DNA of 64,000 nucleotides from positions 16,110 through 80,109 of the forward strand of contig NW_003122411.1 in NCBI RefSeq assembly GCF_000003605.2. The letters are read 5' to 3'. Of this stretch, positions 1-64,000 are shown piece by piece. This DNA is from Saccoglossus kowalevskii. Lineage: Eukaryota; Hemichordata; Enteropneusta; Harrimaniidae. The notes beneath the pieces were generated by a model. The model searched no databases and was not told the origin of the DNA. It saw only the letters and a program-made list of their open reading frames with translations. Position numbers and translations under genes: made by a program. Positions within the stretch are counted from its first letter, which is position 1. Each line of letters opens with the position of its first letter.

Positions 1-484
1 AGAGGTCCACATGTAGTACCTATATATGTAGTATCAAAGCAATTGGACTTGCGGTTTTTAACAAGAAGTCGAAAATATCAGTTTTTATCAAAAATGACAA
101 AAATATTCACCAAAATTAAAGAATTAAAGATATCATTACAAAATTAACAAATCTGAGAGAGGTCCACATGTAGTACCTATAGATGTAATATCAAAGCAAT
201 TGCACTTGCGGTTTTTAACAAGAAGTCGAAAATATCAGTTTTTACCAAAAATGACAAAAATATTCACCAAAATAAGAGAATTAAAGATATCAACATGAAA
301 TGAACAAACCTAAGAGAGGTCTACCCAAGGTACATATACACCAAGTATCAAAGCATTTTAATAGACTTGTAGTTTTCAAGAAGAAGTCGAAAAAGTAAAA
401 CATTGACACGGACGACGGACGACGACGACGACGGACAATCACTCATATGATAAGCTCCGCTCGACAAAGTCGACAGCGGAGCTA
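1..484 (+). mobile_element. Pearl / Helentron-associated-like tandem-core element, copy 1 (cut by window edge)
   Basis: Two full core units and the shorter terminal unit of the roughly 157-bp repeat are present, each starting near ggtccacatgtagtacc. They are followed by a GAC/ACGG microsatellite (about 409-436), then tcactcatatgataagctccg and a 3' hairpin in which AGCTCCGCT..CGAC pairs with GTCG..AGCGGAGCT. Left flank, tandem core, ACGG-type microsatellite and right flank is the architecture described for bivalve pearl elements and for non-autonomous Helentron relatives, whose 3' ends form hairpins. The element is non-coding; antisense frames near its end are by-products. The left end lies outside the window. 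Confidence 0.7.
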
Positions 485-2707
485 AAAATGGAGTTTAAGA
501 AAGAAAGAAAATGTGATCTATTATGACTACAGTCATATCCGATATTACCGTACCAATTTTGACGATATCTGATGTGTCATTCGCATCAATGGCTTCTCCT
601 AGTCCTAGCCATGGTAAATGAGAAGCCACAATGACAGAGGGCAATGTGTTGACACTGTATGTGAGATGCATGACTAACTTTTAATGCAAAATACACAAAT
701 ATTGGCAAGGGAAGAAAAACGGCATATGCGATCAAGGGTGGTTCAATCAACTGATCAAGACGATCACTGTACGGCTCTCATCGTCTTGATATCCCGACAA
801 AAAACAAGCAATGACTAATTGATAAAAGTTATTGAAATCAACAAAGTAACAAATGCGATTTCAATCAAAAATTTAACCAGACAACTGTCACAGAGGAAAT
901 TCAATTTTGTTGGTTGTCATGCCAACTAGATTATGGATTAAAATGCGGACTGGCATACAAAGATTACTAATGGTTGAACAAAACTCGCAGAGAATAGCAG
1001 TTATCTCATTCGGATAGTGTATCTCATAAAAGAACCAAGAGCTGGAAGCAATATGAAATCGTTCACTCATGTCTGTTTCCTTTAACAAAAAGTCTTTTAT
1101 CTCTCTCAGCTGGTATAGATTGCTGACTGATGTGGAGAGCCGAAATGTTCCATGATCAACGCTATTAAATCAAAAGAAACGTAGCTACCCTGTTGAGTCA
1201 CTGGATAAACTAATGTTTTTACTACGTAGATAGATATGGCTGAGTATTTGTTTCATTTAAGACACATGGGAAGGATGACAGGCTTTAAATTACTACAAAA
1301 TGAGCATTCTTTTGGGATTTTTCTTCCCAATTAAATAAATTTTTATTGAGATTTTTTAACTTCCCTTGGTTTTTAACAAAGTTTTAAGGTATTTGTCATT
1401 AACAGATAGACTGAATTAAAAAAAAAATATTTTTTAATGAAAAGCAGGAATGAGCATTTAAATTTTTTTTTTTTAAATACAGAAGCTAAAAACTCCCATA
1501 GAAGACAGTATACAAACACAGCTACATGTAAATGTATTTTACTTACACAGCCAGTATTAAAAAGAGTGATTTGTCGGGTTAACCTAGACGATCGCAGAGT
1601 CGAAATCTATTAGTCTGCCATTACAAAACCAGCAGATTTTTTCTGCGAAAATTCCATTTACAAACCATAGGAATAGTTATCCTGTTATCATTTCATAACA
1701 TAGCGTAACTATTACAACCTTGCCCTTAGAGAATATTCTAGGCTGTGTTTATCGCACTGGTGATTATCTGCCTCTGAGGATATAAATTAAATAAATGCGA
1801 GCAAAATTATTAATACTTGTATAATTAACTTTTTTCATGTAAAATTACATAATATGAACGCATAAAATTTCGCAATTAGTACAGAAATATATCTAAGCAA
1901 AATTTTGATGGATAAACCTTTGTCAAATTTTAATGAAGAAAACGATTGATACTACATAAATGGTTACTGAACTATCTAGGTAACAGATCCAGGAGGAAAA
2001 TATTATTGTCATATTGAAAAGCATTGTAATTGTTTTCCATTAAAAATTGTATTTTAGCAATATTTTTTTGTATATCTTAAATTAAACTCAATTATACTAC
2101 AACTGAACTTCAGCGAAATTTCACTCCAATTATTATGACATCCAAAATTTAAGACGATCTGATGCGAATTATAACAACAATGAGATAGGCATTTTCCCCT
2201 CATATATCTTTTCCTTCTTCTTAACAGCAAAGGCAAGCTAATCAAACCATCCCTTATGAATATTTTTTTTTTTTCAAAATAGAGAATATTATAGATATAT
2301 AATATACATTCGTGTCTATGTATAACCCCTTGCATCAAATGTGAACCACAAAAGAGCAAAAAAATGTTTTATCTGTTCATAAACGAAAAATGCACAGAAA
2401 AAGTTGAACAAATTCAATTATGAAGTTAACTTTCACTTTCAAAGTACAATGTTGATGGACTATCTGAAGTCACAGATTGAAAATTGTTAAAATATCAATG
2501 ACCGACTGAGTTGCTTGTAGGGATCTCTCATATATATACTAATCTGTTGTCATGAGTAATCACACCATGAATTACATTATGTCAATCAGGCCAACAAAGA
2601 GAGACAAAAAAGATACAGAGCCTTTTCTTCTATATTTGATAGATGCCGTACTTAAACAATGTCAGCCAGTTAAATTTATTTGTTTTCAAAGTCATAAAAT
2701 TCACTTA

Positions 2708-2936
2708 TCCTTTTCACCACCAGCTCCCTCTTTTCATCACAATATAGTCCCGTTTATAGTCTGCACTTTCCTTCAGAAGATTGAGACAAAAATAGCAAAA
2801 TTTTTTGAGCAAAAACTGAAAATATACTCAAATTTGGTTTGTTGGCTCCAAAATTAGGGTTCATTTCCAGAAATATTGAAGAATATAAGAAAAAAAGTGC
2901 AGACAAATTTGGGTGAGAATGTCTTTGACCTCACCA
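2708..2936. mobile_element. MITE family B relic
   Basis: About 220 bp closely resemble 28753-28989. Both share ccttttcaccacca at the left end, ccctcttttcatcacaa, ttggctccaaaattag, and gaatataagaaaaaaagtgc near the right end. The right terminal repeat present in the other copy is eroded here. The orientation of a non-coding MITE is arbitrary. Confidence 0.6.
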
Positions 2937-3669
2937 AAATTATGATTGCAAGAATACATCAGCGTTTATCTGTATCAAAATGTTGTTATTTTACTACATC
3001 ATGCTGTGGTAATAGCATCATCACATGTCAACAATGAAATAAATTATTACCCTTGCTTTTGAGAGGCTTTAATTTTTTATTCATGCATGTTTTTTGCATT
3101 ACATATGTCGTCAAACAATTTAAGTAAACACAATCTGGCCATACCATTGCAGTATCAAGATAATCTTATTAGATAATCGAAACAATGGATATTTTGGCAG
3201 AATCTTACGATCAGTTAATAGCTATTTTTGGAGAATATAGCTCAACCTAAGGCCTACTATAAAAATCCATGTGTCTGAGACTGCTTAAGCAACTGGTTTT
3301 TATATCTAAATTTTTTACATGTTAATCCAGCGATTAATTAAGGAGAGCCAGATTTAGTTTTGATCTAGTTCAAACATTATCTTGATGGATATTTCTTTGT
3401 CATAAATTGTCCAACCAATTAAGTAGCAAAGCTGCTGTTTTACTTCCCGTCCAGCAACGTGATGCTTTTTTGCTCATTTAAGGCTCTCATCTCAACGCTC
3501 AATGATCCTAGAAAGTACAACCTTCATCTGTCTCAAAGACTTTGTCATTGCAAGTTTACTGATCCTCTTATTATCAAATGTGGGTCCAAGTCATACAGCT
3601 TAGGCTTTCAGACCATGAATTTGAACATCTTGATTTCCAACTTGTCACTTTGCAGCTTCACTGTCTTAG

Positions 3670-3816
3670 TCATGTCTGGATACAATCCCCTTACCTGAAA
3701 CATGCTGCTTGTATTCATTCTTAATGAATTGCGCCTGACTTGTAGGTTGAATTACCACAAGCTTTTCCCGATGATGAGACGGATGTACTGATGACTCTGG
3801 TTCAACTACCTTCTCT
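3670..3816 (-). other. Coding-like scrap, family unknown
   Basis: The minus strand has about 48 open codons with coding-like composition, including a run reading HREKLVVIQPTSQAQFIKNE. Neighbouring DNA down to about 3440 also looks like former coding sequence in shifting frames. I do not recognise a domain. It could be a decayed transposon or retro-copy fragment, or chance. No splice sites consistent with the PLC-beta gene were seen. Confidence 0.25.
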
Positions 3817-5159
3817 TTTAATCGATAAGACTTATACACTACCTATGAATTTTTATGTAGTTTTAATAGGCAGTTGTGAAGCCGCATGGCCCTTTCTTTG
3901 CCATGGTCAATCCGATTGTACTGGTAAAGCTTTTGAACACCACTCAAACAATTTCAGCGATTATACATTATTAATGCCCGTTTTATTTTCATTTTAGGAT
4001 TGTTAATAACATAACACTAGTAAGCAAGGTGAGAGTAATGGCAAGTGGAATAAACATAAATCTTTGAACAGACAAGTGGAAGAATCTGTCACACACGATC
4101 ACGATGAATACCATCCCTGGCAAGTTTGACATTGTTTAGGGTCCCGTGGCAACCCTGGGCCTCAGATGTGTTTACATACGACGAGACATTCATTATTTGC
4201 CTACCACGTTAATAATGATTATGTTAATTAGCTCGTTACAGCCATGATGCTGTATTGTACATTTTACAGACTACTTTTATTCAGGGTTTGATAGTGGTCA
4301 TTCCTCATGATTTTTCTTACACAAACATTGGAATGGCATATATTACAGTAAAATACTTGTTTATATTTTAGCTTTCAGATGATGTATAGGTTATTATTAC
4401 AGTAACATGCAACTTTTGGGGAATTTCAGAATTACAGATCAATAATTAACGTGTTTTCCTTCTGTTACTATCTAAAGTACAGAAAACTAATTTTGAGTTT
4501 TTTAAAACATAAATATGCACAATAACCAATTCTGCATGTATTTGTTGTTAAGGTAGAAGTCTCCTCATAAATGAAAATATGGGTATCCAGAATTTACTCA
4601 TATTGCAATAAATTGTATTCCAGTGCAATATAAGGATATTGACTTAATAAAAAAAGTTGGGGGTCATCGAAAAAATGATGGTTGTATTTAAGTGGATAGC
4701 GGCCATTTTGGCAGTTACCATATGGCAGGGATAGTATGCCATATCTCAAATTGTAATCTGGTGACATAGGCTGAAAAAATCATATATTGTGATTGAGGGG
4801 GTACTTTTTGTTGTCCTGAATTATTTTTAAAATCAAAAAAAGTTGAAAAATGCAATTTTTCTTTAACATTGTGTTCTATGGAATTGTTCTAAAAATAGCG
4901 ATTTAAAAAAAAAAAAATATTTTGACAAGTTTCTCAAAAAACCTAACTGTAACACACAAAATAATACTACTAGTATTTCATTGAACCATGCAGGTATGTA
5001 AATGTGACAATAGCTCAGTGATTGTACATAACAGACCAATGAACACTGTCATGCGATTTATAACCAACTTTATTAAAACTAATGAGTAGGCTTCTTCCTT
5101 TAATAACTAATATGTTGCATGGCTACATAAGATTATTCGACTAATGATGATGATTTAGT

Positions 5160-5909
5160 ACAAACAAGCAGCCTCTCGGCTGAGATAGCTCCGCTGTTAG
5201 CAATGCACGTTTCAATTAAAGAACAGAAGATATCATTAGAAAATGAACAATATGCATAATATCAACGCAATGGGATATGCTGTTTTCAACAAGAATTCAA
5301 AAATATAATTTTTGACCATAAATGATTGTGGTTTTCAACAAGAAGAAAATATCACTTTTTACCAAAAATGACAAAAATATTCATCAAAATTAGAGAATTG
5401 AAGATATCATCATGAAATGAACAAATTTGAGAGTGGTCCATATGTAGTATCTATATATGTAATATCAAAGCAATTGGACTTGCGGTTTTTAACAAAAGGT
5501 CGAAAATATCACTTTTTACCAAAAATGACAAAAATATTCACCAAAATTAGAGAATTGAAGATATCATTACAAAATGAACAAATCTGAGTAAGATACACAT
5601 GTAGTACCTATATATCTAATATCAAAGCAATTGGACTTGCGGTTTTTAACAAGAAGTCGAAAATATCACCTTTTACCAAAAATGACAAAACTATTCACCA
5701 AAATTAGAGAATTGAAGATATGATCATGAAATGAACAAATCTGAAAGAGGTCTACCCAAGGTACATATACACCAAGTATCAAAGCATTCAAGCTTGTAGT
5801 TTTCAAGAAGAAGTCGAAAAAGTAAAACTTTGACACGGACGACGGACACCGGACGACGGACAATCACTCATATGATAAGCTCCGCTCGACAAAGTCGACA
5901 GCGGAGCTA
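5160..5909 (+). mobile_element. Pearl / Helentron-associated-like tandem-core element, copy 2
   Basis: The left end shares acaaacaagcagcctctcgg and TAGCTCCGCTGTTAGC with copy 4, so the boundary is defined by comparison. The core has a disordered first part (5215-5400), then units near 5436, 5588 and the terminal unit near 5750, then a short (GACGG)-type tract and the hairpin ending ggagcta. TAGCTCCGCTGT at the left is the reverse complement of ACAGCGGAGCTA at the right, giving about 12-bp subterminal inverted repeats. It looks like a whole non-autonomous copy with an internally scrambled core. Confidence 0.72.
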
Positions 5910-8900
5910 AAAATGATTGTCCAAACATTTTACAATCATAGAAAACACATAATTCTCATCAAGCCTATTTTACGCTGATGAGATAGCAAACATCTTTTCC
6001 ATAGTCTTATTTGTTCACAGATATCAAACCATCAAATGTGGCGGACGTCTATTATTTCTCACCCAGTCAATAACTGAAGTGTAATTATAAGCAGTTTACT
6101 TAAGGTCAACCTTGGATAATGCTCTGACTGTAAGCTACAACAGTCTAAAGATGCGTGGGTTTGAACACAGAATCCGGAAATCAAATCAAAAGCCTAAAGC
6201 AAATATATTATGCCAGACACATGCGTCTGTGTGTCTTGTCACTGTGATCAATGAAAAAATTGCAACAATTTAGACTTTTATAAAAAATACTTGATATACA
6301 AATCATTATTTTTTTTTAAATTTGATTTGATTTGATTTAGTCACGGTGCAGAAAAATACGATATATTTCCACAACTCAAAACAAATAGACAGCCTATGAA
6401 TCTCAAATGTCTAGGTTAGGAGAATTCTCAAATGTTTAGGTTAGGAGAATTTGCTGAAGCTACTATCATGTTTCAATATAGAAATCTTCTCATATATTTA
6501 ATTTAAAAAAAAAGGAAGTATGTTTTTAAACAGTACCAGTAATCGATTTTGCCTCCAGCATTTTAATGTTTACAGCAATTGTTTATGCAGACTCGTTAGA
6601 TGTCATCAGGTCGTACCAGTTACATAATGATAACGAGGATGAACACTAAAACTCGCTGTACATAGTTTCGGAAAAATAACATCAAAATGCAAGATGTTAC
6701 ACAGAGCCATTGATTACTCTTACAAGATAAACACAGCAAGAGAAAGACAGCGCAAGACATACAAGATACGAAACATGAAATGATGTACTCAACATTATGT
6801 CTTTTTTTTTTTTTTTTAAATGACTTCTGAACATTCTTTGAGAGCTGTACAATTCAACTACGGCTTTAATCCTTTAAATAGCATATTTTTTTCCGCTGTA
6901 ATAATTTTTTGGCAGCATCTTGCATATTTTTATATTTTTTCTATAATTTCTTGATCAAATGAATAATAATTCCCAGTTTTCTACAAACCTGAACACAATT
7001 TTTGAAAGAAATATAGAAAATATTATGTGGGTTACATTTTTTGAAAGGTGAAAAAAAGTTGACTTCAGTGTCAAAGATCAATGTCGGTGAGCGAGTTCAT
7101 GGACGTGTAATAATCACAACTCTAAGCATAAATTTTTCACAAGGTTCCAGGTTTGCAAATTTTGAAAAATAAACTCATTCTTATTTCCTTTTACCTTAAT
7201 GAACAGCATTGTACATGGTAGCTATGACACTCCAATGCATCGTTTACACTGATTCTCGTCTCTCAGTATGACTAGCCAAGAGAAAGTTGATCCCGGCTAA
7301 GTAATGGCACGGGATGCCGTACTTTCTGTCAGCTGAGGTGAGATAGAGTGAGAGAATTGGGTTTTCTGGCTTACCTTGCCTTCCTACAATAAAGAGAATA
7401 GAAAAAAAAAGAAACATGTTACAATATATGAAATTAAACAGAGTGAAATTTAACAGTGTGAGGGTGTTGACAACAATTATAGCGTTCACCGAGATATATT
7501 ATGGGACAATTGGTAATTAAAATATGCACACAGTAAACACAATTTTCATTTAGAGGGAAAGGGGGTGGTCAAAGGCACCATAGTGTGTTTGATGTGGGGT
7601 TCTACACAATGCATGTTAAATACAATGTTTTTTCTTATCGGAAATCCCAACATGCTGTTCAAAACCCACTGCTGTTTCAATTTCTCTGCGTAAAAGATGC
7701 ACTGCATGGTATGTTGTTTTATATTGTTTGTTAGATTTATTTCAAACTTTCATTTATTTGGATTTAACAAAGAAATTAGGTTTGCCGTGCACATGATTTG
7801 ATGATCAAGGAAACCCATAAGAAAGGACAAGAATGATGAAAGGCAACATATGCATGGGGCGGACTACAAACAAATTATTGGTTTCTGATCGTTGTTTCTG
7901 GAGACCAATAAAAAGTATGTGCTTTGAAAGAGGACGAAATCAAACAACATAGAAACAGCATAAATTATAAGAACTGGAACAGCATCAATAAGATAAATTT
8001 AATTGATATTATGCTAATAATGAAGTTGAAATAAAAAAAAAAGGTATTCGGAATGCATTTTAGATATATGGGCTATTTTCTTATTTCCAGACACACAACA
8101 ATGGGATAAAAGAAATATTGAAAAATTCATACATGTAACACGATCATTATTCTGTGTTAGATGTACATTTTTCGCTTAATACATGTACATGTAAAAATCA
8201 CAAATAACAAACTATTTCCAAAGCTATTTTTTTATCAAATACTTGTATTACATGTATCAACAATAATTTTTTTTTTTTTATCAAGAATTTTTTTTGCAAT
8301 ATTGACCTTTAACAAATTACACATTCTGTATAAACAGTGGGTTATTTATGACTTTTCGTTTCAGGTGAAAAACATTAAAACATTACTGAAGAAGACACAT
8401 TACATTTCTTAATGGTTTGCGAGTGCTCATCCATCACGCACAACAGTACGATGTAATACTACCAGCACTCAAAGACAAAAAAACGATAATGTGATCAGAA
8501 ACTCTCAATTATAGATACCCGGTACTTGCACTATTTCCATATTTTGACGATACACTACCCTTAAAAAGGAAGATTATAGCAAGAGGGTAAAGTCGTGTAT
8601 TGCGAGGTAATAATCCTAATCCTATTAGAGGATGGAAGGGGTGGCTGTTTCGTTATAATCTGCTATCACATTTTTTAACAGTTCACATGCGATCATACAC
8701 ATGCGAATGTCAGGGAAATGCAGCAATCGATCACTGTAGACATATATTTCGTATTTCACAATGGCAGTATTGGACGAGTGCTTTAACTAAAACTGAAATC
8801 GAAGTGTGCGCCAAAGAAGTCATATCGATATACATAATAAAAGCGATGTTCTCTATTTACAGGTGGCAGAGGTAGAATATATAGCTTCATAAATAAAGTG

Positions 8901-11900
8901 CTTCATCAAAAAATAAATTGAAAAGTGTCAATTGTCGCTGATATTTGTATGTGTGGACATGATCGGAACGACTATGGCTGTTGAAATTTGTCACATTACT
9001 CTCAGCACAACAAACCCATTCGTTTTATTCTTATAAATACAATGTATTTATAAATTTCAAAGTACAGACTGAAACAAGAGGCTTCTATTGGCCGATTGCA
9101 ACGCATTGGAACATTTTCAAATGATGTTGCTGAGCACTGCGCTTGTCGATTGGCTGGTTTGATTTAACTGCTATTCAAATTTATGAATATTTATACATGT
9201 AAAGATGAATAGAATAGGTTTGTAGTGTTGAGAGTACATGTACATCACCATATATGCATGTATGCAATACCATGTTCTTTTAATGGAAAACTGACTATAA
9301 GGGGATGTACGAGCTAAAAACTCAAACGATTACCGGTTCCAAGATATGGTAAGTAAGCAAAAAACATGAATGCCCATTATCATTTACATAATACAAATGA
9401 TGTTTATCCAATGCCATCCGTCGTTAATGGAATCTAATCTCTCCGCTCGACAAGCATCCTAAAAGCACTTTGTACTTCAACAATTATAACTAAACCGAAC
9501 ATCAGACAGTAAGGTTCTATAGTCAAAATGAAATGACTCCCGGAATTTACGGTATTTATGTTGTAAAAAGTTGTGTATCAGAACAATTTGGTCCATTAAG
9601 CTGCATGTGCAACAAATTTATGGAGAAGTTGAACAAATTTAAGGCCATCTTGTCGTCTTTTTATGGCATTTTTATTACACCCCCCCCCCTATTTATCATG
9701 CTTTTAACAGACCTTCAGTACTCTAAAGATGTTTTACTATTGGATACAGGTGACACCCAATCAGCACTCCATCCTTGATAATTTTTGGGACAAAAAAGGC
9801 AGATAATATAGTTTGAGTTTTAGAATCCTGGTGAAAAGTTGTGATTGAAATGTCTATTGCGAGGTTTCAAATAGGGATTACTTTAAATAGCGGAAGAACA
9901 CATTAAAGTGGACAGTAGCAGTGAAAGGGTTGGCCATGATGCATTTGTAAAATATTGATCATTTCAATTGGAGTGCATTTTAAAATACGATAGTCCTTGT
10001 TTTCAGAATGTGCATTCATGCACAGTTGTTTCATCGCGTGTGAAACGTGCGAGGAATTGATTTGTTATGAGACCAAGCTGATCAAATTGAGAAAGCTACT
10101 ACAATGAGACGTTTTTTTTTGTTTTCATAGTTTAAGGCTCGCACCATGTTCAGCAATTCAACCTCCGTAAGAGATAACCATCAATAATGAAAAACTTCAA
10201 TCTATGTTCACAGATCCAGAATATAATTAAGGTCATTCTACCGAGAACCACGAGGTCAGTCTTCTAGTATCCTAAAACGTTAGTTGATGTGAAGTCAAGA
10301 GATTTGTTTATCAAATAAAATTATGTAGTACATTCATCAATGTCCGCAACAAAAATATGGTAATTTGTGGTCAACTTTGTATGGAAATCCTTTGTATGTG
10401 GAAAATTTAGCAAAACCTTCTAATTAACTTGCTAATTAAGCAGAATTAATGAGACGAGCATCTATAATGAATTAAAATTCATCAGAGGATTTTGAAATGT
10501 CACAGAGTCCGTATATCAAAATATCTCGTTAACCTTTTCAAACCTGTTCAACTGCATACATTTTTTCCCGCCAAAATTTGTCTGCAATATATTGCACATT
10601 TTGAATTTTCTATAATTTCTTTGTTAATTTTGGAAGAAATCTTTTAGTGTATTTGCTTTAAGCATCAGTAATAAACATAGTCAAACTATGGAAAGCTTTC
10701 CCATCATTTTACTGCTCAAACTGACTGGCGGCTATAAATAATCGGTTATAAGTAATCGTGACTTTGAGTCTTGCTGTGTTTAAGGATGATCACCACAGGG
10801 CAAGTCGGTGGTTTACCGTCTTTCAATGACTAATTTATCCCCAAGAAAGATAAACAGTTTTACTTTGACGCAAGACCATATATCACATTAGCTTATACCC
10901 CTTTGTAAAGCTTCACTCGATCACTGCGATTCAAACATTGATGTATCTCTCATCAGTTATTTGGAAATTCACGCATGTTTTTTTATGTAGATTCAGTGAC
11001 CCCCTAACTTCAGAAATATGAAATTTACTCATTGATATTGTGTGCAATGGCAGCAATAAAGTTTTTAGCAAAATTAAAGTAGTATTCGATATCAAGCATT
11101 GTCATTTTGTTAGATATAAAATTTTGCCTTCCATCATTAAAAAGCTAAAAATAATTTCATTTAGTCAATTTATTTTATTTTATTTATTACTGATGTTCAT
11201 CCATTGGCTATTTGAATTCAGTATCAACGTTTTCCGAGTATTATTACCAACTCAAAATGCAACATTTATTATTATTTTTGCTGACGTCACCAAACGTCAA
11301 TAAACGTATTATGCTTTTTTATCTCTTGATTAAAAGCGATAGACAATGTAGAAGATGTATTTTCTACCTGATAACATGAATCCAAAAATTGTAAATCAAT
11401 GTCAATGCTTGTAGTCAAGGCATTAGTCAGGAAAACAATATTTTATCTAAACCAACCATGACAGCAGAAGTTCACAATTTAAAGTGGAAGAGAAAGCAAA
11501 TCTGTGCAGACAAGAGAGAGAGGAATAGCATAATTCCTTATTTGGCATTAATGCAGCAATGTAAATTATTCGTATCTGACGAAGCATTATTGTAAGTGGC
11601 CCCAGAAAGAAAAACTTTTTAAATTTTTGTTTTATATAAATAAGAATGTAAAATTGAATGTTAAAATCAACTTTTATGATTTTATCCATATTTTTTTTTT
11701 TAAATGTTGATAAAGACATGAGATCAAATCATCACCGTCCATGAGTCTTTCAGTTGCCAATTTTAATATCAATTCATTAAGCGTTTTAATTAAAAGAAAA
11801 ATGTAATTCACAGCAAATGGCCATGAAATTCATTGAAAAGTCTTAGGATTCACAGAAGCAATGTTATTAACAAACATGAATATTTGAGTATTAGGTTTAG

Positions 11901-12510
11901 TGAATAAGAAACTGCTAACAGACACAAATCTCACCAATTACAATTACAGAGTACAGCGGTAAATGAAATAGAGCCAATCGATGATTGCAGCGTAGAGTAT
12001 GAATAGTTTCAAAATCCTGTCATTCCATTACTTTAATGACAAAAATTACCCCAGTCATGCGCTACACAGACACTATAACCAATCTAGCCAATCAAAAAAC
12101 CTTGATAGAGAGGTCCATCTCTGCTCAGAAAATATCTAAGAGAGAATACACTGAACTTAATGTAACAGAAATATTAGAGAATGCATGCATGCCTGAAGTA
12201 ATTTCATCATAAAATAGTTGTCTGCCAGTTAGGTCTTTAAAAAAAAATTGACCATGACATTTAACTTCCTTGTTGTGTCTTGTGCCTTTTTTTATGATAA
12301 CCTATGGCCCATTTTACCATAGCAACCACATTCCATGTTTCGTACAATATATGCCAGTGCAGGTGTGCAGATCATCTTCTTATCGAAAATAGCATTATGG
12401 CAAATTGATGCACTGTTCAAAAGTCAACCAGAATTAGTTTCATGAAATCACCTGAGTACCTAAACAAAAGCAGCATTAAGATTAAAAGAATCTCGACTGT
12501 TGGCTTGCAG
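5910..12510. other. Non-coding stretch
   Basis: AT-rich with many poly-A/T runs. I see a possible microexon (7375-7383), a cluster of ATTGG words near 9087-9165, a C10 run at 9680-9689, and a sequence starting ttaaccttttcaaacc near 10529 that may be a MITE family B end. Short frames here have no recognisable product. Confidence 0.5.
7375..7383 (-). other. Candidate 9-nt microexon (GAAGGCAAG)
   Basis: On the minus strand a long pyrimidine tract leads to ctctttattgtag|GAAGGCAAG|gtaagcc, a strong acceptor and a strong donor only 9 nt apart. It would add Glu-Gly-Lys in phase 0, and the third PLC-beta exon, on the same strand, ends in phase 0. With no flanking exon found, assignment to that gene is only a possibility. 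Confidence 0.2.
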
Positions 12511-12553
12511 CCCCATTAAGTTTATGGCACACTCACCACAGACACTGGGGACT
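12511..12553 (-). mobile_element. Fragment of SINE family 2
   Basis: ccattaagtttatggcac and actcacc match the SINE at 25941-26097 (ccattaagtctgtggcac, actcacc). Only the 3' body is visible here; no tRNA-like head was found. Confidence 0.4.
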
Positions 12554-14941
12554 AAGGTAACCGGTACTGATCATGGCGCAACTAAAACTATTCCTCCAGT
12601 GATCCGCTCAATACTTATACATACCTCTGCCCATTTAAAACTTAATACCATAATCTGCCGCAACCAGCAATTATAAATAAACATGATCCTAGTTTCAAGT
12701 TTTGGGTTTTGATAAAATATTTGGTGAGTTTGTTACTTTTTTTTTTGTAAATCTAAATTGATCAATACATTTAATAAATAATCATAAATTGGCCATTAGG
12801 TCGACAAACATTAGCACAGCAATTACCCAGGGTACACTACCATACTCGCCCATATCTAAGCTTTCAGATGGTGTTTATGTTACATTAACCTTCTCAGTAA
12901 ACATGGGACAATTTTTAACTTTTAACCTCTGTTGCTATCTTGAGCTCAGAATTACATCAATTAGTTATACAGATTAAGTTCTATAGATTAATTATAGAAA
13001 ATCATGTCAATAAATTTTGTCCAGACAATGACTTGGCAAACCCAGTGAAATATCAAGTTGGACAAAAAAAAATAATTTTGAAGTTTAACTTTAATAACAC
13101 AAAATAAACAGTGATTTTAACATCTGTTTCCTACTAAATCCATAAATATGCAATCTGCCCAAACCAGTCATATGCAGTACTACATCAACCCACAGCTGGC
13201 CATCAGTGCCATTCAGTGATGTATTTGCTATTTCCATATGGGTCACCTTGAACAGGTGCTGCAGGATTATAGAAAATTCTGGAGAAGTATATTAATGGTT
13301 TTACAGCACACCGTCCCGATAACCAGTTACAGGAATTACCATCTATTGGAAAATTGGACGACTTTGAAAATGATTACCCTTGAGATAGAGCACAGCTTGC
13401 AAGAAGTTAGAAGCATGTCCCTCTCACAAGCATGATTCATAACTCGCTTATCATGGCAATCAATTTTTAGCCACTCTATCAAGATTTTCATTTTTTTTTT
13501 CTAAAATCAATTTATTATTGATGTATTTTCTTCCGTCTGAATTGTTTTTTTAGGAAAAACAATATTTGATTTTTGTTAACAGAAGAACACTCTAATATTC
13601 AGAGATTTTGAGATCTGATTTGTCGAAATCTCAATTTATTGAAGGAAAAATTTGACTTTTGTTTTTCTGAAATAATGAGTAGAAAAACATGAATTGGTGA
13701 TCTTTGTCAATCAAAGTGGCCACCAGTCAGCCATCTTCAATTGAGCTACAAAGGAAACAGACTCGCAACTGTATGCAAGAACACAATGAGTATGTCAGAG
13801 ATAACAATTTGTGAATAAAGAACTACACAAAAACAGTAATAATGTGTTATTTTGACAATCTGAAATGGCCAACCAGTCAGCCATCTTTAATTGAATCACA
13901 ACAGGCAACTTTAATGTTGCTGGCTCATACACATGTAGCAATATGGCCTACAATATCATAATTCATATATGTATGGTAGCTGCACTAACTAATTCTGTTC
14001 AGTCATGGAATGTTGATCATACTTTGCCCTAATCTCGATGCATGTTAGTTATTCTTTATGATTTGATCTAGCAAAACTGGTGGCCATATTTTATTTTAAA
14101 TTGCAGTGACCAAGTTTGTTTTAACATGAAACTAACATGGTATGTACGCTTGAATGTGACGACAGAAGGACGATTGAACACACACACACACACACACACA
14201 TACTCAGAACATGGCACATCTACATTTTGTATAAGCCCTCCGACTGACCTAAGTCGGTTATAAACCATTACTAAATGAGGCTGCCGTGAAGAGAATTCAG
14301 ATCGTTAATAATAAACCGAGGCTGGACACAGACAATGGCCCTTGAACATATTGCATCCTGCATTTGTAATATAGGCAGCAAATTATACACAAGTGGACTA
14401 ATGGAATACAGTAGATGTTAACACAATACTCCCCCACCCCCAATGTGATATGATGATCAAACATATACAATTTCTGTATAATGACAAACCTACAGCCAAC
14501 AATAGTGAGACAAAATCGTCTACTATATTCAGGAACATATACATCAGTAGCCATTAGCTCAAGTCGTATCAACTCAAGGGTAAAACATGCTTAGAGTAGA
14601 AGGCTGTCAGGTGCATTTTCCGTGTGTAGTGACATTACTACTGCATTTAAAAGATTACTAGCAGTGTTCTTGTCATCACTAAACAGCAATGACAACTCAT
14701 TGACAGTATGTGTCCATTTCGTATTAAACTTTGAATCTTTGAAGGACACCACTATGGGGAATCACAAGCAAATTCAACATGCATCAATTCAACCGCTGGA
14801 TTGCCTATTTGTGAGCACACATACACACATTAATATCTACGATGCTTATATGGGTTGTACATGTCAGGCAAATGAATTCAGGCATTTAACGATACCAGTG
14901 ATGAAAACCAGTTGAGCATTCAATGTTACTGGTTGCTGCAG
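12554..14941. other. Non-coding stretch with 'ggccatc' repeat pieces and a CA microsatellite
   Basis: Two pieces near 13717-13745 and 13865-13900 (tggccaccagtcagccatct, tggccaaccagtcagccatct) belong to the repeat seen at 40988 and 50010. A (CA)11 tract is at 14178-14200. Short frames, including one at 13238-13435, show no known domain. Confidence 0.45.
14178..14200. repeat. (CA)11 microsatellite
   Basis: Uninterrupted CA dinucleotide tract. Confidence 0.95.
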
Positions 14942-15763
14942 AATGTGTGATGTAGAAATGACGTCCAATGTGTGATGTAGAAATGATGTCCAATGTGTGA
15001 TGTAGAAATGACGTCCAATGTGTGATGTAGAAATGACGTCCAATGTGTGATGTAGAAATGACGTCCAATGTGTGATGTAGAAATGACGTCCAATGTGTGA
15101 TGTAGAAATGATGTCCAATGTGTGATGTAGAAATGATGTCCAATGTGTGATGTACAAATGACATCCAATGTGTGATGTACAAATGATGTCCAATGTGTGA
15201 TGTAGAAATGATGTCCAATGTGTGATGTACAAATGATGTCCAATGTGTGATGTAGAAATGATGTCCAATGTGTGATGTAGAAATGATGTCCAATGGGTGA
15301 TGTACAAATGACGTCCAATGGGTGATGTACAAATGACGTCCAATGTGTGATGTACAAATGACGTCCAATGTGTGATGTACAAATGACGTCCAATGGGTGA
15401 TGTACAAATGACGTCCAATGTGTGATGTACAAATGACGTCCAATGTGTGATGTACAAATGACGTCCAATGGGTGATGTACAAATGACGTCCAATGTGTGA
15501 TGTACAAATGACGTCCAATGTGTGATGTACAAATGACGTCCAATGTGTGATGTACAAATGACGTCCAATGTGTGATGTACAAATGACGTCCAATGTGTGA
15601 TGTACAAATGATGTCCAATGTGTGATGTACAAATTATGTCCAATGTGTGATGTACAAATGACGTCCAATGTGTGATGTACAAATGATGTCCAATGTGTGA
15701 TGTACAAATGACGTCCAAAGTGTGATGTACAAATGACGTCCAATGTGTGATGTACAAATGACG
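14942..15763. repeat. 25-bp satellite, about 33 units
   Basis: The unit is aatgtgtgatgtacaaatga followed by cgtcc. There are two main variants: gtaGaaatg dominates the left third, gtaCaaatg the right two thirds, with alternation in between. A second marker (aatgGgtgatg) occurs at about 15295, 15320, 15395 and 15470, that is with 75-bp spacing in part of the array, hinting at a three-unit higher-order repeat. Because 25 is not a multiple of three and the unit has no stop in one direction, all three minus-strand frames stay open for 230-312 codons; these are not genes. Each consensus unit carries TGACGTC, close to a CRE/ATF site. Confidence 0.95.
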
Positions 15764-16300
15764 AACAATTTTCACACTAGCCTGCATGTTGTAATAAAAC
15801 ACAAAATATCAATCACTCAGGATTAAAAAAAAAGATGTTTTTATTGCACCAGCATGCTTTCCTGAAATAGAGCTGTCAGTCGAAATAATGGTATGTATAT
15901 ATCATACATATCATGATTGCGTAGTAGCCCAGAAAGCCTGGTTACTTTAAATAATAACCATATTTATTTAATATCGTTATATGTCATACTGTTTGCCGAG
16001 TGTCAAAACAATCTGGAGTTCATGTCTATATTTAAACATTTCAATTAATTATGACTACCTGTGCAGAAATCCAGGTACGTAACAGCTGAAGTCAGAAAAT
16101 CCCAATCCAGGGATGACTTTCTGACAGTTTAAGTACATTTGGAATATGATAGGAGGCATTTTTTTCTGAGGTTGAGAAACTGAATTTTAATCTTGGCTAA
16201 TCTAGCCTACTGAAGTAAAAACAAAATATTACAGTACAGTAACTGCTATTTATACGCACTTACACATGCTACATTTATCTGCTTATACTGAAGGTGTGCA
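15764..16300. other. Non-coding stretch
   Basis: AT-rich unique-looking sequence between the satellite and a SINE. Nothing recognised. Confidence 0.5.
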
Positions 16301-16597
16301 TTTTTTTTTTTTTCTCCTGGCTAAAACCCAAGTTTTCACTCAGCATTTACTCGGAAAGTACTCTTTCTAACTTCCTGTTTACTGGGAAAGTTTTATTTCT
16401 TTGATCTAAATACCGGTAATACCCAGTAAAGTACTGTTTTTTCAGAACTAGGTTGTTTTCACTTTATCCAAATGGAGAAATGCAACATTCCCCTCACTAT
16501 TCCAAAATGGACAGCGACACCCTGGATTCGAACCAACGATTTCAAGATTGATGATCTGTGTGGATGCATGCCCACTCTGATGAATGAACTAAGCAGC
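16301..16597 (-). mobile_element. tRNA-derived SINE, apparently full length
   Basis: Read on the minus strand it begins GCTGCTTAGTTCATTCATCA, with an A-box-like TAGTTCATTCATCAGAGTGG, and then has a perfect B box GGTTCGAATCC (16524-16534). A non-tRNA body of about 210 bp follows, with an A13 tail at 16313-16301. This is the classic order of a pol III SINE: tRNA head, body, poly-A. No clear target duplication was seen. The head is too altered to fold as a functional tRNA, so I do not call a tRNA gene. Confidence 0.7.
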
Positions 16598-16700
16598 AGA
16601 TTTAGGCTTGAAATCGACATGTAGTTTACTATATGTACATTAATCAGGTGCGATTTTGACGGGTCATTGTTCTATTATCCTTCTATACAAAAGAAATCTT

Positions 16701-16905
16701 GAACATTGACACCCCCCCCCCCCCGAAAACAGACCCTTAACTACGGTTAGCGCCCTCATAGTCATACATTAACTATTAGTTCACTGCCTGTTTGGGGTCC
16801 TGATACAGGCCTCAGACTTTTACTAGAACATTGACCCCCCCCCCCTCCCAACAGGGCATTAACTACGGTTAACGTCCTCATAGTTGTTTTTTAACTATCA
16901 GTAAA
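16701..16905. repeat. Duplicated poly-C module, period about 125 bp
   Basis: Two copies start gaacattgac, run into C13 or C11, and continue ttaactacggtta.cg.cctcatag, starting at 16701 and 16826. The copies differ by point changes and C-tract length, so the duplication is not very recent. Confidence 0.75.
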
Positions 16906-19870
16906 CACAAACGTATTACTTCTTTCAATGCCAGATTTTTTGATCTTCATTTCCGTGACAAACCTAACTAAATTATCACTCACAAGTTCTCAGATCAAAA
17001 GTCTCCCACATTTTGATTAAGTAGACCATAGAGATTCCAGGGTTTCCAGACAACTGATGAATACTGCTGTAAAACAGTGTAATATTTATCCTTAGAAATG
17101 TTTCCAATTTCCTACTTCAGGAGCATTTGCGCGAACTAAAAATCGCAAAAATGAACCAGATATAAAATTTGATTTTATCATCAAATTTTTTGTCTCAAAA
17201 AAAGCAATTTGTTGGGATGAAATTTATATGCTGCATAGAACGCACAAAAAGTTAACCTGAACTCTCTAGAAAACAAGGACGAAGGAAAAGAAGACATAAA
17301 TACATGCCAAGAGAGGTGGGAACCATCGTAAAAAAAAAGTAATATGATGTTGAATTGGTTTTATTATGATTGGATCATGAATTACCATGAGTCATCGTCC
17401 GCAGTTTGAACTCTGACCCTATTACTTGATTGATGCATTTTTTTGTAATGAAAGATATGTTTTTATGTTCTGATTTTCATAGCAGTCATGACCTGGTTAC
17501 ATGCACATCCCACATTCATGTCCTGCGATTAAAACTCACGATTCGTCAAAACATTCCACACAGTCGGTGTTCATTGATAAAAAAAAAGTGATGTTTGCGA
17601 ATAAGATGATGTAGAATTACCTATGATATAAACATTTAAATTTATCAAATTTATCTAAACTTGAATTAATCAAATTTCTGTTTATATTCAAACTATTTTT
17701 CACTTTTCATCCCTACTTTATTGCGATCACTTTTAATGTTCAAAACATTCATAAAGCCCAAAGAATAATAAAGGTTCAACTGCTCTAAATTTACTTCCTT
17801 TTTTAGTTTCGGAGTACATCAATTAGGTTTACCATGAATGACCGGATTATACTGCTGCTATTACAATTCCAGTGTAGTGGGACGCGCTTGCGGCAAGAGA
17901 TAGGAAAGTCTCGGCCACACTCATGAATGTGTCAATCATTTTGAAATGGTAAAATGGAGGCACATTTTCAGTTTTCATTTTTTCTATAATTTTCTCTGGG
18001 ACGCAATGAGTAATTAAGGAGTAATTAGGGTCAGAACAATGAATAATTTGTTGATCTAATGTACATGTATGACCATGTGAAATCAATTCTATTCAATTGA
18101 AAATAACAGGCTATCAGATAGCTTCAATTTTTCATTTCAGGATACAATTTAAGATGGCCAATTGATGGCCGTTTTATCAAAAAAATCCCTATATCTTATA
18201 ACTAGTACTTGAATATACATAAATTTTCATTACTTTTTCGAGTTGTATTAGAAACCACTAAATAACAGATGAGGACTATGTCATTTTATAATGAACTTAT
18301 TTTATTTTGTTTATAATACTTCAGGAAGAAGTCAGCAAATAAATAGTCATTTACAATATTTTGCAATGTTTGCCTGTTCATAACTTTCTATTATATATGA
18401 CGAGACATTATATATTTCTCATTTTACTCAAGAAAAGATGGTTTCCATGTTAACTTTAAAATAATGTCATTTTTATCTTGGCGCAACTCTGCACATGTAT
18501 AATGGCTAGCTTTAAGAAAGAATGTCACCAAACGCAGCTCAGCCCCTAGGAATAACAGCAATTCAGCTCTATGACATGTAGTTTTTTTTTTCATTTTTAG
18601 TTTCAAAATACTTCTAGTAAGGTGACAGGTCTAACATGAATTATTGATGGATCCCTTCAGCAAACACACACACATAATAAGCTTACTTGCAGATAGAATG
18701 TCATTACCTGATATTTTTAAAATTTGTCATATACATATTCATATTTCTGATCATTGTGCCACGTTACCATGATTACAAGAAACATTTATTAGTGATTTTC
18801 AATTTTTTTTTTATTCTAAATCATAACACTGAAAATATACAATTTCCGATACAAGGAAACTACATGTACCATTTCAGGAAAAGAAAAGAAAAGCAAAACT
18901 CCAGCGCTCTGCTAATATGCACAAGTATAGTCAATTTGTTTTTTTCTGGTTTCCCCCCAGGAGAAAAAAAATGCACTATTTGAAGACTAACTGGTACATG
19001 TTAAGGTGAAGATTGGGAAGGTGAAGAAAATCAAAGAAACTTTGATTTTGCCTCATACCAAATATATCCATTTTTCTCCTGTTTGTAACAGTAAAATTCA
19101 CATGGCATAAACACTATTAAATAACAATAAGTTGGAAAATTTCCAAAGCTTTTTTTTTTTTTCATCTTTTACAAGTTTATAAGAGAACTTATTTCCTCAA
19201 TTATTACCACATGTAACAGCACCATGTCTGTATGGAATGCAGGTCAGGTCAACTCAATGCTATTTGTGTTCTGTGTATTATAAGGTTGAAGCTAGGGATG
19301 CAAATAGAAAAGTCTGACCAATTCAGAATTCACCACATGAATGTGCAAAGGTTTTTTTTTTTTTATATCAGTGTTTGTGCTTAGAAAACACTTATCTGTT
19401 CTAGGTGTTCATCAAACAGGTGTGGACAGATTTGATGATCGTGACATGGCATGCATTTCATGAAGATATTTTGACTGCCATTGTGCCTGAAGTCATTTGA
19501 AATTCAACGAATGTTTCCGTCGGCGGAGGGTGACATCGAAATATTTTATTATAGACATGAGTATACATGCGTATGATGGAAAATATGAAGTTTGCCCGTT
19601 CAACGACGTGCCCCTCCTCTCCTAATCCCGATCAACATTTTGCATGTTAACTATGAATGTTGGTATAATTTATTAGTTAAATTTTTACCAACTGGATATC
19701 ATTTTTCTATTGGCTACTGAGATTGATCAAAAAGTTGGGAAAAATTATATTACTTTTCTGATCTTGACATTAAATGTGAAGGCTTCTGATCACTACCCCT
19801 TTGAGTGTCACCATTTTTCTCCCCTAAATTGTGGTGCAACATTTTGACTGTTTTATGTACTATTCAATTC

Positions 19871-19962
<92 letters not shown>

Positions 19963-22220
19963 ATTATTTTGAACCAAAGGGAAATAATTTCTATTTGGCT
20001 ATATGCCTTGATCAACATTTTTTTTAAATTATGAACAAATTATGAGGGTTTGAAATTTGTGATTGGTGACATGATGTTGGTACTCAAGGACAACTAATGA
20101 ATTACAAATAAGAAGTTTAACTTCTTAACCAACTTGAGATGATGATACTACAAATGCTATTAAAAAAAAAAACATTTCTGGTCAATTTGTTTCTCAAAAT
20201 TGCTTTGGTTCTTTTATTTTCATTTTAAAAATTGTCAACAAATTATATTTTTATCTCTCATCAAAACCGAATTTGTGAAAACCTAAAATAAATTTTTAAC
20301 TGATTTGCACAATGATCAGAAACATGTGCCTAGGCATTAGAAAACTCTGCAAGAACGACATATCAATTGGAATGGAAAAAATGTTATTTGTTTCGGTTTT
20401 ATTTATGCTGAAGCTAATTGCACAATGAATACAGACTTTCTAGACTCAGACTCGGACTCGGGGGAACCAATCAGGAACCTCTAGTCTAATCAAGAATCTG
20501 TGGAATGACTTCAGATGCACGAAAATGAGCATTAATTAATGCAAATACATACAGAGAGACGACTGACTCATGATTTCTCATGAGTACATTTTAAAAGTAA
20601 GTTTAATGGGAAGTCATATTTAAAAAAAAAAAAAAACGTTCCATATACTTTGACATTCTGATTGTATCAGGTGAGCAACACTTGATATATCGAACTCCAC
20701 ATCTGCACTCCGAATCTAAATTGTCCGCACAACGCAGACAGAAAACAATTATGATTCATAACATGCTCACTTTTCATTGTCGTTACCATTCCTATTAAGA
20801 TTACATGTCTATGCCGGTGTTTACATAAAAACGATTACATAAGGACTGCGTTAATGAAACTCCACACAATGCATTCTGGGTAATAAATGCAGAAGACTTT
20901 ATATACTTCATAGCACTTGGATTATCTGTGTCCCTAGGATTAACTGGGATTAACCACTAGAATGGCGTCGCAATGATATTGATCATGTGATGTGTGCCAT
21001 AAACTGGCGCCATCGTAGAAAGAAGAAAAAAAACGACACCATGGGATTGTACATTTCCCAGTGAAATATGTCAGATCTGATCAGATTTCTGGACACAAAT
21101 CCGAGAATTTATCGCATACAAATATTTGAAGCCGATACAGTACCTTAAGGTTCAACTTCGACATTTTATTTTGCAAAATACATTGTGAGTCAAAATCTCA
21201 AATGAGGGAGAGCACACAGAAATCATACACCCCCCCACCACCACCCAAGTAACAAAATCCATGAGATTAACTGCAATTTTTAGATTTTCAGAGTACAAAA
21301 ATGCTTTATTTAAAGAGGTTATTTCATTTCCTTCACACCTCCAGTATTTTAGATGGAATCAACTCTTTTCATGAAAACATTTACCGAGAAACGAGATGCA
21401 AATCTAGGAAATGGCAAAATTTGCATTTTATTCGATGGAAGTAATTTTTCACATCTTAAAATTTTGGCTTTGCTTAGATGTTTGTAGAGTATGAAAGTTA
21501 TTTTCACAAGTAAGAAGGTGTATCCTGAGACTACATTTTCTCAAAAAAAAAAGCATATTACGTATATTCCCTTACTATGTGATTTAACTTAGCAGAGGCA
21601 CTTTGTTCTGGCGTTGACTTTGTTTTTACTTTGAGTTGTACGGTCCCAGTGTGTAAAGGCACCTCGTTTTGAATTTGCCACGAAAATATTATTTTCATGA
21701 ACTTGTGACTAATTTGCATATTTATATTATGGCTCTTGATTCTTTTGTTTGTGCCAGAATGTAACCTTGATAGTCATATTATTAAAATTACACATTCATA
21801 TCATTGAACAATAATTTTTGGGGCAATAATATGCCCCAGCAGTTCAAGTTATACAACAATTACAATTTTCAAAGCTCAACTATTTTATCTTATTTCCATA
21901 TCAGTTGTAGACAATGCCTATGTTATTCCATGGCAAATGACTGACTTATGATTTGTAATATCATCATTATAACCTTATTATTATATGCATTTGCGAATCA
22001 TAGTCAAAAAAATGATGAAAATTACTAGAACTTTCTCGCTATGGACTTTGTTTTCAAAAAAATTTCCGGCATTTTGGAAATATTGCGTAACAGTTTGATA
22101 TTTACGCATTTCCTAATCGCTAGATGCAGATACCTTGTGCAATACCGCAACATTACGGTACACTGTACGGTACACTGTAACTAATGGGGATATGGTTACA
22201 GATGTAATGATACATGTATA
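16906..22220. other. Non-coding stretch
   Basis: AT-rich, with a long AT microsatellite (19874-19958). A minus-strand frame at 17847-18086 has a coding-like look but no recognised domain. Around 20855-20880 there is a tgcattctgggtaa word resembling part of the ZNF143/SBF site. No exon is supported. Confidence 0.45.
19874..19958. repeat. (AT)n microsatellite, about 42 units
   Basis: Perfect TA/AT dinucleotide run. The Ile-Tyr frame it opens is not a gene. Confidence 0.97.
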
Positions 22221-24282
22221 TGTAACCCAATCATTTTGTGTGCCCAAAATGTAGGTATTACGCAGTAATTTAGTAAATGATTTTGTATTGACAAACCCAT
22301 ATTAGCATAAAATTGCAAACTGTTTTATTACATTATACACTGTATTAATTTATTTTGTATGTATAAGCTGCTCATATACGCGCAATTGACCGTATTTATT
22401 AAGTAGTTCTAAATCTAGAGAAGTGAACGAGGTCGGATACCTTGTTTTTATGAAAACGAGGCTGTGGATAGAAAGGAGCGGTAGTGAGAGTTGATTTGGT
22501 TTCTGTGCTCGCTGTATAAATACTAGCTAAGTTGTATGTGTAACTTTGATGCATCGATCGAAAAGCTAGGAAAGAACTGAGTCAGGGTGTTGCAGCCCAC
22601 GGGCGAGTTGTTGTGCGAAGTTTGTGTTATTCCCGTGCTGTGAAGAAGTCAAAGTAACTGTCGAACCAGTGTCGCAGCAACTTTGTGGACAATCAATGTT
22701 GGACTGCGTCGTCGATAATCGGATTGTTGTGACTCGGGAACTGTTCGATTAAGCAGTGAGTGATCTCTTGAAAACTAAGGCTCCATGAACTTGACATTCA
22801 TCAGATCGTGGAGCCTGAATCTTCAGAAGTTGTAATTCTTTTAGAGTGGCTGTGTTCTCTGGTGATGCCATTGCGTCATCACCAATTATACGTGCTTTGT
22901 GGCCAGCAAATTTTCGAAACTGTACAGAACGTTGTGAACCAGTTGGCGACTTTTGATATCGTGTGACATTGCTGTATATTGTTGAACATACCATATGTTT
23001 GTTTTGATATAGTTTTATTATTGTAGTATTATCATTTAATGAGAACTGACGATAGCGGTAAAGATATTGTGTTCTCGCTGTAAATTTTTGTAAAGCAATT
23101 AGTAGATGGCGCGAGTCTGTTGTTTTTGCCCCAGTAATTTGGTTTTTGAGTGACATTATTCTTTATTATTCATGTTTTTGGCGGTTTGGCAATTGCTCCG
23201 AAACCATCGCTGTGAAATATTCAGCTTTACTTTGGATAGCGGTACTTTTGGACGCTACCATTTCTTGGGACGGGGACATAGCATGGACTCTACTATCCTC
23301 TTCTTGCTAAATTTTTCTGTGAAGTACCAGTGTACTTTCTGTAGCGGTTAGCCGCATATGAATCATATTGTTTAAGCATAATCTAGATTTATTTAATTGT
23401 GCAAAGACTCCCTGTATTTTACGTTGTTGAGTTTTAAGCATTTTAATGAGTTTTAGAGATACACGTTTTGTTCTTTTAACAGAGCTTATGTGCATTTCTA
23501 TGTAGTAATCTGTGTTTCATATTAGTGCAACTATTAATATTGCTCTTCTTTAAGGTAGTCTAAAGTGAGAGGCTGTGACAGGTTAATACGGTGCATGTGA
23601 TTATACTTAGGTACTGTTCAGATGATATTGGATATTTTCATAGTTTTGTTTGTGAGTATCAATGTAACATTTGATGTATTACACAGATCTTGTTGGATTA
23701 ATAAGGTTAGTGATGTATTTACACAGATCTTGTTGGATTAATAAGGTTAATGTAATTTGCTTAGTTTGAGCTAGATAAACCCTGTGTATAAGATACATGT
23801 AGCTAGGACATGCTGGATTAATACATGTACATTGTTTTGAGCATACATGTATATCAGGTTGTTGTAGTTTAATATAGTTAAGTGAATTATTTGTACGATT
23901 AGGACTGATATAGTGATTAGCTTGCTGGCTGATAGTGTAGTCAGTGAGTTGTATTGACCAAACTTAGTCAGGTTAAAGTACTTATTGTGTGCATTATAGT
24001 TATCGAATGTTGTTAATGTTAAATAGAGAGAACGAAGCAACGGTTGTTTTGGATGGTGCTTGTTGAGTCAGGGATTTCTCTTTGTATTGTATTAAAGTAT
24101 TTGAAGTTTATACTGGTCAACCATTGTCAGCACCTTGTCTGTATGCGTGTGTGTTTCTTCACCCTGTTGTGTTAATGTTCGTTGTATACTGACTAATCAA
24201 CACCACGGACCCTGCCCCAAGGATTTTAAATTGTGGCATCGACTCTCGTTGGCAAACAGGCCCCGCTGAGAGAAGTGTTACA
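22221..24282 (+). mobile_element. Solo-LTR-like fossil of a retroelement
   Basis: The 2062-bp segment begins TGTAAC and ends GTTACA, a 6-bp inverted repeat with TG..CA ends, and is flanked on both sides by TATA, a possible 4-bp target duplication. It contains a TATAAATA box near 22515 and an ATTAAA signal near 24089, and is less A-rich than its surroundings. A 39-bp internal direct duplication occupies 23673-23750. There is no primer-binding site beyond the right edge and no polypurine tract before the left edge, so a solo LTR is the best reading. Family cannot be assigned. Alternatives are a DNA transposon with a TA-type target or a non-coding transcription unit. Because the flanks are AT-rich, the TATA duplication is weak evidence. 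Confidence 0.45.
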
Positions 24283-24955
24283 TATATATTATTCAATTGA
24301 GAATTCTCTCCCATAATGCACTGCACATAGATGTATGCTCAGTAACACAAAGAATCTCCCACAAAGAATTGCGTATATCTCAACAACAAAAAAACACAAA
24401 AACAGTTGACTCAAACTCCAAATTAAAATCCCAAATATTTCTGTTGCAATTATACAATAAACTCATGTACAATAACAAAATAGTAAAATATTCATTTTGT
24501 GTTTCTAAACAATGTTTTGATGGAGAAAATATCACAACTGTCAAGTTTAGCTCAATGACCATGTATTTTACTAAAATGAATTTAACATATTAAATAAAAT
24601 GACACGATAGTTTATATTCACAACACACCCTAGGATAAATTAGAAATTTTACTGGTGCAAATAATCACTGTATTGAGATGATCAATTTAGATTATAAAAG
24701 GCATTGTTTCACCAGACATTGCTACATTTATAGAAACACAGAATCATACTGTATTGTGGGTGGACTATAATGTACCGTACTGCCTCTATTAGAAATGCAC
24801 ATACCAACACACAGTTGTAAATGAAATTAAGACAACCATTTTGAATTTCATAGTACAAAGTAAAAATGATTGAGAAAATTGTTTGTTTTTAATACTACTT
24901 TTTTTTTTAAATACAAAACAAAACAAGGCAATAGCGTTATAAAAGAGGTACAATC
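24283..24955. other. Non-coding stretch
   Basis: AT-rich sequence between the LTR-like fossil and a tandem-core element. Short frames on both strands show no domain. Confidence 0.5.
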
Positions 24956-25200
24956 GTTTTTAACAAGAAGTAGAAAATATTACTTTTTACCAAAAATATT
25001 CACCAAAATTAGAGAATTGAAGATATCATCATGAAATAAACAAACCTAAGAGAGGTCTACCCAAGGTACATATACACCAAGTATCAACGCATTCAGGCTT
25101 GTAGTTTTCAAGAAGAAGTCGAAAAAGTAAAACAATGACACGAACGATGGACAATCACTCATATGATAAGCTCCGCTCGACAACATCGACAGTGGAGCTA
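24956..25200 (+). mobile_element. Pearl / Helentron-associated-like element, copy 3 (left-truncated)
   Basis: Only the last part of one core unit, the terminal unit (ggtctacccaaggtacatat) and the 3' end are present. The microsatellite is reduced to gacacgaacgatgg. The hairpin stem has changed (AACATCGACAGTGGAGCTA), so this copy is older or decayed. The right boundary agrees with the other copies. Confidence 0.65.
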
Positions 25201-25928
25201 AAAAGTTAACGTAGACAATAGTGATGGACAATCTCTCGTATGAGCTGGAAAACTTTGTGGCAGCTGTATGTAGTCAAAATATCTGTCACACCTTCGAGAG
25301 AGTAAAGATAATGAAATTCCGTCTTCACGAAGAGTATCAAATTATTGAATCATAAAAAATGATAGCAATAAAAAAAAAATTGCTTCCATCTTACAGCCGC
25401 CTACTTCTAACTAGAAATAAAATTCCATCATGCATATCTCATTTACAGGTGTTCATTATAGCTTTCTTCAAAAGGTTAAAATAATTAATCAACTCAATAT
25501 GCATGTTCCGCATGAGTACTATAGTGGTTTTATTTTATGTACACTTCAGTGATCTATATAGATAAATATATAAAAGAAATTGTTTATTTTATAGTCCTGA
25601 CAGAAACGACCGAAATTTTCGGAAAGATAGCATGAGAGGGACGTTTGCACATGATTCAATTAATAGTATGATCTATTTCAACTTGAAACGCTACAATGAT
25701 TTGCTATATATCACATGTCATGAATTATTCATCCACGCTAACCGGTCAAGTACACATATATACATCATTAAAGTAATTAATTAATTAAAGAAATTAAACG
25801 AGCACATTTTTTTCAACTGATTAGCAGTTGTTGAAGATCAACATATTAAGTATTACTGGGTATTAATCTTTTTCTTTAATATCTGATGTTGTTCCGCTTT
25901 CGATATTGTCAGCTGGGATACTGTAAAA
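25201..25928. other. Non-coding stretch
   Basis: AT-rich sequence. Its right end (actgtaaaatcatttattttc) resembles the terminal repeat of MITE family A. Confidence 0.45.
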
Positions 25929-25940
25929 TCATTTATTTTC

Positions 25941-26097
25941 TCGTATTCGTTAGTGAATAATCTCGGCCAGTGCAATTGGTCTTCCCATTAAGTCTGTGGC
26001 ACACTCACCCAGGGTAGGGGTCGACCTTTTTGATGTTCAGCCTAAGGTAGGATTTGAACTTGGGTCTACCGATCACAAGATAAACCACTATGCAGTG
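25941..26097 (-). mobile_element. SINE family 2 with 12-bp target-site duplication
   Basis: TCATTTATTTTC occurs exactly at 25929-25940 and again at 26098-26109, bracketing a 157-bp insert. On the minus strand the insert starts CACTGCATAGTGGTTTATC and contains a B-box-like AGTTCAAATCC (26050-26060), then a body with TGAGTGTGCCACAGACTTAA. It lacks a poly-A tail. Flanking sequence on both sides resembles MITE family A, so the SINE may have landed inside an older MITE. A related fragment lies at 12511-12553. Confidence 0.7.
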
Positions 26098-26653
26098 TCA
26101 TTTATTTTCACTTTTTTGATGTTTTGAACAATTTCACTGGGTTTTAATTTCACAAACTTGCAAAAAAAAAAATGAGTTCTGTTATCATTCTACATGTTCA
26201 TGTGTATTTAATTAAATTAGCAAATTTAACGAAAATAGCGAAATTAATAATACAACGAATAATTAATGTGTTTACAGTATTATCTATACAACATGACGAG
26301 AAGAAGAAAAAACAAGATTATAGTGGTTTCAGAAATCTGTCACATCTATGTACACTTTAGTTTCACACCTACCAGAGTGCCACCCGGCCGTTATCGTAGT
26401 GCTCTAGTTTTTTTGGGAAGCAACAAATATAGAGACGCATATATCAGACTAGTACTTGACAACGTAAATAAACTGACATGTATGTAGGTCAAACTCTGAG
26501 AGCTGAATAAAGAAGATTGATATATGTGCATGTCCGGAAGGAATTATTCTTAGAATGTTTATAGTAAGATGAATCCGGATTTGTTTGATGCGCATACAAA
26601 TATTGAACAGACAGAAAATTTTTTTTTAAATCACATTCAGGTTAAATTTGATA

Positions 26654-26846
26654 TACTGTGGAATACTTTATTTTCGCTGGATTTAATTTTCACTGAAAAG
26701 GCTTTTTGAGCGTTTTGCTTGGAATTTATTTTCACTGATTTTTGATGAGATTAATGTAAAATATAGCAAAAAATGTATATTCACCGGATTTTATTTTCAC
26801 GGAATCATCCTTTCAGCGAAAATAGCGAAAATAAAATCCAAGCGAT
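26654..26846. mobile_element. Palindromic MITE family A, copy 1 (right end eroded)
   Basis: Begins tactgtggaatactttattttcgctgg and has the family's inner ttattttcactgatttttga. The right arm ctttcagcgaaaatagcgaaaa follows, but the terminal tattttacagta is lost. Non-coding. Confidence 0.65.
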
Positions 26847-27026
26847 AATGATATTTGACTATTTTTTTTGTATTCATCATCAATGAAATGGCATTCATTA
26901 TTCTGGTAACCATGGTTTTGCACTTTCTTTGTAGCAATTATTTATGGTAGTTTTCGGAAAAGTTTGCATCATATCCAGAACATAGCAAAAGTATCACAAC
27001 CTTGCCAATTGGTGCAGGAGGTCACA

Positions 27027-27229
27027 TACTGTAAAATACTTAATTTTCGCTTGGAATTAATTTTCGCTGAAGGAATGATTCAGTGAAAATAAAATCCCGT
27101 GAATATACCTTTTTTCAGATATTTTACATTCAACTTGTCAAAAGTCAGTGAAAATAAATTCCATACAAAACACCCAAACCGTCTTTTCAGTGAAATTTAA
27201 ATCCAGCTAAAATAAATTATTTTACAGTA
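27027..27229. mobile_element. Palindromic MITE family A, copy 2
   Basis: Both termini are present: tactgtaaaatacttaatttt at the left and its complement-like ttattttacagta at the right, with arms of about 45 bp. It lies in the opposite orientation to copy 1, judged by the position of the gtcagtgaaaataaattcc block. Non-coding, 203 bp. Confidence 0.72.
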
Positions 27230-28752
27230 TTAGATTATGTGTTTATCAATTAAACTGGTAATAATCTGACTCTGAAGATATAAAAAATAAATAAATGCTG
27301 AGGTAATGAAACTAGTATGATGACACCTTGATAGCAGGTAAGCTGAAGAGCATATCACCATGGGACAAACATGAGAATCCCGGGCAGCGCGTGAATTCAG
27401 CCAATAAACACAGTACAAAGTAAGAGCAACATTAATCATGCACCAATCACTAGAGGTCAATAGAGGGTACTGGAGAACATAACTAATAGCACTTAATAAA
27501 TACAAGTTACTAGTACATTTTTTTTTTTTTTTTTTTTCAGTTTTTGGAAAAGTTGTTCACAAAGCATTCAATTGAAAAAAAAATCCATTACAATACAGTA
27601 CACCCATACATTACACATTGTTTGTGTGCTTGTAAGCGTCTTTGTGATTCTATATGCAGTTGGTGTTACAAGACGAAATGAGGTAAAGTAAAAAGAAGTC
27701 ACACTTCAATAGCATACCATTCAAAGATATTTATTAGTTCAGAAATGAAGAGGGGTTATGTTTCTTTGAGAGCTTTACAAAGTAGGCCAGGACCGCAAAG
27801 CAAAATCACTATTTTTTTTAAGATACATGTATTGAGCTCATAATAGGCTTGTTAAAGTAAAAAAAAAGTGCAAAACCTGTCCTCAACTACAAGTCGGCCA
27901 TATTTGATGGACTTCTCACACATATCAACAGTCATGAGCACAGTCTCTCCACAAACTTTTTACTGTTGAGACATGTATTCCTAAGACAGCTACAAGATTT
28001 TTAACTTGACTTCATTAACTAAACCAAATCAAAATGCGAATTGAAATTGCTATATTTGACAAATCCCCAATTTAATTTGAATATTTGTTTCTAATATTAA
28101 AACACTGTCAAAAACAGGAAATTAAAAGTACCCGGTAATATGAAATCCTACATAATTTAGCTTGTAGCCAGAATGAAAAAAATGTTTTAATATTTCCTTC
28201 AGTGCTTCCTATACCAGCAATGTTCCAATTGCTTTCTTGAAAAACCCATCAGTTTAAGAGGAAATTACTTGCCTGGGTAACCATGACAATACAGCTTATA
28301 TCACTATGCAGGGAAATACATGTATAATATTATTTCACGAAATTGTCCACAGTGAGGGAAATCAATAAGGAGGAAGGTCAAATGACCAGTTACTGTACAG
28401 ATAAACTTCGATATATAAAATCTCAAGAAATTCTAAGAATACCTAACATGACAGTCAGGAAATGCATTACACAACTTATGATTTTACGCAAGAGTCTACT
28501 GATGACAGACGGACGATTACAATTACATGTATGTCAATGATTAAACATGTTTCTGTCTCTGTGTCACAAAATTTAAGACATTAACAAAAAGAAAGAAACA
28601 TGACCCTCTTCATACACACATATGAAAAATGAATACCTGACTCCACATAAGGGTACACATATATTGTACATTCAAATTTGTAATATTAATAAATAAAACA
28701 AATAAATGAAATTTATACATCGTTCCATATATACAAGAAATTACATATATTA
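27230..28752. other. Non-coding stretch
   Basis: AT-rich. It includes a T-run at about 27518-27538 and an X-box-like GTAACCATGACAAT at 28277-28290. No exon recognised. Confidence 0.45.
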
Positions 28753-28989
28753 TTAAACCTTTTCACCACCAGTCCCTCTTTTCATCACAAAATAGTCCTG
28801 TTTACAGTCTGCAGTTTCCTTCAGTACACTGGGACAAAAATAGCAAAATGTATTGAGTAGAAACTGAAAATCAACTCAAATTTTGTCTGTTGGCTCCAAA
28901 ATTAGAGTTCATTTCCAAATATATTGAAGAATATAAGAAAAAAAGTGCAGACAAATTTGGCGAGAAAGTCCAGTGGTGAAAAGGTTAAA
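28753..28989. mobile_element. MITE family B with TTAA-type ends
   Basis: Inverted termini AACCTTTTCACCAC and GTGGTGAAAAGGTT enclose about 205 bp of non-coding DNA. TTAA sits at both outer edges, which would fit the TTAA target duplication of piggyBac-type transposons. This superfamily call is inference. A decayed copy is at 2708-2936, and shorter look-alikes with TTAACCT..AGGATTAA ends occur at 47204-47397. Confidence 0.65.
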
Positions 28990-29088
28990 CATTAAGCAGT
29001 TTAAAATACCAAAGCAGTATGCGTTAAGTTTGCAATGCCCTACATACAGATGCAGACAGTTAGACGGACGAACTATCCAACTAACCAA

Positions 29089-29111
29089 CAGACAGACAGA
29101 CAGACAGACAC
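29089..29111. repeat. (GACA)n microsatellite
   Basis: About six GACA units. Confidence 0.9.
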
Positions 29112-32100
29112 GCATAGCGCAATGAATTTATTATCAATTCATATTCTTTTTCACATCATTAATTGACATGACAATTAAATTATGCAAAAGAACACTACAC
29201 TCTTTGAGTATGTATGTATGTGTGAAGTTTGATTATGATTCGTCCAGGCATTTCTAAAATACAGGTCCGGGCGCAGGCACAAACGTAGGCACACACAGAC
29301 ACACAAGGGTCAAAACATAAGTCCCCGTTTTCGGACTGCGTTCGCTCGAGGACTGATAATAGGTCATGAAGTATTTAATTTAAAAATAACTGGTGTCGTG
29401 TTATCTAAATCATTAATGTTATCACGAAACTTGCAAATCTAATTAATTAACAGTTTTAGCATAAAAAAAAGATGCTGGTCACCATGGGTAAAAATTAAAG
29501 AAAATGTCACTGGCCGCTTGACATGCAACAAATTAGCAGTAAACTGTAGGAGGTAGGAATGCGAAGACAGGGACTGTGACAATGTGAAACAGAGTTGCAC
29601 ATGCTACAGGACAGGTGACAACCATTAATTATGATGAAATATAACCCCCCCCTCCCTCCCTCCGTTAATAAATTTAAACTAAACTACACATGTAATTCGC
29701 AACTCTGGATTGATTGATACGTGAAAAACAAAAGAGAAATATTTGTTGCTATGATTCTAAACTCACAAGCTTATGACATCAAAATGAGAGATAATATTTT
29801 CAATTAAATTGCACATAAATCACACACGGGATGCAGCCCATTCAGCTGCAATAAATATGGCTGCTGCAATAATACGAGTCCATGGATTCATTTTGTACTT
29901 CAGTGCAAATATAAAAAAACCTTAGATTTTGTATTATCAAAATACATAGTTTTTTCAAATTCTTGTATTTTTCAATGCTTGCCTACATTGGAGCAGCCAT
30001 CTATTGTAAAACATTCCGTATGTTATAGTATTTCTCACTGAGCGGGGAGTCGTAATAATCGGGTCAGTTTGGACTGGATATTTAAAATATTGCTTTTTAG
30101 ATTTTAAGCTATCAATCCCTGGGATTATACCATGGAATTGTGGGATAGCATTCTTATTTTCCTATTAAACATGAACCCAGAGAAAAGTTATAGGCTGCTA
30201 AATTAATTGGATGACAAAGTCAAATATTGACATATGTGAAATAAACCAGCTTAAATTTAACGATATTTTTTCAAATATTTTGATCAAAACTTGTAGCAAT
30301 TAGGAAATTATGCCAATTTTGTCCAAAATTAACAAAGACATTTAAAAAAATTACTGAAATCTTCTTTTTTTTGCAAGAGAACTTGTGGTGTTCAGACAGT
30401 TAACATAACAAAATGCTGATTTCAATTCAACATCAGTTTTAGAAAAGTCCCTACCAATGCATGACGCATTGGTGTGAACAAACAAGCACAATGAGACGAA
30501 TAGAGATGTAAAAGATAGCAGTATTGACGTCACTTAAAATAATTAACTTTCAGAACGCAACGTGGTATCACAATTGGAAAATTCTATTACCCATCCCGAT
30601 ACAAATTTTGATCAAATAAATTTATTTTCTTTCAAAGTGCTTTAATCAGAACATCCAGCAACTCCGCATTATTAAGTGGAGAGTTTTGGTTTGATTGTCA
30701 GAATCCAAAATTGAATTCATTAAACGTGACATTATAAAAACCAGCATATTGTAAATTTAATAAATTAAAAAGCCAAAATATACAAAATCAGATCTAATAT
30801 TTTACTGATTGTTACCATGGTGATGATGACCTTACTCTACTTCCAGTGACAGTTCAGCTCATCATTTCAAATTTACACAATAACAAACTCTCACAATACA
30901 CGCAAATATGATATTATTTTATAACACGCCAACATTTCAGAAATTCATCAAATATTCACCCGAGAAATAAAAAAAAAAAAATGAGGTTGTAAGCTTCATC
31001 AATCAGACTGAAAAGCTGTAAGGGCATTACAGAAGTCAGTTGACGTCATCTCCCATGGCGACCAACCATATTAGTTAAAAATAACTCCCTTCAAAGCTAA
31101 ATGATATATTACAAAGATTAAACAAGACGTTTCAAGACGTTTCCTGACGTTTCCTGACGTTTCCTGACTGCCACGCCGCTGTAGACAATCAGCTGCACTG
31201 CCTAATGCAACATACAAAATAATAATATATTAAAGACACTACTTTATCCGTCTCAAAGTGGTTACATAAATGCTTATTTGGTTCAACAAATGATTATTAT
31301 ATTAAATACGAGAGAGAGAGAAAACTTCAGCCAATAGTACGTTCTGCGACTGTATGTACGTTTTAAGGTCCATAACCCCAACAAATCCATAATTTGCTAA
31401 TGGTCCACTGAACAAAAAAATTGCAGAGAAGTTGTTCAAAGAACAATACAAATACTAGTATTTAATGTACGTCTCTTATATGTACTTAGAAAAAATTACT
31501 AGATTTTTTTTTTCATAAATCAAATAACCATGAAGCATAGAAGAATTATTCCTTTTTTGGCAATACACGACGTATTACAGCAATAATTCTTTTTATGATC
31601 ACAAGGTCATTTCTGAATGAAAGCTCAAACTGAGCCTTTCATTTTCGTCCATGGCGACAGCATTATAACATCTAATGACAACACTCAACACAACCAACCT
31701 CCACCCCACCCCCACCCAAAACAAGATGCGGACGGGTGTAATTGACCAACCCATATAGCTCTAAAATGTGTTCATTTGTTTTGTAATATTTACTTATAGC
31801 AAACTGTACAGTTACATAAAGCTTATGCGAAACAAATGTGATATAACCATGCTGAGAAAAAGTGTTTTCGTTTCAAGGAGATAGTACGCCACTGAATGAC
31901 AACAAAATCCCCTTTAAAGAAACATGCACATCCTCAACATGTTAAATACTCCCTTACCAATTTCAGTTGCCCCTTAATTTACCATTATAATTTTGAAAAT
32001 TGAATGCCGACAAATGCAAAATCAGTGAAGAAAAAAAAAACTCTGAAGCAGAAGTGGTGGATTACTGAAGTGGTTTGTATTGAAGTGGACAAATTAAACC

Positions 32101-32378
32101 TTTTAATTAGTTTTGCTTTTCTAATCCTATGCATGAATGGTATTCTCCTTGAAAAAGACTAAACAATGGCTTATTTTATAATTAAAAACATGTACGTTAC
32201 ACTTCAGTCCTGAAATTGACCATTGATAACAAAGATTAGACGTTTGTTGCACGGCAACAACAATTCGTAGCATTAGGCAATGTTAATATACCACTTGAGA
32301 TATACTTAGCACCACTCAAAATAGTATAGTTAGGCGAGTAGTAGTTAGATTACATAGTTAGGCACCTCAGCTATGTGA
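29112..32378. other. Non-coding stretch up to the assembly gap
   Basis: AT-rich, with a C8 run followed by tccctccctccg at 29645-29664 and the 10-bp tandem repeat. No exon recognised. Confidence 0.45.
31124..31168. repeat. 10-bp tandem repeat (aa/ct)gacgtttc, 4.5 units
   Basis: Two aagacgtttc units are followed by two ctgacgtttc units and a partial. Each carries a GACGTTTC word. Confidence 0.85.
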
Positions 32379-32467
32379 AGTTAGGCAACTCAGTTTAAGG
32401 CCAAAAAAAAAAATTGTTTTGTTGCTCTCAGCGACCGGCCAAAAAATATGAAATATCGGGTCGCGTT

Positions 32468-32940
32468 NNNNNNNNNNNNNNNNNNNNNNNNNNNNNNNNN
32501 NNNNNNNNNNNNNNNNNNNNNNNNNNNNNNNNNNNNNNNNNNNNNNNNNNNNNNNNNNNNNNNNNNNNNNNNNNNNNNNNNNNNNNNNNNNNNNNNNNNN
32601 NNNNNNNNNNNNNNNNNNNNNNNNNNNNNNNNNNNNNNNNNNNNNNNNNNNNNNNNNNNNNNNNNNNNNNNNNNNNNNNNNNNNNNNNNNNNNNNNNNNN
32701 NNNNNNNNNNNNNNNNNNNNNNNNNNNNNNNNNNNNNNNNNNNNNNNNNNNNNNNNNNNNNNNNNNNNNNNNNNNNNNNNNNNNNNNNNNNNNNNNNNNN
32801 NNNNNNNNNNNNNNNNNNNNNNNNNNNNNNNNNNNNNNNNNNNNNNNNNNNNNNNNNNNNNNNNNNNNNNNNNNNNNNNNNNNNNNNNNNNNNNNNNNNN
32901 NNNNNNNNNNNNNNNNNNNNNNNNNNNNNNNNNNNNNNNN
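32468..32940. other. Assembly gap (473 Ns) with duplicated edges
   Basis: The 89 bases before the gap (32379-32467) and the 85 bases after it (32941-33025) are the same sequence. They differ only by four single-base deletions, each in a homopolymer of two or more. This is what unmerged overlapping contig ends look like, so the gap and the duplication may both be artefacts. Long frames that cross the Ns are meaningless. Confidence 0.9.
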
Positions 32941-32958
32941 AGTTAGGCACTCAGTTTA

Positions 32959-33155
32959 AGGCCAAAAAAAAAAATGTTTGTGCTCTCAGCGACCGGCCAA
33001 AAAATATGAAATATCGGGTCGCGTTATTTTTCCCATTTACCTCAGCTATTTATGATACCCTTTAGTTTTCACAAGTTTAAAAAAAAAAAAAAAATCTGAC
33101 CGACCGACCCAATTTTTCGACTTGAGGGCGACATAAGTTGTTGTTTTTTTTGGTC
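32959..33155. mobile_element. MITE-like repeat with ggccaaaaaaaa..ttttttttggtc ends
   Basis: The segment starts ggccaaaaaaaaaaa and ends ttgttgttttttttggtc, giving short inverted termini. Inside are paired blocks gcgaccggccaaaaaatatg and ctgaccgaccgacccaattt. Its left part is present again before the gap. It is non-coding, and I think of it as a dispersed repeat; the family is unnamed here. Confidence 0.4.
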
Positions 33156-33639
33156 TAATAGTAAGCATGCACTGTAGCTAGGCAAAAACAAGGTGCAACT
33201 CTGTGCACTAATTGTATTACCCGGAATAATACTAATACTAATACTAATCAGATAGAATAATTATTGCTTTCAAATATAAACACGTTGGATATATCACGTT
33301 GTATCACAAGAATATAACCATTCCATATCTGTGAACTAAACAGTTCGTACCTAATTAAAATATCAAATGTCTGGTGGTGATGTGGAAATGACAAAGCTAA
33401 AGCAACTGTTTCTTCATTGCTAGGCAACAATTCTATCACAGACTAGGCAACGTTAATAGATTATTTCTGAAACAGAAGCTAAAAATATGAAATAAAACTG
33501 AAATAATCTTAATCCAAATATGAATGAGAGGTATATGTATATATAATTAGATTATTTTTAACTCCTTACTTTATACAGGTAATCCTCTGTATTTGTCTTT
33601 GTGGTAATTAATAACATATACATGAAGTTCACCATGAAA

Positions 33640-34520
33640 ACAAACAAGCAGCCTGTCGGCTGAGATAGCTCCGCTGTTAGCAATGCACATGGCAATTAAA
33701 GAACAGAAGATATCATTAGAAAATGAACAAATCTGAGAGAGGTCCACATGTAGTACCTATATGTATAATATATCAAAGCAATTGGACTTGCGGTTTTTAA
33801 CAAGAAGTCGAAAATATCACTTTTTACCAAAAATGACAAAAATATTTACCAAAATTAGAGAATTGAAGATATCATTACAAAATGAACAAATCTGAGAGAG
33901 GTCCACATGTAGTACCTATAAATGTTATATCAAAGCAATTGAACTTGCGGTTTTTAACAAGAAGTCAAAAATATCACTTTTTACCAAAAATGACAAAAAT
34001 ATTCACCAAAATTAGAAAATTGAAGATATCATTATGAAATGAACAAATCTGAGAGTGGTCCACATGTAGTACCTATATATGTGATATCAAAGCAATTGGA
34101 CTTGCGGTTTTCAACAAGAAGTCGAAAATATCACTTTTTACCAAAAATTACAAAAATATTCACCAAAATTAGAGAATTAAAGATATCATTACAAAATGAA
34201 CAAATCTGAGAGAGGTCCACATGTAGTACCTATATATGTAATATCAAAGCAATTGGATCTGCGTTTTTTAACAAGAAGTTGAAAATATCACTTTTTACCA
34301 AAAATGACAAAAATATTCACCAAAATTAGAGAATTGAAGATATCATCATGAAATGTACAAACCTAAGAGAGGTCTACCCAAGGTACATATACACCAAGTA
34401 TCAAAGCATTCAGGCTTGTAGTTTTCAAGAAGAAGTCAAAAAAGTAAAACATTGACACGGATGACGACGGACAATCACTCATATGATAAGCTCCGTTCGA
34501 CAAAGTCGACAGTGGAGCTA
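33640..34520 (+). mobile_element. Pearl / Helentron-associated-like element, copy 4 (most complete)
   Basis: The left terminus is acaaacaagcagcctgtcgg followed by gatagctccgctgttagc. Core units start at about 33741, 33900, 34057 and 34214, with the diverged terminal unit at 34371, a period of 157-159 bp. A short gacgacgg tract and the 3' hairpin close it at ggagcta. There is no protein-coding capacity, so it would depend on an autonomous partner elsewhere. This is the best copy for defining the element's ends. Confidence 0.75.
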
Positions 34521-35157
34521 ACAACCAAGTGGGGGTAAAAGAATTCACTACAGAACTTGAATATGTAATGTACAGTATCTGTAATTTCTTGAAAAAGTCT
34601 AAAATTACATTACAGTAGATGATAAGGAAATCAAACACTGAAGAGAAAATTTCCGTCTTGGAAATAAACCTACAATGTATTACATCATCACAAGGACATG
34701 GCTTCAACTACAGTGAATGACCAGTGTTATTTAATGATCTCATAATCGGTATAACGAGGAACAAATTACTATAGATGAATGACGTAGTTATCTCGTGTCA
34801 AGGCTATCCAGACTGCTCAGATGAATTCTGGATCAGATTTTGCTATTGAAATTTGTTTGCGTTCTTGTCTACCGTATTTCATAGACAGTATGGCTAAAAC
34901 CTTCCAAACCCATCCATTTCACTTTCACTTTCAATGTATTAACGAGTATTATACAATTACAATCGTGTCGACACACCTAAATATGTCTAATTCTAATCAC
35001 AGGCTTAAGGTCATGACCTCCAAAGTGGACACAGCAAACATAGGTAGATACGCCATATAATTAGACTATTAAATGAGGTACAGATGCCATTTAATAATTA
35101 TTTTTCTGATACTGTCACACACACTGGGATGGGGGGAAAAAATCATCCCCACTGCTT

Positions 35158-35171
35158 GTTACCATGGCAAC
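35158..35171. promoter_or_regulatory. Perfect RFX X-box palindrome
   Basis: GTTACCATGGCAAC matches the full 14-bp RFX dimer site (GTNRCC..RGYAAC with no extra spacer mismatch). Near matches are at 28277-28290, 44849-44861 (GTTGCTTAGCGAC) and 53383-53396 (GTTGCCATGACAAT). Function is inferred from the motif only. Confidence 0.4.
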
Positions 35172-35255
35172 ACAATATATAAATGCCCTAATTTGCCAGT
35201 AAACAGTCAAATGATTACGAGACGTATTCATTCTCCTTGAAAGAAACGACATAAA

Positions 35256-35272
35256 TGTGTGTGTGTGTGTGT
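35256..35272. repeat. (GT)8 microsatellite
   Basis: Short uninterrupted GT run. Confidence 0.9.
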
Positions 35273-36410
35273 ACATCATGAAAGAATACATACTATATGC
35301 TGGCGGCCATATTTGATGACCATGGTTGTCAAGATACCCTGAAAGCTGAGGTCATGCAAAAACTAACGTTGCAGTTGATGTATTTATGAACAGAAACAAT
35401 TATTAAATCTCAAATACGGCATTTCGTTGGACTCTCTATTGACCATTTTATTATTACGCATTGAATCAACGGGTTAATACAATAAAATTGATTTAAACTG
35501 GTAGATATAAAGTGCAGTAACCGTTTGAAATAAATATGCAAATTACATAATTAATATGCACAGCTTTAGTGAAGATACTTGAACAACACTAAAATATGTT
35601 CACATTCATTTCAAAGTGTTTATATTTCAAACGTTTGTTATGAAAGCTGACAATATGAGCTCAAATCAGTTTTCAGAATAGAAAGACAAGGGACGAGCAT
35701 GTCAAACCATATAAAAATGTAAAAACATTGTAGCAAAGCCTTGAGATACCCTAAAAGGGAATAAACTGTTGAAACTGGAAAAATTGGCTTCCATTAAAAA
35801 TTGTTATATGTTTAATGGCAACACTTTTTTTGGAATTGTCCAGAAGCCCACATGCCCTCAGGCAGTCTAGTTAGGCTCATCTGCCTCAAGACTCTCCTAA
35901 ACATACTGTGTCTCTAGATATTCTGGAGTAAATCCCAATGTTTTGCAATATTTTCAAATATTACTCAGTTGTGAGTACATAAAATCTTATTATTATTAGG
36001 TAAAATAACTATTTTTTCAAAATTTATTAAAAAAAAAAAAAAAAAAAATTGTAGCGAAAAGTTAAATTAGCTAGCAATTTTAATACATTGGTAGACGCAG
36101 GTTTTAATAAGAGACAGACAAAAACAAAAAAACACTAAATGTGTAAATACATGTAATATCACAACAAACAGGTGTGTACATGATTGTGTCAGCTTTAACA
36201 CAAATTCAATGAACCTACGACTCCTCACATGAGCAAGCTCATGTAAGTAAAAAGGTTCAATAGAAGGTTCCAGGGAAATACAAGATCAATGCATATAAAA
36301 AATGCCTCATTACAAACTTAAGTGTGACAGGTGTAATCACAGACAGTCCGTGGTGTCAAAAAAGGTGTGGGGATACACCGCCTCGACTTGTAGACTATAG
36401 ATTCTAATCT

Positions 36411-36474
36411 GACAGACAGACAGTCAGTCAGTCAGTCAGTCAGTCAATCAGTCAGGCAGGCAGGCAGGCAGGCA
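36411..36474. repeat. Compound tetranucleotide repeat (GACA)n(GTCA)n(GGCA)n
   Basis: Three adjacent tracts, each one base change from the next: gacagacaga, then gtcagtcagtca, then ggcaggcaggca. This suggests successive slippage after point mutation. Confidence 0.92.
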
Positions 36475-38750
36475 TGCAGATTCTGACCCCATGTTTTAAA
36501 GAGCAGATAAGAATAAATCCTAGAGGGGAAAACCCACAAAAGTTGATATTGAAGATAAGGGGTTAAAGTTCATGACACACAGACTACTGGTAAGTGCCGA
36601 GGTAATACATAGTATATGCGATTCATATAAAAAAAATATGGTCTATTATTCCGGTTTTCTGGCGAGGCAAATTTAAATTAGCAAGGTAGTGGTTGAATTA
36701 CACTGACTGCATGCATGCCATCATTCAATCGTAACCCTAAGTATTTTAGAAAGGTCACCCGAGAAACAATCCCTTGATAAAGCCAAGAATGACAGGAACT
36801 TGTTCTATTTATGGCTGTAAAAATAGACTGTAATCTATTGGGAAAGCTATGCATATGTAAGGGGGAAAAAATGGCGGAGAAGCATGCACTTTTTTTCAAA
36901 ACAATGCAATTTGGTTTTCGCTAATATATAACAATAATGAATTAGTTAACAAAACAAACTGAAAAAAAAAACAAGCAACGTAAGCATAAGTGAATAAACA
37001 GATGGTGCATACAGAAAACTATGTATATTATGACAAACAAACTAAAGAGACCCTTACAGTATATAAGTGAAAATTTAACATGGAAAAGATATACATATAA
37101 TGTGCTGCCTGGCTGGATGTATTAATTTTTCTACAACTTCCGGTCTGAAGTTTGGTGCCTCCATCATCTGAGAATTTTTAACAGTCATGATTTTATTATT
37201 CATTGATTTAAATTGAGTAAAAAACAAAAACGGTGATCACTCGGTAGTACACAAAATGTACATATAACACATATTGAGCAGTCAGCTGTTCAGTGTCTGT
37301 GGTGTCGTGTGACAATAAAATACACATGCACAGAAGTCGAAAAATAGTTTCCAGGTTAGTGGGCTCAAATTCAAGAAGTGGCCATTGAAAACCATCAGTA
37401 TGGTAACAGTTACAGTTCCCAAGGCAGTACACCTCTAATATATGTAAACAATCGGGACACTTTTAATTACAGTGTTATTCATGATATATTTCCCGCCTTA
37501 CATTTTCGCTATTGAACGGTAACAAATTTCCTCAAAAGTGATGAAATCAGAACTGATAAAAGTATTTTCATAAATATTGAAATAAAATTCAAAGAAGCCT
37601 ATTGAAGAATATTAAAATATACACGCACAAAAAACAGACAAATGCGACAAATTTCAGAAATATTGATATAACTAACACGCACACGCATGCACGCACACAC
37701 ACTCCTTCAATACCCTCCAATCACCTGAAAAAATACCTAATTAAAGCTTGTACTCGTTGATCTGCGTCATAGTCAAAGTTGCCATCCTTGTTTATACGAG
37801 ACCCATATATCTTGCGCATGCTAAAATCCTAGAATTGTTTTGTTATCAAAATGCAAGACATACCAACTAAACTACCGGGTAATACCAAACTTGACTTGAG
37901 ATGAAAAGATTAAAAACAATTGGATAACAAATACCACCAAGAATTAAACAACGACAACAATAATGACAAGGAAAGATATTGTTGCACATAATATACCTTC
38001 ACCTGACACCAACAATAATGCTCTCATTTACAATTCACATCACATTCCCATCTTCCACATGCACAGCACAGACAATAACAATAATACTCTGGCCATGGGC
38101 TATCATTTACAAGTCCATATTGGCAAAAAAAAGTTTAGTGATGCGAGCCACTTGTTTTTTGTTAGCCATAATCTGATCTTTGTTTCCAAAAAAACAAATT
38201 GATTGATTGATAAAAAGGAATGCATCATCAGAAAAAAAGATGAGATCACATTATAAGAATAACACATTAAACAGATTGACACATTTTAATTGATTTCAAT
38301 TTGATAGTTGTTACGATATACACACACATCACTTTATAGATTGCAATAAAGCTTCAGTCACAAAGGATGAAGTGTGTTTTTTAATCAATTTATTGAGAGA
38401 GGGACTATGAATTAGCGATATTTCACTGAACAAAAAATTAAAAATACATTGAATTGGCAATTTCCCAGAATGGACCGACAATTGTCTGTAATTAACACTA
38501 GTTTAACTGCCATGAGGATTATGATTAGAAACAGATTATTTACAGACGAAACAAACGGCTAGCTTTTATTTATTTATTCTAATGAACACCCGAAGATATC
38601 AGGAGTTCAACTTATACAAGACACATATATAAATTGAACAGAATGCTTTCAACACATTTAAAAAATCTATATTCCCTCTGATTCAGCAATTCATTTCGCC
38701 ACAGTTTTGCAATACCGTCAAATGGAAACAAGACCTCGATCTGCAAGCTG

Positions 38751-38790
38751 ATTGGTCAATAACAGCCACAAGGACTGGTGCTATAAATAG
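38751..38790 (+). promoter_or_regulatory. Core-promoter-like site: ATTGG plus TATAAATAG
   Basis: An inverted CCAAT word (gattggtca, 38750-38758) lies about 27 bp upstream of a textbook TATA box TATAAATAG (38782-38790). No ORF of note follows; a 7-codon frame begins some 70 bp downstream. It could drive a non-coding RNA, be a repeat's promoter, or be chance in AT-rich DNA. Confidence 0.2.
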
Positions 38791-40987
38791 CTTGATAGAG
38801 CAGTAAGACTTGAGTGAATATATATGCGGCAGATTGTTGTTGCTGAAGGCATAATCATGGATAGACTGAAGTATACTTAGCAGGAAAACATAGAATACCT
38901 TTTGGTTATTAATACAATTCCCAATATATATATTCAGTCTCTAAGCAGTATACATGCAACACTACCCGAGGACTTATTAACACTATGCACGAATGCGTAG
39001 GCGGTGTATGCATTTATTTTTCATCAACGGGAATAAAAAAGCATTTTCTTCTTACATGTAGATTGCATACGACAAAAAAAAAAAAATTGTAGCACTGTCA
39101 AATAAAACAATTTTTTTAAATGAGTGCTATAGTTTTTCTCACCAAGATTTTGGTGCTAAATTTTACATATATTTACATAAATTTTTCTATAAACTCATTT
39201 CTTTGAATTTTGACCAAATGGACATAATTTCTAATTAAATATTCTAATTAGAAATTCTAATTAATTTTGTGATGGGTGAAAAAAGCTGACGTTGGAGTTC
39301 AAAGATCAAAGTGTTAAAATTTAATTTAAAAAAAATAAAATAACAAATATAAAATAGGACTGGCATCTATCTACAGATGGGATAATTGCCCCAGATTGGA
39401 GAATTCTTCAGGGTAGAATTATTTTACTATTTATTGCATTATTTTATTATTTATTGCATTATTTTATTCCACATATGGTATAGCCTGAAACACTTTTACG
39501 ACAATTATCAAATTCCAATAACGCATATATTCATGAATAATGAAGAACTCCCCCCCCCCCCAAAGTACTGATCGAGTAGTAAACTGAACATACTTATTTT
39601 CCAGAAATTATTGATTGGTTTCACCCTTAGCGTTAAAATAAATGAATACATGCAAGCAACTCGTGTTGTTGTGTACTGCACGGTTATGCAGCAGCTCATC
39701 TCATGCAACAAAAGCTGACACCCTCAGGAGAACGGTAACTCACAAAACCATGAGGAAAAATTTCCTATGAGTCAGCTGTGAGTGGTAACATAAACTACAT
39801 GAAAACAATATGAATAATCACGGGGGGAAAAAATACTCTTGTTTGTTATTCAAATGAAAAAAAAAAATTGTTTTGGCAGGCAAGTAGTTTGAAAGGATTT
39901 ATATATACACATTCACAATTTTATATTAGTTTATGAAGAAAGGGCTAAAAACACAAAAATCAAAGACAAGGCTATAGAATATAAATAATGGTACAAACTA
40001 TGTCTGAAACTTTCATTCGCATCCCGATTGGTAGAATAAAATATCACAACATTTTGATAAAATTTAATAGGATTAAATAAATAAATTGTCAAACGATCCA
40101 AAATTTGAATGTGTAACCCCAATATTTCTTTACTCCCGGTATTGTATATTCCGCCTTGCTCACATAAATTTACATATAAACAGTCTAGCATTGCAATAAG
40201 ATATGGAAGCGACGTAAAAAATGGGAGCGAATCTGTAACATCATAACTAACAAGAAAGGAAGCGGCTTCACATAACTAGGTAAAATATAGTAAAATCGTG
40301 TTTATTATTATGATTTATTTGGTTCAAACTCGATAAATTACATTTGGTTTTCAATGAATTGTGTATTGTAATTGAAGTTATCTGATACTGTGTACATATG
40401 AAGATTTGGACATTCACCTCTAGATAGTGGAATCAAACACCTGAGTGAACAGCAGTCTCTTATCATAGTAGTGAATACTGAATACATGAGATAATAAGAA
40501 ACAAACAAACAAACAAGGCTACATGCACATATTAATCAATTCATAGTTGAGAGCATAAATGAAAACAAAAAGACTCTGTACTCTGTCCATGTTGGTTCTA
40601 GAGTGTTCCAATTCTCTACAGAAATAAAACTTTGCAAGTAATCTATACCTAACACTCAAAAGTTATTAGATCGCAAATACATGTATAAGTAAATATGGTA
40701 CCTCAAATGAAAGCGACTACTGATTACAATGAACAACGGTCTGTTCTGAACAAACATTGATTCCTTGCATGCAGAGTTGTCTAAAACAGGAACACATCAT
40801 TATGGTAAATTCAAACATGTCTTGACGTGACATGACAAGAGTTCCCGTTGTTCAAAAAAACAAAAATTAGTTACTCATTTTAAATCAGAAGTTAAATTGT
40901 TAATACGCGTGACATGATGTATAATGTAGTTGTCAACTTTGATTGCAATCAGTCAAGGCAAGTCAGAGATACGTCTCTGGAACAGCA

Positions 40988-41118
40988 TTCATTAAAAACA
41001 AAATGTCTGCCAGTCGGTCATTTTGAATCTGAGCTGAAAAACAAAATGATATGCAGCAAGGTCTCATTACCACCAAGTTTGAATGCAATCCATCTATACA
41101 CAGCTGAGATCCAGTTTT
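40988..41118. repeat. 'ggccatc' dispersed repeat, single unit
   Basis: gtctgccagtcggtcatttt, then caaaatgatatgcagc and accaagtttgaatgcaatcc, match the block at 50010-50470. Confidence 0.5.
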
Positions 41119-44100
41119 GAAATTGCAAAGACACGTATTTTTGCCCCAAAAATACAAAAATTAAACCATCACTAATCAAATTGGGAAACAAATATAATTG
41201 GGATCTGTTTTTTTTTTCATAAAAGACACAATAAATGGCACAACACTACTGAATAATTGAAAATATTTTTAAAAAATCTGTTTCACTAGGTATACAATTT
41301 AACAGCTAACCTGCAAACACTAATCTGTAAAACTCTCTCAAATGTTAATAAGGACTTACCCAATAAGATATTTTAAACACACTGGTGAATTAATTGCAAT
41401 TCTCAAAGCATACAGAGTTCTGGGGGTTACCTAAATCAATATTGACTGAATAAATACCAATGCACAAAAACGAATTTAAAGAAGAAGTAAACGAAAATCA
41501 ATGGAACTCACGACAGATTTAATTAAGAACAGTAGGTATTTATGTTCTATAAAAAGGACCATCTTTTGAAGTGGATTTTTTTTTTATTATTCATTGTAAA
41601 ATGTACAAATGCATTTCCTGTAGATGTGAAATATTTATATATGACGAATGAGAGGGTTATGGTATTAATTTTAATTACTGACGAGGGCAACTGCGATTTA
41701 CAATTTGTCTAATATTAGTTGATTATTTGCAAATAATGTGAAAACTTCTGCTAGTATGTAGGTCACAATTAAAGTATTCTTTTCAAAACAAGGAAACATA
41801 ATAGAATCCTGTGCCATTGGTTCAAATCAGAGCCACTAATTGCCTAGCCAATCGGAGGACTAGACTTTTAGTTTTTAGATATTTCATGAAAAGTCATAAA
41901 ATGATGGACGTTTTGCCAGAAATTACAACCCAATAATAGCTATTTAGAATTATTGGTAGACAACATCAACTGATATATAAATTCATCACCTGATTAATTA
42001 TAAGAAATTATATTCAAGTCGTATGTCTGGCCAGGGGCTGATGTGATTGCCAAGTGAATAAATATGCCGTCTTTTACTTGTTTTATCATGCGAGGTGAAT
42101 TCTGCCTTTAAGAAGTATAATCTGATGCCCCTACAAGTTCGTTAGGTCGGAGTAGCCATTGTGCTACTGGGGTAAATTTATCCATTTCTGCCTAAAGATC
42201 CATCATTTTTTTTTATTTCATAAAATATTTCAAACCGTAAGTATGTCCAGGTTGTATTTTTACCGATAAGTATAACAAGTTTTTCTTGAGAATGAATTTT
42301 GACTAAAACTGCTCAAACCTTCAATACAGCACTGAAATAGCTTTAATATGTATACTCCAGCAACCTTTGATAAAAGAAAACCTGAAAAGTCAGTCTCAGA
42401 AGAGCTTTTTGTGATGGCAGAAAAATATTTTTTCCCCAAGTCTGCATCTAGATATACATGTAATTCAAAGTGATAACACTGACGACGAAGCATCACACTA
42501 AACTGACAACATATGACCTACATCCTGAGACAGATTAGTAATTCATCAATTAAAAAAAAAAAATAGTACAACGGCTAGCATGAATAGGCATCTCAAAATG
42601 TCGTATCAATTTCAATTTGAATAAAATAGTATTCCCATAAGGTAATTTGGAAATTGCCTTACGCTGATCAGTGAGGTAATCATGCAGTGGCAGCTAGACT
42701 TTATAAATACCATTCTATTAAACGAACTACCGAATTCAAGGCTACGAATTTCAGGAATTCTTGTTTGAACAGCCATTTTGACTAAAATATTTCTCTGAAA
42801 TTCGCATCATCATAGTGTAATTGATGTAAACGACATATGATTTATAAATTGTTTTCAGGATTTTTTTTTTATTTCTATTTTAATATTCACAGTAGAAAAA
42901 TAAAATAAAAATTTGCAGTTGTGGGGTTTTAAATTGCCTATCTTTATTCCAAATCATAACAAAACTGTTTCATGTCGCTATTGTTATCAAAGAGACTGAC
43001 TGAATTATAAATAAAGGGATCCTTGTTTAAATATTTCTGTTTCTGTGAAAACAAATAAACATAGCTATGATTTCTAGTCACCAATAATAAACCATATATA
43101 TAATTTCCTGATGATTGACAACTACAATTGGATACAGTAATTTTCGAAATCAAGCTCACATCCATTGAGAAGACAAAATATGCAGGATTCAGGTAAAAAT
43201 TGAAGATATTTATAAATTATCAAATATTTATTCCTATATAATACAAATTATTATTCATAGCAGAACAAGGAAAGCCATATACACACAATAAATTATAACT
43301 CATGGAAGCAACATTTAACCTCTATTTGACCTCTCAGCTTTGTCTGATTCAATAAATACATATGCATGAAGGTATCCATGAACCTGACAGTGAAATGTCA
43401 GCAATTTCAAATCGGATTAACATATACATGAAACAGTATTTTTTTTATGTGTTTGAATAAGACCCTTTATTAATATTTTATTAGTTTTATTCCCTTGTTG
43501 ACATACGTTAAAATTATGGTGCAGAGTTATGCGCCACTCGCATATTTAAAAAGGGTTATTTTAGCACCCCAGCTGGAATACCCACAGTAACAATTCTTTT
43601 CATTGTTATCAAATACAACATCTACAACAGGATGACATGGGACTACACGCCTAATGGAGATAATAAACATTTTGACATGTAGCATGACACTAAGCAACAT
43701 TCTAACCGGAAGTATCTTGAGTGCGCAAGTTTTTTTTTTTTTTTTCACTCAATTTGTCTTTAAAAATACACAAAAGCATAGCATGTCACCCTGACTGAAA
43801 AAATGTTATCAGTACTCTTTAAAAACCCAAGGGACCTTTTACAACTTGCAATTTTTTATAACTTAGAGATGAAAACGACAGCAGATTGTAACAAGGATAC
43901 CTGGCACTGACAATGACTGTGTATACCCAATTAGCGAGCAAAAATGATAATGTAAATTGGACATACAACCGAGCACCCCCAGGGACTACCCAATAAACAG
44001 AAAAAAAGTACAATAACATAATAGGCAACCTAGATTTTAAAATTCCTTAGTGACATGTACTTTATGAGTAACTTTGATGAAAAAAAAATAAAAAATATAT

Positions 44101-44252
44101 GGGCGATATTTTGAGAGCCAATTTCTGCAGAAAATGCTGCTACTAGCCGGCCGGGAAAAATAAATGCCACTGTCAACAGGGAAACTTGAGATAACTTTAA
44201 CAAATACATAACATTCTACTGTAATTTGAGGACAAGCAAAATATAATACGTG

Positions 44253-44464
44253 TACTGTGAAATACTTTATTTTAGCTGGAATTAATTTTCGCTGAAAAGA
44301 CTTTTTGGGTGTTTTGTGTGGAATTTATTTTCACTGATTTTTGACGAGTTGAAGGTAAAATATAGGAAAAAAGGTATATTTACTAGATTTTACTTTCACT
44401 GAATCATTCCTTCAGCAAAAATAGCGAAAATTAATTCCAAGTGAAAATAAAGTATTTTACAGTA
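44253..44464. mobile_element. Palindromic MITE family A, copy 3 (best ends)
   Basis: Starts tactgtgaaatactttatttt and ends aaagtattttacagta, with inverted arms of about 45-50 bp containing ggaattaattttcgctgaa and its complement. The loop carries gtgttttgtgtggaatttat. Non-coding, 212 bp. Confidence 0.75.
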
Positions 44465-47400
44465 CTTCAGAAACTATGGTGGAGATTGAGTGGCTGGATG
44501 GACAAATATCTTTTAACACAATTTTTAAAATGGTTACAAACATTTTTTTTAATTTTTTTTTTTAAATCATATTTGTAGTTTGATTGAAAATTTAAGTTAC
44601 CGGTAATAACATAATTTATCTCTGACAGCAAAAAATAAATCTAGAAATCCATCGTGTAAATCATTCTACAAAATTTCATTCACAGTTACCGGGTAGTCCT
44701 AGCTTGTTGCCACTGTAAGCTGCTTAGCGGGAGATTTCAACCCTCAAGCAAAGTTGCTAGGAGGAACAGAAACGGTCATTGCAAGTCAAGTATTTTTCCA
44801 TTACTGTGTCAAAAGACATACGACAATGCCATGTCCTCGTACTGAGCAGTTGCTTAGCGACAACAAAGACAGGAACTCTAGCAGAAAATGTGACTTAGGT
44901 GAAAGGTGAAATTTGTGTAAATTTTAGAAATTTATATTTTTTATATTAATTATGAAGAATATGCAATTTTCGCACAACAAAATGAAACACAGAAAGACAA
45001 TCTCAATCACAAAAAGCTATTTTATTATTCAGGGCAGTACTGTACCTATTAAGTGTTATTAAGGATGCAAATATTTCAGCAAAGAGAACGTGTGATTATT
45101 CTTGCGCATCTTTGGGACAGAAATTAAGCCAGCTGATGAGATTTTGGCTCACCTGAGAATTCCAACGTATAACAAACGATTTTCTAGATTATAGGACCAA
45201 AGATTTAGTTTATAGATGGCTAATTTTATCATTACTCATCATGAATTAAACTCCAAGGTTGTGTAGAAAATTTGTTGTTCTCGCCAAATGTCAATGTGAC
45301 ATTTGATCATTATTATATCAATAAAATAGTTTCAGACTAAATGTATGTAATTTTCTATTGGCAACAGTCCTTGGTTGAAATTTTTGAAAGAATGTCAAAA
45401 AAAGCTATGTTTTTTCAAAAGTCATAATAATTCGTGAATGTGATGCAACAAATGTTTAAACAAATGTGACACTTCTTCTCTCATTTACTGGCTCTTCAAA
45501 GAAATAAGGGAAACTAAATTTTGTATGTCAAAATTCCAAAACTCAACTACTGCATGTAATTGCTTAGTGCAATAAGTGAACCTCATTATAAGTGTATGAC
45601 ATACTAACGAGTAATGGCTACATATTAGCATGAAACATAATTACATATGCGCATATACCATAATGGATCTCACCCCAAAAAAAAGTGTTTCAAGAATCTA
45701 ACCTGAAAAAAAAATCAATCTGAAATTATGGAGACGAATCTGAAGATTATACGTTCTTCTCTTTGAACAGAAATAATTGGAACAGGATAAGCCCCCTCTT
45801 AGGGATGTTTAGCTGCCCTCATGTGGTGAAAAACGGAAGTGTAATTTTTTTTTCTTAGTCTCAATAATGCTACACAATCATGGAAATAACATTACTACAT
45901 CACTTCCAATAAATAGCTTCATCGACAACATCTAGACACAGCGATAAAAATACAGCATCTATCATCATTTCAAAGTACTTCCTTCCTTCCCCTTTGCAAA
46001 AAAAAAAAATCATGACAAGAACGCTGAATACCATTAAAAGCACTTTAAGCATTATGTGGATTAGTACATTACTGTGCAGGAATTTCCAAACATCTGAGAC
46101 AGAGTAACGCAATTACTGAATGTGAGAGGAACCCAATGTCTATGGTGCTAAAACCATCTCCATTCTTAGAGATTTTAAAAGATGGAGTGAAGATGCATTA
46201 ACTTTTAGTAGCCAGTTAATATAAACTGGTGAGGAAGAGACGGTAGATTTAATGAAGTGACGCTGTGAGGGGGCGTTTGATTAACGCGCAAGATAATTAA
46301 ATCGTACATGCAAATATAGCTCTTAATTTCGGCATCTATTACAACTAAGTATGAAATATATAAGAGCACTTTGACAGGATTGATCACAAAGTGTTTGCGT
46401 TGTCTGTTTCCTCCAGACAGAAGACGCACATATTCATTATTGAAAGTACAGTGGATTTACCAATGAATTTTCAAAGCAGGGGGGGTACAGCTATCAACCA
46501 AAAATGCACTCACCATGTATTATTTTTTATTATTTATTATTTAAATCTTTGAATAATGAAAAAGAAAATGCATCTTAACATGGTTATTAAACTGAGCTTT
46601 GACATAAATACTGAAAATCACAGTAAATATGGTCTTTGTGAAAAACAGCTGTCATATTTTAAAGAAAATTCATACATAGAATGTGCAGTGTGTCGCTGAA
46701 AGGATTACGGGTACCATTCATTCATAACTTTGCTTGACACACGCATGCTCAACTTTTCCGCAGTTGGAAAAAGACATATGTAGTGCTTTTGTTGTCCATT
46801 CATATTTAAGGTCTTTTAGTACCACCTTTTTTTTTATATATTAGACTCTCAAACGAGCAACTTCTTTCTGCGTCAAATTATTTCATATTACAGTGTCATA
46901 CATACATGTGTTTGTTTGTTTAGCACTTATTATCTCCTACTTATCGGTTATTTATTTTAGCACTGTTGTAATAACACACACCGCCTGCTACGTTATTTCA
47001 TTCTTTTGAAAAATTAGTTCAACATTCGCATTTTATGATGTAAACAAACCAGAGGGTACATACACTAAAGTGCAGGTGTCATGTGATCATTGAGCTAATT
47101 TGCATACAGATAAAGGAATCCTGTTTTGGCAAGGCTTGACAGGTCAAAATTCGCTAAATTTCTGTAATAAGGATGGATTTTATTTCGATATGAGGAATGT
47201 GCAGCTTAACCTCTAGAATGGCAAAGTCAACTTTTGTCAATCTATTTCTCAACTTTTTTTGTCTCAAAATTAAAGCTGCATAAATTTTTTCATTTTTTTT
47301 CAAAAATTGTGATCAATACCATGTTGTCTGAAAGAAGCAATGAAATTATGGAAAACTTTCTAAAAATGTGCAAAATGTTGGCATTCAAAAGGATTAAAAA

Positions 47401-48505
47401 GAATAGGTTATTTATTTTTTACCAGACTTGCGTTACACTGCATTGCGTTGCTTGTTCCTGAAACATTTTAAATAGCATTACTCTTCTCGTGACACTTTTA
47501 TGCTGCCAACAATAATATATTAAATCACATTCAAGCTGTCATAATCACTGATACAAAGCTTTTAAAAACTTGTATCTGGAGAAATTCTAATTCCAAACAG
47601 ACAGAGTGACGGCGTATTATATACAACAAGATAAACAAAATGATGTTGAAATTTTTTGCATTAATGTATTTAAGATATGCGTTTACGTCTTCTAATTGAT
47701 GTAGCATGTCATAGGTCACAGTATTTATGCGATATTTTGGTATGCCTTCGATGAGTGCCGCACAAGGTGTTACACTTCTATGTATAATTAACCAACATTG
47801 TTGCGGCGCAGTAAAATGGTTGGTCAGTCTGTCTGCAGAAAACACTACTTAAGAATGAGATTCATAATTTTTTGCTTTGTTTGAATGTTTTTTTTTGTTC
47901 TTAGAGCAATTTAAATTGTTGTCATAATAGGAAAACAGTGATATGAAATCTATGCTTGAAATACCAGTAGGTGAAAAAAAAAACAGTAATAAAAAAGGAT
48001 TATGGCAAAAAATTTAAGCATGGGATCATGAATAAACTAACTAGAAAATGTATAACACATGAGTGATAACAAATTCAGTTTTATTTTTTGAGTGATAATT
48101 TTGAAAAAAAATATCTTTATAAACATAGGTCTTATCCCTAATACCAAAGAGAATTAAATGGAGTCCAGCAGTAATGTATGGTAGGGATAATGGTAACTGG
48201 GACTAGCACTAACGTAAAAACTAAAGCTATACTAAACTTATAATAAATACTGAAGTGTCTAATTTAATGTTATAGTGACAGAGGAATGTGAAGAATCATT
48301 CCACGCATGACAATCACATAACCTCAGCTCTGTTTTTTTTTAAGCAACAGTTCAATTCATAGCATACCTGCAGTTTTTCAACATAAACACAAGTAAAGTG
48401 ATGTTCAAGTTGCCCATCTCACCCCCCCCCCCCTCCAAGAGAAAGACAAAAAGAGGAAGATTTTCAAAGAGGAATGAACAAACAAAAATGGTTATTTACT
48501 TTTAC
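44465..48505. other. Non-coding stretch downstream of the third PLC-beta exon
   Basis: AT-rich, probably intron of the PLC-beta gene. It includes a small MITE-like segment with TTAACCT..AGGATTAA ends (47204-47397), an X-box-like word (44849-44861) and a C12 run at 48422-48433. A 104-codon minus-strand frame at 47531-47845 shows no PLC or other domain. Confidence 0.5.
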
Positions 48506-48565
48506 CTTATTCGCAATCCCTTTGCGAACATCGCTGACCTGTGACAGTTCCAAAACTTGACCATC
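48506..48565 (-). CDS. PLCB4: Phospholipase C-beta, third coding exon (PH domain, continued)
   Basis: The minus strand shows acceptor ttcttacag|GATGG and donor AATAAG|gtaaaag around 60 nt, or 20 codons: DGQVLELSQVSDVRKGIANK. From memory the norpA segment is DGDVIELCQVSDIRAGGTPK and the PLCB4 segment is [20 protein letters not shown]. About 12 of 20 positions are identical to norpA, including the QVSD core and the R-x-G. In human PLCB4 an exon also ends at this lysine, so gene structure agrees. The next exon should begin near DPKI(L/V); I could not find it between here and position 1. The phase-0 end leaves room for a microexon of whole codons (see 7375-7383). Confidence 0.9.
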
Positions 48566-48986
48566 CTGTAAGAATAGAAAAAAAAATTAAATATAATACC
48601 TCTATTAGGAGACAATAAGACATCTAAATAAAAAGGAATAGAGAAAAACTCCTGTGGACCTAAATAATAACATTTTTTGTTAAGTGTTCAGCAGGTGATC
48701 AGAGTGTGTTATTACAGTGACAAAAACAATACAAATCAATTAATTTGTCAGCCAATCATATCTCAGGTACACAGCAGCTACTGGAGGAAAATTTGACCCT
48801 GATACTAAAGCCGAGGCATGCGATAAAAGGTCAAAGATCAGAGTCAGAGAAATGTACCATATCAAAACAATTACAAATGGTGAATGATGTTTCAGTTCTG
48901 AATGTCTCCGGTGAATGAACAGTATACTAGTAAACAAATTATTTACGCAAGGGGAAAAAACTCAATGGACAGCTTATGTAATTTGT

Positions 48987-49174
48987 AATTGGACGTGACA
49001 AAATTGACGACATTTAAGTTTTGATGATCCGGCATGGATGTGTATTTATGAACTGGATGTAATAAAGTTGACGGCATATAAGATTTGACGATCTAGCATG
49101 GATGTATTTGTATGAATTGGACGTGATAAATTTGAAGACACCAAAAATTAGACGATTTGGCACAATAATTTATA
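48987..49174. repeat. 64-bp tandem repeat, about 2.9 units
   Basis: Units begin aattggacgtgacaaaattg (48987), aactggatgtaataaagttg (49051) and aattggacgtgataaatttg (49115), exactly 64 bp apart and moderately diverged. It lies inside a PLC-beta intron. Confidence 0.85.
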
Positions 49175-50009
49175 AATACAAAAAAAAATGTATTTATTGT
49201 TTACAGGATAGTGATCAGTTTGGATTTAAAATTCAGCATTGGTGTAGTGGAAATGGCAATGCAGTGTTACATAGGCTATGTTGGCGACAAAATACATTAT
49301 GATTTCACAAAAACTAAAAATGTAGATTTTGCATCACACTATATATGTATAATAATCGTTTATTGAAAAATGAAAAACACTGCTACGGATGTGTACGTGG
49401 TAAAATAATCAGCGTACATGTACATGCGTAGAATGGTGATTTTTAATTTTTTAGTTAAACCATTACTCAGCTGCATGTTCAATGAATAGCGTTCTTAGTT
49501 GACAATAAATCATAATCCAATGTTTTTATCAAACTACAGCATCCAACAGCAGTATTACATGTTTTCATCCATATTGAATCAGCATTTTTTGAAAACATAG
49601 ACACACTGCTTTTCTGGCAATGAAATATTTGTTTCTTCTTTTCATAAATAATTCCTCTTTGCTAATAAGATTACTGTGTTTTTTTTCTGACTATAATCAC
49701 TTCAGTTAGTCAGTGTTGAGTCTGCTTAAGTAAATTAACATGCAAATGTCACAAAACCCAGCTAAGTGACTATATTTTGATTGACAGATGAAGGAGAGGT
49801 TTTGACAAGTATTGTCTGCAAATATGCCATATAACTCAGATTATGAAGACTGATAGGGATTGAAACATACAAGATCAGATCGATACGGCTCTAGGTTCAT
49901 CTTACCACAATGCCGAGGATAATTCTCACCTATGTTTGTTTGAATGTTGACCTACTAGGTAATTGTAAAGGGCATATGCCTGTCTTAGGGTGTAACGATT
50001 TTATTACCA

Positions 50010-50470
50010 AAATGGCTGCCAGTTGGCCAAATTCAATCAGATCAAAAAAAATAAAATTAGAGGTAACCCTTCAGATATGTATTCTGTGATATAGCATCTG
50101 TGTACCAACTTTGAATTTGTTATTGTATGCCACAGAAACGAATATAGGGAGAGATGAAAAATGGCTGTTAGTCGGCCATCTTGAACCTGAACTAATATGC
50201 ACCTGTAAAGTATTGTCACCATATCAAGTTTAATTTAAATTGTCCAAGTCATCGATAAGAACCAATTGCGAAGTACCGGTATTATTATGATTTCGACCAA
50301 ATTTACGTCTGGTAAAAAAAAAAATTGGCAGCCAGTCAGCCATAATTGATTGTATCAAAAACAAAATTGATGTGCATACTTATGACAGCAGGTATTGGCT
50401 TTGTACCAAGTTTGAATGAAATGGCTCTTGACAGACACACAGATGGAACACAGATTGATAAATCTCAGTT
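50010..50470. repeat. 'ggccatc' dispersed repeat, about three degenerate units
   Basis: Units start aaaatggctgccagttggcc (about 50010), aaatggctgttagtcggcca (about 50158) and attggcagccagtcagccat (about 50324), with ~150-165 bp spacing. They also contain gtaccaagtttgaatgaaat-like tails. The organisation parallels the tandem core of the pearl-like elements, but the sequence is different. Confidence 0.6.
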
Positions 50471-53382
50471 TTTGAACTACCGTAATAGTAAAACAGGAAC
50501 TAATAAAAAATCTCAACTAAGTCATCCTGTCATAATTGGTAATCTCTAAACTGAAATGCACTTTCGTGTATAAAATTCATAACCAGGGAAACATGATAAA
50601 TACTCTTCTCTGCGTCTTGATCCAATTTATGCATTAGTTCACAACTGGCATAGTTTATATAAAAGTGACAAAAAACAGGTCATTGGAAAAATGAAGGACG
50701 CAATACAGATTTTTTTTCGTCAATTTTTGTGTTTTATCAGTAGAACATTCTAATCTACACAATATACATTTGTACATGTACATACATTAATATTTAATTA
50801 TGTAAATGAAGCAAAAATATTTGCATTGTAATAATAAGTAACAAAGTATGTAATACCCTGGTACAACACAAATCATCTGAATTGAATTACCCCCCCCCCA
50901 CACACACCCCCCCCCCAAACCAAATAAAGCATGCCATTTCAAACTTCTCATTTTAACTTGACTATTTATCTGATGTTGACTGCTAATGGTTGTAAATTTA
51001 TTATTTTAACATATGACTAATAGGTGAAAAAAAAACACCTCTTCCTGTGACAGTAACAGTCCGAAGTAAACAAATATTCAGCTGCGTTACCAGGATATAC
51101 GTCACAAGGTATTAAAACACTAATTCCAGCAACTAATTGGACTCACAGAAAAATAAAATGGAAACACAGGGGTTCACTAACTTAAAAGGTTTCATTCAAG
51201 GGTTACAAAGAGGATTGCGTGTAAATTATTCAAAAATCTAACGATACATTGAATGTATTTTGACTCATGAAGGCAATTAAGGTAATCTAAAAACGCACCA
51301 CCGATGCAAATTAAGGAATTGCTGGAGAGTGCTTTCTATGAAAATTCTAATAGGGAAAAACACTCAGCCATCATTGAAAAGCCCAAAAAATGTGTTTTAC
51401 TCAAAAATAGAATAAAAACTCTACTGCTCAGAATCATTTTCTACAATCTACAAAATGCTGAATAGTATAACAATTATTAAATTGACCTCTGTTCCTAGTG
51501 GAGTGGGGCAATCGCAGATTTCATCACGTCACTAAAATGTGAATATGCGCTATGAAATCAACGACCTTAAATGTCACACAAGTTCAGGACAATTTGTGAA
51601 TATGCATTTCAAAATCGATGACCTTTAAGGAGAAACTGTCACACTAGTCCAAGAGAGAAATGTCAGAAACATGGTAGATTTAATAACTACAATAACGGAA
51701 ATGTGTATTAATTTAACAGGTTCTGATATGTCATTTAGTGTTATATAACATGCAAAGGTTGTTTAATTAATACCTTAAAATACTTCACTTTTGGAGTTCA
51801 AATAAAAAATTACTAAATGAATAAGCTATCTACAAATACGCAGCTACTTTTTGTGTTTGATATATGGAACTGGTAATCACACTATTATCCTAGTGACCCT
51901 AAAATGTGTGTGAATACACTCTGTGGTGCCCCTGAGAAGTAGATGGAGTGAAAACTGACCATAATTAAATAACCCTTTTGGGTATAATCAGGTTTAAATT
52001 TGGTCACACTATAAATATCACTATTACCCCTATTGGGTGCGTTGTAATATCGCCCCCATTGGGTGCAGGGGGTGGGTGGGATATCACCCACATACAGGAA
52101 TATATGACTGTGTGTCCAATCCTATTATTTAAGTACAAACAGTGACTGTCTGAGCTCCATTCTAAGTACTGGGTATCTTTACAAACTGAGTACTTGATAC
52201 AAAGTGAGCAAAAAATTATACACGTAACTGTAGTAAGCATCAGGAACTTGATCTCCAAAGGATCAAGAGAAAAAAAATGGCAGACATTATGTTTTTATAT
52301 AAAATGCCCTCGCTATTACAAGAGTATACAGAATTTGGAGGGGGATTAATAGCAATGGTAATTTGACAAATATATTTCAATATACATGTTCATTTCAGCT
52401 TAAAAATAACTGAGCCATGCATGGAACCACTGAAACAGTCTGTCTGTCTGATAACTGCCGATCCACAAAAGATGGCGGCGTATATATATATATTGAACAC
52501 ATATTATTAGTAAGGTAAAAAAATTCACAAACCACTTAAAAGACAAATTAAAATTGTGTGGTGTTATCGTTGAGGATTGTCAATAGCCAGCATAGGTCAA
52601 TTGTATTTGATTATATTTTAATATTTAATAGAATAGCAAATTTCATTAATTATATCTGTATCTGAATGCTACGTATGAGAAAAGGCGGCAGCTTAGTATG
52701 TATTTTAGCAATCTCGTTTCAATCGATGACACTGTTTCGATAACATGTTTTAATCATGGAACACAATTTTTAGCTTAAAAGCCATGAATAACAAAACAGT
52801 AATCATGTCCGTTTCACTTATTTATGGTAATGACTGTTGTTTATACGGGACAGTGTCACCTTTCAATAAGGTAATTAAACTCAGATAATATGATAATCAT
52901 GCTGTCTCATGATGTGTGATATTTAAAGTACAGTCACCTCTGCATTTCGTACTTCTAATGTATTGTAAATAAAATTGTTTAGCACAATGCATAAATAATA
53001 AAATAATAAAAATATATAATAAAATATTTCTATCCAGGTGAATGTACATGTACAATTGCATCACCATAGTGTAGGGTTTCAGGGTAATTTAAGCACCCCT
53101 ATGTTAGCGTAATAATATTTAATTTAACAATTTTTGCTCAAAATATATGTATGTACGAAATTAAAAAGGATAAAATATATTCAAATAATATTTTTTCACA
53201 TAAAGTCATATTAAAACATCACAAGTTGAGGCAAGTTGATATTATTTCAAATTATGTTTTTGAAAATATTTTTTACAAGGCAAAGGTAATATTAATGAAT
53301 TGCCACTCAACACTTACACAGATACATAGATGTAAGTCCAGGTTAATGTAAATGGTGGTACGGTAAGTTGAGGTAATCCATT

Positions 53383-53396
53383 GTTGCCATGACAAT
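53383..53396. promoter_or_regulatory. X-box-like site in PLC-beta intron 2
   Basis: GTTGCCATGACAAT differs from the RFX palindrome GTTGCCATGGCAAC at two positions. Motif-only evidence. Confidence 0.25.
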
Positions 53397-54273
53397 GTGT
53401 GAAAATTGAGAATTTATAATGGCTGTTTTTCAAATTTTAAAACCTTTGAAGCTGGAGGGGGTTTTTTAAAGCCGAAACAAATGGAAAAAAAATGACATGA
53501 TCATCAATGTGTTAATTGAGCACTCATTTTTGGTCTGTTTTATTTTCATACTTATCATGTTTATTTTCAGGTATGCATAATATTTAAAATAACAATGACC
53601 ACTTAGACAAATTCCATTACCATAGTAGCAGGAGTTACTATTTAATTTTTCTAGGTATGATTATAAATACCCTGAGTATTTATAATCATATTCAGAAAAT
53701 TAAATGGATTAAATAACTATGCAAATAATGTTATGATCATGCTTTATCAATTATTTTTAATCTGTGATACCACATACAGAAATGTGTCATATTTTGTAAT
53801 GTTGTGTGTTGCAACTTTCGCATTAGATAACTAAAAATTATACAGTTTAGCTTTTGGTGCTTACACTTGGTTATTACTCATCATCGGAACATCATCCTTT
53901 ATTGCTATGACAACATAGGACAACCAAATTTAATAAAATATAAAATCTTGCCCCAAAACCTAAAAACGGTAAATTCATAGAATAATTCATGATGATGTAT
54001 TCGCAGACAGAGGTTTCCCTGTCACAATTTGACATAAATAGTATGGTTCAAGATTTATTTTTAGTTGTTAAAAAGACTTCACTCTATTGAGCTTATTATT
54101 GAACCTATATATATACGGTCTGAAATAATTTTTTTTTAAAAGAAACAGGTACATCAAAATAAAAATATTTATAAATAGAAATTTTACAGCATAATAACAA
54201 ATATTCAATCACCGCATTAAAACAAGACTAAAATTTTGTAGGTCCTATTTAAAAAGATAAATTTGTTGAATTG

Positions 54274-54298
54274 GAGGGAGGGAGGGAGGGAGGGAGGA
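54274..54298. repeat. (GGGA)n microsatellite
   Basis: About six GGGA units, 40 bases from the donor of the second PLC-beta exon, on the intron side. On the transcribed minus-strand sense it is pyrimidine-rich (TCCC)n. Confidence 0.92.
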
Positions 54299-54337
54299 AA
54301 ATTGGTGGAGCACAAAAATAAGGAAAAATACACTTAC

Positions 54338-54418
54338 TCTTGCTTCACTTTTCCACCTAATAAAGAAGCTCTGCTCGTCGACTTGGTAGAGACACTGCGC
54401 TTCCACCGAACATGTATC
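54338..54418 (-). CDS. PLCB4: Phospholipase C-beta, second coding exon (start of PH domain)
   Basis: The minus strand shows acceptor aatttcag|GATACATG and donor AGCAAGA|gtaagtg around 81 nt, exactly 27 codons with no stop. The peptide begins DTCSVEAQCLYQVDE and ends FFIRWKSEAR. This fits the first PH-domain strands of PLCB4 and norpA, where remembered sequences read ..[20 protein letters not shown] and ..ALFKVDEYGFFLYWKSEGRD. Conserved points are L-[FY]-x-V-D-E, FF, the tryptophan and K/R-S-E. The GF usually found before FF is replaced by QS, a small oddity. Phase 0 at both ends joins the flanking exons without adjustment. The intron to the first exon is about 3.2 kb, and the one to the third is about 5.8 kb. 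Confidence 0.9.
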
Positions 54419-57400
54419 CTGAAATTAGAAATTTTAAGCCAATTTAAAAAAATAATATTTTGAATAATTAATTGACAGAGTGGTTTGTGATGGGGTAGAA
54501 AAACAACAACGAGGCAATAATGCTATTTGCTAAATATTAATTTATTTCAATTTCTTGTTTAATGATGAGATGTATCATTCATAGCAGACTATATTTCAGG
54601 GGAAAACTAGGTCACGTTGGCATTTACTGAATTTATTCCATTTCCTTTACATACCGTAGAATGGGAAATTATTCCCTTGCGTTTTGATATTTTCAATTTT
54701 GTAGTTTGCATACATCGATAGTGTTCATCAGGTTCACTGGGTTTTAATATCGTGCATTTAGCGATCAACGGAAATAAAAGCAAGCTAATAAGTAATACGT
54801 TTCTAAATTATTGATTTTTTTAAGTTTGAAAATAAAATGAACCTGATTACCAGCACAATACTTTTACTTTTTGCACATCTTTGTACACAAGCACACATAT
54901 AAATAGTAATAAGTTCTTCTGCATAATCAACGCATGTTTATGACAAATACTGGAGTTTTATTAAATAGCAACGCTGGCTCATTTTCACAATGACATAAAA
55001 AAAAATTGGACAACGTGATTACAGGACCAGAAAAATGACAGAAATGCCAAATTTATATATAACGTGATTACGCCATATTATAAACTGATGCCCTAATTTC
55101 ATAATATTGTCCAATCAAAAAATGCTTTCAGTTGAAGTCATTATTTTTTTTTTTTACAATTGCTTTTCTAATGGCTTGGATGGATTGGATTACTAGTATT
55201 AATGGTTAACTCAATTCTTCCTCTAGTTAACCCATAAAGAAAACATTATAGTGTCTTATCTGCAGTGGAGTCCTGATATTACTATCATGCAATATTTATT
55301 AGGGATGACCATGAAACAGCTAATTTTCTACTGCTTATTGATTCAGTGGTGAATGACATACTGCACGCCCACGCTAAGTAAAAGCACGGCTCAACCATCC
55401 CAGGGATTGCACTAGTGCATCATAAAAAAAAACGTTATTTGCCCATTGTTTGCTATGTATACAAATGTTCCCGAAAGTGTTAATCCTGCCGGCTAATGTA
55501 TTACGTACTCCATGTCTACCTTGAAAGGGGTATTATCACTAACTGTTCGGACTCACGCTTAGACCTGAACAAACCAGTGATTGACAGATTTGAAGATTCG
55601 TATGGTTGTTTAAAACGTGACTTCTCGTCAGATTTCAGGTTTAAATCTTGATTGCCAAACTAGTAACGTTGAAATTGTACATATATTCAAAATTCATACA
55701 ATGGAATATTTAATAAAGTACTCCATACATCCTGGTTATCAAAAAGAATAATTTTATGAAGCACTCAGAACAGATACATCACCATCGTGTTCCATTTGAA
55801 TACTGAAATCTATTTAACACACATACACACCCCCACACCCGGGGGGTGTGCCTTACAGACTGGTGGACCAAAGCACTGGAATATTGTCATTATTCCAATT
55901 TGCATAATCACATATTATATTTTCTTTATGTAATGTGTTATGTGTGTCTATGGTCAAAACCACCTACGTCATATTTTTTATGACTTAGTATGCGAGAAAT
56001 TTTGGTTGGAGTGCAATTCTATTGGAGAAAATACTCCGTTAGAGAATAATAATATTTTCAGCAAAAATATTTATGTTAAAACACAAACATGAAATGAACA
56101 ATAATTTTTTTTTTATTTATAAATATGGAAGGTAAATTTTATTTATTATTTGATATAATACCAGGAATATTATAAACATTTTTTTTTGCTAAAAAAATAC
56201 ATTTTTAAGGTATATGAGTAGAAAAGCAGCAATAACATAGAGAGTGATTGCTTCCTCTGTTACAATAACTGTAAAGATGGGGATCCTGTTTCATGGACCT
56301 TTTTTTTAGAACTAGCTCAAATTTCATAAATTATTCCAACTATCACTCAGTTAAATAAATCACAATTGTCAATGTTATGATGGAGATAGTAGAATTAAAT
56401 AGCACTCTTCATCATTGGGACATTAGTCGGGAAACCAATTGCATTTAGAAAAACAAATATAAAACAAATTAAAGATTATAATTTGAGAAAACCATCCATA
56501 CTGGGCGATTTATAAATACATATGTGCTGGCACAATGACATATTTGTTTCAAGAACCTTTCATTCGATTGTAAAGTGAAAAATGCAGCACCCACTGTGAG
56601 TGTGACTTTCCAACAAGGCTTAGTGCGAAATATGTACATTGTATATACTACACAGATTGTAAATTACTTTATTTTCTCCTGGAATTCATTCCTTCATTGG
56701 AAATAAATTAATAAATAAATCTATAATTTACACTCAGCTCATCAAAAATCAGTGATATTAATTAAACTCCATACAAATCAAATCAAATTAAATTAAATCA
56801 AACTCCATATAAAACAGTCAGTTTTTAGCAAAAATTAATTCCAGCTATTATCAAGTCTGGGCAAACTTTGTCATTTAGGAAGGGGGCAAGTGGGTCAAGG
56901 TCATGCCAATGATATCTCACTCCATGATGTCATTAGAAAGCTGCTGTTACAACTACCTAATAAAGGAATAAGCTAAATATAAACTCAAAGTGTCATCATC
57001 ATTGGCTTAACATTTGGAATGACATTGACAGTCGGCCAGCATAATGTTGGACCAGGGAATCAGCATTGGCCAGCCCAGCCAATCATAAAATGTCATATTG
57101 TTTTGTTTTTTTAAATTTTTGCAAGAAACAATAGCACGGCATGAGGTCTTACTGATAAATATCATTTTCTGTAATTCAATTATGTGCAATATCGGGTAAA
57201 TTCAATGAGCTGCTACTAACATTGCATATCCTTGAATTTGGATAGTACATCTCAAATAGATTCTGACATGATAACATATTTGGTTATTTGGCCTTGTCAT
57301 TATTTAGAATGACTAAGGGGTTGTTCATTTGAAAATCCGGGGGTGGGCTGCAAGAATTTGTTTTGTTTTATTGCAAATTTTTTAAACACATTTATTTTGA

Positions 57401-57640
57401 ACACTAGACATCAATTTGTTTATTTATACAAATTCTTTTGCATTACACATTCACATTTGTTGTCTTCACCCAGGGGCACATTAGTTTTCACTAACCCCCC
57501 CCCCCACCCCTCACCCCCTTTTTTCAAATGGGGAACCCCTAATTATCTTTGTAGATTAAATATTTAAATTTAAAAAAATGCCTTAAAATAATATTTCAAT
57601 ATTTACTTAAAGGAAAAGGAAGAGTGTGATTAAAAGTTAC
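54419..57640 (-). other. PLC-beta intron 1 (between first and second coding exons)
   Basis: Bounded by the donor at 57640 and the acceptor at 54419. Mostly AT-rich sequence. It includes a diverged MITE relic (56653-56850) and a C11 run near 57495-57505. No coding segment is recognised. Confidence 0.8.
56653..56850. mobile_element. Diverged MITE family A relic
   Basis: gattgtaaattactttattttctcctggaa at the left, atcaaaaatcagtgatatta in the middle and agcaaaaattaattccagct at the right follow the family A order. The middle is expanded by an aaatcaaattaa-type repeat. Confidence 0.45.
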
Positions 57641-57724
57641 CTCATCCCAGCGATCAAAATATGCACCATTCCTCAGATGATCCGGCACGTTTATCTGCCA
57701 TTGAAAGTCGTATAATTTTGCCAT
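57641..57724 (-). CDS. PLCB4: Phospholipase C-beta (PLCB4/norpA type), first coding exon
   Basis: Read on the minus strand, the ATG at 57724 opens 28 codons beginning MAKLYDFQWQ and ending AYFDRWDE, followed at once by a donor, GAG|gtaact. From memory, vertebrate PLCB4 starts MAKPYEFNWQ and continues to AVFDRYEE at the same distance, so both the start and the exon end match the family. PLC-beta enzymes hydrolyse PIP2 to IP3 and diacylglycerol at the plasma membrane when activated by Gq. The PLCB4/norpA branch serves rhabdomeric phototransduction in flies and neuronal signalling in vertebrates. The exon ends in phase 0 and joins the exon at 54338-54418. Sequence just upstream of the ATG contains candidate acceptors for a spliced 5' leader. 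Family assignment is strong because the next two exons agree; the exact orthologue name is inferred. Confidence 0.92.
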
Positions 57725-58893
57725 GCTTGAATATACTCCAGCTCAAATAGTTCCTTATATTGCCGATTCTGCTTAATCCAATTGCATATGCGTGAGCTTG
57801 ACAAGAATTTAAGATAAATAAAAAAAAATTGCAACAACAATCGAAAAAGAATAAGAAATGTGTATGAATAATCCAAGGTATTCTGCAGCTAGTAGATATC
57901 AAGGTGGTGGTGGTGATGGCTGTTAAAGTGACATCTAATTCCAAATTGATACAGAAGATGGTGTGAGTGATCACAACACTTTGGGTAAATCTTGATGTTT
58001 TGAGGGTTAGAGATGAAAAGACACATCTAAATAATCGCTCTTGATACTTGTTCTTGAATTATTACGTGTATACCATACACAGTCCGTGTAAATACAATCG
58101 TCAAGGTGGTATTGTTGTGGTGAAGATCCTTGTGCTTGCTGCAGTTAGGGGGGGGATGCTTGACGGAACCTTGGAACTTGCCCCAGGGGTTGTGTGCCCT
58201 CAAGCTACACTGCACAGTGAATTCCAACGCTTTACCCTCCCATTCACAGGGATTTGTCTTATAATATACCTGGCGTCGTCTCTGTAGCAGTACTTAGGTG
58301 GTGAACACACACGGGCGAGTGACAAATATCGACCTTGGCCACTCGCGCAGGGCAGTCCTAGATCGACTTTAATATTGGATGCCCCAGATCGAACTCACTA
58401 GACTGATCTGTCGACAAAACAAAACAACGATGTTAATACAAAAATTAGAAATATTGCCACACGCCATAAATCAAGATAAATCGTGTCACTGCACAATAAA
58501 ATAACACCCAGTGATATGGTAAATTTATAAATGTCGGAAGAGAGAGAGAGAGCAAAAAATCTACCGTAACATGACATGTTATTGTACGGAAACGGCTATC
58601 AAAAATAAACAGCAGTTGGCAACCTGTTTTTGCTGGCGACAGACGTTATGGGAAAATTGCATAATTCGTACACTAGGAAATCTTCAAATACTGATCGTCA
58701 CAGCTCTCGATAGAATCTCTCTAAGCGAATCAATAAGTATGGATAGACAACCTGCAGGCGAGCTACAGATTTGCGTCGACTCGACGATGGAACGGCAAAG
58801 GGGCCGGGTAGAGCGAACCGGGCGATAATTCGGAGCGCCCCTGTCACTGATCATTGGCGGAAATCACGCTATAATATTCATCATTAGACGTAC
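57725..58893 (-). other. 5' leader intron of PLC-beta, plus the last leader bases before the ATG
   Basis: This is the stretch between the proposed leader exon and the first coding exon. The 50 bases next to the ATG are probably 5' untranslated exon. The rest shows no coding match. It contains a G8 run at 58148-58155, the only G-run of eight or more that I saw on the plus strand, and an AG microsatellite near 58543-58552. An 85-codon plus-strand frame at 58571-58828 has no recognisable domain and overlaps the CpG-richer interval, so I do not call it. Confidence 0.35.
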
Positions 58894-59200
58894 CTTACTT
58901 TTCCGGTTCCAGACAAACGAGCCTACTGTGTTAAACAGAGGGGTAACGTGCCAAACGAAGGCACCAAACGAGAGACTACAAGCCTGGAACGTGGATTGAT
59001 GTCAGTACCGAGCAGCAGTGAGCGACTGCCCAGGTCGAGCACAGAAATCGACACGATCTGCGCATCTCCATTTTGTTTACATTTCTTGACCAATCACAGA
59101 CGCGACATTTAACGTGCTGTCAAAATAAACAAAAGGCGTCCCTCTTCAGTTTCCCGGCACTCCATCGACGGTGATGCACATGCATTGAACTTGGTGTTGA
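58894..59200 (-). promoter_or_regulatory. Likely promoter and non-coding leader exon of the PLC-beta gene
   Basis: This interval stands out from the AT-rich surroundings with about 17 CpGs in 300 bases. It carries an inverted CCAAT box (59090-59094) and an ETS-like CCGGAA on the minus strand, and has no TATA box. A minus-strand donor GTAAG|gtacgt at 58893 could close a leader exon that splices to an acceptor just above the ATG at 57724 (for example aagcag, or ctggag nearer the ATG). The leader would contain a short upstream ORF starting at 59071, with 31 codons before its stop at 58976. The transcription start is not determined. Placement rests on position relative to the first coding exon plus composition. 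Confidence 0.5.
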
Positions 59201-60384
59201 ACCTCATATCTCCTGCTTACACCTTTTTTATTGGCGATGATTCCATACAAGCGACAAAATAAACAGTTTATTATATTGTTGTATAAACTACAGGTCTCCC
59301 AATTTAACGTCGAGGCCATTCTCCATGCGCGGGGTGTTACGAGTCTGAAAATATTAAAACAAAAAAAAACAGTTTTTAATACGAAAACCGTTTTTTTTTT
59401 TAATTCTCTCTTTTTTCAAACCAACTCATTACATGTAATTGTATTCATGTCTTTACCAATTAGTTAACTGTTCCCATGACTGCACTGGCTACTTCTCTGA
59501 AAGTGTGAGCATTTCTTTTGTTCTGGTACTGTGTACCATACCATGCCTTAAGTACCTTCCATGTCCATACCATCACGCAATATCCCCTCCCCACGCGCAC
59601 AATACATAACTTTTATCTTTTCGTGACCAGGAGAGATATTGAACTTTGGTGGCGCTCTAACGACGAATATTTGCATACACACCCCGAATACACATACAGT
59701 GAATACATCACAGAAATGCAACACCTATGAACACCTATGAAAATTGAAATTCTCTTGGTTAAAAAAAAAAAATGTGAAATCACTTTTTTTTTTCTCATTC
59801 TTTTCCTGATCGAATAATAGTGTTCATATTCAACTTCAATATTTGTTGCGCAAGCACTGAAGATTCTTTTTTCTGCTGGTAATTTCTGTTTAGTATGTCT
59901 CCCTGTTTTGATTTTGAACTCATGGTTACTTAAACGGAACCGACAGATCGACTCGCTTAAATTTTAATAGTTTTTCATTTTTAAACATTTTCTTCAATAA
60001 TTATTATCTGTATGTCTTCAGTTTTATCCTGCCAGTTTTATCCAGTTTTATCTGAGTGTGTCGATTAATAGTGTTTCATTATTTTTATCTAATTACGAAG
60101 TTATTACGCAATAACATTTACTATTTAGTTGTCTGCCTAATAATGGTATTTCCTTCACAATTCCGTTTCAATTGATGTGTTCATTACTCGGTTATATTAT
60201 TTAATCATTTGTCTTTTGATGAAAACATCTATTGGAAATTGAGCCAATTCTCCATAGTATATCCCCATTATAAGAGTGAATCGTAAAATGTGTGGTTCTA
60301 TCTTCTATGTCATATTGGTTATAACTCATGTCTACCCATATCACATCTGTATACCCGTATTGGTATAATTAATTTATCAATTGT
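59201..60384. other. Non-coding stretch upstream of the PLC-beta promoter
   Basis: Short frames on both strands (for example 59518-59730) show no recognised domain. The right part may be the decayed 3' portion of the adjacent LINE. Confidence 0.4.
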
Positions 60385-60980
60385 ATTTAATGATAAATAA
60401 ATTGAACAGAGTTGGACTCAAGTTATAACCTTTTTGGGCCCACGTGTTTTAATGAAATGAGTCTGTTAATCCGCCATTGATTTTCACTTTTACTTTACTT
60501 TACATACTTTTCATTATAATGGTGTGCATATCACCTGTATTCATATATTTTAATCATTTCATAAACATGCATTCGTGTCGGACACTGTCAAAAGCCTTGC
60601 CCGGATTCACAAACATGCATATAGTATACATGCATACTTTGTCTGCTTATAGTATTTAATGTTCGCTCTTTCAGAAACTCACTTTTATACCACAGTCTCT
60701 CAGGGACTAGTACTAGTACTTTTCAATGTGAATACATTTTCAGTTGCTTGACAACCTTTTCTAAAGCAATGCGCATACTGTGTTTTTCCATAAAATGCTG
60801 TTATCGTGTAAGAATGTTGTTATCTCTTGATTCAATATATTTAGTACTCGTCTAGTAAACAGTTTACCCAGACAGATGAATAAGACTATACCTCTGTAAT
60901 TTGAGAGGTTTATTTTGTTTAAATTGGCCCTAAAACCTGAAATCCATGATTGTGGGAAATTGTGTGATTTGTATTTATAT
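60385..60980 (-). mobile_element. Decayed LINE (non-LTR retrotransposon) reverse-transcriptase fragment
   Basis: The minus strand shows, in the right order, FPQSW (60944-60958), NYRGI (60887-60901) with CLGKLFT just after it, then DNSIL, KAFDSV (60581-60598) and NLSPTLFNLFI (60392-60424). These are the fingers and palm motifs of LINE reverse transcriptases of the jockey/CR1-like groups. One frame is open for roughly 60 codons around NYRGI. The later motifs are in other frames with stops between, so it is dead. Neither the YADD box nor the endonuclease part was recognised. The full extent is probably larger, perhaps 59900-61400. Confidence 0.8.
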
Positions 60981-61989
60981 ATTGAAAGAGTTTATATAAT
61001 ACGCCTATGGGAAGTATTTACCATATTTAACAATTTTATTGGATAATTTATCTTTTTTTTCATGTGTTTATTTTTTATTTAATTTCGTTTTTTTAGGATT
61101 GGTCCAATAATGTCGGTGTTGTTGATCGCGTTGTGTTCCTACTCTTTTTAGCTAATGAGTGATATTATTTGTTAAGAACAGTCTTATCTGTTTTATCATT
61201 TCAAGGTGGATTTAATAATAATTATCAAAAATGTTAACCACTCATTAGGTGCTATTAAATATTTCTGTTTGTTTACGCAATGTGTCATTGTTCAGAAGAT
61301 ACAGCATTACCCGAGGCACCACAACTGTTCTATCGACTTCTCTGAAATATGGGTTATATCTTTTATTTTAAAGTGTTGACGATATTGCGTAATATATTTG
61401 TGCTTCTACCCGATTGGAGAGTGCCAAGTGAACTTTCCCAGTGAATTCTCGACAGTACGGATGTTTAAACTGAGCAGACTACTGTCAAAACAAAGTTTAA
61501 TTAAATTTTTGAAACAACATCGAAACTGTTTTTACGGAAGTTATCGTCAATTTCGTCATCTAGATTAAGTTAGAGTTTTTAATTTTCGTCGTTGTGTCAA
61601 TAAAGCTGCCGAATATTTGTAATGTCAGTTTCCAAAATCTTTAATTTTATATACTAGCGAATTTCGAACTCATTCGCGCAACTTACCACCAGCGTTCCAT
61701 ATACCAATAAGCACGGTTAACTGTTGATTAAATTTAGACATCCAACAAAAAAACAAAAAAAGTATGTTGCCCGTAACTTTAATTCTGTTAATTGTCAGTT
61801 GCACATCAATTTGGGCATGGTTTTGCAAAAGTGGGCTTGGCTTCTGAAATATTGGCATGGTCATTTTTGTAGCTCGATATTTTCGTAACTCCGTGTCCGT
61901 AACTCGAACAATTCAGTATCTCCTCTGTGAATCAGTGATAGAGGGGTGGTATACATCGTATTTAAGCAACTTTTTTTTTGTTTCTCTAT

Positions 61990-63225
61990 CACAGGTTTCT
62001 GATTTGGACCATTTTATGTAAGACTAATAAAATAGACGGTGTTGCTATTGTCCAGTCTAATATTTGCAGCACGTCTGACACACCGCCAAATAAAAAAACA
62101 AACCAAACGCTAAACCCAAATATAGATCTTGTTCAAGACACATCGAAGTGCTCCGAGACACCGTCGCAATTATTTGTGTACTTGAATTCCAAGCAGATGT
62201 GGAAGTTTAAAGGAATTTAAAAAAATAAAGTCCGAGGATGTTGTTACGCATAGAACTTGAAGGAAACAGGCAACAAGATGGCCGTTCACCTACAGAAGAC
62301 GTGGTTAGTAAATTGCGTAATGTTATTGATGACACTTGAATAAAGCACCCATACATGTTACGCCACGACTTAATTGGCTTGCATTCATCATCGATCATGC
62401 AATTTATTGCAGTGACACGTAATTTTTCTTGAAAGTGGTATGTGCATTTATCATATGATAAAGCTGGCGTATGCCATGCATGTTAATGTTTTTTCTTACT
62501 TAGAAAATTGATTAGCAAGTAATTGTTTTTGACTTGTGTCAATGGTTACCGAGCGGTGTGCATAGACGGCTAGAAAAGAGTGATAAGTAAGGTACCCGGG
62601 GAATTACACCAATTAAAATAATTACATTTAGAAAGTGTTATGGAATTTAGGGTTGAAGTCCCGAGAACAAGTATGCGTGATGGGCCACTCATATGAATTA
62701 CGTTTTTTTCTAAAAAGTTAAAAAAAAGACTTTGTGCTACATACACAATTATATGAACTAGTTACACTTACGCATATATTGGTTACAATTCTAAGGACAC
62801 AATAGTTAGTAATTCGTCTGTAAAAGCAGTTTGTGGGGATTTGAATTTCCCTGTGCTAATTATCGTTCTAGTAATTACAGTTTCTAAAATAGATAAATCG
62901 CCTGCAATTGGCAAACATATTAAACAATCTGGCAGTTGTCGATTTACAAAACCAGTGGAAGGGGCTTAACTGGAGAGAAGTTTGATTGAGGATTGGGTGG
63001 CCGCTTAATATACATTAAAGGACGCACGAGCAGTTAAACGTGAACAAGAAAAGACTAAACTCGAGGGAAAGTAAGAAACATTAGAGCAAGTAGCTGGAAT
63101 TCAACTTGCCAAATTCAGCCATGACCAACAGTTAAACAATGACACATGTTTGCGAGGGCATTATCACGATTTGTTGTCTGCTCAAGGGATGGTGGTCATG
63201 ACCAGGGCAGACAATAAATCGTGAT
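61990..63225 (+). pseudogene. Degenerate coding-like tract, family unknown
   Basis: Three plus-strand stretches look like former coding sequence: about 62000-62220 (containing TNKIDGVAIVQSN and ending MWKFKGI), 62238-62339 (MLLRIELEGNRQQDGRSPTE) and about 63020-63220 (KREQEKTKLEG, GIQLAKFSHDQQLNND). A pyrimidine tract and cag precede the first. AATAAA words follow at 62224 and 62338. No family is recognised. It may be one decayed mobile element or several unrelated scraps, and it is broken. I make no attempt to connect the pieces. Confidence 0.3.
63163..63225. repeat. Hairpin with 19-bp stem and 25-nt loop
   Basis: ATCACGATTTGTTGTCTGC (63163-63181) pairs with GCAGACAATAAATCGTGAT (63207-63225) with a single mismatch. 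The loop contains a second palindrome, GGTCATGACC. Confidence 0.9.
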
Positions 63226-63244
63226 GTTGTTAGAATCACCATAT

Positions 63245-63426
63245 GCTATAATGCTAAAATACCTATACATTTGTAATGCATGCGTTATAGCTTCCATGCA
63301 CTCTATGCTATAATGCAGCCTGGCCTATAATGCTATAATGCAGCCTGGCCTATAATGCTATAATGCAGCCTGGCCTATAATGCTATAATGTAACTCTGAT
63401 TCATATAATGCATGCGTTATAGCTTT
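63245..63426. repeat. GCTATAATGC repeat cluster with flanking palindromes
   Basis: Three and a half 25-bp units gctataatgcagcctggcct plus ataat run from 63307 to 63390. On each side (about 63275-63293 and 63406-63426) stands a near-palindrome taatgcatgcgttatagctt, in which the motif appears inverted. Further single copies lie at 63245, 63536-63550 and near 63765, and ctatcatgc variants near 63441 and 63790. Confidence 0.85.
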
Positions 63427-64000
63427 AGGCCTTAAAGTGGGCTATCATGCAGTTTCTTTTAACATGGGTCGTTAGGATACAATAACATGCAGTGTGAGGC
63501 GACGGTTTAAGTACCGAATGTTTTTTTTGTTCATAATGCTATAATGCAATGCATTCACACACAGTATAATAATAGTTTATTACGGAACTGTAATCTGCTG
63601 TGGATACAGTAAGGTAAAAATAGTGTAAAATAAAGCGACTAAAATAACTACAAATTTAAAAGTTCTAATAACTACAAAACATCAGAAAGTAATGAAAATA
63701 CATTAAATAAATCAAAGTAAAGGTAAAGGTTCTCCCTACCCAGGTTTACACAGGCGGTGCTTTGTATAATGCTAAAATGTCTACCATGGGCTATCATGCA
63801 AAGTCAACCACGGTTGGATATTCATGGCCAAATTACAAGCTAAAAGAGAGGCTGCCACCATTAAGGTGGAAAATGTAACCCCCTCTCTTGATTCCTGTAC
63901 ACTAGCCTCATCCACCACACACCTACCATCTCAACATGCTAGAAGTTCGCACATATTTGTCACGTGCACAGAGGTGATGGAACATGACCTTCATAAACAG
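63427..64000. other. Non-coding stretch to the window end
   Basis: Contains scattered GCTATAATGC-like words, otherwise no recognised feature. Confidence 0.4.

Follow-up and report, generated by a model that had tools for sequence, protein, structure and literature searches.

Do three very short open stretches on the minus strand of a Saccoglossus kowalevskii contig encode the start of a phospholipase C-beta (PLC-beta) and, if they do, where is the remainder of the gene? The window, that is, the whole stretch of DNA analysed here, spans 64,000 nucleotides (C1493:16110-80109) of a 572 Mb genome assembled in 4830 contigs. The first-pass annotation had proposed three minus-strand exons of 84, 81 and 60 nt, all in phase 0 and with consensus splice sites, as a PLCB4/norpA gene that an ORF-based annotation would overlook.

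Three short exons and their borders

The proposed exons were exact at the following coordinates of the window, as were their phases and splice borders:

57641..57724, minus strand: coding exon 1, 84 nt, phase 0, starting at ATG, residues 1-28, donor GTAACT
54419..57640, minus strand: predicted intron 1, 3222 nt (length derived from coordinates), GT...AG
54338..54418, minus strand: coding exon 2, 81 nt, phase 0, residues 29-55, acceptor ATTTCAG, donor GTAAGT
48566..54337, minus strand: predicted intron 2, 5772 nt (length derived from coordinates), GT...AG
48506..48565, minus strand: coding exon 3, 60 nt, phase 0, residues 56-75, acceptor TCTTACAG, donor GTAAAA

Once joined, the three exons amount to 225 nt and are translated, from the ATG onwards and free of stops, into 75 residues. 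AG precedes exons 2 and 3, GT follows all three exons, and an in-frame TGA is located 7 codons upstream of the ATG. The exons are indeed too short for an ORF listing: the window has 12 ORFs of at least 100 aa, not one of which encodes them, and the one that overlaps exon 1 (57654-57974) is in another frame. The gene is therefore hidden as far as ORF listing is concerned, but the same cannot be said of spliced-protein or RNA-seq annotation, which normally picks up small exons of this kind. Rfam (at gathering scores) and ARAGORN gave no matches across the window.

The 75 residues and the PLCB4/norpA class

The 75 residues matched Pfam PH_14, the PH domain of PLC-betas, at profile positions 2-62 of 131 (65.9 bits, E 4.1e-18; the cut-off is 22.7 bits). 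The best PDB matches were to squid PLC-beta (3qr1, E 1.6e-6, and 3qr0, E 2.5e-5), followed by PLCB3 and PLCB2; T-cell receptor chains, cofilins and dUTPase were matched more weakly (E of 0.006 or higher). Two sub-threshold matches and nothing else were obtained when the 75 residues were compared with NCBIfam. The PLCB4, PLCB1 and norpA sequences used as probes in this work were not database records. The PLCB4 probe matched PDB entry 6ird over residues 912-1175 (E 2.6e-147), indicating that it is sound at least in that region, and PLC-beta PDB entries were matched as well. With this probe, tblastn found exon 1 at E 1.2e-5.

Each exon is short by itself, and three short open stretches might simply have been selected for their likeness to PLC-beta. 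A small PLC-beta profile, made from four sequences (two of these not database records), was used to rank the 3128 six-frame fragments of at least 14 aa. Exons 1, 2 and 3 occupied ranks 1, 2 and 3 (28.3, 16.5 and 8.9 bits respectively, compared to 5.4 bits at rank 4), in order and on a single strand. Of 20 windows randomised by a Markov procedure, none (0/20) reached the 8.9 bits of the weakest exon, the top fragment scoring 5.9 bits. A chance origin draws what credit it has from exon 3, which alone scores just those 8.9 bits in a small profile; set against the PH_14 E-value, the ranking, the randomised windows and the exact continuation present on a second contig (C223, see below), we consider it effectively refuted.

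The class of the enzyme was addressed by identity and by trees. The joined 75 residues share 49% identity with the PLCB4 probe (71 columns) and 49% with the norpA probe (80 columns), compared to values of 34% and 36% for squid 3qr0 and PLCB3, respectively. When a tree was computed from the 75 residues, a split with 100% ultrafast bootstrap support separated PLCB1, PLCB3 and squid PLC-beta from a group made up of the window peptide, PLCB4 and norpA; the order inside this last group was not resolved (31% support). All three small trees, with five outside sequences of which three were not database records, showed the 100% split. The PLC matches in the PDB (squid PLC-beta, PLCB3 and PLCB2, in a list lacking a PLCB4 chain) would suit a PLC-beta of the PLCB1/PLC21C class instead, but the identities and the tree split go the other way and a separate PLCB1-class gene already exists upstream on the same contig, making this assignment very improbable. 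Sequence comparison thus supports reading the 75 residues as the N-terminal end of a PLCB4/norpA-class PLC-beta, including roughly the first half of its PH domain; this was the class originally proposed.

The probable body of the gene on a second contig

Of the enzyme, the window encodes just the N-terminus and roughly half a PH domain. No convincing exon 4 was detected at window positions 1-48505 by tblastn with the PLCB4 and norpA probes, by the small profile or by acceptor-anchored alignment (best minus-strand score of 31 vs. 38 for the best plus-strand control). A start resembling AG-D-P-K at 16799 was considered as exon 4 and rejected, as a stop ends its frame after 7 codons.

The whole genome was searched as well. 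The 75-residue query returned three matches from three candidates, all of them the window exons, and no second copy of exons 1-3 was found in this search. PH_14 returned a single match (four candidates), at C223:12666-12839 and covering profile positions 57-115, and the PLC-beta EF-hand model found one place (three candidates), on C223 as well. The X-domain search gave 18 matches on 8 contigs, and loci from 6 of them were compared. We examined 59,500 of the 120,746 bases of C223 (C223:1-59500, N runs included). Its plus strand carries PLCB4-type exons in order, corresponding to residues 75-991 of the PLCB4 probe, with gaps at the X/Y linker and before the C-terminal domain. Exons 1-3 were not found in C223:1-59500, where the best match of the 75 residues reached 18.5 bits (E 2.1). 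The features on either side of the putative junction are:

1..48505 of the window, minus strand: putative part of intron 3, in which no PLC-beta exon was found; the fitting exon 4 is on C223
C223:12696-12836, plus strand: exon 4, phase 0, residue 76 onward, directly after AG

Exon 4 fits exon 3, because exon 3 ends in phase 0 and exon 4 starts in phase 0 after an AG. A joined model was built from the three window exons and 19 homology-guided C223 exons; it is a prediction and not a transcript, with splice choices guided by homology, the start of exon 4 set by hand and most of the X/Y linker omitted. A weak C223 block in the linker (23198-23302) was left out, and the acceptor of the first exon of a tandem pair (see below) was placed at 25447 in the model vs. 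25416 by eye. The model comprises 850 residues with no stops. Its identity was 61% and 67% to PLCB4 (two pieces), 57% to norpA, 45% to PLCB1 and 45% to squid PLC-beta. PH_14 became continuous over profile positions 2-131 of 131 (122.6 bits, E 1.2e-35, compared to 65.9 bits for the window alone). The other Pfam domains of the model come from C223: PLCB1-4-like EFh (2.1e-25), X (1.9e-58), Y (2.1e-40) and C2 (1.6e-9). The motifs SSHNTYL and ITHG, the catalytic histidine motifs, are both present and also derive from C223. Pfam listed no C-terminal PLC-beta domain in the 850-residue model. Two C223 stretches match residues 914-991 of the PLCB4 probe, in the coiled-coil domain, while no match to PLCB4 past probe residue 991 turned up in C223:1-59500, a sequence with N runs. 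The long C-terminal coiled-coil domain of PLC-beta is needed for the response to Gq.

We estimate at roughly 92% the probability that coding in the single PLCB4/norpA orthologue found begins with the three window exons, the gene being split by the assembly between C1493 and C223. The three exons, first presented as the gene, are instead only the beginning of a model with at least 22 coding exons, whose fitting body is on C223. The minus strand of C1493 (exons 1-3) and the plus strand of C223 (all exons from exon 4) would together hold one transcription unit. Intron 3 would span positions 1..48505 of the window and, if the contigs abut at these ends, measure at least 77,309 nt (48,505 + 16,109 + 12,695).

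The adjacency of C1493 and C223 was not seen directly, because the facing ends (the low side in the case of C1493) are N in part. As this leaves the joining intron without continuous sequence, exons 1-3 might instead begin another PLC-beta4 copy, either separate or decayed, such as a pseudogene or broken duplicate, in which case the first exons of the C223 gene itself would be unassembled or unread. Against this, only one set of exons 1-3 and one PH_14 remainder were found genome-wide, each of the three exons has an open frame and good splice borders, and the phases match exactly. The PH_14 and EF-hand searches each found C223 alone despite a second PLC-beta on C1493, which escaped them possibly because N covers its 5' half. 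A single match consequently does not prove a single gene, and since these searches demonstrably miss some PLC-beta exons, our confidence in one gene was lowered slightly and that in a separate copy raised; the latter nevertheless remains unlikely.

If exons 1-3 and the C223 exons are one gene, they should probably be merged across the two scaffolds for gene-model use, and annotation from C223 alone would yield a PLC-beta without its N-terminus. PLC-beta is the Gq effector that converts PIP2 into IP3 and diacylglycerol; this reaction is the light-signalling step in the photoreceptors of flies. The Saccoglossus gene is presumably expressed and works like other PLC-betas. In that case, Gq-GTP would bind and activate the enzyme at the membrane, and the X/Y barrel would cleave PIP2 to IP3 and diacylglycerol.

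Tandem exons, a PLCB1-class neighbour and known PLC-betas

Two C223 exons each encode a version of the beginning of the Y half:

C223:25416-25572, plus strand: tandem exon a, 157 nt, start of the Y half
C223:25690-25834, plus strand: tandem exon b, 145 nt, start of the Y half, second version

The two exons are identical in 33 of 51 aligned columns. Third positions agree in just 17 of the last 39 codons, which makes an old duplication more likely than an assembly copy. Both lengths are 1 mod 3, so that the inclusion of both exons would shift the frame. From these features, mutually exclusive splicing of the pair is predicted. The alternative exons of norpA lie close to where the PH domain ends, and no second copy of the exon at that position was detected in C223:12837-15921. 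No paper on the PLCB4/norpA exon structure or on exclusive exons of PLCB4 was found in the open-access literature among the matches listed.

Upstream of the PLCB4 exons and on the same strand, C1493:113967-108139 contains exons of a second PLC-beta. Across its Y end and C2 domain, identity is highest to PLCB1 (69%), then to PLCB4 and squid PLC-beta (65% each) and to PLCB3 and norpA (63% each). In the tree it fell with PLCB1, PLCB3 and squid PLC-beta at 100% support, its precise position there receiving 57%. The PLCB4 probe also gave coiled-coil matches as far down as C1493:95384 (E 3e-5 and 4e-4); none was reported by the PLCB1 probe. A C-terminal-like coiled-coil exon of this upstream gene (L012:5412-5660, minus strand) gave no PLC-family Pfam match and none above the cut-off. 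The PLCB1-class gene and PLCB4 are arranged head to tail, in this order, with 21.6 kb from position 95384 to the PLCB4 ATG at C1493:73833.

Human PLCB1 and PLCB4 share one locus, 20p12, and the order of the PLCB1-class gene and PLCB4 on C1493 resembles the human arrangement. One report names both PLCB1 and PLCB4 near a single 20p12.3 variant (PMC12031715). No paper on PLCB1-PLCB4 linkage was found in the open-access literature among the matches listed. We lean towards a head-to-tail PLCB1-class/PLCB4 pair dating from an early bilaterian ancestor, together with a mutually exclusive pair of Y-start exons in PLCB4. These two leads, a possible old gene linkage and a duplicated Y-domain exon that could provide isoforms of a signalling enzyme, are of more interest than the three exons.

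Animals carry a PLCB4/norpA gene, and short first exons followed by long introns are common. The Saccoglossus gene is most likely an ordinary, conserved and expected animal PLCB4/norpA orthologue that would hardly surprise a specialist. With human PLCB4 (the probe sequence) it has in common the N-terminus MAK- and the start of PH_14, at 49% identity over 71 residues and at the higher values given above for the model; the gene is here split over two scaffolds, and C223 shows the tandem pair of Y-start exons. Drosophila NorpA (likewise the probe sequence) has the QVSD-R-G pattern in common with it, with 49% identity over 80 columns and 57% in the joined model, but shows 5 extra residues in the aligned part relative to the window peptide. 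Squid PLC-beta (3qr0/3qr1) has the start of the PH domain in common and provides the best PDB matches, but it is only 34% identical to the window peptide and groups with PLCB1/PLCB3.

Tandem exon pair in the PLCB4 body

In the presumed PLCB4 gene body on contig C223, a tandem duplicated exon (C223:25416-25572 and 25690-25834, stretch L016) encodes the beginning of the Y half of PLC in two copies. Each copy is 1 mod 3 long and the third positions have diverged; judged from the sequence, the two are likely to be mutually exclusive exons.

Repeats and sequence gap

The following features were located in the window:

1-321, 5326-5820 and 33694-34374: three arrays of a 157-bp tandem repeat unit
2709-2924, 26653-26849, 28752-28989 and 44253-44464: dispersed repeats, each roughly 200 bp long (79-91% identity to C223 sequence)
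14942-15763: 25-bp minisatellite (about 33 copies, 96% matches)
32468-32940: run of 473 N, within presumed intron 3 of PLCB4
60764-60991, minus strand: retroelement-like fragment
63776-64000, plus strand: retroelement-like fragment, continuing past the window end into stretch L011

C223:16435-16657 resembles the 157-bp-unit arrays, and the dispersed repeats common to the window and C223 are perhaps small mobile elements. The minisatellite gives rise to long ORFs that overlap one another in each of the three minus-strand frames; these ORFs are probably repeat artefacts. By eye, the two retroelement-like fragments gave the impression of reverse transcriptase and retroelement protease; no Pfam match supported either assignment for these fragments.

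Neighbouring PLC-beta gene

The 3' half of a second PLC-beta gene, of the PLCB1 class, was found upstream of the window on the same contig (C1493, about 95384-113967, minus strand; stretches L012, L020 and L021). This gene lies head to tail with, and upstream of, the PLCB4 exons, and the two may represent an old linked pair, comparable to that at human 20p12.
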